The notes beneath the pieces were generated by a model that searched no databases, had not been told where the DNA came from, and was given only the letters and a program-made list of their open reading frames with translations. Position numbers and translations under genes: made by a program. This document shows, piece after piece, positions 1-52,475 of a stretch of DNA of 52,475 nt. The first letter of the stretch is position 1. Each line of letters opens with the position of its first letter. This DNA is from Candidatus Sericytochromatia bacterium. Lineage in GTDB: Bacteria > Cyanobacteriota > Sericytochromatia > S15B-MN24 > JAQBPE01. The stretch covers positions 1 to 52,475 of the forward strand of contig JAYKJB010000082.1 of assembly GCA_035285325.1 (NCBI GenBank), read 5' to 3'.

Positions 1-321
1 GAGACGTTCGTCCACCAGCTCCACGGGAAGGGCGATCGCCGCCTGGAGGGATTCCACAAAGCGTTCCACGAAGCGAGCTTGCTCGCCAATGGAGCCGTCC
101 ATGTTCCGGGGATAGCCTACCACAAGCTTTGAAGCGTTGTATACGTCGATCAAGTCGATGATCGCGGCGAGATCTTCGTCAAGCGAGGTCCGGGCAATGG
201 TCGTGACCCCTTGGGCGGTCCAGCCAAGCGGATCACTGATCGCCACACCGATGGTTTTAGTGCCTACATCCAAGCCAATCAGGCGCAATTTCCGGCCCTT
301 TCCCCCCAGTGTGCAGATCAC
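1..321 (-). CDS. ruvX: RuvX/YqgF-type putative Holliday junction resolvase (3' end cut by window)
   Basis: The minus frame from a GTG at 321 runs off the window edge after 107 codons. It shows the family N-terminus (RLIGLDVGTKTIGVAISDP), the conserved VVGYPRNMDG stretch and ends in VELVDERL, the start of the usual DERLTT-like catalytic motif. The family is an RNase H-fold nuclease linked to Holliday-junction and pre-16S rRNA processing. The GTG overlaps the stop codon of the upstream glycosyltransferase gene as GTGA (318-321), which suggests translational coupling. It carries a GCGATCGC at 32-39, one of only two copies in the first 21 kb. It seems to be a chromosomal core gene marking the edge of the sugar island. 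Identification is firm; the exact biochemical role is family knowledge. Confidence 0.9.
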   Translation of the reverse strand, partial: MICTLGGKGRKLRLIGLDVGTKTIGVAISDPLGWTAQGVTTIARTSLDEDLAAIIDLIDVYNASKLVVGYPRNMDGSIGEQARFVERFVESLQAAIALPVELVDERL

Positions 322-2255
322 GTCGCCACGGCTCCCGAGGCGGCCGGGAAGCCTGATTTAGAGAGCACCTCAAGTCCTTGCCGGGTGGGTGCGTGATCGG
401 GGAGGCGATCGAGGCAGGCAATCCACAGGGAATGCGCATCATCAAGCTTGCCTTCCTGTAGGGCGCAGTAACCAATCCAATACAACAGTTCTGGCTGGTC
501 TGGCTCGTCCTGCCAGGCGGGCAGCAGCATTTCGAGAGCCAGTTCGGTGAAACCGTCCAAACACAACTGCGCGCCACAACTTCGGCGGATGGGCCACCAC
601 ACCCCGGCCGGAAGCGCGGATGTCTTCGTGATGAGTTGTTCGAACGCGTCAAAGCGCTGATTGCGCAGAAGTGCCCGCAGGGCGCGATGTAGCTGCCGAG
701 TAGCATCGGGGGACCAGCTGGGCCAGCTGGTTTGAGCGGCCCCAACATAGACGAATCGAGCGAACGTCACCAGTTGCCTGGTGGCGTCATTCACCTCTTC
801 TGGCAGTTCCGCTTCGGTCCAGACCAAACCTGCACGTTCTGATGCGCCGTGACAAAGCCACGTCAATCCGGCCCAGAAAGGGTCGTGTGCGCCGACTGCT
901 TCCTTTAGCAATTCGCACGCCTCCGGCGCACGGCCGTCTTCCAATAAGGCACTCAGCCGAAGTTGGCTGACCCCGCTGGTATTCGGAAACGGCTCCAGAA
1001 TATCCAGCACCTTCTGGTAGCGCCCCACCTCCAGGCCTGCCTTGGCCGCGAGCAGCCGCAGGTCGCCCGAATTAGGGGCGCTTTCGAGACCCCGTTCAGC
1101 GAAATCAAGGGCGCTCGAGTAGTCGCCCTGCTTCAGTTTCAGGGTGACCAGCATCGTAAACGGGGACGCGGTCCTCTCGGATGTGAGTGGCACCGCCGCC
1201 AACAACTCCTGTTCCCCCTCCTCATCACGTCCCAGATTGAGCAGCGCCTCAGCCCGCCCCACCCGGGTGAACACTTGGGTGAGCAGGGGGTCCGAATAGC
1301 GCAGGGCTTCGGCGCTCCGATTCGCAAGACGTGCGGCCAACAGGTCAGCCTCAGCCGCCTGAAAGTCCCTCTTGGCCAGGTAGGTCCGCCCACGTCTGAT
1401 CAGGAGGTCGGGATGACCGGGAAACACAGTCAACCCCTCGTCGAGCCATGCCGGGATATCATCCCACCGTCCCAGCTCGGCCAAGGCGTCAGCCCCCAGC
1501 ACATAAGTGCTGAGCATCAGCAAGTTGGGCCCCAGATTCTGGGCACGCATTAACTCGCGGCACTTTTCGTAACCCGAAAAAGCTTCCTTGGCGTCGACGG
1601 AGTGAACCGAACTGGCCAGTGCCCACCACGCGTGAGGGTCATCAGGCGCGTCAGCCAACTGCAGACGAGCCAGACGAATATTCCGCTCGATCTTGCCGCG
1701 AGAAGTGACCACCGCCGCGCGGTAACCGTCGTGACGGATGCGCAGGCCATCCAGAAGGATCGAGGCAATATCCCCCGTGTCCGGCTGCATCAGGTGTTCG
1801 TGGATTCGCGCGCGATAGCGAGCCGTGGGGTCGGTGCGGTCAAACAACCGCAGAACGGGTGCCCCAGTAGTCGATGCGTGCTCATCGACGCTGTAGAGGC
1901 GAATCGAGGCCCGCAACGCGCCAGACTGCATCACCAACGCGGCCAACAACTCGGGCATTTCGACAATTAGCTCTTCGTCCGCGTCGAGCACGAGGGCCCA
2001 CGGTAAGGTCGCAGCCTCCAGACTCGCGTTGCGTGCAGCCGCGAAGTCGTCGCACCACTGGAAATGCACCACCTTGGCCCCGAATGATTCTGCAATGGCC
2101 ACCGTGCCATCTGTCGACCCTGTGTCGACGATGACCATTTCCCCCACCCAAGGTTGTGCAGAACGGAGGCACCTCGCCAGTTTTTCCTCTTCGTTTTTGA
2201 CAATCATGCAAAGGGACAGACGTTCCCGCGGAAATTGAAAGGTGTCTTCACTCAC
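318..2255 (-). CDS. Family 2 glycosyltransferase fused to TPR repeats
   Basis: The N-terminus is a GT-A glycosyltransferase: LSLCMIVKNEEEKL, the nucleotide-binding VDTGSTDGT, and the LVLDADEEL metal-binding region. This is the SunS-like/beta-1,4-glucosyltransferase subgroup that often carries helical repeats. The remaining ~400 residues are Ala/Leu-rich helical hairpins typical of TPRs. The probable role is cytoplasmic transfer of a sugar to a glycan or protein; donor and acceptor cannot be read. I prefer the GTG at 2255 because a GGAGG lies 8 nt upstream; an in-frame ATG at 2270 has no ribosome site. Its end overlaps ruvX by 4 nt. A second GT-TPR protein lies at the other end of the island (18958-20499), so the two bracket the sugar genes. 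Confidence 0.82.
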   Translation of the reverse strand: MSEDTFQFPRERLSLCMIVKNEEEKLARCLRSAQPWVGEMVIVDTGSTDGTVAIAESFGAKVVHFQWCDDFAAARNASLEAATLPWALVLDADEELIVEMPELLAALVMQSGALRASIRLYSVDEHASTTGAPVLRLFDRTDPTARYRARIHEHLMQPDTGDIASILLDGLRIRHDGYRAAVVTSRGKIERNIRLARLQLADAPDDPHAWWALASSVHSVDAKEAFSGYEKCRELMRAQNLGPNLLMLSTYVLGADALAELGRWDDIPAWLDEGLTVFPGHPDLLIRRGRTYLAKRDFQAAEADLLAARLANRSAEALRYSDPLLTQVFTRVGRAEALLNLGRDEEGEQELLAAVPLTSERTASPFTMLVTLKLKQGDYSSALDFAERGLESAPNSGDLRLLAAKAGLEVGRYQKVLDILEPFPNTSGVSQLRLSALLEDGRAPEACELLKEAVGAHDPFWAGLTWLCHGASERAGLVWTEAELPEEVNDATRQLVTFARFVYVGAAQTSWPSWSPDATRQLHRALRALLRNQRFDAFEQLITKTSALPAGVWWPIRRSCGAQLCLDGFTELALEMLLPAWQDEPDQPELLYWIGYCALQEGKLDDAHSLWIACLDRLPDHAPTRQGLEVLSKSGFPAASGAVAT

Positions 2256-2633
2256 GGAAGGTTCCTCCATCGTGCCCGGTGGGCCATGGCATCGTCACTT
2301 GAGATCGCGATTTGGTGTGATCACGCAGCGCGACAGCGGCCTGAACGAAGTTCCGTTGGGGCCTTATCCAGAGTGTCGGAACAGGCGTCGAAAAACTTGA
2401 GTTTTTCAGTCTCGTCAGCGGCTGGATGGACTCGAAGCGCAGACAAGACGATCATCGCAGCCGAGGATGGATGGACTCAAAATGGGCAGTGGTCAAGCTC
2501 CCGTTCCGCAAGCCACGCCACAGCCGCCACGACGCAGGCGGCACAAGGTGAAACGCAAGGGCAATTGCGATAGCCGGACCACCTCAGGCTGCTACTTGCA
2601 ACCCTCTGCGGCATCGTCAGCCGATGCATTGTT
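2256..2633. other. Intergenic region without a convincing gene
   Basis: About 378 bases between the end of the heptose-kinase gene (minus strand) and the start of the GT-TPR gene (minus strand). The open frames here have no protein-like composition. No strong terminator hairpin is visible after the kinase gene. The region probably holds the promoter of the GT-TPR/ruvX pair, but I cannot place it with confidence. This is also the approximate left boundary of the low-GC, GCGATCGC-poor island. Confidence 0.4.
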
Positions 2634-3623
2634 TCAATCGCGAGAAAAATACACGATTTTTGACCCTGTGAACTCAAATCGAAAGGGGACGAACATCCTT
2701 TCGTTCAGTACAGCCTGAATGTTTGCGTGGCATTCCTTGGGAGCATAAAACAACATGAAGCCCCCACCACCAGCGCCCAGCAGTTTTCCGCCCAGAGCAC
2801 CACACTTGAGTCCAGCCTCATAAATTTCATCGATTTTTGGGGTGGAGACCAAATGGCTGAGACCACGTTTAATACGCCATTGCTCGTTTAGCAGTCTTCC
2901 AAATTCATCCAAGGCGTCTTCACGAGCAGTCAAACATTCCAAGGCAGTATTGCAAATATCACTCATCGCTCGAAGTTCACTCAGTTTCGTGGGCGTCAGC
3001 TCAATCTGAGACCTGGCGATATCGGATGCTGTGCGTGCATATCCCGTGAAACACAGCAGCAGATTCTCTTGCAGGCGCTGAAGCCGCTCCGGAGCAATCA
3101 CGATCGGATCTACATCAAATTCACGCACTCCAGCAAAACGGATTAAATTCAAGCCGCCGAAAGCGGCCGCAACCTGGTCTTGGGAACCAACGGCCTCTCC
3201 AATCCGTTCCTGCTCTACATGCAGGGCTTGGAGGGCCAATTCGCGCTTCGTCGGCATGTAATTTTTCAACGAGTGAAAAGCGTGAAGGGCCCCTACCGTA
3301 AACGTGGAACTGGAGCCCAAGCCGGAACGAGCGGGGAGATCAGCCGTGTGAACCAGTTCAAACGCGTCATCAAATTCTAGATAGCGTGCACACTCGCGAA
3401 CCGAGGGATGGCGAATCTCGTGAATGGTCTGGGTCTCCTCCTTTTCGAAGTAGCGTATCCTGTGCTTGAAATCGAAAAACGGAGGAAGTCTTCTGGCGGT
3501 GATATAACTGTACTTGTTGATCGTTGCGCTGATAACAGCACCCGAATTTTCACGGTACCAAATCGGGTAATCGGTGCCCCCGCCAAAAAACGACACTCGG
3601 AAGGGTGTGCGGCAAATAATCAT
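2634..3623 (-). CDS. hddA: D-glycero-D-manno-heptose 7-phosphate kinase (GHMP family)
   Basis: GHMP-superfamily kinase of 329 residues. The N-terminus RTPFRVSFFGGGTDYP is typical of the HddA/WcbL group, the ATP-binding motif LPARSGLGSSS lies at about 97-106, and the C-terminal GHMP glycine motif KLLGAGGGGF is present. HddA/WcbL enzymes phosphorylate D-glycero-D-manno-heptose 7-phosphate at C1, giving the 1,7-bisphosphate for GDP-heptose. Its ATG overlaps the preceding stop as ATGA (3620-3623), so it is the last gene of a coupled operon running from 8456. An HddC-like nucleotidyltransferase in the same operon and gmhA at 20622 support the assignment. A related L-fucose kinase-like activity is the main alternative. 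Confidence 0.85.
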   Translation of the reverse strand: MIICRTPFRVSFFGGGTDYPIWYRENSGAVISATINKYSYITARRLPPFFDFKHRIRYFEKEETQTIHEIRHPSVRECARYLEFDDAFELVHTADLPARSGLGSSSTFTVGALHAFHSLKNYMPTKRELALQALHVEQERIGEAVGSQDQVAAAFGGLNLIRFAGVREFDVDPIVIAPERLQRLQENLLLCFTGYARTASDIARSQIELTPTKLSELRAMSDICNTALECLTAREDALDEFGRLLNEQWRIKRGLSHLVSTPKIDEIYEAGLKCGALGGKLLGAGGGGFMLFYAPKECHANIQAVLNERMFVPFRFEFTGSKIVYFSRD

Positions 3624-4615
3624 AATGCCATCTCTTCAGGCGTCTTTGCGGCATAAGCGCACTTGTACCATGCAACTGTTTTTTGGATTCCAGACGCCAG
3701 CGAGGTGGCCGGAACCCAACCCGTCAGGGCTTGGATTCGGTCAATGTTAATTTCTCGACGGGGTATCATCGTGGGCTGCGTCTCGTCATATTCGATCCGA
3801 GCATCGGCATAGTCAGCTGCCGTCAAAATGATCGGTAACATTTCCCGAATCGTGACGGGGCGACCGGAGGCGATATTGACGGGCTCGCCCGACTCAACGT
3901 GCGGGAAAGCCTTTAGCAGGCCGTCAATGAAATCTTCCACATACAAAAAATCCTTGATATCGCGCCCGTCCCCCCAAACGACGTAAGGGTCTTGTCGCTC
4001 AATGGCCCGGCGAATCAAAGCTGCAATCACCTTGGATTCAGTCCGGGTGAACTTATCAAAGGGCCCGTAAAGGTTACCCGGGCGCGCCACTAACGTCTGC
4101 ATGGGCGCTTTGATCCGGCCACTATACATTTCACACATGACCTCTGAGAAACGCTTCATCCAACCGACGATGAAATATTTCTCGAAGAAGTCGAATCGTG
4201 CGTCCTCTTCTCTCACCGCGAAATCAGTGACCGGGTAAACAGTGTTGGAACTGATGAAGCAAAATTTTTTGACTTCATTTTCATATGCCGCCGCCAACAT
4301 GTACGCATTCATGACCAGGTTAGGCGTGAGATGCACCAAAGGTGTCTTTTCCATGACAGCCGCCCCAGAACTATTGGCAGCGGCCATAAAGACATAGTCC
4401 ATCCCCTGCGTCGCCTGTCGACAATCCTCTGATTTCGTGAGGTCACACTGAAGATACCTCACGTCTGGCTCTGGACGTTGGGGCGGCTTTTGATGAAGCG
4501 TGCCACGCACCTCTGCCCCCAACTCCACCAAGCGGCGCACCAAGTGAGTTCCGATGAATCCACCAGCACCCGTGACGAGAATGCGTTTGCCTGCAAAAAA
4601 GTCTGGTGCCATCAC
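3620..4615 (-). CDS. NAD-dependent epimerase/dehydratase (extended SDR, GDP-fucose-synthase-like reductase)
   Basis: Extended short-chain dehydrogenase of 331 residues. The Rossmann motif VTGAGGFIGTHL lies near residues 14-25, the Ser/Thr region is FISSNTVYP, and ARPGNLYGP is the usual substrate-loop motif. The best family fit is a GDP-4-keto-6-deoxy sugar reductase/epimerase (WcaG/DdahC-like). By context it would reduce the C4 ketone made by the dehydratase at 6465. Oddity: the catalytic YxxxK is not seen; by alignment the Tyr position is Val150, followed by GWMKR (151-155). The start is a GTG at 4615 or an ATG at 4612, both overlapping the upstream stop. The family is certain, the exact reaction inferred. 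Confidence 0.75.
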   Translation of the reverse strand: MMAPDFFAGKRILVTGAGGFIGTHLVRRLVELGAEVRGTLHQKPPQRPEPDVRYLQCDLTKSEDCRQATQGMDYVFMAAANSSGAAVMEKTPLVHLTPNLVMNAYMLAAAYENEVKKFCFISSNTVYPVTDFAVREEDARFDFFEKYFIVGWMKRFSEVMCEMYSGRIKAPMQTLVARPGNLYGPFDKFTRTESKVIAALIRRAIERQDPYVVWGDGRDIKDFLYVEDFIDGLLKAFPHVESGEPVNIASGRPVTIREMLPIILTAADYADARIEYDETQPTMIPRREINIDRIQALTGWVPATSLASGIQKTVAWYKCAYAAKTPEEMAL

Positions 4616-5130
4616 CGCCCTACGCCCTCATCTCGCAGAGAGAGAATCGGATGTTTGACCGGCCACCAGAACTGATATTCCGGGTCATCCCAATGAATGG
4701 TGAATTGTCCACTCCGGTCATATTCAGTGGTCTGCTTGTAGTGAAAAATGGCCAACTCGGTCAGCACCAGGTGACCATTGCCAAACATTGGCGGGACAAG
4801 AACCTGCAGACGATTACGATCCGAAAGGGTGAATCCCTGCCAATGTTTAAACTGCCGAGATTCGGGGTCATTGTTCACGACCACCAGATAGAATGCTCCG
4901 TGCAGGCAGGAGATTAACTTCCAGGTCTTAGAATCACCATGGATGCCTCTCAAGACGTGCTGCCGGGAGGTTGAAATGTCATCCTGAATGAAGTTGAGGT
5001 CTATGCCGACCTGACGATAGAGCCTGGCATTAAACAATTCCACATAATTTCCGCGAAAGTCTTCAAAATTCGTGGGCGGGGTGATAAGTTTGACGCCATC
5101 CAAATTCGTTGTCTGTACTTGCACGTTCAA
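4612..5130 (-). CDS. RmlC-type cupin sugar epimerase (dTDP-4-dehydrorhamnose 3,5-epimerase family)
   Basis: A 172-residue cupin of the RmlC family: FEDFRGNYVELFN at the start, then VLRGIHGDSKTWKLISCLHGAFYLVVV, matching the conserved VLRGxHxQ catalytic-His strand, then the hydrophobic core VPPMFGNGHLVL. RmlC-like enzymes epimerise C3 and/or C5 of 4-keto-6-deoxy nucleotide sugars; in Campylobacter heptose pathways such enzymes (DdahB/MlghB) act after the GDP-heptose 4,6-dehydratase. Here it lies in the same operon as a GMD-like dehydratase and an HddC homologue, so a GDP-linked 4-keto-6-deoxyheptose is the likely substrate. It starts at a TTG whose TTGA overlaps the upstream stop (5127-5130). 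Which carbons it inverts cannot be told. Confidence 0.78.
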   Translation of the reverse strand: MNVQVQTTNLDGVKLITPPTNFEDFRGNYVELFNARLYRQVGIDLNFIQDDISTSRQHVLRGIHGDSKTWKLISCLHGAFYLVVVNNDPESRQFKHWQGFTLSDRNRLQVLVPPMFGNGHLVLTELAIFHYKQTTEYDRSGQFTIHWDDPEYQFWWPVKHPILSLRDEGVGR

Positions 5131-5867
5131 TCCAATCTCGCGTACTCAAAACAGCTCAAGACCTGTGCTCGAGCATAATCAGCCGGCACCCCGATATCTA
5201 TGAATGTGGCGTCAGACGTCAACCCTACGACGTGTTGGCCAAGCTCTTGGCATCGAGGAAAAATTTCCCCTTCCAAGGAAAGGTAACCTTCGTGTCGTAT
5301 GAAGGGGTCCAAGGCGCGCGGATGCACCCAGTAAACACCACCGTTCGCCAGTTGCAAACCGGAGGTTTTGGAATGGGCAGCGGAATTGGAAAATTCGACA
5401 CGACCCGTTGCCGCGATAGTGACCGGAAGGTAGCGCCGCACATCGGTGGTAGGGAACAGTGAAATCACCCAATCACCACCCTGCACTTGGGCCTGCTGAT
5501 GAAGGTCCTGCAGGGCGACTTTGAAAAAAGTATCGCCGTTCAGCAGAATAAAAGGCTCGCGAAGTTGAAGGTTACGCTGACACAACATGAGCCCGCCCCC
5601 CGTCCCCAGTGGCCTCGGCTCCCTGACATAGACGATGGAGCAACCGAGATACGAGTCCCGGAAGTGAGACTCTATCACCTCGTGACGATAGCCTACCGAT
5701 AACACGAAGCGGCGCACCCCTTGCCGAACCCAGTACAGCAAAAGGTGCTCCAAAAAAGGCCGACCGGCCACAGGGGCCATCGGCTTGGGCAGGTCAGGCA
5801 CGGTATCACGCAGGCGGGTTCCCAATCCGCCTGCCAGAATGACTGCGACGGTGGGAAAGTTACTCAC
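5127..5867 (-). CDS. hddC: Sugar-1-phosphate nucleotidyltransferase, HddC-like (GDP-heptose synthesis)
   Basis: A 246-residue nucleotidyltransferase with the signature VILAGGLGTRLRDTVPDLPK (nucleotide loop and catalytic Lys), GRPFLEHLL, the base-contact region LGTGGGLM and the metal-binding FILLNGDTFF. It is short, with no C-terminal acyltransferase or beta-helix domain, as for HddC/WcbM, which condense D-glycero-D-manno-heptose 1-phosphate with GTP. The C-terminal FIDIGVPADYARAQ is the usual closing motif. The neighbouring HddA kinase and GMD-like dehydratase favour heptose and GDP over glucose and dTDP. It starts at a GTG (5867), overlapping the Nudix gene by 8 nt. A mannose-1-phosphate or glucose-1-phosphate transferase is the alternative. 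Confidence 0.8.
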   Translation of the reverse strand: MSNFPTVAVILAGGLGTRLRDTVPDLPKPMAPVAGRPFLEHLLLYWVRQGVRRFVLSVGYRHEVIESHFRDSYLGCSIVYVREPRPLGTGGGLMLCQRNLQLREPFILLNGDTFFKVALQDLHQQAQVQGGDWVISLFPTTDVRRYLPVTIAATGRVEFSNSAAHSKTSGLQLANGGVYWVHPRALDPFIRHEGYLSLEGEIFPRCQELGQHVVGLTSDATFIDIGVPADYARAQVLSCFEYARLD

Positions 5868-6453
5868 TGCTCGCCCAGTTAACCTCCGGAGCGCGACAAA
5901 AGCGCTCTCCGACCTCCCTCAGTGAACTGCGCCACAGGTCGAGTTGCAAGATTCCCCCTGCCAGTTGAAGAAGGCCCAAACCAGCAATTTGGAGGAACTC
6001 ACCACGAAGTGCAAACTGCAAAAGGTCACACCGCGGCACAAGTACAATCTCCGTTCCTGGCTCGGGCACAAAATGTGGCGTGCGCTCGGGAAACATGCCA
6101 AAAAACAGGTGGTCCATAATGCTAGTTCGATTCATCATCAGGCTGAATGACTTCCCCAATGGCAACAAAGGGCACCTCAATCCCGTTTCCTCCAAAATTT
6201 CTCGTCGAGCAGCAACCAATGGGCTTTCTCCGCGTTCAATTCCACCGGCGGGAATCTCAAGGGTGACGGTTTCCAGGTTCGGTCGGTATTGCCGAACCAT
6301 CACAAAGCGATCATCTTGATCCAAGACGCAACAAATAACTGAGTCAGGCCCAGTCATTCGATAGTAGGGACCATTTCCGCGACAGGGCTCCTCCGGCGCG
6401 GCTTCCAAATTAAAATACTCGGTTTCGAAAACGGGCTTAAATTCAGCAAACAC
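5860..6453 (-). CDS. Nudix hydrolase (ADP-ribose/NDP-sugar pyrophosphatase-like)
   Basis: A complete Nudix box, G-x5-E-x7-REILEETGL, lies at residues 70-92, preceded by FVMVRQYRPNLETVTLEIPAG, the hallmark of the ADP-ribose/NDP-sugar pyrophosphatase branch. Such enzymes hydrolyse the diphosphate of nucleotide sugars using Mg2+. The gene sits inside the operon between the dehydratase and the nucleotidyltransferase, overlapping the latter by 8 nt. It may therefore trim a GDP-sugar intermediate or by-product, or release a sugar phosphate as a true pathway step; neither can be decided from sequence. The start is a GTG at 6453. The C-terminal ~60 residues are Leu-rich and not recognisable. Confidence 0.82.
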   Translation of the reverse strand: MFAEFKPVFETEYFNLEAAPEEPCRGNGPYYRMTGPDSVICCVLDQDDRFVMVRQYRPNLETVTLEIPAGGIERGESPLVAARREILEETGLRCPLLPLGKSFSLMMNRTSIMDHLFFGMFPERTPHFVPEPGTEIVLVPRCDLLQFALRGEFLQIAGLGLLQLAGGILQLDLWRSSLREVGERFCRAPEVNWASSE

Positions 6454-6464
6454 GGCATGTACAC

Positions 6465-7478
6465 CTAGCGCAGCAAGAATCGACCACCCTCAGTTTTCAC
6501 CCGCTTACGCCAGTAGTTCAGCAGGTCGCTCATGGTCTGCTCGAATGGAATTTCAGGGCGCCAACCTGTGTGCTGCCGGAATCTTTCAGTATTCGGAACC
6601 TGTAAATCGGCATCAATAGGGCGAAGTCTGTCGGGGTCGACTTCGACTCTGAATTCTTCTCTCAAGGGAGACAACCCGATCAGATATTCCAGAATTGCGC
6701 CGACCTCAAGACTATGGTTGCCACCAATATTATAAAAGGCACCGGCCTGAGGATTGACGGTCACCAGCAAGTAGTAGGCGCGCACCGCATCACGCACATC
6801 CGTTACCGTGCGCAAACTCTTGAGGTTGCCGACTCTCAGGACGGGCGGAAGAAATCCCGCCTCTGCTAGTGCAATCTGTTTAGCGAACGACGATTCAGCG
6901 AAAACATCCCCTCTTCGAGGCCCCGTGTGCGTGAACATGCGCGTACTCATCACGGTCATGCCATAGGCTTCGGCATAGAAACGACCAATAAGGTCGGTCC
7001 CGACTTTCGAAATCGCATAGGGAGATGCCGGGTGAAAGGTGCAATCCTCGTCAATGGGCAACTTCTCCCTCGGAACCCGCCCGAAGACCTCAGAAGAGGC
7101 GCATACGTGCACCACAGCCCCTGGCACGCTCCGCCGAATAGCCTCGAGAAGCCTGGTCGTGCCAAGAATGTTGGTATCGAGCGTATCGAGTGGCGCGTCG
7201 AAACTGGTTTTGGGAAAGCTCTGGGCTGCTAGATGAAAGATAACATCCGGTGTGAACTGATCAATCGCCCGATCGAGGGAGATGGAATCTTTCAGGTCAC
7301 CGTACACAAGCGCCACGCGATCCCCGCGGTTCACTCGGTCCAGCAAATGTGCCACGTTATCAAGAGGGCTGCGCCAACGTACCAGGCCCACCACATTCCA
7401 TTCTGTGTGGGCCAGGAGATAGTCCGCAAGGTGCGACCCCACCATCCCTGTAATGCCAGTAATGAATGCGGTGGTCAC
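6465..7478 (-). CDS. GDP-mannose 4,6-dehydratase-like SDR (likely GDP-heptose 4,6-dehydratase)
   Basis: Extended SDR of 337 residues with TGITGMVGSHL (cofactor loop, 7-17), the HLAAQSFPKTSF motif typical of GMD (Gmd has HLAAQSHV), CASSEVFG carrying the active-site Ser/Glu, and an intact catalytic YxxxK (Tyr154, Lys158, in SPYAISKVG). The loop TRMFTHTGPRRGD also matches the GMD family. GMD homologues in heptose clusters (DmhA/WcbK/DdahA) convert GDP-D-glycero-D-manno-heptose to the 4-keto-6-deoxy form. The HddA, HddC and RmlC-like neighbours suggest that substrate here. Start is a GTG at 7478, 9 nt after the preceding stop. A plain GDP-mannose 4,6-dehydratase is the alternative. Confidence 0.82.
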   Translation of the reverse strand: MTTAFITGITGMVGSHLADYLLAHTEWNVVGLVRWRSPLDNVAHLLDRVNRGDRVALVYGDLKDSISLDRAIDQFTPDVIFHLAAQSFPKTSFDAPLDTLDTNILGTTRLLEAIRRSVPGAVVHVCASSEVFGRVPREKLPIDEDCTFHPASPYAISKVGTDLIGRFYAEAYGMTVMSTRMFTHTGPRRGDVFAESSFAKQIALAEAGFLPPVLRVGNLKSLRTVTDVRDAVRAYYLLVTVNPQAGAFYNIGGNHSLEVGAILEYLIGLSPLREEFRVEVDPDRLRPIDADLQVPNTERFRQHTGWRPEIPFEQTMSDLLNYWRKRVKTEGGRFLLR

Positions 7479-7487
7479 AGTCGAGCG

Positions 7488-8456
7488 CTAGTCTTTGAAA
7501 TAATTCTGCTTGCGTAGATATTCATCTTGGTTTTGCTGGAACCAGTTCCAGGTTTCCTCCAAGCCTTGGCGTAAAGGGGTGACCGGATTGTACTGAATCC
7601 AATCGCGAGCGCGACTGATATCCATCACTCGACGGGGAAACCCGGACGGCTTGCTGGTGTCGAAGACGTATTCAAAGTCGAGAAATTCCCGCAGTGTTTC
7701 AACTAGCTGTCGAACACTGTAACCAATCCCACTTCCCAAGTTGACGAAGTCGCCTCGGGTCCCGTAGTAAAGCGCCTGAATGACTCCCAATGCCACGTCG
7801 CGACTGTATGCAAAGTCCCGAACGGCCGAGCCATCACCCCATACCGTGACGGGATTTTCACCTCGATGTATCCGCATCATCAACGATGGAATCACCATGG
7901 CATTGTCTGGGTCAAAATTATCTCCAGGGCCATAAACATTGCAAGGGCGAACGATTGACCAGTCCAGACCACACTGTTGGCGATAAGCTTGAATTTGCAA
8001 TTCAGCCATACGCTTTGCCCAACCGGGGAAGGTGTCCATGGGAGGGCCATCTCGATTCTCGGTTTCGACGAATATCTCCGTGCTGCTGTAGGCACCGATG
8101 GAACTGGTATAGACGAGCTTCTGTACACGGTTGCGCCGCGCAGCCTCTAAGACATTTGTGTTGAACATCAACAAGGGCACAAGGAAACTGGCGGGCTTCG
8201 ATTGCGTGACCTCGATGGAACCCTTGAGACCAGCCAAATGGAATACGTAGTCGATGCCCGACGTTTGCTCCAAGCAAAACGTCAGCTCGGTGAGGTCTCC
8301 ATAGACATGCTCCACCTCTGGATGCACAGTCACTTGGTCTAGTGACACCAAACGTATGCGAGCGTTGGCCCCAGCAAGGAGGCGGGTGACCTCTCTTCCG
8401 ATCAGGCCCGTGCCCCCCGTGATAAGGCAGCGCTTTCCTTCAAAAAATTTGAGCAT
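7488..8456 (-). CDS. NAD-dependent epimerase/dehydratase (extended SDR), atypical active site
   Basis: Extended SDR of about 322 residues: CLITGGTGLIGREV at 10-23, the HLAGLKGS loop, YTSSIGAYSS carrying the Ser, and RPCNVYGPGDNF. It is the first gene of the minus-strand heptose operon. I start it at the ATG at 8456, because the 48 in-frame codons upstream are not protein-like. Oddity: the YxxxK Tyr is replaced by Pro144 and the segment reads PGWAKR, the same G-W-x-K-R variant as in the SDR at 3620-4615. It probably acts as a reductase or epimerase on a 4-keto nucleotide sugar; the two such genes could serve two alternative products or successive steps. Confidence 0.72.
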   Translation of the reverse strand: MLKFFEGKRCLITGGTGLIGREVTRLLAGANARIRLVSLDQVTVHPEVEHVYGDLTELTFCLEQTSGIDYVFHLAGLKGSIEVTQSKPASFLVPLLMFNTNVLEAARRNRVQKLVYTSSIGAYSSTEIFVETENRDGPPMDTFPGWAKRMAELQIQAYRQQCGLDWSIVRPCNVYGPGDNFDPDNAMVIPSLMMRIHRGENPVTVWGDGSAVRDFAYSRDVALGVIQALYYGTRGDFVNLGSGIGYSVRQLVETLREFLDFEYVFDTSKPSGFPRRVMDISRARDWIQYNPVTPLRQGLEETWNWFQQNQDEYLRKQNYFKD

Positions 8457-9124
8457 CTCATCGGGAAGCGACACGGTTTGGCCCACCACATTCACGAGCA
8501 ATGTGCGAAAACCTCGTTTGGACGCAATTGAGCCAGTCCCTTGAGCTACGCAATTCGAGCGAATCCAGAAATCCCCGCTCGACCGACCGAACGGGACCAC
8601 CTCGGACCGGACCAGCCAGGGTTTAGCGGCCGTGTGGGCAGTTCAGAACGCCCCTGGAGGAGCCCACCCATTCTACTTCAAATTCTCGATGGCCCCCAGA
8701 GGTTTTTACGAACTGGGGTTGAGCGACTGATAGATCGGAAAAGGCCCCCGCGCCAAACTGTCTGCGCACAACTGAACTCCCGACATCTGGCGGACTGGAA
8801 GGCGAAGATTTTTTGCAACTCGGTGACCAAGTTGCTGTTCGAGTTCACTTGCGCGTGTTTAATTGTGTAACGCCCCATCGGGGCCTGTAGAACGCTGGTG
8901 GCTGAACATCGCGGCATCGGGCAAAACACGTGAAACGAAGCATTCCGACCTCGAGAGCGACCAGTCTTGCACGTGTGTGGGCTACCCGGGGAGCCTCGGT
9001 CAGGGCGCAGACATCTAACAGCGCAATTCGAACGATTGCCTTGCAAACCCTGCTGGCTATCCCAACGGATAGATGAGCAGAGCCCGCCGGCTCCCAAAGA
9101 GAATCCGTACTTGAACAGGCTTGG
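8457..9124. promoter_or_regulatory. Divergent intergenic region between two sugar operons
   Basis: About 670 bases separate the minus-strand heptose operon (start 8456) from the plus-strand operon (start about 9125). Open frames here are rich in rare combinations and look non-coding. It must contain the promoters for both operons, but I see no pair of convincing -35/-10 boxes. A small inverted repeat (GCCCC-atc-GGGGC, about 8872-8884) is the only local structure noted, and it is too small to interpret. Confidence 0.4.
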
Positions 9125-10267
9125 TTGATAATCGTGAAACGTATTGCAATCCCAACTGGTGAAGAATTACCAATTGTCGGACAGGGCTGCAGTGGCATTG
9201 GGGAGGATGAACGGGCTGAGTCGGCCCGCAGCAAAGAGCAAATTTATGCCCTGGAGCTTGGGATTGACCTGGGGATGACCCTGCTTGATACGGCTGAAGG
9301 ATACGCATCAGGACATTCAGAGGAAATCGTGGGCCAAGTCATTCGCGGTAAGCGCGACAAGGTCTTCATCGCGACGAAATTTTCACCCGAAAATCACGAG
9401 TTTCCGGGGGTGATTCGCGCGGCCGAGGGTTCGCTGAGACGCCTCAAGACAGAATACATCGACCTTTACCAGATTCATTGGCCTAACCCGACCGTACCGA
9501 TCGAAGAAACTCTCCGGGCCCTGGAACATCTCCGTGACCAAGGAAAAATAAGGCACATTGGATTATCGAACTTTTCTGCTCGAGAAATGCACGTCGCACA
9601 GTCGAAACTGCTGAGAGGTCAGATTTTCAGCAACCAAGTTGAATACAATCTATTCGACCGATTCATCGAAACCTCGATCATGCCGCATTGCCTCTCGACC
9701 GACGCACTGGTCCTTGCCTACAGCCCTTTGGACAAGGGGAGAACGGTTGACGGTGATGATGGTCGACAGCTGCTCTCCACCTTGGCAGAGAAATATCAGC
9801 GAACCCCCTCCCAGATTGCCCTGAATTGGCTGACATCGCAGCCGTCGGTCATTGCGATACCAAAGGCCGTCCGTGTAGAGCACGTTCGACAAAATGCAGC
9901 GTCTACCGATTTCAAGTTATCTCAGGAAGACAAAGAGGCCATTGCACAGGTCTGTTCACGTGAACCTGCCTGGATCGATCCCGGTCATATTCGGGTGAGT
10001 TTGGCAGGCGAAGGCAACAAGAAGGTCTACCAGACTCGGGAAGAGGCGCTGTCGAACACGCTGGGCCTGTCACCCAGTCCAACAGAATTGGCTGAATTCA
10101 TCAGACAAGGGGAACCTACCAAACCAGTAAGGTTGGTAAAAAATGATGACCCCAGAGACGAATTTCCATATGATTTAATTGAGGGAAGACTGCGGTACTG
10201 GGCTTGGGTCATCGCGTTCAACGGAGAACGACCGGTCCCCGCCTATATAAGAATGGGCAAAAAATGA
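9125..10267 (+). CDS. Aldo/keto reductase with C-terminal ParB/Srx-like domain
   Basis: Residues 1 to ~285 form an aldo-keto reductase barrel: the tetrad region LLDTAEGYASG (Asp, Tyr), FIATKFSP (Lys) and YQIHWPNP (His), then IGLSNFSA and a C-terminal PSVIAIPKAV cofactor loop. It should reduce a carbonyl with NAD(P)H. The last ~93 residues (about 288-380) are extra and resemble a ParB/sulfiredoxin-like domain: ELAEFIRQG, a VRLVKN strand, DLIEGRLRYWA (about 350-360) and VPAYI, compared with LIDGRRRYxA and VPAYI in that superfamily. Start TTG 9125 has AGG 5 nt upstream; GTG 9134 is an equally likely start by homology. It is the first gene of the five-gene plus-strand module. AKR is certain; the ParB-like call is inference. 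Confidence 0.8.
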   Translation: MIIVKRIAIPTGEELPIVGQGCSGIGEDERAESARSKEQIYALELGIDLGMTLLDTAEGYASGHSEEIVGQVIRGKRDKVFIATKFSPENHEFPGVIRAAEGSLRRLKTEYIDLYQIHWPNPTVPIEETLRALEHLRDQGKIRHIGLSNFSAREMHVAQSKLLRGQIFSNQVEYNLFDRFIETSIMPHCLSTDALVLAYSPLDKGRTVDGDDGRQLLSTLAEKYQRTPSQIALNWLTSQPSVIAIPKAVRVEHVRQNAASTDFKLSQEDKEAIAQVCSREPAWIDPGHIRVSLAGEGNKKVYQTREEALSNTLGLSPSPTELAEFIRQGEPTKPVRLVKNDDPRDEFPYDLIEGRLRYWAWVIAFNGERPVPAYIRMGKK

Positions 10268-11046
10268 ATCAAGACAGCAGCAAGTCGCACCATAGCAATG
10301 ACCTGAGCGTCAAGAACTACTCAAGCTACCAGGAGCGAATCTTACGTGAAGAATTTGCAAGCCACTTTCGAAGCTGTCCGATACCAGATGATCAAATCCT
10401 CTCGAATCTAGGGCTGTTTCTCAACTCGAAATCATTGGCCCGACTGCTTTTCATGGACCACATCTATCGACAGATTGTCGACGTCATGGGTGTTGTGATG
10501 GAGTTTGGCACAAGGTGGGGTCCGAACCTGGCACAATTTTCAGCCCTGCGTGGAATCTATGAACCCTTCAATCGTCATCGCAAGATCATAGGATTTGATA
10601 CCTTCACCGGCTTCTTGAAAATTGACGCTCAAGACGGTCATTCCGACATGATGAGGGTGGGGCACCTCCGGGTCAGTGAAAATTATCAGACCTACCTGGA
10701 ACACATCATGCGGTTACAGGAGCAGGACAATCCGCTGGGACATATTCGGAAATTTGAAATAATTGGGGGAGATGCAACAAAAACCCTGCCAGAATATTTA
10801 GATAAACATCGTGAAACCATCATCGCCCTAGCCTACTTCGACTTGGACGTTTATGCCCCGACCAAGGCGTGTCTTGAAGCGATCAAGCCTCGCTTGGTGA
10901 AAGGCAGCGTGCTCGGCTTCGATGAATTGAACGATCCGGACTCCCCGGGTGAAACGGAAGCCCTTCTGGAAGTCTTTGGATTGAACAACGTACGCTTGAA
11001 ACGGTATCCCTATGCGTCCAGGACATCATATTTTGTCGTCGAATAG
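10264..11046 (+). CDS. SAM-dependent sugar O-methyltransferase, TylF/MycF-like
   Basis: A 260-residue class I methyltransferase-like protein. The SAM-binding strand reads VVMEFGTRWGPNL, followed by KIIGFDTFTGF, an acidic strand and ALAYFDLDVYAPTKACLEAIKP, where the DLDxY motif resembles the metal-binding Asp region of the TylF/MycF/NovP group. That family methylates hydroxyls of sugar residues in macrolide and surface-glycan pathways, using Mg2+. The ATG overlaps the reductase stop as ATGA (10264-10267), so the two are coupled. I infer methylation of the island's sugar, at nucleotide-sugar or glycoside level. Confidence 0.72.
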   Translation: MNQDSSKSHHSNDLSVKNYSSYQERILREEFASHFRSCPIPDDQILSNLGLFLNSKSLARLLFMDHIYRQIVDVMGVVMEFGTRWGPNLAQFSALRGIYEPFNRHRKIIGFDTFTGFLKIDAQDGHSDMMRVGHLRVSENYQTYLEHIMRLQEQDNPLGHIRKFEIIGGDATKTLPEYLDKHRETIIALAYFDLDVYAPTKACLEAIKPRLVKGSVLGFDELNDPDSPGETEALLEVFGLNNVRLKRYPYASRTSYFVVE

Positions 11047-11323
11047 AGTTCAGCCAAAATTCACGGAACCTTGCCCGTCCCAAAACGTGCAATGGAAACC
11101 GGACCATCCTGCGGAAACTCGATAGCCCTCAAATTTTTTGCGGTAAACCAAGCCAGACTTGTTGCATTCGAATCGCTTGGGGCCAAGGAGCATGGCCTGT
11201 GTCACTGGCCCGCACCGAACACAATTCCCCCTCCAATGGGCCAGCAGGAACACGTGACCTTGGCACTCCTTCACCCACGCCAACCTAGCAGGCAACGGTT
11301 TGAGCCCATTAGGGGAGAGCGCT

Positions 11324-12355
11324 TTGAATCCGACATTCGATGAAATGGAGGCTGGCGGGCTGCCTATTCCCATCGCTCCTCCATGTATCTCACCTGAGAA
11401 GCCGGTCCTACTTTTGGGAGCGGGGGGATTAATTGGAAATTATGTTCTGAACCTACTTGCAGCACGCGGGGCCCCCGTGGTGGCAACCTACCGAACGCGC
11501 GTGCCGCAATACAAACTGGGACAGACTGAAAACGTGCGACTCGTTCGATGGGACAGTTCTGAGTCTACTCTGGAGGCGTTGGAAAGAAATCCTGGCTGCG
11601 TGATTCATCTGGCGAACAACATTTTTCCCGGCGTTCAGCCCTCAGACCAGAAACTTCAACCACTGTTGGAACACGCAGACACCAACCTTGCCGTGCTGAA
11701 ATACTGCATCGCAACTCAGCCAGGGAAACTCATTTGGCTTAGCTCTTCGACTGGTTATTCAGGGCGAGTCAACGCGAGTGAAGACTCTTTTTTCATCGAT
11801 TCCCCCCAAAGTGCCGCGATTGGTTACGCCGTAAGGGCATTTGAAATGCAACTACAAGCTTTCGCATCATTGAGCGCGACGGACGTCCGCGTGATGAGAC
11901 CGACAACCGTGCTGGGCCCTCTGAAACTGTACAGAGAAAACCATAGCCACCACGCAGTTCGCTCGATACTGGCAGCAAAAAGCGGTGAAACCATCACCAT
12001 ATTTCAGCCTGAATTGAAGCGCGACTATATCTTCGCGATGGACCTGGCGGAACTCATCGTTGAAGAAATGGGCATCCCTCCGACTCCTTCATCCTATGAG
12101 GCCTACAACGTGGGCTCCGGGGCCGAGATATCTATTTCCGAAGCAATTCAACTCGTGCGTGCACTTTATCCGGGGGCCAACCCAATCGTGCAATTCAAAG
12201 ACACGCAAAGACCAGCGCAGATCTCCACATTGCCTCTTGATAAAAGCAGGAAACGTTATGTCTTCCGCCCAAGGGCATTCAAGGAATTCCTGGGAGAAAT
12301 CCTGGGTATCGATCAAGTCATATCCGCCATCCTTAACATAGAGGTGCCGTCGTGA
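11324..12355 (+). CDS. NAD-dependent epimerase/dehydratase-like SDR lacking the catalytic Tyr-Lys
   Basis: Extended SDR of 343 residues. The cofactor loop is LLLGAGGLIGNYVL, the core strand is VIHLANNIFP, the Ser region WLSSSTGYSG, and MRPTTVLGP the usual loop. Both canonical active-site residues seem absent: the YxxxK register reads Ile166-G-Y-A-Val170-R, so Tyr becomes Ile and Lys becomes Val. It resembles the G-W-x-K-R pattern of the SDRs at 3620 and 7488 and may be a diverged member of one subfamily. The TTG at 11324 is chosen because AGGGGAG lies 6 nt upstream; an ATG at 11345 has no ribosome site. Its end overlaps the radical SAM gene as GTGA. It may be a catalytically altered reductase or epimerase. 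Confidence 0.68.
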   Translation: MNPTFDEMEAGGLPIPIAPPCISPEKPVLLLGAGGLIGNYVLNLLAARGAPVVATYRTRVPQYKLGQTENVRLVRWDSSESTLEALERNPGCVIHLANNIFPGVQPSDQKLQPLLEHADTNLAVLKYCIATQPGKLIWLSSSTGYSGRVNASEDSFFIDSPQSAAIGYAVRAFEMQLQAFASLSATDVRVMRPTTVLGPLKLYRENHSHHAVRSILAAKSGETITIFQPELKRDYIFAMDLAELIVEEMGIPPTPSSYEAYNVGSGAEISISEAIQLVRALYPGANPIVQFKDTQRPAQISTLPLDKSRKRYVFRPRAFKEFLGEILGIDQVISAILNIEVPS

Positions 12356-13659
12356 AAGCCGGGTTCATCGTTCCGTCGTGGCATTACTGGGCCGACCCTT
12401 TCAAACTACAGCCCCTATGGGAAATGTATTATGCGACCGTATTAAATAAAGCGAATAAGGGAATCGAGGTTGAGATTTTTGACCTCCGAGGCGAAGGTCC
12501 GACTGGCCCTCAAGAAGGCTTCCTGGAGAAAATCCCAGAGCGAAAAATCTATCTCTTCTGGATCATGAAGTCAGGAGATGCCATCGAACTTGAGGCGATC
12601 GCAGCATCGCTCAAATCTCGAGACGCACAATGCGTGACAATCGCAGGCGGAACGCACGTGGATATGTGCACAGCCAGAGCGCTCGAATATTTTGATAAGG
12701 TCGTCACAGGCCCAGGGGAGTCAGCCTTGTGGGAAGCAATCAATTCAGTCGGTGATTCCAGTCAAAGACTGTTTCGTGGCGACTATAAAGTCGATAGATT
12801 CGACTCAACGCCTTATCCGGACAGGTCCCTTCTGCCAGCGGAACGAGTGATAAATAGCAAATTATTCAGTCAGTACGGCGAAGAGCCAGCCACGTCAATT
12901 TACATGTCGCGAGGCTGTATCTATCGATGTGGATTCTGCGTTTACAATGTACCCAATGAACTCCAGGTCAGGCACCCGGAGATGCTTAGAAGCGAAATTC
13001 AATATCTTAAATCAACCTATAAAATCAAAGCTATTAATTTACGCGACGAAGTAGCGATTCACCCAAGCCCCAAAATATCTGAGCAGTGCTTGAACATTTT
13101 GAAAGACGAGGGGGTGATTTGGAGAGGGCAAACGACCACCTTGGCTTCCACCAAGCAATTGAAACTCGCCGCGGAGTCTGGATGTGTGGAACTCTCCGTT
13201 GGCGTGGAAACTGTTGACCCAAAGGTCATGAAGATCATCAAGAAAGACTGGCAGAATCTCACTGGTATTCGTCGTTTTTTCGCAGACGCCAAAGAGTTTG
13301 GGATCAAGGTGAAGATCTGCCTGATTTTGGGTCTTCCGGGAGAATCGGCCGACATTGTCGAGAAGACTGTTAAATTCTTGGAGGAAATTGACCCGGACTT
13401 CGCCTCAGTATCGGGATTCTGTCCGGTGCCAGGTTCCCCGATCGCCAAGGACCCTGAATCCTATGGGATAGAGATGATTGACCAGGACCTGAGCAAACAC
13501 GCTCACCTCCTCTACAGGTTTTCAAAGGACGAAGAAGTGGGACTCCCCTTCAGATATAAGCCGGATGGTCCCTGGGGGCCGACCTTTACCCGTGAACAGA
13601 TTATTGGCAATATCCAAAAGATCCAGGATTGGCTGAGCAGTCGAAACAAGACGTACTAG
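12352..13659 (+). CDS. Radical SAM protein, B12-binding-domain type
   Basis: A 435-residue radical SAM enzyme. The 4Fe-4S motif CIYRCGFC (Cys189, Cys193, Cys196) follows a Rossmann-like N-terminal half (CVTIAGGTHVD, VVTGPGESALW) laid out like the cobalamin-binding domain of class B radical SAM enzymes. The cobalamin His motif DxHxxG is not seen, so cobalamin binding may be lost. Later Elp3-like motifs (SVGVETVDPKVMKIIKK, ILGLPGES) confirm the family. Such enzymes perform C-methylation or other C-H chemistry. In this operon the target is likely the sugar. GTG start with GAGGTG 5 nt upstream. The reaction itself cannot be assigned. Confidence 0.8.
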   Translation: MKAGFIVPSWHYWADPFKLQPLWEMYYATVLNKANKGIEVEIFDLRGEGPTGPQEGFLEKIPERKIYLFWIMKSGDAIELEAIAASLKSRDAQCVTIAGGTHVDMCTARALEYFDKVVTGPGESALWEAINSVGDSSQRLFRGDYKVDRFDSTPYPDRSLLPAERVINSKLFSQYGEEPATSIYMSRGCIYRCGFCVYNVPNELQVRHPEMLRSEIQYLKSTYKIKAINLRDEVAIHPSPKISEQCLNILKDEGVIWRGQTTTLASTKQLKLAAESGCVELSVGVETVDPKVMKIIKKDWQNLTGIRRFFADAKEFGIKVKICLILGLPGESADIVEKTVKFLEEIDPDFASVSGFCPVPGSPIAKDPESYGIEMIDQDLSKHAHLLYRFSKDEEVGLPFRYKPDGPWGPTFTREQIIGNIQKIQDWLSSRNKTY

Positions 13660-13722
13660 TGTATTCACGTTGACTTATTCGAGCCAGCCGAATTTGGAGA
13701 ATCATCAACTGGGGCCGTTTCC

Positions 13723-14652
13723 ATGCCACTCAATTCCATCTCCGAGGAATACCTGAAGTCTCTTGAGAGCATTTTCCACTCAGGCCGTGAAGCTCGGCCG
13801 ACTGTCTCAAATTGGCCCAGGATGCCAAACTATAGCGAAGAAGTCACAACAGACCTACGTGCCCACCATCACGCCGTTGCAAGGTCATTCTTCAAGGCAG
13901 AGACGCTCAATCACCTGAAGCTCGAAATCGACCGATGTTTCGGAGAACCTGAGTGTATACAAAGCCCCATACGGGTCCCCCCTCGTACAGGCCAAACAGA
14001 GAAGCAAACTCTGAGAGAGATTGAGTCATTACCGAGACTAAGTGAGTACGAGGTGTCTCTGGGCACTCAATACCTGAAAGAGAACACTTCCTACATCCAG
14101 TTGAAGACTCCTCTTAAAAACGTGGCAGCCCTCTTACCCGTCATTTTAGATCTTCGTCTGCTCCGGACCGCTCAAGAATATCTTGGATGCTTCCCGCTAC
14201 TCACATATGTCAAAGTGCAAAGGACGTGGGCTAACCAATTACCCGAAACAAATACACAGCTGTGGCATATAGATATCGATGCTTTCCGAATGCTAAAGGC
14301 ATTCATCTTCCTCGATGAGATAGACTCAAATACTGGAGTCACGCGCTTTATCGAGGGAAGCCACTTCTTTGAACAAGGAAATTATCACTACCAAGACAGA
14401 TGGTCGGAAGAGGACATTGAAAATAAGTTTCCATTCGCGCGGAGAGTGACCCCAAAACTGGCCTATGGAGACATGCTATTACTGGACACCTTGCAATTAC
14501 ACCGCGGCGCAAGACCTCGGGGCAGGGACAGAACAGCCATCATTGCCAACTTCTGTGCTCACCCGGAACAAGCTTCTGGAGGATGCCTTGACATGAGAGA
14601 AAAAGACTTCAAGGCTCTTCATACGTTGCAGAAGAGAGCCCTGACAACCTGA
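13723..14652 (+). CDS. Phytanoyl-CoA dioxygenase (PhyH)-like Fe(II)/2-oxoglutarate oxygenase
   Basis: A 309-residue protein with the PhyH-type metal triad: LWHIDIDAF gives His182 and Asp184, and LQLHRGARP gives the distal His260 plus Arg264, which usually binds 2-oxoglutarate. The intervening VTRFIEGSH also fits the family. These enzymes hydroxylate, desaturate or epimerise at unactivated carbons. It lies 63 nt after the radical SAM gene on the same strand and ends the plus-strand module. A role in oxidising the sugar is likely but unproven. The start ATG has a modest GGGG upstream. Confidence 0.78.
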   Translation: MPLNSISEEYLKSLESIFHSGREARPTVSNWPRMPNYSEEVTTDLRAHHHAVARSFFKAETLNHLKLEIDRCFGEPECIQSPIRVPPRTGQTEKQTLREIESLPRLSEYEVSLGTQYLKENTSYIQLKTPLKNVAALLPVILDLRLLRTAQEYLGCFPLLTYVKVQRTWANQLPETNTQLWHIDIDAFRMLKAFIFLDEIDSNTGVTRFIEGSHFFEQGNYHYQDRWSEEDIENKFPFARRVTPKLAYGDMLLLDTLQLHRGARPRGRDRTAIIANFCAHPEQASGGCLDMREKDFKALHTLQKRALTT

Positions 14653-14900
14653 TCAGGAAATTCCTCTACCCATTCAGGGAGCGTAACAAACAGGCAGTTC
14701 GCAGGACCTCCGGGCCCTCAGGCTGCCAGTCAAAATTCTGGTTTGCCAGCAAGGTCAACTCAGGGAAATGGTTCTCCATTGAATCAATCTGATGCCCGAT
14801 CTGCGTGGCAGTTTCGCTCCGGCATAACGTTTGGAAGGCCTACACCAAACCAAAGCCAACCGCCAGGGGCTCACCCCACAGGTCACCGAGCGAACTGCCC

Positions 14901-15827
14901 TCAGTGGTCTTGAATAACGGTTTGAAGTATGGACGCCGAGTCTACCTTCCCGATTTTTCGCAACAAGCGTCGGTCACCCGAAATGTAATAAAACTTGCTC
15001 TCTGGGGCGATCATTTTGAAGGGTATCTTCAAACAATTGGTTGCGACGAGGGAGCCCACCAGTTGGCCAATTCCATTGGAGTAGGATTCTTCTAGAGTAT
15101 AAATTTTCGAAGCATTGGAAAGAAGCGCCAGGAAATCATCACCATATACCGAGCTCGGCCTGAAGAGGTCAATCACGGACACTTGCTGTCCAATACCTTG
15201 CTCAATAGCCGGGAGAACCTCCAACAATTCATGAACGATCGCCCCTGTGGAAATGAACAAGACTCTTCCAGATTTCTTGACCACCGAAAATCCTGTTTCC
15301 ACCGAGAATTCGGAATCAAGTTTGAGATTGGGCAAAACACCTTTCTCGATACGAATGTAATTGGCCCTCTTAGAATTGATAGCAAATTCCACAAAGGCAC
15401 CGGTGTTGTGAGGGTCTGATGAATTCAGCACCGTGAGTCCCGGAATTGTCATCACGGCGGGTAATTCCTGCAATCCGTGATGAGTAGGACCGTCGGTGCT
15501 ATAGGTGAAACCGGCACCCACACTCACGATGCTAACGGGCAATTGCATGGCCGCGACATCCAGGGTCAGTTGTTCCAAGACTCTCAAACTTACAAACGGG
15601 CTAATCCCATAAGCAAACACAATCTTTCCACTGGACGCCAACCCAGCCGCCACACCAATCATATTTTGCTCTGCAATCCCGACGTTCACAAAACGTTCAG
15701 GCATGGATGTTTCAAATTCCCGTAGCGCAAATGCACCATGATCGGCGCTTAGCAGAACAATTCGTTCGTCCTGCCTTGCAAAATGAACTAATGTCTCAAA
15801 AAACGCATCGCGCATGTCCACAGTCAT
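14901..15827 (-). CDS. Transketolase, C-terminal (pyrimidine-binding and transketolase-C) subunit
   Basis: A 308-residue protein equal to the C-terminal half of a transketolase. MRDAFFETLVHFARQDERIVLLSADHG begins the pyrimidine-binding domain, RFVNVGIAEQNMIGVAAGLA carries the conserved catalytic Glu (IAEQ), and YSTDGPTHHGLQE and a Rossmann-like C-terminal domain follow. It pairs with the N-terminal half at 15836-16657, 8 nt upstream. Together they form a heterodimeric thiamine-diphosphate enzyme that moves a two-carbon ketol unit between sugars. Split transketolases of this type recur in surface-glycan clusters. Here it could lengthen or branch the heptose. The ATG at 15827 is the only reasonable start. 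Confidence 0.85.
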   Translation of the reverse strand: MTVDMRDAFFETLVHFARQDERIVLLSADHGAFALREFETSMPERFVNVGIAEQNMIGVAAGLASSGKIVFAYGISPFVSLRVLEQLTLDVAAMQLPVSIVSVGAGFTYSTDGPTHHGLQELPAVMTIPGLTVLNSSDPHNTGAFVEFAINSKRANYIRIEKGVLPNLKLDSEFSVETGFSVVKKSGRVLFISTGAIVHELLEVLPAIEQGIGQQVSVIDLFRPSSVYGDDFLALLSNASKIYTLEESYSNGIGQLVGSLVATNCLKIPFKMIAPESKFYYISGDRRLLRKIGKVDSASILQTVIQDH

Positions 15828-15835
15828 TTGAGATT

Positions 15836-16657
15836 TTATTTCCCGTCTTGAAGCTCAGCCAAGGCCAATACAAACCGGTCTAAATCTATCCCTCCGTGGT
15901 GCCATTCTGGTTGATTTTCCATGAATGACACTCCCTTTCCTTTGACGGAATTCGCGATGACCACGCTTGGCTTGCCCGACGTCTTTGAGAAGTGAGTTGC
16001 CCAGGCTGAATTCAGGTCTTCGAATTGATGGCCATCAATCACTCGCACATCCCAGCCAAAAGCCATCCATTTTTTCGCGAAAGGTTCAAGGCGGTTGATA
16101 CTCTCCGTGGAGCCGTGAGTGATCAGCCGGTTGCGGTCAACAATGGCACACAGATGATGTAGCTCGTGGTGAGCAGCAAACATAGCCGCCTCCCAAACAG
16201 ACCCTTCGTAGCACTCTCCGTCTCCCATCAGGACCACGGTCTTTCGATTGTTCCCGTCAAGCTTGTCAGCGAGCGCCATCCCGCATCCTATCGGCAATCC
16301 GTGGCCAAGCGAGCCAGAGAGGAACTCAACTCCGGGAATTCGAGGGTCAGGATGTTCGCCGAGGAGTTGGCCTTGATTGAGATACGGCATTTCTTCCCGC
16401 GAAAAAAAGCCCAGATCGGCAAGGACCGCATAGAGCGCGATACCGGCGTGTCCCTTACTCAACAAAAATCGGTCACGACCGCCCCACAGAGGGTTGGCCG
16501 GGTCAAACCGAAGAAATTTCCCGTAGTAAAGACTTACCAGTATTTCAACGATGGAATAGGCTCCTCCAATATGTCCTTTCCCAGCCGAATGTACTGCCCG
16601 AAGAATATCAATTCTCAACTCTCTCGATTTTTCGTTGAGTTGGCTCGGACTTAACAT
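15836..16657 (-). CDS. Transketolase, N-terminal (thiamine-diphosphate) subunit
   Basis: A ~273-residue TPP-binding half: ELRIDILRAVHSAGKGHIGGAYS, then RFLLSKGHAGIALYA, GSLGHGLPIGCGMA, and the TPP/Mg motif GDGECYEGSVWEAA ending at the Asn of VDRNRL. These are all typical transketolase N-terminal motifs. I begin it at the ATG at 16657 (GGAG 9 nt upstream), since transketolase homology starts just after it; an ORF extends upstream to 16768 but looks non-native. It precedes the C-terminal subunit by 8 nt on the same strand. Function and substrate are as for that partner. Confidence 0.83.
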   Translation of the reverse strand: MLSPSQLNEKSRELRIDILRAVHSAGKGHIGGAYSIVEILVSLYYGKFLRFDPANPLWGGRDRFLLSKGHAGIALYAVLADLGFFSREEMPYLNQGQLLGEHPDPRIPGVEFLSGSLGHGLPIGCGMALADKLDGNNRKTVVLMGDGECYEGSVWEAAMFAAHHELHHLCAIVDRNRLITHGSTESINRLEPFAKKWMAFGWDVRVIDGHQFEDLNSAWATHFSKTSGKPSVVIANSVKGKGVSFMENQPEWHHGGIDLDRFVLALAELQDGK

Positions 16658-16891
16658 TGACAATATCTCCATTGGCATCCAAGAAATAGCCCTCTGCGTG
16701 ACGAGAGGTGTCGTAGTTGAGAACTCCAGACCTTCGGACGCTGTGGCTGAGGGGCGCTTCAGCGACATCGGGATTCGTGTTTCGGCCTGCCCTAAACATC
16801 AAGGTCGATTTTGAGGCCTTGAATGCTCGTCGCGCTCACCACGAACGGCATCTCAATAAGGTCACGGCCTAAAAGTCTCCCATCATCCCGC

Positions 16892-17944
16892 CTAAAATGG
16901 GCCGCTGAAATGTTTGTAGTAATCTCGTATCGGCTGCTTGGCAGGCAACGGTATTCGGTGGTTTGAGTCTGCGGAATACAATTTGGCAATTGCATCGACC
17001 AGGTCGTGCATATCCGGGTAGTACAGATCTTCCAACGCCTTGGCAGTCGGGCAGGGCGATGGCTGCATCCCCAAACTCACGGTTGGGGCCTTGAGCATAC
17101 CGGGGTCGACCTCGTTAATCGCGCGATTGACCTCTGCTGAAACGCCATAAGCCACCCAAGAAGTGTCAGCGACGAGGAGCCGCCCCGTCTTGCTCACGCT
17201 GCTCAGAATCATTGCATAATCCGGATGCGACACCGAGTGCAGATCGATCACTTCAACAGAGATGCCATAATCTGCCACGTAGTTGGCCGCCCGGTTCGCC
17301 TCCAGCAACATCACAGAAGTTGCAACAATGGTGACATCCGTCCCCTCACGGATTTTGTAAGAACCGAAGATAGATATTTCTGAATCCAGCTGTCTCTCCT
17401 CAAATTCCAATTCATACATGAGACGATGCTCAAACATGACGACTGGGCCTCGATGTTTCTCGATGGCAAATCGATAACTGGATAGGATGCTTTGTGGCGA
17501 GGCCGGCATGACCACAACCAGCCCTGGAATATGGGCCAGAAGAGACTGCAAACTCTGAGAGTGCTGTGCACCCTGCCCCCAACTGCGACCGATGATCATT
17601 CTCATCATCATGGGGACTTCAAACAGACCGCCAAACATGTAGCGATATTTTGCAGCGAGGTTGATTAACTGGTTAAACACCAACAGGCCAAAATCAGCTC
17701 GAATGTGGGTATTGATGGGATACATTCCGTTGAGTGCAGCCCCAATACAAATGCCAGCGATGGAGTCCTCTGCCAACGGAGTTTCGATCACGCGATTGGG
17801 ATGGCGTTCCGCCAAGCCACTGGTTGTGCCAAAAAGCCCCTTGAAGTCCGACACGCCTTGGCCAATGATCAGAGTGTGGTCGTGGGCTTCCATGGCCCAG
17901 TTCATGGCATCAGCGAGCGCATCTCGATAGGTCCTAGAGGACAT
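16892..17944 (-). CDS. 2-oxoacid dehydrogenase E1 beta-like subunit (TPP-dependent)
   Basis: A 350-residue protein with the E1 beta architecture: MSSRTYRDALADAMNWAM, FGTTSGLAERHPNRVIETPLAEDSIAGICIGAAL (conserved Glu/Asp region), MRMIIGRSWGQGAQHSQ, the PASPQSILSSYRFAI loop, and a transketolase-C domain with a VEVIDLHSV strand. It overlaps the alpha gene by 11 nt, so they are co-translated and should form an alpha2beta2 enzyme. No E2/E3 subunits lie nearby, so it probably uses the hydroxyethyl-TPP intermediate differently, as AviB1/B2-like pairs in avilamycin biosynthesis are thought to do when adding a two-carbon branch to a sugar. Confidence 0.85.
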   Translation of the reverse strand: MSSRTYRDALADAMNWAMEAHDHTLIIGQGVSDFKGLFGTTSGLAERHPNRVIETPLAEDSIAGICIGAALNGMYPINTHIRADFGLLVFNQLINLAAKYRYMFGGLFEVPMMMRMIIGRSWGQGAQHSQSLQSLLAHIPGLVVVMPASPQSILSSYRFAIEKHRGPVVMFEHRLMYELEFEERQLDSEISIFGSYKIREGTDVTIVATSVMLLEANRAANYVADYGISVEVIDLHSVSHPDYAMILSSVSKTGRLLVADTSWVAYGVSAEVNRAINEVDPGMLKAPTVSLGMQPSPCPTAKALEDLYYPDMHDLVDAIAKLYSADSNHRIPLPAKQPIRDYYKHFSGPF

Positions 17945-18878
17945 CTGTCAACAAATCCTCCAGCGTCGGCAACGGCGATGCGTTGGCCATCTGTAAAGCC
18001 GCTTCAATTTCCGTGGTGATTACAGCTCGATATGAATCGAGTACCGAGGAGGACTGCATCAGGGGGTCTTTGGCCTTCCAAGCGTTCATCTCTGCTTCGG
18101 AGCGATAGCCTGCGTGGAAGTCCTCCCCCGGCCCGACGTGTTCACGATAGCGGGCCGTGTGAACCTTGATAAATACGGGGCACTGCTCTTGGCGAACCTT
18201 TTCGATTGCGACCCCAGCCAGTGCCCTGACATTCTCAGGGTCATAGCCCTCCTTCAACTCATAATAAGCGATGCCATAGGCTTCAATGAGGCGCCGCACG
18301 GAGAAAGCCTGCCGGGCTGAGCAGGATGTATGCACGGCCAATCCATTGTCTTCACACAGGAAGAGAACAGGAACCTGATGCAACGCGGCAAAGTTCAGGG
18401 ACTCGTGAAACACACCTTGTTCCATAGCCCCATCGCCGAAATTGGCAACAAAAACCCTGCCGGTCTCGCCTCGAATTTTTGATGCCAGTGCCGCTCCCAC
18501 CGCGTGAGAGATCGACGAGGCCACCACTGCGGAAGCCCCGATGACACCACAATCTGGAGCCGCCAGATGCATTGAACCGGCTTTTCCTTTGCTCAACCCA
18601 TCCCGTCTGCCCATCAACTCAGCGAAAAACGCCGGCAACGGCCCGCCTTTTGCCAGGTAAAAGGCGTGGCCGCGATAGTTGATAAAGACCCAATCATCTC
18701 GACGGAGATGTGCGCAGACACCTACAGCCACTGCCTCCTGACCGATAGAGAGATGTACAGGGCTTTGAATCTGATCGGTCGGATACAACTCGATGATCTT
18801 TTCTTCTACCATGCGAATGCGCAGACACTGGTAGAGAAGAGATTCTCTGAGGCTTTCGGCGTTAGATGGGCTGGGCAT
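17934..18878 (-). CDS. 2-oxoacid dehydrogenase E1 alpha-like subunit (TPP-dependent)
   Basis: A ~314-residue TPP-binding subunit: SPVHLSIGQEAVAVGVCAHL, INYRGHAFYLAKGG, GRRDGLSKGKAGSMHLA, and the TPP motif GDG at 148-150 with its Asn at 178 (CEDNGLAVHT). The His-rich phosphorylation-loop region of mitochondrial E1 is not apparent. The ATG at 18878 is preferred (AGAGG 8 nt upstream); a longer frame starts at 18941. It overlaps the beta subunit. In this setting the pair probably decarboxylates a 2-oxoacid (pyruvate is the usual donor) and transfers the two-carbon fragment to a sugar ketone; this is inference from location and the missing E2/E3 partners. Confidence 0.85.
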   Translation of the reverse strand: MPSPSNAESLRESLLYQCLRIRMVEEKIIELYPTDQIQSPVHLSIGQEAVAVGVCAHLRRDDWVFINYRGHAFYLAKGGPLPAFFAELMGRRDGLSKGKAGSMHLAAPDCGVIGASAVVASSISHAVGAALASKIRGETGRVFVANFGDGAMEQGVFHESLNFAALHQVPVLFLCEDNGLAVHTSCSARQAFSVRRLIEAYGIAYYELKEGYDPENVRALAGVAIEKVRQEQCPVFIKVHTARYREHVGPGEDFHAGYRSEAEMNAWKAKDPLMQSSSVLDSYRAVITTEIEAALQMANASPLPTLEDLLTDVL

Positions 18879-18957
18879 GGTACTGGCCTCTGATACTTGG
18901 CTGCCGCATCTTATCCAATACGAACGGCCCTCACAGGGCAATGGCGACGCTTGAGCA

Positions 18958-20499
18958 TCAGGCCCCTTGCAATGAATGCTCTCCGACGGCTGTGTCAGCC
19001 GAGCCCTTTAGCCGCCGAATGCGAAGCAAAGCTTTTTCTCGTTCCGACGTCAGACCAAGTTGCTGTGCAGCGGCCAACACACCATACCAGGCGTCCACGT
19101 CGGAGTCATCCCTATGGACCGCGAGTTGAAACCACTCGAGGGCCTGATGATAATTCTCCCGGGTCAATTCGAATTGGCCGAGGTTGATCAACCCATCTTG
19201 CTGCGTCCAGGTACCTTCTCGAACATAGCCGGCAAGTTGGTCAAAGACCAGGCTGGCCTCACCCAGACGATTCAAGCAAAACAAAACCGCGCCGTGCAGG
19301 TGAAGGATACCGATGTAAAGCGGAAACAATTTGCGCGCCCCTCTCAAGGCTGACTCAGCCTCTTCAAGTCTGTGTTCAGCACTCAAAACACGCGCCCAGA
19401 CTTCGTGGCTTTCAGGAAAGTTCGGGAATCGCTCAAGCAAATCTCCGGCGATTTGCTTGGCAGCGCTGAGATCTCCCGTCTTCAAAAATTCCATCGCTTC
19501 GGCAACATGTGCCTCGGCGGCATCACTGGTCAACCGCAAGCCTTTCGCGAACCGTTGCTGACTTTCCTCATCGCGATCAGCAGCCGCCCATTGCCGCAGC
19601 AATTCGGCGGCCCTTCTTTCGACCAAACGGTAAACAGAATCGCCAGCATCACGCGGATTTGACGTGCGAAGCCGTTTCGACTGGCGCCGTTCAAGTTGAA
19701 CCAACTGAATCTTCCGCATCGGGGGTAATTGAGACGACTCTCGCCAAACCGCATGCAGCGTGTTGACCGCCTCAGTCAGGGCAGTGTCATCGTCGTGCCT
19801 AGTCGGAATCAGTAATTCGCGCAAGCGCTCAGATTCCTTCACGCGAACAGGGAACGTACAGTTGAAGAACTGCTCCCAGAACAAGAGATTCTGCATCCGT
19901 TGCGTTTCCCCTATCTGGACCCGCAAGGTTGATTGAAGAGGATGGAAGCGCCCAATCATCTGAGCCAATGAATTAAGCCAGGTATCATCGTACCAAAATG
20001 GAAAATACTCCGTAAAAATTCTGCCCAACGCGTTTGCCCATTCAGCACTGATCAAGAAAGTTGAGGCGAAATTCTTACCATTAATCTGATCCCTGAGAAA
20101 AACCAAGGCTAACCGGTCGGGGTAATAAGAGAATGCTTGCCTGACCTCCTCATCCCATCCAAAAGTCTCATATCGCAACTTGTCACCACCTGGGCAATAG
20201 ATCCCAGGATTACTCGTGCAGGCCCGTCGCAATGTGTTGCAAATTTCGCCTTGTGTCAGAAGTGGGGGACCTTCGATCACGTGAACTTTTATGATAGGAC
20301 CCACGAGTTTCTGCAGATCCAAACTTTCTGACTCGTCATCGTTGTCCCGGTACACCCATACATCAATCAAGTCTGGACGGGCGACGGTGTCGCGAACGGA
20401 TAGCAGATATCGGCCAAGGGCCTCCGGACGTCCCCTGGATGCCACCAAGACACTGATGAAATCGGGGTTGTCCACAGGTTTAACAACATCGAGTGGCAT
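18958..20499 (-). CDS. Glycosyltransferase-like protein with C-terminal TPR repeats
   Basis: About 513 residues. The N-terminal ~280 residues look like a GT-A-type domain: FISVLVASRGRPEALGRYL, IDVWVYRDNDDE, GGDKLRYETFGWDEE, then a FWYDDTWLN segment. The rest is helical repeats (DLSAAKQIAGDLLERFPNF, LINLGQFELTRENYHQALEW) like TPRs. The GT-A call is weaker than for the gene at 318, because the canonical DxD motif is not obvious. It may glycosylate the sugar acceptor or a protein. The ATG at 20499 has GAGG 5 nt upstream; a TTG at 20535 extends the frame. It lies between E1 alpha and gmhA in the same direction, so probably one operon. Confidence 0.6.
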   Translation of the reverse strand: MPLDVVKPVDNPDFISVLVASRGRPEALGRYLLSVRDTVARPDLIDVWVYRDNDDESESLDLQKLVGPIIKVHVIEGPPLLTQGEICNTLRRACTSNPGIYCPGGDKLRYETFGWDEEVRQAFSYYPDRLALVFLRDQINGKNFASTFLISAEWANALGRIFTEYFPFWYDDTWLNSLAQMIGRFHPLQSTLRVQIGETQRMQNLLFWEQFFNCTFPVRVKESERLRELLIPTRHDDDTALTEAVNTLHAVWRESSQLPPMRKIQLVQLERRQSKRLRTSNPRDAGDSVYRLVERRAAELLRQWAAADRDEESQQRFAKGLRLTSDAAEAHVAEAMEFLKTGDLSAAKQIAGDLLERFPNFPESHEVWARVLSAEHRLEEAESALRGARKLFPLYIGILHLHGAVLFCLNRLGEASLVFDQLAGYVREGTWTQQDGLINLGQFELTRENYHQALEWFQLAVHRDDSDVDAWYGVLAAAQQLGLTSEREKALLRIRRLKGSADTAVGEHSLQGA

Positions 20500-20621
20500 C
20501 AAGACCTCATTCTCGGACCTCGACACGTCCGTCAACTCAGGGCGGCCTTGTTCAGAATCTTCGACAACACCGCCAACGCTCTTGAGTTCTCAGACGGAAG
20601 CGTTTCAGGCGATTCTTTGTT

Positions 20622-21212
20622 CTAGAGGTTCGGGAACATGATGCGTTCAACGAGAGCCACCAAGCTGTGTTCGATGGAGAGAAACGTCTCCTGGATAAGT
20701 TGGGTGCTGCTTGAGGGAACGACCACAAAGACATCCGCGGACATGCTTCGGTCCAAGGTTTCCCCTGCTAGGAGAACGCCTCGCATCTTCATACGGCACG
20801 CTTCCTGCAACGCCAGCGCGACGTTGACCGAACGACCGCTGGTGGAAATTCCAAGCAATACATCACCGGGGGAGCCCAACGCTTCTACCTGACGCGCAAA
20901 GACAGTGTCAAACGATTCATCGTTGGCGTGAGCAGTCAACACTGAGGTGTCCGTGGTAAGCGCCAGCGCTGGCAACCCCCTTCGCACGCGCCGCAGATCC
21001 AGTCGACAAACAAATTCCGCAGCAAGGTGCTGACAATCTGCAGCACTGCCTCCATTGCCGCAGATCAACAGCTTGTGCCCCCTAATGAAGGCATCGGCAA
21101 TCAACGTCGCGGCCTCCAAGACCGAATCCAAGGAGGTCTCAAGCGTGCGCTGCTTCAACGCCGCACTGGCCAGAAAATGCTCGATGACACTCTGTTTGGC
21201 AGCTTCAATCAC
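20622..21212 (-). CDS. gmhA: Phosphoheptose isomerase (sedoheptulose 7-phosphate isomerase)
   Basis: A 196-residue SIS-domain protein. The family fingerprint KLLICGNGGSAADCQHLAAEF (Glu after AA being the catalytic base), HANDESFDTVFARQVEALG, GISTSGRSVNVALAL and QLIQETFLSIEHSLV with the second catalytic His all match GmhA. It converts D-sedoheptulose 7-phosphate to D-glycero-D-manno-heptose 7-phosphate, the substrate of the HddA-type kinase at 2634. No GmhB phosphatase (1,7-bisphosphate to 1-phosphate) is in the window. It starts at a GTG without an obvious ribosome site and appears to be the first gene of the lower minus-strand block. Confidence 0.9.
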   Translation of the reverse strand: MIEAAKQSVIEHFLASAALKQRTLETSLDSVLEAATLIADAFIRGHKLLICGNGGSAADCQHLAAEFVCRLDLRRVRRGLPALALTTDTSVLTAHANDESFDTVFARQVEALGSPGDVLLGISTSGRSVNVALALQEACRMKMRGVLLAGETLDRSMSADVFVVVPSSSTQLIQETFLSIEHSLVALVERIMFPNL

Positions 21213-21500
21213 GGGATTCAGCGAGCGCCCCCTGGGGGGGCAAGTGGGGAAGGTCTCATCGCCACGTAGTGGCGCGGGGACTTATGTTGTACACACGGTC
21301 TGCCTACAGAGCGAGTCAGAATAGGCTCCGAAACACTCATTTCACTAAACCAGAAGAATCCCGTGCCTCCTGGTGCACAATCACATTTTCTCGACGAGGC
21401 AAATACTCAGGTGTACCATGTCCGGACGCCATTTGAACACGGGATGCTTGGCCAGTACACCTCTCGTGTCGGAAGCGCCTTGTTGAGCCTTCACACCCTG

Positions 21501-22937
21501 ATGCCAGTCAATTCACCCCCTTTCAGCACTGCGCACACAACTCGGCTGCTGTGCGCTGTCCCGCTGACTTTTCTGATGCTGTTGGTCTCGCTCCCAGCCT
21601 GCGCCCCCCTGACCGAGCACCTGCAACACGGCGATCGCCCCCCCGGCATGCCCCGCCCGCCGAGCACGACCCGCGCCGTCCCCACGGCGATCGCCCCCTT
21701 GCCAGGCCGGCTCGACGATCGCCCCGTGTTCAACAGCAACTCGCCGGAAATCATCACGGAACCCGGCATCACGCTCTCGACCATGCGGCCGCTGCCTGGC
21801 GCGCCGCGGGAGGCCTTTCTGTCCCACCCGGTCAGTGGTCTGTTCACGGTCTTTTCGCACCACATCGCCAAGGACGCCCGCCCCGGCGATCGCCTGCTGG
21901 TGCTGGGCTTGCTCGCGCACAATCGCACCAACCGCATGCTCTCGATTTCGTTGCTGGCGGGCAGCAGCTACCTCAGCCAGCCGGAGGCCCCTTTCGTGCG
22001 CCTGCCGAGTCTGGTGGCGGCCCCGACCGGTGGGGTGTTTGCAGGCCCGGGCGATCGCGTGGCGGGCGACCTGTTGCGCGGGGATTCCGGGCTGACACGG
22101 CAATCGTGGCGACTCGCACCCGGCAGCAGCCAGTTGCTCTGCGCCCAGCCGATTCCCACCGATGTCGCCATTCCGCCGCCGATCAACGGTCGCACCACCC
22201 AGTTGCGCCTGTGGAGCAGCGGGGCCACGCATCTGTCGGAAGTCGCACTGTTTGCCGCGAAACGTCCGGATGGATCCTTCGAGACACCCACGCTGGCTGA
22301 CTTCGAGGCCGTGTTGCGTCGCGGCCAGCGCGCGGGCCCCCTCGAGCCACCGGCCACACCGCCTCAGGCATCCCCGTCGACCGGCGCCTTCCGCTACGGC
22401 CGGGTGGCCGGCGTCACGCAGGGGGATGCCTGGCGGGGCGACCTGACCCGCCCGGTGGCCCGCCTGGCCGCCGGGGAGCGCATCGGCTTTCCGATTGCCG
22501 CCGTTCTGCGCAACCGCCTGGGCACCGAGCAGGTGCAAAGCGCTCCGTTGCGCGTGCGCTACCCTGACAGCGCCTACGCCGGTCACGGCAACTATGGCGT
22601 GCTCTATCGCCTCAGCCTGCGCCTGACCAACCCGGATGCGACCCCGCGCGCCTACACCGTGCGGCTGTCTCAGCCCCTGCGGGTGGAACCCGGGTCCACC
22701 GCGACACAGACGATCTACCTGGAACCGCCGGAGCCGGCCGTCACCTTTCGCGGGCTCGTGCGGGTCGATGAGGCCGGTGCGACACGTTACACCCACCTGG
22801 TCTTGCGCCGCGGACAACAAGCCGCCCCCTTCGAGACGATCGCCGTGGCGGGCGGGGCCTCTCGCAAGTTGGTGATCAGCCTGATCTACCCGGCCGATGC
22901 CACCCCTCCCCAACTTTTAACGATCGAGCGGATTTAG
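21501..22937 (+). CDS. DUF3370-type cyanobacterial secreted protein (lipoprotein)
   Basis: About 478 residues with an N-terminal hydrophobic signal (LLCAVPLTFLMLLVSLPAC) ending in a lipobox-like LPAC. The body resembles DUF3370, a cyanobacterial family of unknown function: PLPGRLDDRPVFNSNSPEI, FTVFSHHIAK, LVLGLLAHN, AGSSYLSQPEAPFVRLP and GPGDRVAGDLLRG. I recognise this from memory of the family, so the match needs a profile search. The ATG at 21501 is chosen because it begins right before the signal; a longer frame reaches 21363. It contains four GCGATCGC. It is the first gene beyond the island, on the opposite strand to gmhA, so it marks the island's right edge. Confidence 0.7.
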   Translation: MPVNSPPFSTAHTTRLLCAVPLTFLMLLVSLPACAPLTEHLQHGDRPPGMPRPPSTTRAVPTAIAPLPGRLDDRPVFNSNSPEIITEPGITLSTMRPLPGAPREAFLSHPVSGLFTVFSHHIAKDARPGDRLLVLGLLAHNRTNRMLSISLLAGSSYLSQPEAPFVRLPSLVAAPTGGVFAGPGDRVAGDLLRGDSGLTRQSWRLAPGSSQLLCAQPIPTDVAIPPPINGRTTQLRLWSSGATHLSEVALFAAKRPDGSFETPTLADFEAVLRRGQRAGPLEPPATPPQASPSTGAFRYGRVAGVTQGDAWRGDLTRPVARLAAGERIGFPIAAVLRNRLGTEQVQSAPLRVRYPDSAYAGHGNYGVLYRLSLRLTNPDATPRAYTVRLSQPLRVEPGSTATQTIYLEPPEPAVTFRGLVRVDEAGATRYTHLVLRRGQQAAPFETIAVAGGASRKLVISLIYPADATPPQLLTIERI

Positions 22938-23061
22938 CAACAAAGCCGCGAAAGCCCCGTCCCTGCACCATAACAACCCGCAGGCCAGGTTAGGTGATGC
23001 ATGTCACCGGGTAGGCTAAGGTTGTCCACATACGCGTCACCGACGCTCGGGTGCCCAGGGA

Positions 23062-23715
23062 ATGATTCGTCCAATCACATGGGGAGCAGCTTGCTGGGCC
23101 CTGATCACCGCTCAGGCGATCGCCTCGGCTCAGGCCGTCTATCACGTCGAGAAAGACGTGCGCCATCAAGGGGCCGCCTGGAACAACAGTTCGGACCCGG
23201 GGTTGGGCGCGGTCCGACCTGTCTCTGGCTTTTATCGGGACATGCTCGAGCGCGACGTGCAGCTGCACGCGTTTGCGTGGCGCGATGGCTACAGCACCAC
23301 GGACGGCCAGCCGACCTACAGCGTGCAAGTCAGCCTTCACCGCGAACCCCCACCCCAGACACGCATCCCGGACGTGACGGTGGGCGAGCAGGTGGTTCTC
23401 GCTCGGCCCCAACGCAGCCTGGAGTGGCGCATCCCGATCGTGGCCGCGACCTATTACATCTTCCCGCAACACGCCAATGTGCGTTCAGACCCGCCGCTGG
23501 CCGTGATGACCGGCAAGAAACCGGAGGATGGTTTTCGCGCCAGCATCTCCGGCCTGACCTCGCGAAATTTTCTGGTGCGTGCCCTGGTCCAGCATCAAGG
23601 GACGGATGGCGTCGTCGAACACAACTTCCAACGGAACTACGTGTTCCGGCCACCCACGGTGGAGGTGGTCGATGGACGTCACGAGGCCTACGAACTGTAC
23701 CATTGGTTCTGGTAG
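23062..23715 (+). CDS. Secreted protein of unknown function
   Basis: A 217-residue protein with a signal peptide (ATG, then a hydrophobic WGAACWALITAQAIASAQA with an AQA-like cleavage site). The rest is beta-rich: DVQLHAFAWRDGYSTTDGQ, YSVQVSLHREPPP, WRIPIVAATYYIFP and NYVFRPPTVEVVDG. I recognise no family. It lies 124 nt after the DUF3370-like gene on the same strand and is followed by a strong hairpin terminator. It contains one GCGATCGC. Other open frames over this stretch look like shadows. Confidence 0.65.
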   Translation: MIRPITWGAACWALITAQAIASAQAVYHVEKDVRHQGAAWNNSSDPGLGAVRPVSGFYRDMLERDVQLHAFAWRDGYSTTDGQPTYSVQVSLHREPPPQTRIPDVTVGEQVVLARPQRSLEWRIPIVAATYYIFPQHANVRSDPPLAVMTGKKPEDGFRASISGLTSRNFLVRALVQHQGTDGVVEHNFQRNYVFRPPTVEVVDGRHEAYELYHWFW

Positions 23716-23768
23716 ACCGGTCTGACCTCGGCCGAAGGGATCCACACCTCTCGGCGTTGTGAGCCACG

Positions 23769-23799
23769 AAAATGCCGCTCCGGGGGGAGCGGCATTTTT
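23769..23799. terminator. Bidirectional Rho-independent terminator
   Basis: A perfect 13-bp stem (23769-23781 with 23786-23798) has a GGGG loop. The left arm begins with an A-run and the right arm ends with T-run TTTTT, so the stem can terminate both the upstream plus-strand gene and the minus-strand papain-like gene that ends at 23823. It sits neatly in the 107-nt gap between two convergent genes. Confidence 0.9.
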
Positions 23800-23822
23800 G
23801 TTTAAAATCCAGGGGGGGGCGG

Positions 23823-24803
23823 CTATTCGAGGGTCCAGCAGTCCCCGTAGAAGTAAGAGCCGACGTAGTTGCTCACGAAGAACTTGTAGGGCATCCAGAA
23901 ATGCCCCTTGACGCCCCAGTCCGTGCCCCAGGAATTGCGAATCAGGAAGGCCTGTTTGGCATCGTCGTAGCCCACTGCCACCACGGCGTGGCCGCCTTGA
24001 ATCTCCTCATTGCGGGCGGGCATCGGCATCTCGCCCGATTCGGCCACGGCCTTGGTCATGAACGAGTCGTACAGGATGATCGGCAGCAAGAACGGCTTTT
24101 TGGCCGCCAGGGCGCTCTTCATGCCTTGCAGGGTCTTGATGCGGGCCTTTTTCTTCATGCGCAAGTTCTGCGCAGCATCGAAGTGGGCGGCGGTGGCGTC
24201 GTAGGCCAGACCAGCCTTGCCATCCGCATAAGGCACCAGATCCTCGGTCACGCAGCCCACCTTGACCGCGGTCGCGGCTGCCAAGGACATGAAGGCGCCG
24301 GTGTCTTTGCGGGTGGCCTGACGAGTGCCGTTCGCTTCCATGTCCTTGCGTTCGGCGTAATAGAAGAACAAGGGTGCCAGCCGCTGTTTGCGACGCTTCC
24401 CTTGCAAGTTGAGCATCGCCTCCATGACGGCCGTCGCAGCAAAGGCGGAACACGAGCCCAGGCCCCCCTGATTGCGCACAGGGTCGAACGCGGAGCGCAG
24501 ATCGACCTGCTTGGGCAGGGCCCGACCCCGACCGCCCATGATCGACACCCCCAGCAGGTCTGACTCCTCCACGCTGAGCGTGTCCTCGATGCTCTCGTGC
24601 CCCACGCGGCCCTTGGGTTCAGGCAACAGACCTGCCACCACGGTTCCGATCGGCGTCTTGAGATGGCGCGCTTCCTTGGGCGCGCCAAGCGCGGAGACAT
24701 CCCCCGCGCTGGCGGAAACCGCCGTCAGCTGTTGCGTGGCGGTGCCGCAACCGGCCAGGCAGAGAGCGGCGGAAACAAAAAGAGACAGCGAGCCACGAGC
24801 CAT
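23823..24803 (-). CDS. Papain-family (C1A) cysteine peptidase, lipoprotein
   Basis: The catalytic elements are all visible: QGGLGSCSAFA with Cys118, GGHAVVAVGYD with His272, and LIRNSWGTDWG with Asn290; these are the C1A triad and its oxyanion Gln. An N-terminal lipoprotein signal (SLFVSAALCLAGC, lipid Cys19) sends the protein to the cell envelope, and a ~90-residue segment before the Cys motif may be a propeptide. The ATG at 24803 has GGAGGAGAA about 8 nt upstream; a longer frame starts at 24836. Three 11-bp-spaced AT-rich repeats lie 70-98 bases upstream (24873-24901). Secreted proteolysis is its evident role. Confidence 0.9.
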   Translation of the reverse strand: MARGSLSLFVSAALCLAGCGTATQQLTAVSASAGDVSALGAPKEARHLKTPIGTVVAGLLPEPKGRVGHESIEDTLSVEESDLLGVSIMGGRGRALPKQVDLRSAFDPVRNQGGLGSCSAFAATAVMEAMLNLQGKRRKQRLAPLFFYYAERKDMEANGTRQATRKDTGAFMSLAAATAVKVGCVTEDLVPYADGKAGLAYDATAAHFDAAQNLRMKKKARIKTLQGMKSALAAKKPFLLPIILYDSFMTKAVAESGEMPMPARNEEIQGGHAVVAVGYDDAKQAFLIRNSWGTDWGVKGHFWMPYKFFVSNYVGSYFYGDCWTLE

Positions 24804-24872
24804 GGGGGCGTTCTCCTCCGACAGGGGGGTGTTCATGAGCTGTATCGCCCCGAAGCGGTCGACTTCTGCTGA

Positions 24873-24901
24873 CTTTAAACCGACCTTTGTCGATTCTTAA
24901 T
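24873..24901. promoter_or_regulatory. 11-bp-periodic direct-repeat box (PhoB/OmpR-like) upstream of the papain-type gene
   Basis: Three 7-mers begin at 24873 (CTTTAAA), 24884 (CCTTTGT) and 24895 (TCTTAAT), each 11 bases apart, about one helical turn. This direct-repeat geometry is typical of PhoB/OmpR-family response regulators. It lies in the gap between the peptidase gene (start 24803) and the hypothetical gene ending at 24968. Function is inferred from geometry and recurrence at other genes in this window. Confidence 0.5.
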
Positions 24902-24967
24902 TCGGGAAGCCCCTCTTGGCGAGGAAACACAGCCGGAGAGAATGTAGGGGCGCGCTGGCCAGCCCGA

Positions 24968-25369
24968 TCAGGCCCAGCAGTCCTCTTCCACGAACAGAGC
25001 GCGGGGGTCGGACGCATAGCGCGCCGTCCAATCCTCCCCTTCCTCCGACAACACCCGGCAGGGCCACGTCGCCAGCAGCCAGCTGACGAGGGGCTCGAGC
25101 ACCCTGAGAATCTCGGCCGGCGCATCCTGGTAGACCTCCACGGCCGCCGGATGCAGCGTCAACAAACCTTGCGTGTCGAGCGGCGTGCGGGGTTCCATGC
25201 GCAGCTTGGCCTCCAGCCAGCGGGCCATGCCGGCATCCGCCGCGACGACCCAGCTTCGATCCCGCGGGTCGGGGTGGCGGAAGGCCTGCGGCAACGCCTG
25301 CAAGCGGGCTTCCAGCGGGGACAAAAAGTCCGCCTCCGGGGGAGGCACAAGGAAGTAGTGGACCTGCAC
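24968..25369 (-). CDS. Hypothetical protein of 133 residues
   Basis: The GTG-started frame (25369) reads MQVHYFLVPPPEADFLSP and continues through Trp/Leu-rich segments (SWVVAADAGMARWLEAK, WLLATWPCRVLSEEGEDW). The Trp content and acidic composition look protein-like, unlike the random frames around it. I recognise no family, signal peptide or membrane helix. It lies between the papain-type gene and the 25554 gene, all on the minus strand. Its function is unknown. Confidence 0.5.
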   Translation of the reverse strand: MQVHYFLVPPPEADFLSPLEARLQALPQAFRHPDPRDRSWVVAADAGMARWLEAKLRMEPRTPLDTQGLLTLHPAAVEVYQDAPAEILRVLEPLVSWLLATWPCRVLSEEGEDWTARYASDPRALFVEEDCWA

Positions 25370-25553
25370 GCGGTCAACATACCCGCCGCCGCAAGCCGGA
25401 CGCGCGCGCGTCGAATTTCATCGCGGCGACCAGGGCAACGAATCAGCAGGCCATGCCTCTGAGGACGCGCTTCAGAAGGTCACCTTGCCAGATTGGAGCA
25501 GCGGGGTTCAGACGCGACCGCCGTGGCGGGGCGGACTCATCCGGGCGGAGGGC

Positions 25554-26318
25554 TCAACGCAGGTTGACGTGGGTCCGCGCAGCCAGGTCGTCCAGGAACC
25601 GCTTACCGGCGGGCGAAGCGGCCGGGAAGGGGTTGCGGGCGTCCGAGGCCCACTTGGGCAGGGGATTGCCGGCGAAATCGACCTTGAAGGCTTCGTTGTT
25701 GAAGTCGTGACCGCTGGAGCCCGGGGGATACAGCACGGACACGCTCAGGTGAGGGGCCGGGCGGTGGCGGCTGGTCGGGTCGCCTTCGGGCTTGATGCGC
25801 ACCATCCCCCCATCGCGGTGGGTCCAGACCTCCATCGGGACAGGACGCCCGGTCTTGGGGTTGAGCACGGCTTGGCCGGTCCGCACATCCTTGATCACGC
25901 CCAGCTCCCGCAGGAAGCCGCGACGCTGCAATTCCTCGCGAATCTCGGCCGCCGCCTTGCCACGCAGGTCCATGCCTTGCACCGACTTGCCGAGCATTCC
26001 CTGCGCGTAGGCCTTGAGGGCCTGCTCGGTCCGCGGCGTCATCTGCGTGCTCCAGATCAGCGAAGGATTCTTGGCCACCAGTTCCGCAAAGCCCAGGTTC
26101 TGATCGGAGAGGGCGCGGGAGGCCGGCGTGGAGGTCACCCCGTGGCTGCGATTCAGCAGGCCGGTGCCGGGGCGAGCGGCCTTGACGAAGGCATCGCGGT
26201 CGACGTGCTTGGCCGCCTGAGGAACGGCGCGCTGAGCGGCTTTGCCAGCGAACGCATCCTTGACCTCGGCCGCCACGGCCCGTCCGATGTTCAGCTTGGA
26301 GAAGAGGTTGATGCCCAT
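25554..26318 (-). CDS. Hypothetical protein with an HDG/PEGDP-type C-terminal domain (toxin-like?)
   Basis: About 254 residues from the ATG at 26318 (MGINLFSKLNIGRAVAAEVK). The C-terminal ~110 residues read PMEVWTHRDGGMVRIKPEGD, then RPAPHLSVSVLYPP and DFNNEAFKVDFAGNPLPK, a Trp-His-Asp-Gly plus PHxSxSV pattern that reminds me of nuclease-like C-terminal domains of polymorphic toxins. I cannot name a family, and no immunity-gene candidate is obvious. No signal peptide is seen. A two-unit 11-bp repeat lies about 90 nt upstream (26405-26421). Treat the toxin idea as weak; an unknown conserved domain is as likely. Confidence 0.5.
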   Translation of the reverse strand: MGINLFSKLNIGRAVAAEVKDAFAGKAAQRAVPQAAKHVDRDAFVKAARPGTGLLNRSHGVTSTPASRALSDQNLGFAELVAKNPSLIWSTQMTPRTEQALKAYAQGMLGKSVQGMDLRGKAAAEIREELQRRGFLRELGVIKDVRTGQAVLNPKTGRPVPMEVWTHRDGGMVRIKPEGDPTSRHRPAPHLSVSVLYPPGSSGHDFNNEAFKVDFAGNPLPKWASDARNPFPAASPAGKRFLDDLAARTHVNLR

Positions 26319-26404
26319 CGCCGGCTGATTCCCCTGCACACGTTCACGACACTCAGGGTCTTTATGGAGCCGGCACCGCCAAAGCTGACGGCGTTCGAAG
26401 CAGA

Positions 26405-26421
26405 ATTAAACGACTTTTAAT
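26405..26421. promoter_or_regulatory. 11-bp-spaced TTAA direct repeat
   Basis: TTAA occurs at 26406-26409 and 26417-26420, exactly 11 bases apart, in an AT-rich patch within GC-rich DNA. It is about 90 nt upstream of the hypothetical gene starting at 26318 and is also near the end of the minus-strand kinase gene. It belongs to a series of similar sites in this window and may be a response-regulator half-box pair. Confidence 0.35.
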
Positions 26422-26529
26422 GCAACTCAGGAGATCAGGCTCGTGGGCGTTGCCAGGAAGGTTTCAGCCGAGCAGAGCAACCATCCGAGGAGACGCCCTG
26501 CGCCGCCCTTCGGGAGGCGGGAGAGCGCG

Positions 26530-27588
26530 CTAGACGAGGACCTCACGCCAGCCAGGATGCTGTCTGAAATACTGGCGGGTGGCCACCAGCAGGTCCCAGA
26601 ACAGGGCGGCACGCGATTGATCGCCGCGCTGCAGGGCGTCGGCGACCGCGCCCAGGTAAAACTCGACCCGCGCCGTTTCCATCACCAGTGGCAGGGCCTC
26701 GCGTTCAGCCAGCAACAGGGGCCGCTCGGTCTGGTAACCGGCCAGAAACGACATCAGGTCGCGATGGTTGGGCTCGCTGCGACCCGCCAGGACTTCCGGC
26801 CAGTTGAACCCCACTGGCAGCAACGCCAGCGCCAGATCGAAGACCCAGGGCCCGACGTTCCACATCCCGAAGTCGAGCACATCCGACACCTCGGGCCCCT
26901 GCCAGAACAGGTTCCGCTTGATCCAATCGCCATGGATCACGCCCACCGGCCATTCCTCGGAACTCTCGGCGATCGCCGGCGCCAGGGCCGCCACCTCATC
27001 CAGCAAGGCCGGCCACTCGGGACGCTGGGTGACGTAGGCCTCCAGGCCCGGCAACCCAGCCACCAGCGCACGCAAGGCCTCGCGCACATCCGCGGCAAAC
27101 CAGATGCGGTACTGCGCCAGCAGGCCCTTCATGGGACGCGGTGCGGGCAGCGGCCCCTCCTGAGTCACCAGGTGGAAGCGCGCCAGCCATTTGCCGGCTG
27201 CCCGGGCCTCCTCCCGGTCGTCGAACGGCTCGAAAACGGGGCGATCGCCGTAACGGTCTTCCCCACTCGCCAGGGAGAAGATCGCATAGGGGCTCTCGGC
27301 CAACCAGGTGATCGTATCGCCGCGGTTGTTGGCGTGGATCATGGGCGTGGGGTAGTGCGCCGCCCGCAGTTGCAGCACGATCCCGTGCTCCCACAGCAAC
27401 GAGTGGGCGTCGACCTGACGCGGGTCGTAGCGCTTGGCAAAGAAACGCCCCGCGTCCGATTCGAAGACACACGCGGCGGAATTCTCGCTCATTCCGTTGC
27501 GCAGGATGCCCCGATAAGCACCAAGCCCGGGATAGCGTCTGACAATTTGCGCCAGCGCGGCGCCTTCGATCTCTGGTTTGCCTTGCAC
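26530..27588 (-). CDS. Aminoglycoside-phosphotransferase (APH)-fold kinase
   Basis: A 352-residue APH-family protein. The catalytic loop VIHGDWIKRNLFW (HGDxxxxN) and the metal-binding VLDFGMWNVGPWVFDLA are both present, along with a KRYDP segment that may bear the ATP-binding Lys. Homologues phosphorylate aminoglycosides, homoserine, choline or spore-coat targets; the substrate here is unknown. GTG start (27588) 8 nt after the kinase-ATPase-TPR gene, so the three minus-strand genes from 32928 form an operon. Because its neighbour is a Ser/Thr kinase, a role in regulated phosphorylation of a small molecule or sugar is possible, but this is a guess. Confidence 0.78.
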   Translation of the reverse strand: MQGKPEIEGAALAQIVRRYPGLGAYRGILRNGMSENSAACVFESDAGRFFAKRYDPRQVDAHSLLWEHGIVLQLRAAHYPTPMIHANNRGDTITWLAESPYAIFSLASGEDRYGDRPVFEPFDDREEARAAGKWLARFHLVTQEGPLPAPRPMKGLLAQYRIWFAADVREALRALVAGLPGLEAYVTQRPEWPALLDEVAALAPAIAESSEEWPVGVIHGDWIKRNLFWQGPEVSDVLDFGMWNVGPWVFDLALALLPVGFNWPEVLAGRSEPNHRDLMSFLAGYQTERPLLLAEREALPLVMETARVEFYLGAVADALQRGDQSRAALFWDLLVATRQYFRQHPGWREVLV

Positions 27589-27596
27589 GAAAGTTC

Positions 27597-30500
27597 TCAG
27601 TGTGGTCGTTCTAGTGTATCACGGGCCACGCCGCTGCCATCCAGGACACGCTGGCGCTCCCGATGATGGAAGAAGGCCTGTCGTGCGGGTTCTTCCAGCA
27701 CCGCCACCTGTTCCCAGAGCAAGGCGCGCGCCCGGGAAATCAGGGCGCTCGCGGCTTGGACGGTGGGATGCGCCCGGGCCTGGCCGAAGGCGGCGATCGC
27801 CTCGACCACCGGAGACCCGATCGCGCGCGCCACCTCGGCGACGGCCTCAAATTGCACAGTGGCCTGGTTGGCCTGTCCTTCAGCCAGGGCGAGTTCGCCG
27901 AGCACGGTGCGCAAGACCGCCTCGTGATAGCGCGTGCCGATGTCGCAGGCCAGCGCCAGACCCGCCCGCGCCTTCGCCGCCGCCTCGCGGGGATCATCCG
28001 CCAGCCAGGCCACCAGGGCGCCGGTCGCCAGCAAGGCGACCTCCAGCCCTCGCCCGGGCCGCACTTGCTTCAGTTCGTCGGCCCGGGCCAGGTAGCGCGC
28101 GGCCTGCTCGAAGTCGCCACGGCGAGCTGCCAGTTCGGCCAGGAAAGCGCAGACCCGACTTTCCGGCTCGCGGTCCCCCGTCTCCTCCATGTGGGCCAGC
28201 AGGGTACCAGCGGTGGCTTCAGCCGCCTCGAACTGGCCGAGGTGACACTGGGCCCGCACCCGATACAGCAGCACCTGCGCCTCCATGTAGCGGTGCTGGA
28301 GGTCTCGCGCGATCGTGAGGGCCTCGTCCAGCTCGCGCTCGACCCGTTCGAGCCGCCCCGCGTGCATGCGGGCCACAGCGTGCAGGCAGATCGCCATGCC
28401 CTTGGTGTAGCGCGAGTTGAGCGTGGCCGAAACGGCCTTGGCCTCCGCGGCGTGGCGCTCCATCTCACTGAACTCGCCCAGTTCGTAAGCCGTGATGGCG
28501 AGGTTGAGACAGGCGATCGCCAGTTCGTCACTGGCACCGATCTCGAAACAGATCTGGCGGTTGCGGGTGAAGGTACGCTGGGCCGCCCGATGGTCGGTCA
28601 GCAAGTTCTGAGCGGTTCCCAGGAAGTTGAGCGTGGTGTTGAGGGCGATCCAGTCGCCCAGTTCGGCCAAACAGGATTCGGACTGCTCCAGATAGGCAAT
28701 CCCCTGCGTCACCCGGGACGGAGCCGACGCCACGTAGAAGTAGCCCAGCATGCCGAGCGCCTCGCCTTCCTGGCCGGTGAAGCCGCCCCGCCGGGCGCGC
28801 TGCAGGGCCTGTTCGGCCGACTCGCAGGCCAGCTGAATGTCCCCCTGAAAATAGGCGATGCGCGCGGCCAGGGTGAGCGCCCGCGTCGCGCCGGCCTCGT
28901 CGTTCACCTCATCGGCCACGGACCTGGCGCGTCGCACGCAATCCAGAGCCGCCGAGAGATTGCCGAGCACCTGGTGACAGCGCCCCAGCCAGTTCAGCAG
29001 GTAACCTTGCAGGCGGCGGTCCTGGGCCGCCTCAGCCAGTGCCAGGGCCTCGGTGTAGGCCAGTTTCGCCTGGTCGTTCCGCCCCATCACGCGGTAGACG
29101 TCGCCCAGGGCCTGCAAGGCCCGCAGCCGGGCCCCCGAGACGCCCTCCGCCCCGGACTCCGCCTCGATCAGCTGGAGGCAAGCCGCGAGGAAGTGCTGCG
29201 CCTGGACATTGGCAAACAACGCGGCGTGACGCTCGCCCGCTTCGAGGGCCCAGGCGACGGCGGCCGGGCCCCGCTCGCCGGCCAGCGAGTGATGGGCCAG
29301 CGCCGTGACCTGGTCGAGCGGGATTTCCAGGGCCCAGACGCGGGAGGCGATCAGTTCTCGCCACGTCCCCCCGACAGAAGCCTCGAGGGCCTCAGCCACC
29401 CGCGTGTGCAGGGCGAGTTTCTGCGCGGGCGGCAGTTCGGAGACCAGCAACTCGTTGATCAGATCCTGGGAGAAGGCGTAGCCCCCCTCCTCGCTTTCGA
29501 CCAGCACCTGGGCCCGCGCCAGACTCGCGACGGCGGCGAAGAGCTCCTCGTCGTCCAGCCCAGCCACCTCGCGGAGCAGGTCCAAGCTGAACGCCCGGCC
29601 GATGATGGCCCCCGCAAAGGCCACCTGCTGCGCTTCGGGCGAGAGGCCGCGGATGCGCCAGGCCAGCAGCCCGGCGACGCCATCGGGAAGTTCCTCGGCG
29701 GCAAGGTCGAGCTGGGTGTTCCAGTTGCCACGCACGAACTGCAGCGTGCCGCTCTGAACGAGGTGCTCCAGCAGGCGCTCGATGAAAAAGGGACTGCCCT
29801 TGGCCAGACGAGCGACCGTGTCGACGAAGGCCGGGGCCACCTCGATCGTGCCCAGCATGGCCGTGATCATGCGGCGGGCGGCCTCCCGAGACAGCGCGGA
29901 GACCGGCAGCAGCGTCAGATCGGGGGGTTCGAAGGCCGGCACCTCGCGGCTGCTCATGATCAGCAGGAGGGGTTCGTTCGGGATGTTGCGCAGAATGTAA
30001 TCCAGCAGTTCCCGGGACAGCGCGTCGGCCCACTGCCAGTCCTCGAGCACCAGCACCAGCGGCTGCTGGGCCGCCAGACAGGCGAGCAGCTCGGTGATGG
30101 TCGCCTGCGTGCGCAGCTTCTCCTTGGTGGGACTATCGAGGGCGGGGGCCGGGGCGCCCCCCAGCTCGGGCAACAGCTGCACCAGCAGGGGCGCATAAGC
30201 GGCCAGCACGCCCGGCAGTTCCCGCTGAATGGTCGGCAGCAGTTGCCGCAAGGCCATCACCCAGGGCTCATAGGGCGCGCTGCCGCGCTCAAAGCTACGT
30301 CCGGTGACGCTGAGCAGGTCGGCGAGCTGGACCTTGAAGCGAAATTCCTGCAACAAACGACTCTTGCCGATGCCCGGCGCGCCCGCGACCAGCACGCCAC
30401 CACCTCGGCGCGCCCGCAGCAGAGCCTCGAGCTGGCCCTCCAGCAAGCGCATCTCCTGCTCACGACCGATCAAGGGGGAACTCAGCAAGCGGGCCCCGAC

Positions 30501-31295
30501 CCGCTCCACAACGTCGGCCCCGAGGGCCTCGAGCACCTGTTGGGCAGACTGGAAGCGGTCCAGCGGGTTCTTGGCGAGCAGACGCAGCACCAGCCGGTCC
30601 ATGGCGGGCGAGATTTCCGGGCGACGAATGGAAGGCGGTTCGGGAATATCCTCGATGTGGGCACGCAGCATCTCGCGCGGCACCTCACTGGCAAAAGGCA
30701 ACTGGCCTGTGAGCAGTTCATAGGCCAGTACCCCGACCGAATACAGGTCCGTCCGCTGGTCGATCGCGCCCCGCCTGATCACCTCGGGCGCCAGATAGGC
30801 CAACGTGCCATTCACGAAGCCCCCGGGCGGCCTGGCAAAGTCCATCAGGCCGTAGTCCATCAGCTTGACGCTGCCGTCCGGCCGGACCCTCACGTTCTCG
30901 GACTTGACATCGAGATGCACGAACCCGAGCTGGTGGATGTAGCTGAGGGCCGCCAGCAACTCGGTCAGAACGGCCACCACGCGCGCCTCCGACAAGGGCA
31001 GCTGTTCGTGCAAGCCCCGCCCGGGCACGTACTCCATCGTGAAGTAGGGCTCCCCATCCGGCGTGACCCCGTAGTCGTACACCGCGCAACAATGCGGGTG
31101 ACGCAGCTGGGTCATCAGGCGAAATTCCTGCTTGAACTGCAGGACCGACTTCTCGGATTGCCGGAACTTTGGCGCGATCAGCTTGAGCGCCGCTTCCTGA
31201 CCAGTCAGCAGGTCCAGCACCCGCGACACGTTGCCCATGGCCCCCCCTCCCAGGGGTTCCAGCACCTGATAGCGGTTGGCGAGCAGCACGGTCAC
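27597..31295 (-). CDS. Ser/Thr protein kinase - AAA ATPase - TPR regulator
   Basis: A 1232-residue multidomain protein. Residues ~8-265 are a Hanks-type kinase: glycine loop GGGAMGNV (16-23), Lys38, catalytic HLDVKSENV (127-129 HLD, not the usual HRD), DYG at 147-149 and APE at 169-171. Residues ~275-650 form an AAA ATPase with Walker A GAPGIGKS (305-312) and Walker B VLVLEDWQWAD. The C-terminal half is repeated helices of TPR type. This layout (kinase, ATPase, TPRs) occurs in PknK-like and cyanobacterial signalling proteins. Being GTG-started, it follows the glycoside hydrolase gene by 13 nt. It likely integrates a signal via the TPRs and ATPase; partners are unknown. Confidence 0.88.
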   Translation of the reverse strand: MTVLLANRYQVLEPLGGGAMGNVSRVLDLLTGQEAALKLIAPKFRQSEKSVLQFKQEFRLMTQLRHPHCCAVYDYGVTPDGEPYFTMEYVPGRGLHEQLPLSEARVVAVLTELLAALSYIHQLGFVHLDVKSENVRVRPDGSVKLMDYGLMDFARPPGGFVNGTLAYLAPEVIRRGAIDQRTDLYSVGVLAYELLTGQLPFASEVPREMLRAHIEDIPEPPSIRRPEISPAMDRLVLRLLAKNPLDRFQSAQQVLEALGADVVERVGARLLSSPLIGREQEMRLLEGQLEALLRARRGGGVLVAGAPGIGKSRLLQEFRFKVQLADLLSVTGRSFERGSAPYEPWVMALRQLLPTIQRELPGVLAAYAPLLVQLLPELGGAPAPALDSPTKEKLRTQATITELLACLAAQQPLVLVLEDWQWADALSRELLDYILRNIPNEPLLLIMSSREVPAFEPPDLTLLPVSALSREAARRMITAMLGTIEVAPAFVDTVARLAKGSPFFIERLLEHLVQSGTLQFVRGNWNTQLDLAAEELPDGVAGLLAWRIRGLSPEAQQVAFAGAIIGRAFSLDLLREVAGLDDEELFAAVASLARAQVLVESEEGGYAFSQDLINELLVSELPPAQKLALHTRVAEALEASVGGTWRELIASRVWALEIPLDQVTALAHHSLAGERGPAAVAWALEAGERHAALFANVQAQHFLAACLQLIEAESGAEGVSGARLRALQALGDVYRVMGRNDQAKLAYTEALALAEAAQDRRLQGYLLNWLGRCHQVLGNLSAALDCVRRARSVADEVNDEAGATRALTLAARIAYFQGDIQLACESAEQALQRARRGGFTGQEGEALGMLGYFYVASAPSRVTQGIAYLEQSESCLAELGDWIALNTTLNFLGTAQNLLTDHRAAQRTFTRNRQICFEIGASDELAIACLNLAITAYELGEFSEMERHAAEAKAVSATLNSRYTKGMAICLHAVARMHAGRLERVERELDEALTIARDLQHRYMEAQVLLYRVRAQCHLGQFEAAEATAGTLLAHMEETGDREPESRVCAFLAELAARRGDFEQAARYLARADELKQVRPGRGLEVALLATGALVAWLADDPREAAAKARAGLALACDIGTRYHEAVLRTVLGELALAEGQANQATVQFEAVAEVARAIGSPVVEAIAAFGQARAHPTVQAASALISRARALLWEQVAVLEEPARQAFFHHRERQRVLDGSGVARDTLERPH

Positions 31296-31308
31296 GGCGC
31301 GAGCTCCC

Positions 31309-32928
31309 TCAGGGCAGCGGGCGAGGCGTCACGCTCGCGTCAGCGGTGGCCTGGATCACCATGCGGGCCCGCGGACCTTCCTGCGCCTGCCGGTCGACCC
31401 CCGCCACGTGCAACGCTTCAAGCGCCTCCGGCCCTTTGAGTGGAAAACGCCATTCCACCCGCGTGGCCGGGGCAATCTCGGTCTTCCAGCGCCCGCCTTG
31501 ACGGGCATAGACCGTCCACAACCAGGGCACGGTGCCCGGTCGCGGCGAGATGGTCACGTTCAGAGCCTGGCGCTCGGCATCCTTGGCCATAGCCAGCCGG
31601 GGAACGGCCGGCGGTTTACCCGCCAACCAGGGCGTGGCCGGCATCAGGGCCGGCAGCTTGTAGGCCTCGCCCCGCAACAACGGCCCGACCCCCGGTGGCT
31701 CGTCGGCCATGGCCTTGATGCTGAAGTGAATGTGTCCGCTGGCCCCGGGCTGGAGGCGCGTCCAGTTGATCTGATAGGCAATCTGCCGGGCCACAAAGCC
31801 GCGGTCGCCCGCCTCGCGCACGCGGCTGGTGAACAGGCCGGGCCAGATATGGCGTTGGTGCGTGTTCTGCTCCACCCACCACTTGAGCAGAATCGGGTAG
31901 GACTGATCCGGATTCTCGATCGACCAGTAGAGCTGCGGCGCGAAGTAATCCACCCAGCCACGCGCCAGCCAGAGCCGCGCATCGGCATAGATGGCGTCAT
32001 ACTGGCTCATTCCCTTGATCTGGGCGGGATGGCCCGCCTTCCAGATGCCAAAGGGACTGATGCCCAGCTTGACCCCCGGTTTTTCGAGCTTGATCGCCTG
32101 ATACAAGCGTTTGACGAATCGATTGACGTTGTCGCGCCGCCAGTCGTCGCGGGCGAGCTTGCCCCCACCCGTCTGGTACCTGGCGTAGCTGGCGTCATCG
32201 GGGAACGGAATGTAGAGGGGCTTGCCCTTCGCATCCGAGGCCTGTTTGCCGTCGAGGCCAATCACCGGCTCCCGGTAGGGATAAAAGTAGTCGTCCATGT
32301 GAATGGCGTCGACGTCGTAGCGCTTCACCACGTCCATGATCACGCCGAGAGAGTGTTCCTGCACCTCGCTCTCGCCAGGGTCAAGCCAGAGGTAGCGCCC
32401 GTATCGCTTGACCAGATGGGGTTTGCTGACCGAGATGTGTTGGGGAGCTGGATCCGATTGCCCGTCCTCCAGCACCCGTGCCCGGTAGGGGTTCAGCCAC
32501 GCGTGTAGTTCCAGGCCACGCGCGTGCGCTTCCTCGACGGCAAAGGCCAACGGGTCATACAGCGGCTCCGGCGGAGTGCCCTGACGGCCCGTCAGGTACT
32601 CGCTCCACGGCTCCCGGGGTGAGGCATACAGGGCGTCACAGGCGGGACGAATTTGCAGAATCACGGCATTCAGGCGCAACGAGACGGCGCGATCCAGCAA
32701 AGCCTGCAATTCGGCCTTCTGGCGCTCCACCGGCAAGCCGGGGCGGCTGGGCCAGTCGATGTTGGACACCGAGGCGATCCACGCCGCGCGGCACTCCCGC
32801 GCCAGCTCGGGCGGCTCCTGGCCCGTTTCGCCGGACGCATCCAGTGCCTGGGCGGCCACGCTGCCGGGCAAGGTGGCCACGGCGCAGGCGAGGCCCACAA
32901 GCGCACGCAGGTAGATTCGATTGAACAT
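31309..32928 (-). CDS. GHL10-type glycoside hydrolase (secreted, YngK-like)
   Basis: About 539 residues with a signal peptide (LVGLACAVATLPGSVAAQA). The catalytic domain shows the GHL10/DUF187 family run: ECRAAWIASVSNIDWPSRPG, LNAVILQIRPACDALYAS, LELHAWLNPYRA, YDVDAIHMDDYFYPYREP and GISPFGIWKAGHP. This is a TIM-barrel hydrolase group of uncertain substrate, suspected to act on cell-surface glycans or peptidoglycan. The last ~130 residues are a beta-rich module. The start ATG at 32928 is preferred over an upstream frame. It heads the operon with the kinase-ATPase-TPR protein and the APH kinase. Confidence 0.85.
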   Translation of the reverse strand: MFNRIYLRALVGLACAVATLPGSVAAQALDASGETGQEPPELARECRAAWIASVSNIDWPSRPGLPVERQKAELQALLDRAVSLRLNAVILQIRPACDALYASPREPWSEYLTGRQGTPPEPLYDPLAFAVEEAHARGLELHAWLNPYRARVLEDGQSDPAPQHISVSKPHLVKRYGRYLWLDPGESEVQEHSLGVIMDVVKRYDVDAIHMDDYFYPYREPVIGLDGKQASDAKGKPLYIPFPDDASYARYQTGGGKLARDDWRRDNVNRFVKRLYQAIKLEKPGVKLGISPFGIWKAGHPAQIKGMSQYDAIYADARLWLARGWVDYFAPQLYWSIENPDQSYPILLKWWVEQNTHQRHIWPGLFTSRVREAGDRGFVARQIAYQINWTRLQPGASGHIHFSIKAMADEPPGVGPLLRGEAYKLPALMPATPWLAGKPPAVPRLAMAKDAERQALNVTISPRPGTVPWLWTVYARQGGRWKTEIAPATRVEWRFPLKGPEALEALHVAGVDRQAQEGPRARMVIQATADASVTPRPLP

Positions 32929-33152
32929 CCCCTGGAATTCCTTTATCCGGCCCGCCCGGCGCAAGCGCCTCCACCCGCGTCACCCCCTTAACTTTAACAG
33001 GCCGGGGCCGCTTTTTGCGGGCGGGCTCGGGCAAACTTGCGGGAGGCACCGCCGGATGCTGCCGGGACACGCCATGGTGCAGGTGGTCGAAGCGGGGTGT
33101 GGCCCCTCAGGAAGTACTGTCCAGGCCACGGGGAGGGTGTTACGATGGGCCC

Positions 33153-34343
33153 ATGCTTGCCTCCAGCGAGCCCCTGTGGGGGGTTGCCATCTCCAGCCAC
33201 CAGAACGATGGCGGCGCGCCCGCTTCGGACTGGACGATGGCCGAACGGGCCCGCTTGTTGCCGGTGGCCTCGGGGCTTGGGGCTGACTTTCGCCGCTACT
33301 GGCGCGACGACCTTGACCGCCTGAAAGACGAGATCGGCGCCAACGCGTTTCGTTTCAGCGTCGAGTGGGCCCGCGTCGAGCCGGAGCCGGGCCGCATCGA
33401 TCCCCAGGAGATGGACTTCCTGCTCAAACTGCTGGAAGGCGCCCGAGACCGTGGGTTGGCGGTGATCCTCACCCTGCATCACTTCACGTCACCGAACTGG
33501 CTACACGGCCTGCCCGGCGGAGGCTGGGAAGGTCTGGAAAGCACCGCCCGCTTCGAACGCTACACCCGTTTGATCGCACGCGAGTTCGGTCAGGCGGTGC
33601 GCTACTGGCTGACGTTCAATGAACCGACCAATTTGCTGGTGGGGGGTTACCTCTCGGGTCGGATGCCGCCCTTTCGCAAGGGTCCGCTGGCCCTGGGCCG
33701 CGCGGCCAGGCATCTGGTGCTGGCCCACGAACGTGCCTACGAAGCGATTCACGACCTGCACTCGGCGGCCATGGTATCCGTCAGCGAATTTTCCGGCATC
33801 CTGAGGCTCGGCGTCGGACTCGATTATCAACCCGGACACCTGCTCGATGGTCTGCGCACCAGAGGGCAGGCCGCCGCGAGCGGGCTGACGTTCCCGCACC
33901 TGGATTACATTGGCCTGCATTACTACGGGGACATCCCGCCCTTGGAACTGATCCATTTTCCGCTGCGGTTTCACCGTTTCCCCGCGCGCCCTGAGGGGTT
34001 TGGGCGCCTCATCCGGCAAACCTGGGCGCGCTATCGTCTGCCGATCCTGATCGGCGAAAATGGCCTGGCCACGCGCAACCACGCAGCTCGCCCGGACGGC
34101 TGGACCTCAGACCGGTACCTGGAAGCCCACGTCGCGGAGGTTCGCGCAGCCCGGACGGCAGGCATTCCCATCCTGGGTTATTGCTGGTGGACCCTGACGG
34201 ACAATTACGAGTGGGGAAGCTTCGACAACCGCTTCGGGCTCTATCGCGTGGAATGCGCCAGTGGCGACTACACCCGCCACGCCACCCCCGCCGTGGCGGC
34301 CTTCCGCCGCGCCATCCGGCAGGAAAGCGGCCACGAGGATTGA
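33153..34343 (+). CDS. Glycoside hydrolase family 1 (beta-glucosidase-like)
   Basis: A 396-residue GH1 enzyme. The acid/base motif TFNEP puts Glu157 in place and the nucleophile motif ILIGENG gives Glu302; WALSSHQ-like start (GVAISSHQNDG), FRFSVEWARVEP and TLHHFTSPNWL also match. The C-terminal YCWWTLTDNYEWGSFDNRFGLY is the aglycone-side motif of GH1. It has no signal peptide, so it probably works in the cytoplasm on imported beta-glucosides or galactosides. The ATG at 33153 is chosen for family alignment; upstream frame codons look random. It faces away from the GHL10 gene. Confidence 0.9.
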   Translation: MLASSEPLWGVAISSHQNDGGAPASDWTMAERARLLPVASGLGADFRRYWRDDLDRLKDEIGANAFRFSVEWARVEPEPGRIDPQEMDFLLKLLEGARDRGLAVILTLHHFTSPNWLHGLPGGGWEGLESTARFERYTRLIAREFGQAVRYWLTFNEPTNLLVGGYLSGRMPPFRKGPLALGRAARHLVLAHERAYEAIHDLHSAAMVSVSEFSGILRLGVGLDYQPGHLLDGLRTRGQAAASGLTFPHLDYIGLHYYGDIPPLELIHFPLRFHRFPARPEGFGRLIRQTWARYRLPILIGENGLATRNHAARPDGWTSDRYLEAHVAEVRAARTAGIPILGYCWWTLTDNYEWGSFDNRFGLYRVECASGDYTRHATPAVAAFRRAIRQESGHED

Positions 34344-34399
34344 CGGCGACGCGCCGATGAGGGCGCAAGGGGGCCGCGCTGTCCGGGTACACAGCCGTC

Positions 34400-34909
34400 A
34401 TGTCCCGGCCCCGCCCTCTCTGGTTGCCCCTGCTTCTGAGCCTCACCTGCTGGCTCACGCAGCCTTGCCAGCCCGCCCTTGCGCTGGGCCAGGTGGTGAT
34501 CTTCCGCGATGCTGACCTGGCGGAACACTACCGAGTCCTGGCGGCCAAGGTGACCAAGCTGCAGTTGCGCGCGGCGGCCGATGAGGACATGCTGAAGCGC
34601 CGTGCCAAACCGCTCACGTGCCGGGCCACCATCCGGGAGGTGTACCCCCCGGAGGACACGCAACTGGATCCGGACGCCTGCCGCGTGGTGCTGGCGCTGA
34701 CGAGCGTGAGTGGGCACGCCGCGACCGACCTGCCGGCGATCGCCTTCTGGGTGCCGCGCCCCCGCGCGCTCTCCCTGAAGCGCAACGAACCCGTGAGTTT
34801 GAGCGCGCAGGTGGTCGCCATCGAGCCCAACGGCGCCGTGGCGATTGAGATTCAGGCCCCGGTCGGCTGGCTGGACGTCACGGACCAGGCCCTTCCCTCC
34901 CCCCCTTGA
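34400..34909 (+). CDS. Secreted protein of unknown function
   Basis: A 169-residue protein with a clear signal peptide (LWLPLLLSLTCWLTQPCQPALA). The mature part is beta-rich and includes LTCRATIREVYPPEDTQL, RVVLALTSVSG, IAFWVPRPRAL and VSLSAQVVAIEPNG, which together resemble a small OB- or immunoglobulin-like fold. I recognise no family. One GCGATCGC lies in the gene. It is 56 nt after the GH1 gene and 56 nt before glpK, so it may be cotranscribed. Confidence 0.6.
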   Translation: MSRPRPLWLPLLLSLTCWLTQPCQPALALGQVVIFRDADLAEHYRVLAAKVTKLQLRAAADEDMLKRRAKPLTCRATIREVYPPEDTQLDPDACRVVLALTSVSGHAATDLPAIAFWVPRPRALSLKRNEPVSLSAQVVAIEPNGAVAIEIQAPVGWLDVTDQALPSPP

Positions 34910-34965
34910 GTTCCCCCGCGGGAGCCCCGCGCCCCGCCCAGGATTGATGAAAAGGAGAACCTGAG

Positions 34966-36480
34966 ATGTCTCGCTACATGCTCGCCATTGACCAGGGCAC
35001 CACCGGCAGCACCGCGATCGTCTTCAACCAGACCGGCCGGGTGGCGGGCAAGGGTTACCAGGAAATCACCCAGCATTATCCTCAGCCGGGATGGGTCGAG
35101 CACGACGCGGAGGAGATCTGGACGCGCACCCTCGCGGCGATCGCCGCCGCGCTCTCACAGGCCGGCATCACCGGGGCGGAACTGGCGGGCATCGGCATCA
35201 CCAACCAGCGGGAGACGGTCGTCTTGTGGGACCGTACCACCGGGCGTCCGCTGCATCGGGCGATCGTCTGGCAGTGCCGTCGAACCGCGGATCGTTGTGC
35301 CGCCCTGGCCCGGACGGAGACGGCCGCGGAGGTCAGCCGGCGCACCGGGCTGGTGCTGGATGCCTACTTCTCCGGCACCAAACTGGCCTGGCTGCTGGAG
35401 GCCGACCCGGCCCACCGGGCCGCCGCCGAGAGCGGGCAGCTGGCAGCCGGCACGATCGATAGCTGGCTGCTCTGGAACCTCACGGGTGGCCGGGTCCACG
35501 CCACCGACGTGACCAATGCGGGGCGGACCATGCTGTTCGATATCCACACGCTGGCCTGGAGCCCCCCCTTGCTCGACTGGCTGAACGTGCCGGCCGCCAT
35601 TCTCCCAGCGGTCCAGCCCAGCGGCTCGCATTTCGGGGAAACCGCGGCCGTGGGGCCACTCCCCGCCGGCATCCCGATCACCGCCGTGGCCGGCGATCAG
35701 CACGCCGCCCTGTTCGGTCAGGCCTGCTTCAAGCCGGGACAGGCCAAAAACACCTACGGGACAGGCTGCTTCATGCTCATGAACACGGGCGAGGAAGCCG
35801 TTCCCAGTCAGAATCGCTTGCTCACGACGCTGGCCTGGCAACTGGCGGGACAAAGACCGCAGTATGCCTTGGAGGGCAGCGTCTTCGTGGCCGGAGCGGC
35901 CGTGCAATGGCTGCGCGACGGCTTGGGCATCATCGCCAGCGCGGCGGACAGCGAGGCCCTGGCCACCTCGGTCGCGGACACGGGGGGAGTCTACCTCGTG
36001 CCGGCCTTCGTGGGGCTGGGCGCTCCTTACTGGGATGGCTTCGCCCGCGGCACGCTGGTAGGGATGACGCGCGGCACCCATCGGGGGCACCTCGCACGGG
36101 CGACCCTGGAGGCGATCGCCTACCAGACCCGAGACATCCTCGATGCGATGGGCAAGGACAGCGGCGTGTCGCTCGCGGAATTGCGGGTGGACGGCGGGGC
36201 GACGGCCAACCAGTTCCTGATGCAATTCCAGGCTGACCTGCTCGGTGTCCCCGTGGTGCGGCAAAATCAGGTAGAGAGCACGGCTTGGGGGGCGGCCGCG
36301 ATGGCGGGACTCACCCTGGGCTACTGGGCAGACCAGGACACCCTGAAAGGCCTGCAGGGTGGGGACCGTCGCTTCGAGCCTGGCCTGGCCGAGGGCGAGC
36401 GTGCCTGCCTGTATGCGGGCTGGCAGCGTGCCGTGTCGCGTTCGCGCGACTGGGTGCTGCCGGCCAGCGCAGAGGCGTGA
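34966..36480 (+). CDS. glpK: Glycerol kinase
   Basis: A 504-residue FGGY-family kinase very close to Glp[18 protein letters not shown], the substrate-loop [65 protein letters not shown] and the ATP site GALFGQACF-like AALFGQACF. It phosphorylates glycerol to glycerol 3-phosphate in the cytoplasm. AAGGAG lies 8 nt upstream of the ATG. Its stop overlaps the next gene's GTG as GTGA, linking it to a glycerophosphodiesterase-like protein. No glpF or glpD is seen in the window. Confidence 0.95.
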
Positions 36481-37610
36481 GAACGCTGCGGCGGTTCGCC
36501 ACGGGCTGGCTGGCAGGCGGGGCGATCGCCCTTTGCCTCGGGGCGGCCCTCCCCCCGGTGCCCTTGCCTCCCCCTGCGGCTCCGGGGCCGGAGGGAGTAC
36601 CGCCCGGTTGGTGGGCTGAATTGCAGCCGCTCCTGACGGGCGGGGCCCGTTGTCGGCTCAAGATCGCGCCTCACTGGCTCGAGCCGGGGGAACCCGCACG
36701 GGCGGGCTCGCTCGACGCCTTCGGCATCGCGACGCTGCAAAAGTCCCGGATGCGCGTCGTGTTCGGGCCCGTGAAGAGCCGCGGCGACATGCGGCAGTTG
36801 CTGACTGGCCCGCTCGACGGCCTGAGCAGCGAGCGACCGGATCTGCTGGTGGAGGAAACCTTTGCCGTCGACCTCAATGGCGATGGACGTCCCGGCGATT
36901 GGATGCTCGACCACGGCAGTGCCCCCTTCGAGCGCCTGGAATTGCGAGGCGAGGGCGGCGCCAAGGGGGTGCGGCCGGGCCACACGCTTCCGGCGTTCGA
37001 AGCCGCCATCGACCAGGGCGCCAACTGCCTGGAAAGTCCGGTCTGGTTGACGCAGGACGGCATTCCCGTGCTCGCGGATGGTCCCTGGCTCCAACGCGAT
37101 CGCGTGCGCTGGAGCCATCCTGGCTCACCCGCCCCGCGCGAGGCAGTCCCGGACCTGCAAGCCTGGCAACTGAGCGCGCTGCGCCACTGGACGGATCGCG
37201 GGGTGAAGCAGGACGGCTACCCCATGCAAAATCTCGATCCGCTGCTTTCGCCCGTGTCGCTCGCCTTTGGGCGCCTTCGGGGCTGGGCCGACGTGCATGC
37301 CTGGGTCGACCTGGAAAGTTTGCTGGCCTTTGTCAGCTTCTACCAGACTTACTACACGCTCGGGGAAGGTCGCCTGCACCCCGAAGCCGCCGCCAGAGGC
37401 GGCCGGGCCAGGCAGGTCCAGCTGGTGCTGTCCCTGCCCCCGAGCGGCGAGGGCAACGATGCGGCCCGTCGCGCCAGTGCGACCTGCCTCGCCATCGGCA
37501 CGCGAGCCGGCTTTCTGGCGCGCCTGACCCTGCAAAGCACCGACGGTCGGTTACTGGCGGAACTGGCGCGCCGCTACCCCGGGCTGCAACTCTGCCTCCA
37601 GTTCCCCTGA
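36477..37610 (+). CDS. Degenerate glycerophosphodiester phosphodiesterase-like secreted protein
   Basis: A 377-residue protein starting at a GTG that overlaps glpK. A Leu/Ala-rich N-terminal signal ([18 protein letters not shown]) suggests export. A calcium-loop-like [10 protein letters not shown] follows, then a GDPD-type core: [20 protein letters not shown] and [19 protein letters not shown], which track the GDPD motifs ENTLxAFxxAxxxGA and TxDGxPVxxHD. However, the two catalytic His positions appear replaced: LRG (156-158) stands where HRG should be, and A200-D201 where HD should be. It is probably a non-catalytic relative or one with changed chemistry. Pairing with glpK still suggests glycerophosphodiester metabolism. 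Confidence 0.6.
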
Positions 37611-37635
37611 TCGAGAAAGTCCCAAGCGCGGAGAA

Positions 37636-39672
37636 TCAGCCCCTGGCGCCAGTGGCATCGCGGCGCGGCAAGGCGCCCCGCGCCGCCATCGCCAGCGTGC
37701 CCCAAGCCGTCAGCCAGGCCCGCTCGTCTCGCGGCAAGTCGGGATCGCTGTGGCGGCGCTGGGCCCAGGCAATCTCGTCAGCACGCGCCGTCTGCAAGGC
37801 CTGAACCGTCATCGGCGGGAGGGCCGGGAACCAGAGGCGGGCACTGCGGTTGCCCTCGGTTGCCGCCGTCATCAGCTGGCCGAGGCTGTTCCAGGACAAA
37901 GTGGAGGCACCCGCATAGGCGTGCATCTGCCCGAGCAGGTCACCGTCTGGTAAGGAGAACAGCCGCACGCAGTGGTCGTGGCCCCCCACCGCGATGGCCA
38001 GGCCGTCGGGCCGGAAGGCGATCGCCCGCACCACTTTGGTTTCAGCGGCAATCTCGGTCACCAGTTCGCAAGAAGGGAGTTCATACACCCGCACGATGCC
38101 TCCCCGGTCTGAGATGGCCAGAAAGCGCTCGTCCGGACTGAAAGACAGCACGGCCAAACCGCCTTCCGCCCCGTCGAAGGCGCTCAGCAAGGCACCCTCC
38201 GGCAACGACCAGACGCGGGCGACGCCGTCGCCCCCCCAGGCCGCCAGCAAACTGCCGCGCGGGGAGAGTTCCAGGCGCTTGACCGGGCGCCCTTGATTGC
38301 CCAGGGCATGCACGATGCGGGATTTTTCCACGTCCCACAGGTCGATACGCGCCCCGCAGGACGCCGCCAGCAGGCGTCCATCGCCCCGAAAGGCGATCGC
38401 CGTGACGTCGACCGTTTCAAGCGAGGCCACCGGCAGCGCATCCGGCAGCCGCAACACCTGCGTGCGATTGGTCATGGTGGCGACGGCGAGCAAGCGCCCC
38501 ATCCCTGCAAAGGCCAGGGCTCGAGTCCAGCCGGGCATCCCCTCGACCGTGCCGACCGGTTCCCCGTCCGGCAGCGAGAAGATACGCACGTCGTGGTGGT
38601 CTCCTCCGACCGCCATGTAGTGCCAATCCGAACTGGTGGCAAGCACGGTGGCCTGGCCTGGCGCGCCTTCGAAGATGGTGCGCTCGCTGATACGCTCCTC
38701 CAGGTCTTGCAAGTCCCCCTCACAGCGCGGGGCCAGACTCGCCAGCTTGCCGAAGAGCGCGCCTTGCGGCGAAGCAGGCGGTGGCGCCCAGTCCAGTTCG
38801 GCCAGGTGACGCACATAGCGCATCGAGACGGGGACCGGCGCCCGCACCGACCACTTCCAGATGTCTTCGTAGGCCCCGTGCTCCGCCAATACCAGCAACA
38901 GGGAATCCCATTCGGAGGGCAAGATCTCGGCCAGGCCGAGCGTGCGCACGGCATAAGTCCAGGGCAACAGGTGATGGTTCCGCGCCACCTCCGCCAGCCG
39001 CTGACGACGAGGCAGCGGGGCGGTTTTGAGAACCTCCCCGAGGTGCGTCCCGGAAGGGTCGAAGGAGAGGTAAACGGCCACCTGTTCACTCAGCAAGAGC
39101 AACTGCACGCGCGTGGCCGGGTCACCTCCCTGATATCCCGCATCGCGCAGCACCTTGAGCGCGCGCACGTCGTCGGCAAGCAAGGCCAGGTCGACCAGGC
39201 GTTGAACCGAATCGGCTCGCTGCAAGTGGGTGGCCACCTGACGAGCGGCCTCGGCCACGCGGGCATCGGTATCCCCCGTGGCATCGAGCAGCACGGGAAT
39301 CTCATCGGGTTCAAGCTGCACCAGGTCGGTCAGTTCACCGCGGAACAACTTCCCCAGCAAACGAGGCAGTGGCGCGTATTCCGCCTGCCAGCCCTTTTCC
39401 GTGATCAGCGCAGCCAGGCGGGGGTTGCGGGTCGCGGCCCAGTATTCGCAGACGACGTCGATCGCCACCTGCTCGGTGAGGGCCCCCAGACGTTCCAGGG
39501 CGATCCGATGGACGGCGGGGTCTGTGACCTCGACCAGGGCCCGGCACAGGGGTTCCACCGCCTCGGCGTCACCCCAGCCGGCGATCGCGCGGGCCGTGCG
39601 GCGCCGGCGGATGAGACCGAACAAAAATCGGCGGTCGAACAGACCTGCGATCAGCTCATCTGGCTCTGCCAC
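37636..39672 (-). CDS. WD40/HEAT-like repeat protein
   Basis: About 678 residues. The C-terminal half has repeated WD40-type blades: VAVGGHDHCVRLFSLPDGDLLG, RLLAASCGARIDLWDVEKSR, SLLAAWGGDGVARVWSLPEGAL, RFLAISDRGGIVRVYELPSCEL, about seven units, enough for a propeller. The N-terminal ~330 residues are alpha-helical repeats (HEAT-like). The GTG at 39672 has AAGGGG 7 nt upstream and begins VAEPDELIAGLF; an extension to 39816 looks non-native. The protein lacks a signal peptide. It is probably a scaffold or sensor protein; the function is unknown. Confidence 0.72.
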   Translation of the reverse strand: MAEPDELIAGLFDRRFLFGLIRRRRTARAIAGWGDAEAVEPLCRALVEVTDPAVHRIALERLGALTEQVAIDVVCEYWAATRNPRLAALITEKGWQAEYAPLPRLLGKLFRGELTDLVQLEPDEIPVLLDATGDTDARVAEAARQVATHLQRADSVQRLVDLALLADDVRALKVLRDAGYQGGDPATRVQLLLLSEQVAVYLSFDPSGTHLGEVLKTAPLPRRQRLAEVARNHHLLPWTYAVRTLGLAEILPSEWDSLLLVLAEHGAYEDIWKWSVRAPVPVSMRYVRHLAELDWAPPPASPQGALFGKLASLAPRCEGDLQDLEERISERTIFEGAPGQATVLATSSDWHYMAVGGDHHDVRIFSLPDGEPVGTVEGMPGWTRALAFAGMGRLLAVATMTNRTQVLRLPDALPVASLETVDVTAIAFRGDGRLLAASCGARIDLWDVEKSRIVHALGNQGRPVKRLELSPRGSLLAAWGGDGVARVWSLPEGALLSAFDGAEGGLAVLSFSPDERFLAISDRGGIVRVYELPSCELVTEIAAETKVVRAIAFRPDGLAIAVGGHDHCVRLFSLPDGDLLGQMHAYAGASTLSWNSLGQLMTAATEGNRSARLWFPALPPMTVQALQTARADEIAWAQRRHSDPDLPRDERAWLTAWGTLAMAARGALPRRDATGARG

Positions 39673-39705
39673 CGACGGTCCCCTTCGTGCCTGCGCGGGC
39701 ACGCA

Positions 39706-39744
39706 CAAAAAAACTCCCTGGGGCGATGATATCACCCCAGGGAG
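39706..39744 (-). terminator. Rho-independent terminator of the HTH protein gene
   Basis: A perfect 10-bp stem (39714-39723 with 39735-39744) with an 11-base loop. On the minus strand it is followed by a T-run (complement of 39706-39713). It lies directly after the gene ending at 39773, and before the WD40 gene, so it separates the two transcription units. Confidence 0.88.
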
Positions 39745-39772
39745 CATTCTGGCTTGCCTCAGTGGGCCCATT

Positions 39773-40084
39773 TCACTCCGCGACGACGGGAAGCTTGGCT
39801 TCAGCCTTGGCCGCATCGGCGGCCTTCTTGCGCAGGGCGTAGGCCTTCACGCTCTCATGCGAAATGAAGACGATGTCCTTGGCCTCAGGCGAGGCACCAC
39901 CACGCAGCCGGAAACCGGTGATTTCGCCGCGCGTCTCGAGCGTGGCAATCTGCGAGCGGGTCGTCATCAGGATCTTGGCTGCACCCTCCAGCGAGAGGAA
40001 GCCACCCGCTTGCTCCCGAAAAGGCGCAAGTTCGTCGATCCGATCGACATAAGGAAATTTCTTGGACTCTTTCTTCTTCGTCAT
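39773..40084 (-). CDS. Small helix-turn-helix (excisionase/MerR-like) DNA-binding protein
   Basis: About 103 residues. Residues ~25-80 read FLSLEGAAKILMTTRSQIAT, LETRGEITGFRLRGG, then DIVFISHESVKAYALRKK, which match a winged excisionase/MerR-type HTH: sensing helix, recognition helix and the FIS-xESVxAY C-terminal segment. It is Lys-rich and lacks a membrane signal, so it should bind DNA. I start it at the ATG at 40084; an upstream extension to 40204 looks non-native. It is a monocistron with a strong terminator. The target is unknown. Confidence 0.7.
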   Translation of the reverse strand: MTKKKESKKFPYVDRIDELAPFREQAGGFLSLEGAAKILMTTRSQIATLETRGEITGFRLRGGASPEAKDIVFISHESVKAYALRKKAADAAKAEAKLPVVAE

Positions 40085-40341
40085 CAGTGCGTTGGACCCC
40101 ATGGGTTGAAGAAACGGGTAGTCTAGATCGTTCTCGGGTGCCCTCACGGGGCGATGATTCGGGGCGACGAACGGGCACGGCTTTCCGGAACGTTTCTTCA
40201 CCATACCACAGCACGGCTCGGCTTGACCAACGCCTCAGCCACCGGATGCTCGAGCGCTCCATGCCGCGCCGACACCCGACACAAGCAGGTCAAATTCAGC
40301 TCCCTGACTTGCATTGGCCAATTTATTGAGGTTCGACGAGC

Positions 40342-41580
40342 TCAGAGTCCGGCCGCGCTCAGCACCTGATCCGCCTCGATCACATACCGAGCAAAGCGGC
40401 TCTCGCGATTCTGCGTTTGCAAGGCTTTGGCGCGTTCCAGCGCCACGCGGGAAGCCCGGGCGTCGCGGGTGCGTTCGAGTTCATCGTGAAAGGTGGCGAT
40501 TTCCCGGCCAAGCAATTCATCTAGATTGGGCACCGCCCAGAACAGGCTGTTCCGGTTGGCTTCCAAGCCTTTCAAGAAGGTCGCGTAATCCCGGCGGAAT
40601 TCCTCGCGGGAACGCTGAATCCGGGACCAGCCAGCGACCGAGATGTCCTGGGCAGGCAACAGCTGGGCGGCGGAGGCGAGCAGGTTCTGGGCCGGGGCGA
40701 TCGCACCGGCGGCCGGGCTGCCCGGTACGGCCGCGGAAGCGGATGGGGTGGCCCCGAAGGACGCGGGCAGCGGCGCGAGCGTGCTCGACGTCGCCACCGG
40801 AGCGGGCACGGGGCCGGTGGGGGCGGGGGCCACGTCAGGCGTGCCGGCGACAGGTTGGGTGACCAGGGCCGACGCGGAAGAAGCGGCCTGCGCGCTCGGC
40901 CCAAGCGCCGGAGAATTGGACGCCACAGCTCCCGCCAGGGGAGGCATCGGGCGGCGTGTGGGCGCAGGGGCAGGAGACAGCGGAGCCCGACCGAGCCGTC
41001 GAGAGGGGCCCGGGGGAAGCACGGGCAGGCGCCCTGTCAGGGCACTGCGAATCAAGGCCGCCGGCTGGGCATGGTGGCCTAGCTGGGCCAGGGCCAGCGC
41101 CGTGACGCCCCCTTCGGTGCTGACGCGGGGATTGGCCCCGGCGGCCAGCAACAAGGCAACCAGCTCCGTGTGACCTTCCTGGGCGGACCACATCAAGGGC
41201 GTAAACCCGTAGCCGTCGGCCGGGTTGCGGGCCGCCCCGTGCAACAGCAGCAACCGGGCAATTTCGGTCCGGCCACGCTGGGCGGCCCAGGCCAGCGGGG
41301 TCAGGCCGGTCGCGTCTCGCGCATCCACGCGCGCCCCTCGCTCAACGAGTTCGCGACAGGCCGCCAGGTCTCCTCGCGACACGGCCTCGAACAGGGCCTG
41401 CTCGATGGCATAGCCGCCGGGCACGTTCTGGACTGCCGGTTGGGACGGCACGGGCAAGGCCAGCCCCGTTTCCGGTGGACAGTCCGCACAGGGGAGGAGG
41501 ATCACCTGCGCGTGGCCGCCGGATGTCCAGAGCAAACACGCCCCGAGCAGGGCGACCCCCATCGAAGCAAGGCGAGGCAT
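40342..41580 (-). CDS. Secreted ankyrin-repeat protein
   Basis: About 412 residues with a signal peptide (LASMGVALLGACLLWTSGGHAQ). Residues ~55-190 carry at least three ankyrin repeats (ALFEAVSRGDLAACRELVER, GLTPLAWAAQRGRTEIARLL, GFTPLMWSAQEGHTELVALL). A Pro/Ala-rich linker of ~130 residues, probably disordered, leads to a C-terminal Arg/Glu-rich helical domain (IQRSREEFRRDYATFLKGLE). The ATG at 41580 has GAAGGAA 7 nt upstream. It diverges from the M14 peptidase gene across 197 nt. Function unknown; ankyrins suggest protein binding outside the cytoplasm. Confidence 0.7.
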   Translation of the reverse strand: MPRLASMGVALLGACLLWTSGGHAQVILLPCADCPPETGLALPVPSQPAVQNVPGGYAIEQALFEAVSRGDLAACRELVERGARVDARDATGLTPLAWAAQRGRTEIARLLLLHGAARNPADGYGFTPLMWSAQEGHTELVALLLAAGANPRVSTEGGVTALALAQLGHHAQPAALIRSALTGRLPVLPPGPSRRLGRAPLSPAPAPTRRPMPPLAGAVASNSPALGPSAQAASSASALVTQPVAGTPDVAPAPTGPVPAPVATSSTLAPLPASFGATPSASAAVPGSPAAGAIAPAQNLLASAAQLLPAQDISVAGWSRIQRSREEFRRDYATFLKGLEANRNSLFWAVPNLDELLGREIATFHDELERTRDARASRVALERAKALQTQNRESRFARYVIEADQVLSAAGL

Positions 41581-41688
41581 GTGGACGTTCCTTCGGCTCT
41601 GGCACACGTGCGTGCTTTGTACCCTCACCCGCGGGATATTTTTTCTCTTGCTCGGCTGATTTGTACAGCGACACGACGGGATCAATGA

Positions 41689-41727
41689 TTGACACAACAT
41701 CAAGAAAAGGTAAAAATAAGGTTAAAG
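41689..41727. promoter_or_regulatory. Candidate promoter and 11-bp repeat box before the M14 peptidase
   Basis: TTGACA (41689-41694) is followed 16 bases later by TAAAAA (41711-41716), a fair sigma-70-like pair. Overlapping it, GGTAAA at 41709 and GGTTAA at 41720 are spaced exactly 11 bases; in the complement this reads as TTTAACC/TTTTACC with an 11-base period, like PhoB boxes. It lies 50-90 nt upstream of the M14 gene (start 41778) and could also serve the divergent ankyrin gene. Confidence 0.5.
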
Positions 41728-41777
41728 CCTTCCCCGTGGGCTGGCCGTCCTCTCTTCAACGCCGAAGGAGTCTCCGC

Positions 41778-43028
41778 ATGCCGTTTCTCAATCGCGCCAA
41801 GCGCGCCTCGCTCCTGGCCACCACGATGAGCTTGCTCGCCGGCTGCGGCTTGGCCACGACCAGCGTCGCGCCGACCAAGCAACCTTCTCGGGTGGCGGCA
41901 CTCGCTGGCGCCAAAGAGCGCACCGTGGTGACCCTGCACTTCCGCGACCGCGCCACGCTCGAACAGCTGGCCGCCGAAGGCGTCGACCTGTTCGAAAACG
42001 TCGACCACGAACGGCGGACCGTGGGGGCCACCATCAATCCGCACACGCGTCTGCTGCTGCAACGCCTGGGCGTCCGCTATGACATCAAGCAGACCAGCAC
42101 GGTCAAGGGTTTTCCGGCCGGCTACGGCTCGGTGACGGTGGTTCAGGACGAGGTGCGCAAGCTGGCGCAGGCCTACCCCCAACTCGTGGAAGCGATCGAA
42201 ATCGGCAAGTCGTTCGAAGGGCAGCCGGTGCTGGCTGCCCGCATCACCGCCAAGCCGAAGGAAAATTTGCCGGCGGTGCGTCTGACCGGCGGCGTCCACG
42301 CGCGCGAACTGGTGCCGGTCGAACTGATGCGCAATCTCAGCAAGACGCTGGTGGAAGGTTACGGCAAGGATGCCACCGTGACCCGGCTTCTGGACACGCG
42401 TCATGTCTGGGTCGTGCCGGTGGTGAACCCCGACGGACGGGTGCGCGTGCAGCAAGGCAACGCGATGTGGCGGAAGAACACGCGGCCCACCGGCGGCATG
42501 GGCGGGGGCGGGGTCGACATCAACCGCAATGCGGATGACCACTGGCAGCAGGGGGATAGCTCGAAGTGGTCCGATGCCTACCGCGGCGAAGCCCCCTTCT
42601 CGGAGCCCGAGACCCAGGCCATCCGGGATCTGGCCTTGAAAGTCCGCTTCAAGGCGTCGTTCGACGTTCACTGCTATGGCGGTATGGTGCTGTGGCCCCC
42701 GGGCTACTCGACCGAGTACTCGCCCGATGAAGCCCGTTTCAAGGCCATCGGTGAGAAAATCGCCAAGCCGCTCGGCTACAAGCACGGGACGATCGCACGG
42801 ACCATCTACAAGACTTATGGCGACATTGCGACCTGGGAATACGTGAAACTTGGCACGCTGGCGTTCGCGGCCGAACTGAATGACGGGGAGTTCGCCCCCG
42901 ACTTCAACCAGGTCGAGCGCGACTGGACCCTGTGGCGCAATCACTTCCTGTACTTCATCGACGCGGCGGCCAACGACAAGGCCGTCCACGCGCAAGAAGG
43001 CCGTCTGCTGGGCTTCCAGGGCTTCTGA
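41778..43028 (+). CDS. M14 zinc carboxypeptidase, lipoprotein
   Basis: A 416-residue M14 (carboxypeptidase A-like) enzyme. Zinc ligands are His174 and Glu177 (GGVHARELV) and His298 (FDVHCYGG); Asn248-Arg250 (VDINRNAD) is the substrate motif and Glu366 (FAAELND) the general base. A lipoprotein signal ends in SLLAGC (lipid Cys23), and a ~90-residue N-terminal region may act as a propeptide. The ATG at 41778 has GAAGGAG 7 nt upstream. It should trim peptides or peptidoglycan peptides at the cell surface. It shares an 11-bp repeat box upstream with the papain-type and subtilisin genes. Confidence 0.92.
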   Translation: MPFLNRAKRASLLATTMSLLAGCGLATTSVAPTKQPSRVAALAGAKERTVVTLHFRDRATLEQLAAEGVDLFENVDHERRTVGATINPHTRLLLQRLGVRYDIKQTSTVKGFPAGYGSVTVVQDEVRKLAQAYPQLVEAIEIGKSFEGQPVLAARITAKPKENLPAVRLTGGVHARELVPVELMRNLSKTLVEGYGKDATVTRLLDTRHVWVVPVVNPDGRVRVQQGNAMWRKNTRPTGGMGGGGVDINRNADDHWQQGDSSKWSDAYRGEAPFSEPETQAIRDLALKVRFKASFDVHCYGGMVLWPPGYSTEYSPDEARFKAIGEKIAKPLGYKHGTIARTIYKTYGDIATWEYVKLGTLAFAAELNDGEFAPDFNQVERDWTLWRNHFLYFIDAAANDKAVHAQEGRLLGFQGF

Positions 43029-43040
43029 CGACGACGACCG

Positions 43041-43064
43041 GCCGCGACCCTGCAAGGTCGCGGC
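43041..43064 (+). terminator. Stem-loop after the M14 gene
   Basis: A 9-bp perfect stem (43041-43049 with 43056-43064) and 6-base loop follow the M14 stop codon by 12 nt. There is no T-run, so it is a weak or Rho-dependent terminator at best, or an mRNA 3' stabiliser. Confidence 0.45.
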
Positions 43065-43123
43065 GGCCTGCCATCACGGGGGTATAAATCGGCTGGCACC
43101 CAGTGCCCCGGCGGAGCCCCTGT

Positions 43124-44245
43124 ATGACGGCCCCTGTACCAGATCCCGAAACGCTCACCGCCCCCGTGTCGCTCTCCCTCAGCGCCACCCGCCCTCGCTG
43201 GTGGCACTGGCTGGGGGCCGGCTGCTTGAGCCTTGGACTGCCCGCCTTTGGCCTGGAATGGTGGCTGGCGGCGCCGACCTACCCGGGGCCCATCAGTGAC
43301 CATTTTGACGGGGCGGTCTTCAGCAATCTGGCGCCTTTTCCGCCCCGCAACCCGATGGACCTGCTGCGCTGGCGCCTGAGCAGTGACAGCAAACCCTGGC
43401 CGGAATGGGTCCCCCTGGCACCCGGACGTCGCGTTCCACCCAAACGCTCTCACAGCCTGCGTATCACCTTCATCAATCACGCGACGACCCTGATCCAGCT
43501 GGACGGCATCAACCTGCTGACGGACCCGGTTTATAGCGAACGGGTCGGGCCCTTCGGCTGGCTGGGGCCGGCCCGCCACCAGGCGCCCGGGGTGCCGTTC
43601 GAGGCCCTGCCACCGATCGATGCCGTGCTGGTCAGCCACAGCCACTACGACCATATGGACCTGGCGACGATCGCCCGCCTGCAGGAACGGGACCAGCCGA
43701 TCGTGATGGCGGGGCTCGGCACGCGGGGGCTGTTCCAAAAGCAGGGGCTGCCCCACGCCCGGCTGGTCGAGCTGGACTGGTGGCAGACCCACCCGGTGCG
43801 CGGGGTGCAGATCACCTTCACGCCCGCCCAGCACTGGTCGGCGCGGGCTTTGCGCGACCGTCGGCGCATGCTTTGGGGCAGTTTCATGGTCTCCGGCGTC
43901 AGGCAGCAGGCTTACTTTGCGGGCGATACCGGAGCTGGTCCTCATTTCAAGCTGATCCGCGATCGCCTCGGCCAACCCGATGTGGCCCTGCTGCCGATCG
44001 GCGCCTATGAACCACGCTGGTTCATGAAGCCGCAGCACCTGAACCCCGACGATGCGGTGGAAGCCCATCGGGCCCTGGCCGCCGAAAGCAGCATCGGAAT
44101 CCACTGGGGCACGTTCAAGCTGAGCGGCGAGGGGCTGCGGCAGCCGGTCGATGACTTGCGGAAGGCCTGTCAGGCGCGGGGCATTTCGCCGACCAGCTTT
44201 CGCGTGCTGGAGCACGGCGAGGGGCTCTCCTGGGCGCCTCGCTGA
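43124..44245 (+). CDS. Metallo-beta-lactamase-fold hydrolase (NAPE-PLD/UlaG-like)
   Basis: A 373-residue MBL-fold protein with the zinc motif VSHSHYDHMD at 172-177, the LTDPVYS strand, PAQHWSARA, and later YFAGDTGAGPHF and SIGIHWGTFKL. A hydrophobic N-terminal segment (WHWLGAGCLSLGLPAFGL) is likely a membrane anchor or signal. The long LTDPVYSERVGPFGW run and the EW/PR loops resemble NAPE-hydrolysing phospholipase D-type MBL proteins in bacteria. The ATG at 43124 has GGAG 7 nt upstream. A phosphodiesterase acting on lipids or nucleotides is plausible; the substrate is unknown. Confidence 0.78.
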   Translation: MTAPVPDPETLTAPVSLSLSATRPRWWHWLGAGCLSLGLPAFGLEWWLAAPTYPGPISDHFDGAVFSNLAPFPPRNPMDLLRWRLSSDSKPWPEWVPLAPGRRVPPKRSHSLRITFINHATTLIQLDGINLLTDPVYSERVGPFGWLGPARHQAPGVPFEALPPIDAVLVSHSHYDHMDLATIARLQERDQPIVMAGLGTRGLFQKQGLPHARLVELDWWQTHPVRGVQITFTPAQHWSARALRDRRRMLWGSFMVSGVRQQAYFAGDTGAGPHFKLIRDRLGQPDVALLPIGAYEPRWFMKPQHLNPDDAVEAHRALAAESSIGIHWGTFKLSGEGLRQPVDDLRKACQARGISPTSFRVLEHGEGLSWAPR

Positions 44246-44323
44246 GGCCCCTGCAACCATCGTCCGGAGGGACCCAAGTGGGGGGCATGGCCCAGACGCG
44301 CGACGGCGTGAGCGACCACGGGG

Positions 44324-44340
44324 CCCGCCGTGCTGGCGGG
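44324..44340. terminator. Small stem-loop between convergent genes
   Basis: CCCGCC (44324-44329) pairs with GGCGGG (44335-44340) around a GTGCT loop, between the MBL gene (stop 44245) and the lipoprotein gene (end 44360). No T-run is present, so termination activity is uncertain. Confidence 0.3.
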
Positions 44341-44359
44341 GCTCCTGGCACCCTCGCGG

Positions 44360-45340
44360 TCAGGTGCCCGCTTTGATTTTTCCGAGGAAGTCCGCGATCG
44401 TCTTCTTCTTGGCGGGATCCGCGATCTTGGCCATGAAATCTTCGTAGAATTTGGTGATATCCGCCGGCGTTTTGACATCCTCCAGGATTTCCGGCGTGAT
44501 GGTCTGGCCCGACTCGTTGCAAGCGTCCCAGACCTTCTGCAATTCGGCGGGGTCCGGCAATGGCACGTCGCGCCCGGTTTCTTTGATGATGGAGCGCATC
44601 CGGCTCGTGACCATCGCGTAGATCGGGCAGATCGGCATGGTGACTTTGGCCGACACCGGCACGGGACACATCACCCGGTAGGTCTTGCCATTCACACTGA
44701 AGCTGGCCTGAGCCTCAAGAGCCTCATCCAACGCCGTGATGTTCACCTTCAGCTGGCCGTTCGCATCTGACTTGACCGCCTCCTTGGTCAGGCGGGTGCC
44801 GTCCGCGCGCAGCGAATTGAAGGTCACCACCGCGTCGACCACAGGGCGGAAATCCGCAAACATGCTGTTGGGCCCCGTATCGATTTTGAGGGTGTAGACA
44901 GGCACCCTCAGGACCATCCCGCCCAGCTCGCGGGGCCCCGATACCAGGTTCATGCCGCCGGCCGCGATCAGGTTCATGCCGCCGGCCGCAATCAGGTTCA
45001 TGCCCCCTGCTGCGATCAGGCCGTTGGCGTTGCTGTTCATGATCTTGGCCGCGCCAGGCGCCATGCCGGCAAGGCCATACACCGTCAGATTCAGTTCGCG
45101 GGTCGAGGTGGTCAGCTTGGTGGCTGGTTTGGGGGAGACGAGCGAAGCCGCAGCCGTGGGCGTCGGGACAGGCGCGGGGTCCGCCGGCGCGATCGTTGCC
45201 GGGCTGCTGGGCGTCGCGACCGGCGCCGCCGCCCCTGTGGCCGTTCGAAGCGCCGGCCGGGTGGGCGCTGCACAGGCAGCCAGTTGCAGAGCAGACAGCA
45301 GAGCAAGCGGCCAGGCGCGCGAGATCGTAACAGAAGGCAT
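44360..45340 (-). CDS. Lipoprotein with tandem LIAAGGMN repeats
   Basis: About 326 residues. The lipobox is LALLSALQLAAC. The most striking part is three exact or near-exact repeats of eight residues, LIAAGGMN, then LVSG. An Ala/Pro/Thr-rich linker precedes them, and the C-terminal ~190 residues (RVPVYTLKIDTGPNSMFADF, VSAKVTMPICPIYAM) are probably a beta-sandwich and helices. I recognise no family. The ATG at 45340 has CTGGAG 8 nt upstream. The repeats look like a small Gly-rich beta or membrane-contact motif. Function unknown. Confidence 0.65.
   Translation of the reverse strand: MPSVTISRAWPLALLSALQLAACAAPTRPALRTATGAAAPVATPSSPATIAPADPAPVPTPTAAASLVSPKPATKLTTSTRELNLTVYGLAGMAPGAAKIMNSNANGLIAAGGMNLIAAGGMNLIAAGGMNLVSGPRELGGMVLRVPVYTLKIDTGPNSMFADFRPVVDAVVTFNSLRADGTRLTKEAVKSDANGQLKVNITALDEALEAQASFSVNGKTYRVMCPVPVSAKVTMPICPIYAMVTSRMRSIIKETGRDVPLPDPAELQKVWDACNESGQTITPEILEDVKTPADITKFYEDFMAKIADPAKKKTIADFLGKIKAGT
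44946..45017. repeat. Three tandem 24-bp repeats within the lipoprotein gene
   Basis: Three consecutive 24-bp units (44946-44969, 44970-44993, 44994-45017) encode the octapeptide LIAAGGMN on the minus strand. Units 1 and 2 differ by one base; unit 3 has several silent changes, so the repeat is conserved at protein level and probably subject to slippage. Confidence 0.92.
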
Positions 45341-45466
45341 CGAACCGACTCCAGAAGGGTAGCGTCCAACCAGCATGGTACCCGGGCAAGCGGCTTTCGG
45401 AACGTGGAAAGCGCCCGCAGCCGAACGGCTCACCGCGCGATTCGGATGGATTCGGCCCCGTTGCGA

Positions 45467-46750
45467 TCAGGGCAAGGCTCCGACCGCCCGCGCGCAGTTG
45501 ATGCGTCCGGCCCCGAACAGGTCATCCCGTCCGGGACGTCCCAGGTCGTCCGCCGTGCGCTCGAGTTGCTCGCGCACCCGCGCAGCCGACCAGTCCGGAT
45601 GCAGACCGCGCACCATGGTGGCCAGGGCGGCCACCATCGGGGTGGCCATCGAGGTGCCGCTGAACTTGCCGTACCCGCCGAACTTGAGCCGGTAGGTGGC
45701 GAAAATATCGACCCCCGGCGCACACAGCGCGGTGGTTTTGCCGTAGTTCGAGAAGCGGGCCTTGCGGTCATCCGGCGTCACGGCGGCCACCTCGACGACC
45801 CCCGCGAAGGTGCTGGGCAGATGAGGACGCTTCAAGGGATCGTTCTCGCGATTCTCGTTCCCGGCCGAGGCCACCAGCAGGACATCCCGTTCGAGCGCGT
45901 ACTTCAGTGCCGCCTCGAAGAGCGGCGAGCTTTCCCCGGCCCCGAAGCTCATCGACACCACGCGCGCACCCGCATCCACCGCGTGAACCAGCCCGGCCGC
46001 GAAGGTCGCGTCGTCACCCCGGCCCTGCGCATCCATGATCTTGACCACCAGCAAGGGGGCCTGCGGTGCCACGCCGGCCACGCCTTGCCCGTTGTCGGCC
46101 GCCGCCGCGGCGATGCCGGCCACGTGGTTGCCGTGGCCGTAATCGTCCTCAGGGGGGGCATTCGAGTCGAGGACATTACGACTGGCCGGATGGATCCGAC
46201 CGGTGAATTCAGGATGGGTCGTATCGATGCCGGTGTCGAGAATCGCCAAAGGCGTGCGCGCCTCCCCCCGGGTGATGGGCCAGGCATCGAAGGCCTGAAT
46301 TTGCGGCAAGTGGGTCTGCTTGGAGACGAGCGGGTCATTCGGCCACGCAGGCGCGCCGCCATGAGTCTGGGGGGCGCCCGCCAGTCCCTCCGCGCGAATC
46401 GCCACGGTCGGATGAGCCCAGACCACCTCCTGCTCCCGGCCGAGCACCTGTACCAGGTTCGCGGCCGTCTGATGCGGCGGCGTCTCGAGAATCCAGACCC
46501 CCAGGGGGGCAATCCGGGCCACCTCGCGAACCCCGCTGGCCAGATGCCGCCCCAGGATGCCTACCCCGGCCTGCTCTCGCAAGCGCACCGCCACCCGTCG
46601 CACGGCCCGACCCGCCCCATCGAAACGTGCCGCCTGGGCGGACCAGCTCGACTGTGACTCGGCCTGGGGCGCTCGGAGCACGGGCGACGAACAGGCCAGC
46701 AGACCAGCTAGGGCGAGGATGGAACTGAACGACAGTCGCAACAGGGTCAT
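45467..46750 (-). CDS. S8 subtilisin-family serine peptidase, lipoprotein
   Basis: A 427-residue subtilase: Asp172 (LAILDTGIDTTHPEF), His206 (YGHGNHVAGI) and the nucleophile Ser in FSGTSMATPMVAA. The segment VVKIMDAQGRGDDATFAAGLVHAVDAG also fits. The first ~120 residues after the lipobox (LALAGLLAC, lipid Cys20) may be an I9-like propeptide (VAVRLREQAGV, VLGREQEVVWAHP). The ATG at 46750 has TGGAG 6 nt upstream. An 11-bp-periodic AT-rich repeat box lies at 46785-46817. It acts at the cell surface or outside. Confidence 0.93.
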   Translation of the reverse strand: MTLLRLSFSSILALAGLLACSSPVLRAPQAESQSSWSAQAARFDGAGRAVRRVAVRLREQAGVGILGRHLASGVREVARIAPLGVWILETPPHQTAANLVQVLGREQEVVWAHPTVAIRAEGLAGAPQTHGGAPAWPNDPLVSKQTHLPQIQAFDAWPITRGEARTPLAILDTGIDTTHPEFTGRIHPASRNVLDSNAPPEDDYGHGNHVAGIAAAAADNGQGVAGVAPQAPLLVVKIMDAQGRGDDATFAAGLVHAVDAGARVVSMSFGAGESSPLFEAALKYALERDVLLVASAGNENRENDPLKRPHLPSTFAGVVEVAAVTPDDRKARFSNYGKTTALCAPGVDIFATYRLKFGGYGKFSGTSMATPMVAALATMVRGLHPDWSAARVREQLERTADDLGRPGRDDLFGAGRINCARAVGALP

Positions 46751-46784
46751 GACCAACTCCAGATGGCGGGCACGCGGCGCAAAA

Positions 46785-46817
46785 TTTAAGACTATATTAA
46801 GATGCCTTAAAGTTAAG
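46785..46817. promoter_or_regulatory. 11-bp-periodic TTAA box and -10-like element before the subtilisin gene
   Basis: On the plus strand TTAAG occurs at 46786 and 46797, followed by TTAAAG at 46807-46812 and TTAAG at 46813, so three units fall about 11 bases apart. A TATAGT (complement of 46791-46796) gives a plausible -10 element about 40 nt before the ATG at 46750. The layout resembles a PhoB/OmpR-type promoter. It is the clearest of a set of such boxes near secreted peptidases. Confidence 0.55.
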
Positions 46818-46893
46818 GGTTTTACAAGCCCCGTGCGGACCGCCACGCCGCCAGAGCCAGCGACGCAGGTCCACCCGATGGTCCTGGCAAAAA

Positions 46894-46919
46894 CAGGCCT
46901 TCCCGATCGCGAAGGCCTG
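46894..46919 (-). terminator. Perfect hairpin with minus-strand T-run, no obvious gene
   Basis: CAGGCCTTC (46894-46902) pairs with GAAGGCCTG (46911-46919) around an 8-base loop. On the minus strand it is followed by TTTTTG (complement of 46889-46893), like a Rho-independent terminator for minus-strand transcription. The only gene downstream on that strand starts at 46750, and upstream the next gene (47022) is plus-strand, so no known gene ends here. It could end a small minus-strand RNA or insulate the subtilisin promoter. Confidence 0.5.
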
Positions 46920-47021
46920 CGGCAGCGGCGCGGAAGCGTGCGGATGAGGGCCTGAGGGGATTTTTATTTTCGACAACAGCGGGTACAAGATTGGCACCCT
47001 TGACTCACGGAGGAAGCCCCG

Positions 47022-47540
47022 ATGCCCCCTGGTCCCGCCTGGATGAAGCAGTGGCTGAGCGCCACCCTCGGCGCAGCGTTGCTCTTGACCTGCCTGATGC
47101 CAGAAGACGTTGAGGCCCGTCGCCGCGGCGGCGGCGGCGGCTACAATGCCCACGGGGGAAGCCACCACAGCCACCATCGGCGCAGCACGTTCAAGCGGGC
47201 ACACCGCCACGCGCGGCCCCACGGCCAGCGCCGAAGCGGCTGGCGCAGGGCCGCCCGCTGGGCGGCGATAGGAGCGGGCGCGGCGGGCCTGGTGGCCCTG
47301 GGCGCCGCCGGAGCGGCGGCGCTGACTTCCGGCAGCACCATCTACGCGATCGCCCGCGACCTGAACGTGCGCAGCCGTCCGAGCACCCAGGCGGCCGTGC
47401 TCGACACGCTCGACTACGGAGAGGCGGTCACGGTGCGGGAAAGCGAAGGACCGTGGGTCGAAGTGACCACCGCCGACGGCCGCAGCGGCTACGTGCACGC
47501 CGACTACCTGAGCCAGCAGGACCCGGACGAATCCGAATGA
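47022..47540 (+). CDS. Secreted SH3-domain (SH3b) protein
   Basis: A 172-residue protein. An N-terminal signal (WLSATLGAALLLTCLMP) precedes a His/Arg/Gly-rich segment (RRRGGGGGYNAHGGSHHSHH), a second hydrophobic stretch (AIGAGAAGLVALGAAGAAAL) and an SH3b domain: IARDLNVRSRPSTQAAVLDT, GEAVTVRESEGPWVEVTT and SGYVHADYLS. Bacterial SH3 domains of this type often bind cell-wall peptides. GGAGGAA lies a few bases upstream of the ATG. It may tether or regulate an envelope enzyme. Confidence 0.8.
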   Translation: MPPGPAWMKQWLSATLGAALLLTCLMPEDVEARRRGGGGGYNAHGGSHHSHHRRSTFKRAHRHARPHGQRRSGWRRAARWAAIGAGAAGLVALGAAGAAALTSGSTIYAIARDLNVRSRPSTQAAVLDTLDYGEAVTVRESEGPWVEVTTADGRSGYVHADYLSQQDPDESE

Positions 47541-47627
47541 GCGCCCGCCGCGTGAGCGGTCGCCACCGTGGTGGGGTAATTGCCTGAGGGAGCCGAAAAT
47601 ACCCGCTGACAGAGGAGACGGAAGGCG

Positions 47628-48356
47628 ATGATGTGCCATCAGGGGGCAGCGACAGGGGCGGCCTGGCTGGCCGCACGGCGGGGGCCCAGCCCCAAGAAGT
47701 CACCAGGACGATGGCCACAGGGGATGTGCCTGCTGGCCGTAGCGGGCCTGCTGGCAGGCTGCCCCAGCACCACCTTGCGAGCGGTCCACGACCCCGACTA
47801 CGTCGGTCGGACCTACGAGCGGCTGGTCGTGTCGGCGCCGGACGTGACGGATTTCGAGAAGCGCGCGACGATCGAGGACATCTACGCCCGCTCGCTGGTC
47901 GACGAAGGGTTTCGCGGCCAGGTCTGGAAGCACTATGCGCTGTTTCCCCCGACCCGCACGCAAACCCCCGAGGCGATCGCCAAGAGCCTGAGCGAGCGTG
48001 GCATCGAAGCCCGACTTGAGGTGCGTATCCCCGATTCCGGAGCGACCAGGAGCTACGTGCCGCGGTCGAATACCACCACGTCCACCACGGAAACACGGAA
48101 GCAGAAGAACGCCACCGTGCGTGAGACCCGCGTGACCAGCAACGAGAGCGGCGGCTACCACGTCTACACGCCGTGGATGAAGATCGAAGTGCGGCTGGTC
48201 GATCTGAACCGCCAGGGGGTGGCCTGGTTGGGGAGTTCAAGCGTGCAAGGGACCGCCTCGGGAAGCGAGACGGCCCTTTACGAAACCCAGGCCGATGCCG
48301 TGTCGCGCAAACTGATCGCGGACAAGGTCATTCAGGGCCCCAAGAGCTGGTTTTGA
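47628..48356 (+). CDS. Lipoprotein of unknown function
   Basis: A 242-residue lipoprotein with an unusually long charged N-terminus (PKKSPGRWPQG) before CLLAVAGLLAGC (lipid Cys45). The mature part has YVGRTYERLVVSAPDVTDFE and KRATIEDIYARSLVDEGFRG, then a Ser/Thr-rich linker and VYTPWMKIEVRLVDLNRQGV. The shape (YxRLVVxA, DFExRxxxE) resembles small envelope lipoproteins of the DUF4136-like kind, but I am not sure. A GGAGACGG element lies upstream of the ATG. Contains one GCGATCGC. Function unknown. Confidence 0.7.
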   Translation: MMCHQGAATGAAWLAARRGPSPKKSPGRWPQGMCLLAVAGLLAGCPSTTLRAVHDPDYVGRTYERLVVSAPDVTDFEKRATIEDIYARSLVDEGFRGQVWKHYALFPPTRTQTPEAIAKSLSERGIEARLEVRIPDSGATRSYVPRSNTTTSTTETRKQKNATVRETRVTSNESGGYHVYTPWMKIEVRLVDLNRQGVAWLGSSSVQGTASGSETALYETQADAVSRKLIADKVIQGPKSWF

Positions 48357-48388
48357 CCAGACCGCACGGCGAGCCCGGCCGCCTGGCG

Positions 48389-48613
48389 TCAGAAGGAAAG
48401 AAACTTCATCAAAAAGCCGACCCGACGTCCACGACCATCCTCCTCCAGTTGCATCGCCGGGGATTCCGCGGCTGGCTTGGGAAGATTCAAGATCAGTTCA
48501 TCGGCGGAGAAAGGAGTCGTCTCCGGGGCCATCCCCTGGTCCGAGCTCAGGTTGGCGGCGCGCACGGCCGGCTTGCTTTGAACGGAAGAGAGCGTCAGCG
48601 TTTCCAGAGACAT
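48389..48613 (-). CDS. Small hypothetical protein (74 residues)
   Basis: The ATG at 48613 has AGGAGG 5 nt upstream, the strongest ribosome site around, and encodes MSLETLTLSSVQSKPAVR and later SADELILNLPKPAAES. The same strand has the 48655-49086 gene just upstream, and the two may form a pair. No motif or membrane segment is visible. The ribosome site is the main reason to believe it. Confidence 0.45.
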   Translation of the reverse strand: MSLETLTLSSVQSKPAVRAANLSSDQGMAPETTPFSADELILNLPKPAAESPAMQLEEDGRGRRVGFLMKFLSF

Positions 48614-48654
48614 GGCAACCTCCTGAGAGAGCACGGGGGACGGCGTGAGAACGT

Positions 48655-49086
48655 TCAGAACCACTTTCGGCCGCGACAGGCCCGCTCGGCCTTCTGATAA
48701 GCGGCGGCAGCCCGCCGACGCACCGAACTGACCTTGGAGGCCGACGCCAGGCGCAGGGCGCCGGAAGCCAGCAACAGGCCCGTGCCCACCAGCGCGCCCA
48801 CCAGGCCCAGCGGGAGCAAGGCCGGGACAGCCAACATGGTGACGGTGCCTGCGGTGGCGGCCACCGCGCCAAAAAAGCTCAGCGTGCCAGCGACCCGTCG
48901 CGCCTTGATGGCTTCCTCTTCCGCTTCGCGGATGCGGGCCTGGGCGCGGTACCAGTCGTCGATCAGGTAATGGCCATCCCGGCAGCGAATTTCAGGGGCC
49001 GGGGGGGAAGGCAGGCTGAGGCCTGAGGGCGCGGCGGACGGCCGCGTGGCCAGCAGGGCAGGCGTGGGAAGGCGCGAAACTTGCAC
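48655..49086 (-). CDS. Small membrane protein of unknown function
   Basis: A 143-residue protein started at a GTG (49086) with GAGG 5 nt upstream. It contains two adjacent hydrophobic helices (AGTLSFFGAVAATAGTVTML and PLGLVGALVGTGLLLASGAL) and a charged cytoplasmic-type segment IRCRDGHYLIDDWYRAQARI with REAEEEAIKARR. It looks like a small two-helix membrane protein. No family is recognised. It precedes the 48389-48613 gene on the same strand, 41 nt apart. Confidence 0.6.
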   Translation of the reverse strand: MQVSRLPTPALLATRPSAAPSGLSLPSPPAPEIRCRDGHYLIDDWYRAQARIREAEEEAIKARRVAGTLSFFGAVAATAGTVTMLAVPALLPLGLVGALVGTGLLLASGALRLASASKVSSVRRRAAAAYQKAERACRGRKWF

Positions 49087-49169
49087 GGGGGCCTCAAACA
49101 GCGTGGCGGTGGACCATCAGGTTATGGCCTGCCGGCGTTTCCTCGCGGTTCCACTTCTTGTCCATCGGG

Positions 49170-49184
49170 TTATATTTTGATTAA
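49170..49184. promoter_or_regulatory. 11-bp-spaced TTAT/TTAA repeat
   Basis: TTAT at 49170-49173 and TTAA at 49181-49184 are exactly 11 bases apart in an otherwise GC-rich gap between the small membrane-protein gene (start 49086, minus) and the coiled-coil gene (start 49375, plus). The same spacing recurs elsewhere in this window. A two-unit site is weak evidence by itself. Confidence 0.3.
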
Positions 49185-49374
49185 AAACCAGGAGAGTTCA
49201 CCCTAACGCTGCCCGATGGCCCTGGCGCGTCCCCCGGTGACCGCCGGAATCGCACGGACGACTGACCGCAGGCCCGAAGGCGCTGCTTGGAACCGGGGCT
49301 CCACCCAAAGTGATTCAAGGGCCTTTCGCCGCGTGGCATGCGCGGGCCGAACGGGTAGAGTGCGAACGAATGCC

Positions 49375-50604
49375 ATGTCTGATGACCGTCCCCGCCTTGC
49401 CCCTTTTGAACTGCCCCCCGCCGAGCCGAGCGCTCCACCGGGGCTGAGCCGGCTGGTGCCCCTGGCCGGGCCATCCGCAGCTCCCAAACACGCACTGGCC
49501 CCGACCCGCCTGGAACCGCTGAACCCTGACGTCTTCTACGTCGAGAGCTGGTTCTCCCTGATGGAGGCGGTGGACGAGCCGGACGGCCTGACAGCCCGTC
49601 AGGTGGCGCGCCGCATGACCCATGAGCCCCTGCGTGAGACGGTCGACGCCCTGCTCAGCCATCTGGCGGATGTGGGAGATGTGGTTCGACGCGGCGGCGG
49701 GGCCCAGCGCTACAAGGCCCAGCCGCTGGAGCGCCGCCTCGCCTGGCACCTGCGAGAAGCGCTGGCCCAGTCGCCCGCGGGGGAGGGGTGGGAGGCGCTG
49801 CGCGCCGCCATCGCCACTCACCAGAAGGAAAACAAACAGTACACCTGGAATCAATTGCGCGAGGCGTTTGCCCAGCTGGTCGAGAGCTTGCCCGGCTGGC
49901 CTGTCCAGGTGAAAGAGGCGGCCCGGCTTCACGCCGAGCGCTGGCTGCCGCGCATCGCCGAGGTCACGCCGCCCGTTCATTTGCGCGAAGAGGACGAATT
50001 GTTGCGGTTGCGGGAGGAGGTCCGCGTTCTGCACGCCCTGCTCGCCGAAGCCGCTGAGCGCGAGGGGGCCGCCTTGCCAACAGGCACACCGGCTACGGGC
50101 GGGCGCAACGCCCTGCTCAAGCGTCGCGTGGACGAACTGGAGGAGGAAAATGCCGAACTGCGGGCGGCCGTCGCGGACCTGACCTTGGAGGCCAACGCCC
50201 TGGAGGCCGAACTGGACGACCTGGTGGGCCCAGACGATGAGACCCTGGTGGATGCCTTCCTGGAGGGGAGCAGCACCGGGCCGTTTCCGGCTCAACTCGG
50301 CCTCGCGGAGGCTGAGCGCCTGCGCGCCTTGATCCAGGACACGCGCGCGCCCCTGGCAATCCAGCGGGCGATGGTGGCCAAGCTGGCGGCCGTTTACCGG
50401 CGTCCTCATCATTACCAGCGTCTCACCTCGGCCGCCTTTGCCGACGCGAGCCATCCCTTCGAGACGCTTCACCGCGCCCGCGTGGGCCATTATCGATTGG
50501 GTTACGGCATCGCCAAGCGCGTTCCCACGGTGATCCACATCGGGCCCCGGGAAAATTTCTACCGAATTTTTTTGAACCGCCTGGAAGCCTGGTGTGGGCG
50601 CTGA
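49375..50604 (+). CDS. Winged-helix-like, coiled-coil protein with RelE-like C-terminus
   Basis: A 409-residue protein. The N-terminal ~130 residues include a wHTH-like segment (GLTARQVARRMTHEPLRETV, DALLSHLADVGDVVRRGGG). A central Glu/Leu-rich coiled coil (ELEEENAELRAAVADL, TLEANALEAELDDL) runs about 220-290. The last ~50 residues, with RARVGHYRLGYGIAK then TVIHIGPRENFYRIFL, resemble the core of a RelE/ParE-type toxin (compare RVGDYRIxY and VGHRxxxYR). It starts at the ATG at 49375. No antitoxin partner is obvious nearby; the coiled coil and N-terminus may fill that role. The RelE similarity is inference. Confidence 0.6.
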   Translation: MSDDRPRLAPFELPPAEPSAPPGLSRLVPLAGPSAAPKHALAPTRLEPLNPDVFYVESWFSLMEAVDEPDGLTARQVARRMTHEPLRETVDALLSHLADVGDVVRRGGGAQRYKAQPLERRLAWHLREALAQSPAGEGWEALRAAIATHQKENKQYTWNQLREAFAQLVESLPGWPVQVKEAARLHAERWLPRIAEVTPPVHLREEDELLRLREEVRVLHALLAEAAEREGAALPTGTPATGGRNALLKRRVDELEEENAELRAAVADLTLEANALEAELDDLVGPDDETLVDAFLEGSSTGPFPAQLGLAEAERLRALIQDTRAPLAIQRAMVAKLAAVYRRPHHYQRLTSAAFADASHPFETLHRARVGHYRLGYGIAKRVPTVIHIGPRENFYRIFLNRLEAWCGR

Positions 50605-50772
50605 AGGTGGCCCGGTAGGAGCCTGGGGGCTGCGGTAGAAAGGATCGCCACCTGCCAAGGGCGCTGTGCGTGGTCGTGGGGAATGCCTGCCACCCACCCG
50701 AGCGGGTAGAATGGCGGGGTAGCCCCCACATTGGCGCGAGGCGACGCTGTTGCGCTGTTGAGGATGTCGTTC

Positions 50773-51918
50773 ATGCTGCCCCTTTCGCCGCACGCCCCCG
50801 CCTCCCGCCTGTCCCTGTTGCTGCTGGCCTTGAGCCTGACGGGCTGCACGATCGATGCACGCGCCCTGGCCACTGCAGCCAACACCTTGGCGCAGGCGGC
50901 CGCTCGCGAGCAGGCCGCTGGGCGCGCGCCAGAACCGACGGCGGCTTCCACGTCCCCACGTCCCACGCAACCCCGCCCATCGGCGGCTGCTGACGATGAA
51001 ATGAACGAAGCAGGCGAATCGGACGACGACGAGACGGAGATGGCGCCGGACGATGACGAGACGGAGGGAGCCGAGGACAGGCGCGGTTCGTTGCCGGCCC
51101 CCGCCAGCACGCCACGCCCGAGGGCCAGCGAATGGAGCGAAGACCCGACGGCGGTGCCCTTTCGCCCGTGGAGTCAGGCAGGCCCGGACGAAGCGGGTGA
51201 ACCGGACCTCGAGGCCCTCGTCTTGAAGTACACCAACGCGGCGCGCGCCGCCGAAGGCAAGGGCCCCTTGCGCGCCAATGTCCGGCTGAATCTGGCGGGT
51301 CGGTTGCACAGCAAGGAAATGCTCGACAAACGTTACTTCGCCCACGAATCGCCGGTGGAAGCGCACAGAACGCCCAGCATGCGGGCGCGCCGGGCCGGCT
51401 ACTTCGGCGGGGCCGCCGAGAACATCTTCGATTTCACCGCCAAGGTGGACATCGAGGACGAGGCCCGCGGCCTGGTGGACGGCTGGATGAAGAGCCCCGG
51501 ACACCGGCGCAACATCCTCGATGACAACCACGAAATGGGCATCGGGGTTTGGCGTGCCCGAGGTCGCCTGATGGCCACCCAGCTGTTCGGTAAGCAACCC
51601 TTCGACTACCGATCGCTGACGCTCAGTCAGCAAAAGGATGGCTACTTGCTAAGCGCAGTGGGGGAGGTCAATGCCTGGTCGCCGTATCGCGCGATCCGGG
51701 TGCGCATCGACGAGGAGGAGGTCTCCCTCAAGCCCCTCGCCGTCAAGCCTGGGGAACCCTTCCGATTCACGGCGCTGGTGCCGAAGGGCGGCGCGCACGA
51801 GGTGGTGCTGGCGGCTGAAGATCCCGCCGACGGCGGTTCGCGCTACTGGATCTTCAAGGTGATTGCCGTCGACACCTCAAGGCCCCTCGCTCAGGCCTTC
51901 CAGTCCCTGAACGATTGA
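50773..51918 (+). CDS. CAP/SCP-domain secreted lipoprotein
   Basis: A ~381-residue protein. A lipoprotein signal (LSLLLLALSLTGC) is followed by a ~100-residue acidic, Pro-rich linker. The CAP domain shows YTNAARAAEGKGPLR, GRLHSKEMLDKRYFAHESP, AAENIFDF, and the His-containing SPGHRRNILDDNHEMGIGVW, the typical CAP cavity His/Glu set. The final ~110 residues are an extra beta-rich domain. CAP proteins bind lipids or sterols or act as envelope modifiers; the function here is not known. The ATG at 50773 has GAGG 9 nt upstream. Confidence 0.85.
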   Translation: MLPLSPHAPASRLSLLLLALSLTGCTIDARALATAANTLAQAAAREQAAGRAPEPTAASTSPRPTQPRPSAAADDEMNEAGESDDDETEMAPDDDETEGAEDRRGSLPAPASTPRPRASEWSEDPTAVPFRPWSQAGPDEAGEPDLEALVLKYTNAARAAEGKGPLRANVRLNLAGRLHSKEMLDKRYFAHESPVEAHRTPSMRARRAGYFGGAAENIFDFTAKVDIEDEARGLVDGWMKSPGHRRNILDDNHEMGIGVWRARGRLMATQLFGKQPFDYRSLTLSQQKDGYLLSAVGEVNAWSPYRAIRVRIDEEEVSLKPLAVKPGEPFRFTALVPKGGAHEVVLAAEDPADGGSRYWIFKVIAVDTSRPLAQAFQSLND

Positions 51919-51927
51919 GGGCAAGGG

Positions 51928-52089
51928 TCAGAGGCCCTCTTGGGGCGCCTCACGTCGACGGCGCCGACAGCGATCGGAGCAATAGCGAACCTCGTCCCAG
52001 ACCCGCTCCCACTTCTTGCGCCACGTGAAGAGGCGACCGCACACCGGGCACAGCTTCTCGGGCAGGTCGCGCTTGTTCACGCCTCGCAC
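51928..52089 (-). CDS. DUF2256-type small zinc-binding protein
   Basis: A 53-residue gene easily missed because of its size. A GTG at 52089 has AAGGAG 5 nt upstream. The product reads [32 protein letters not shown], which has the two CxxC-type pairs and the WRKKWxxxWxxVxYCSxxCR signature of the DUF2256 family. Proteins of this family are small, presumably zinc-binding, and of unknown function. It ends 9 nt after the CAP-protein stop, convergent with it. Confidence 0.82.
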
Positions 52090-52390
52090 GGGGTCTCCTT
52101 CGCCTCCATGACACCTTCATCATAACCACCTGCGCCACCCCGTGGGAGGCGAGGCAGCGCACGGCCCGCTGATGTGGCGGCTCACCCAGGCACCGCTGCA
52201 ATGAACCGGCCCCTTGGCCAGGCCCGCTTGTGCCGGAATAGAGATTAAGCAAAAGTTAAATAAGGAGAAAATTACGTTCGCACGGCTTCCGACCAGGGAA
52301 CGCCTCGGTGGATCGCGCTCTTGCCGGCGTGCTAAGGTGAGGGCCAGCCTCCCTGCAGGCCCTGACCGGGCCACTTTCAGTCGAGAAGCC
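52090..52390. promoter_or_regulatory. Divergent intergenic region with an 11-bp TTAA pair
   Basis: About 300 bases between the DUF2256 gene (minus) and the aldo-keto reductase start (plus). TTAA at 52245-52248 and 52256-52259 are 11 bases apart in an AT-rich patch, matching the recurring box seen elsewhere. No other structure or gene is visible. Confidence 0.4.
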
Positions 52391-52475
52391 ATGAGCCCCA
52401 CGCAACTCACGCCCGCCCTCCTGCCGCTTGGTCGCACCTCCCTGCGCGTCTCCCCCCTGGCCTGGGGCATGTGGC
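52391..52475 (+). CDS. Aldo/keto reductase (5' end only)
   Basis: The final 85 bases open with an ATG and encode 28 residues ending LPLGRTSLRVSPLAWGMW, which matches the usual N-terminus of aldo-keto reductases (LGxSxLxVSxLxxGxW). The gene continues outside the window, so length and catalytic residues cannot be checked. It is not the same gene as the reductase at 9125. Confidence 0.75.
   Translation, partial: MSPTQLTPALLPLGRTSLRVSPLAWGMW

Follow-up and report, generated by a model that had tools for sequence, protein, structure and literature searches.

Two thiamine diphosphate (ThDP) enzyme systems, an E1 alpha/beta pair and a split transketolase (TK), lie side by side in a sugar island of the window, and we consider it probable that both are carboligases which add two-carbon units to nucleotide-activated keto-sugars, with GDP-6-deoxy-4-keto-heptose as the acceptor of the E1 pair. 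The window, a stretch of 52,475 nucleotides, is the complete contig C82 of the 3.8 Mb draft genome of a Candidatus Sericytochromatia bacterium. TktC, TktN, E1 beta and E1 alpha are four intact open reading frames on the minus strand (14901-18878), of which the two E1 frames share 11 bases. Read along that strand, the gene order is gmhA (21212-20622), a TPR protein, E1 alpha, E1 beta, TktN and TktC. The earlier note had placed an E1 pair at 16892-18878 beside gmhA, which proved accurate: the pair is intact, the ATG of E1 alpha lies at 18878, and gmhA is found one gene beyond E1 alpha. The split TK that it had drawn at 14901-16657 is likewise real and intact, but TktN runs to 16768, and position 16657 is an internal ATG. 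The island further includes a block at 2634-8600 (HddA, two Fcl-like SDRs, an RmlC-fold epimerase, HddC, a NUDIX protein and a Gmd-like dehydratase) and a plus-strand stretch at 9125-14652 (an aldo-keto reductase (AKR), a methyltransferase, an SDR, a B12-radical-SAM enzyme and a PhyH-like oxygenase). Judged by position alone, the last three could belong to the pathway and provide further tailoring. The GC content of the island is 52%, compared with 67% from 22000 to the contig end, as would be expected after horizontal acquisition.

Table 1. Features of the sugar island, with positions in the window.
Feature	Position	Strand	Basis or remark
HddA-like heptose-7-phosphate kinase	2634..3623	-	top NCBIfam NF049969, 1e-42, under cut-off
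Fcl1, SDR closest to GDP-mannose 3,5-epimerase and GDP-fucose synthase	3620..4615	-	homology
RmlC-fold epimerase, closest to GDP-4-keto-heptose 3,5-epimerase	4612..5130	-	PDB 8db5, 1.6e-30
HddC-like heptose-1-phosphate guanylyltransferase	5127..5867	-	top NCBIfam NF049965, 2.8e-43, under cut-off
NUDIX protein, recurs in cassette	5860..6453	-	domain, other loci
GDP-heptose 4,6-dehydratase, putative 4-keto sugar source	6465..7478	-	PDB 7us5, 1.5e-106
Fcl2, SDR closest to GDP-fucose synthase, candidate reductase	7488..8600	-	homology
Aldo-keto reductase of TK module, candidate branch ketoreductase	9125..10267	+	homology, co-occurrence
SAM methyltransferase of TK module	10204..11046	+	homology, co-occurrence
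SDR epimerase, B12-binding radical SAM enzyme and PhyH-like oxygenase	11300..14652	+	domain search
TktC, C-terminal half of TK	14901..15827	-	Pfam Transket_pyr and Transketolase_C, 5.7e-28
Gly104 codon of TktC, at human TK His416 site	15516..15518	-	alignment
TktN, N-terminal ThDP-binding half of TK	15836..16768	-	Pfam Transketolase_N, 7e-35
E1 beta	16892..17944	-	Pfam/NCBIfam, PDH E1 beta fold relatives, clade
FSGPF C-terminal tail of E1 beta	16895..16909	-	alignment
E1 alpha	17934..18878 (ORF could begin at 18941)	-	E1_dh, 6e-48
EHVGPGED loop of E1 alpha (GHSMADP in PDHs)	18120..18143	-	alignment
TPR protein, between gmhA and E1 alpha	18958..20535	-	domain search
GmhA, sedoheptulose-7-phosphate isomerase	20622..21212	-	SIS_2; sole clear copy in genome

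By homology, the sugar of the island is a GDP-heptose. GmhA, HddA, HddC, a GDP-heptose 4,6-dehydratase and an epimerase are all encoded, HddA and HddC with scores below the curated cut-offs, and a GmhB-like protein, just under its cut-off, is found on contig C132. The dehydratase matches the GDP-manno-heptose 4,6-dehydratase of Campylobacter jejuni with 1.5e-106, as against 2e-38 for the best GDP-mannose dehydratase, and no other sugar-nucleotide dehydratase was recognised in the island; the best solved relatives of the epimerase are the C. jejuni GDP-4-keto-heptose epimerases. According to this model, GmhA, HddA, GmhB (encoded elsewhere) and HddC would lead from sedoheptulose-7-phosphate to GDP-manno-heptose, which the dehydratase at 6465 would convert to GDP-6-deoxy-4-keto-heptose, and the epimerase and reductases would then tailor this intermediate. 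The precursor route appears to be that of the C. jejuni GDP-heptose modification, with which the window has GmhA, HddA, HddC, the 4,6-dehydratase, the 3,5-epimerase and SDR reductases in common; the published paper on that pathway mentions neither thiamine nor transketolase.

The E1 pair shares its fold family, an intact ThDP motif and the catalytic residues with the alpha2-beta2 E1 of pyruvate dehydrogenases (PDHs), and it differs from them in having no E2, another loop, an extra C-terminal tail and a separate phylogenetic position. In Pfam and NCBIfam searches E1 beta hits a PDH E1 beta-like profile with 3.6e-69, under the curated cut-off; its residues E59 and H128, which by reference to PDH E1 we take to be the catalytic Glu and His, are invariant. 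When 61 concatenated pairs were placed in a tree, a branch with SH-aLRT 100 set the PDHs apart, and the window pair was found elsewhere, in a clade of 24 pairs (SH-aLRT 100), so that the grouping with central-metabolism dehydrogenases against which the earlier note had warned is absent. Members of this clade come from Pelagibacteraceae, Nitrospirota, Marinimicrobia, Myxococcota, Bacteroidota, Spirochaetota and others, and the wider family in the same tree reaches DPANN archaea. Two signatures mark the family. The first is an EH[VC]G loop in E1 alpha (77 of 97 pairs), at the site of the GHSMADP loop of PDHs; the second is the C-terminus of E1 beta, which reads GPF or, rarely, GPY or GPL (83 of 97 pairs, none of the housekeeping PDHs). 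Both occur together in 76 of the 97. In two small cyanobacterial genomes, alpha and beta are fused in a single chain of 686-688 residues, which keeps loop and tail and sits in a GmhA-HldE cluster. The nearest available pair from an antibiotic producer, encoded in a polyketide-type cluster on a Streptomyces plasmid, has a GPY tail and takes an uncertain position beside the family as an outlier of the tree. On these sequence criteria, the E1 pair of the window is not a dehydrogenase E1 and does not belong to central metabolism.

The family recurs with heptose genes. GmhA, HddA or HldE is encoded in 49 of 55 tail-type loci of at least 12 kb and in 3 of 12 control loci (p = 2e-5), where the controls are 12 sugar loci from a single phylum with a split TK and no E1 pair, and the loci, ranked by likeness to the window, are not independent of each other; six long tail-type loci have no detected heptose gene. 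In Nitrospirota the cassette adjoins flagellar genes (flgN, flgK, a flagellin-type/flgL gene and fliW), which suggests flagellin glycosylation in that group. Both ThDP systems occur together at 17 other loci, hence the combination is not unique to the window, and the co-occurrence with heptose genes that the earlier note had proposed to look for is indeed seen in unrelated phyla. Furthermore, a second E1 pair, which forms a distinct clade (SH-aLRT 100), is present in 11 of 36 long loci of the close clade, mostly without a TK. We considered whether this second pair and the TK substitute for each other: one locus has both, 10 have only the one and 10 only the other, which is a trend and nothing firmer (p = 0.12), and the idea was dropped.

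Among solved structures, TktN is closest to 6yak (2e-66) and TktC to 6yaj, which are the N-chain and the C-chain of a true split TK. Since the housekeeping TK in the same class is also split, being split does not in itself set a TK apart. By its sequence, however, the TK of the window is not the housekeeping enzyme: it belongs to a clade of TKs from surface-glycan clusters that is separated from housekeeping TKs with SH-aLRT 100. The sugar-phosphate site of human TK consists of Arg318, Ser345, His416 and Arg474. All four residues are kept in the four housekeeping split TKs and in the two PDB references. Among 30 distinct TktC halves from surface clusters, the His is replaced by Gly in every one, and the Ser is lost in 25 and kept in five. 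The window TK has lost Ser and His but retains both phosphate-site Arg, so the full canonical site is absent; since two Arg are kept, and the Ser too in 5 of the 30, phosphorylated TK donors may still be used. The catalytic Glu is retained in every TK compared, and the window TK has the ThDP fold. The best hint that such TKs branch keto-sugars comes from three other genomes of the same phylum, in which a split TK lies beside RfbF, RfbG and RfbH (by curated scores, RfbF and RfbH in all three, RfbG in two): these enzymes provide the route to CDP-3,6-dideoxy-4-keto-glucose, which is branched by YerE in yersiniose synthesis (PMC12247030).

The AKR and the methyltransferase appear to form a module with the TK. 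Among the E1 loci, wherever a strong relative of the AKR was found, a split TK is present too (9/9 loci; in one of them, L055, TktC was found by tblastn only), and the same applies to strong relatives of the methyltransferase (>300 bits; 8/8 loci). A methyltransferase relative next to another split TK is TylF-like.

Other explanations were weighed. The E1 pair could be the E1 of an ordinary 2-oxo-acid or acetoin dehydrogenase that takes its E2 from elsewhere and supplies acetyl-CoA; E1 alpha is 35-39% identical to PDHs, and the genome encodes three E2s. Yet the identity to family members is 50-64%, and all three E2 genes (on C21, C56 and C85) lie on contigs with housekeeping E1 genes: the genome's own PDH genes, for E1 alpha, E1 beta and E2, stand side by side on C56, with more E1 and E2 genes on C85 and C21. 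No E2 was found on the whole of contig C82, in accordance with the earlier note, nor in any of the 62 long loci with an E1 pair. Together with the changed loop and tail, the fused forms and the link to heptose genes, this makes a dehydrogenase very improbable. Alternatively, the pair may be a carboligase that extends a chain, joining the two-carbon unit to an aldehyde (of an open-chain or phosphorylated heptose, or one made by a neighbouring enzyme) and not to a ring ketone. ThDP carboligases also accept aldehydes, and the family accompanies heptose genes of the GDP (HddA/HddC) and HldE types alike. We nevertheless hold chain extension to be unlikely, given that in many loci a GDP-sugar dehydratase, a maker of 4-keto sugars, directly follows E1 beta and that the known relatives from antibiotic pathways branch ketones.

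For the TK, one could argue that it is a pentose-phosphate enzyme placed in a heptose operon, where it only feeds sedoheptulose-7-phosphate to GmhA; gmhA stands in the same row of genes, sedoheptulose-7-phosphate is its substrate, and TktN keeps the general TK motifs. This explanation, close to the service in pentose metabolism that the earlier note had named as a refutation of its own proposal, seems to us quite improbable. The genome has its housekeeping TK as a separate split gene on C49, the substitution of His by Gly and the frequent loss of Ser alter the surface-cluster TktC halves, relatives of the TK occur in CDP-dideoxyhexose clusters that have no GmhA, and where the TK is found at E1 loci, the AKR and the methyltransferase accompany it. 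A further explanation is possible, although we would not favour it: the E1 pair alone acts on the heptose, and the TK, AKR and methyltransferase make another component of the glycan, a sugar or alditol unrelated to the heptose. In its favour are two loci (L176, L178) that combine relatives of the TK and the methyltransferase without E1 and without heptose genes, and the absence of a TK from most E1 loci. Against it speaks the lack of an obvious source for a second keto-sugar, the one sugar-nucleotide dehydratase recognised in the island being of the GDP-heptose type.

The reactions that we propose for the two systems resemble known ones. The alpha-KADH2 carboligases (AviB1/B2, Pau11/Pau12, KbDH alpha/beta) are likewise PDH-E1-like pairs of two chains, encoded in sugar clusters without E2 and E3, and the window pair, which has no E2, is likened to them by its gene setting. 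As with them, transfer of a two-carbon unit from pyruvate to a keto-sugar is expected of the window pair; unlike them, the pair lies in a surface-glycan island, and its expected acceptor is a GDP-heptose. Without E2 and E3, the pair would convert pyruvate to hydroxyethyl-ThDP, which would attack the keto carbon of the GDP-keto-heptose to give an acetyl-branched tertiary alcohol. The split TK would carry out an analogous transfer of a hydroxyacetyl (dihydroxyethyl) unit onto a keto-sugar. Such a transfer is the proposed, as yet unproven, role of the split TKs of miharamycin and amipurimycin synthesis, also encoded in clusters that make keto-sugars; these belong to Streptomyces antibiotic clusters, whereas the clade of the window comes from surface-glycan clusters of many phyla and has Gly at the His416 site. 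The AKR might then reduce the new branch ketone, just as the AKR Pau7 does with the acetyl branch of paulomycin, and the methyltransferase might cap a hydroxyl. YerE offers a parallel in that it is a ThDP enzyme that adds a two-carbon branch to a nucleotide-bound 4-keto-sugar of a surface polysaccharide, and TKs related to that of the window lie beside its RfbFGH route; it differs as a flavin-binding, decarboxylase-type single chain of another enzyme family with a CDP-dideoxyhexose as acceptor.

We expect the island to supply a surface glycan with at least one unusual sugar activated by GDP. A bolder version, which we regard as rather unlikely, has both systems work one after the other on a single GDP-heptose: the E1 pair would add an acetyl unit and the split TK (in other genomes a second E1 pair) a further two-carbon unit. 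The outcome would be an undescribed sugar with two branches or an extended chain, some eleven carbons in all, on surface glycans or flagellins of many phyla. The octose or 4-C-branched heptose suggested in the earlier note is one possibility among several; a heptose with a two-carbon branch has nine carbons and not eight.

A review of 2025 assigns the branching of LPS sugars to YerE-like enzymes, and the E1-type and transketolase-type systems to secondary metabolites (PMC12247030). In the open-access literature, neither for an E1 nor for a TK did we find a direct precedent in clusters of heptose or O-antigen synthesis. The virenose/streptose clusters of Coxiella were considered as a precedent and set aside: the papers listed on them do not mention a transketolase, and the virenose paper does not mention an E1 gene. 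What would be new here is the acceptor, a GDP-heptose, the setting in surface glycans and the joint presence of both ThDP systems; the chemistry itself would be of a known kind. Here, E1-type and transketolase-type systems occur in clusters for surface and flagellar glycans, in many bacterial phyla as well as some archaea, and the E1 type is linked to heptose. If the proposal is confirmed, a large unseen class of branched heptoses is predicted, and the EHxG loop together with the xGPF tail would be a signature that tells carboligases from dehydrogenases among proteins annotated as PDH E1. The family would also be a rich source of candidate biocatalysts that make chiral tertiary alcohols, and the idea that split transketolases branch keto-sugars would gain genomic support.

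The window contains a low-GC island (about 52% GC, against 67% for the contig), within which the plus-strand genes for B12-radical-SAM, PhyH-like and SDR proteins have few relatives among the other cassettes. Further along lies a high-GC region in which very long ORFs overlap across both strands; the plus-strand long ORFs tested from this region have no match in Pfam.

Features in the window and in loci of other genomes.
Feature	Location	Remarks
Low-GC island	window 2001-21000	
Very long overlapping ORFs	window 23001-32508	1258 aa (plus strand); 1232 aa (minus strand)
Fused E1 alpha and E1 beta	L173:7717-9774	single polypeptide; GmhA-HldE cluster
Fused E1 alpha and E1 beta	L174:7864-9930	single polypeptide; GmhA-HldE cluster
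E1 alpha relative	L011, G011:C35:54760-55722	two in-frame TGA codons read through; genome from the window's class

Fused E1 alpha-beta chains of 686-688 aa occur in two small cyanobacterial genomes (2.1-2.3 Mb), and at L174 a split transketolase follows the fused gene immediately. At 11 loci (L042, L044, L046, L048, L054, L063, L069, L070, L072, L077 and L078), an additional E1 pair from a distinct clade adjoins the first within one heptose cluster; the majority of these loci lack the split transketolase. E1 pairs of the window-type family are also present in DPANN archaea (Woesearchaeota, Nanoarchaeota and Undinarchaeota; L106, L109, L112), with HldE or GmhA genes nearby in two of the three loci. 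The TGA codons in the E1 alpha relative at L011 could represent a decayed gene, an assembly error or recoding.

A split transketolase is also found in clusters holding RfbF-RfbG-RfbH, the route to CDP-3,6-dideoxy-4-keto-glucose (L176, L177, L179). No gene of the size of YerE, the flavin-binding enzyme that branches this sugar in yersiniose synthesis, was seen in these clusters; their composition suggests dideoxyhexoses branched by the transketolase. In Nitrospirota (L047, L052, L055, L057), the heptose-E1 cassette is adjoined by the flagellar genes flgN, flgK, flagellin-type/flgL and fliW; hence, flagellin may be the carrier of the cassette's sugar in this phylum.
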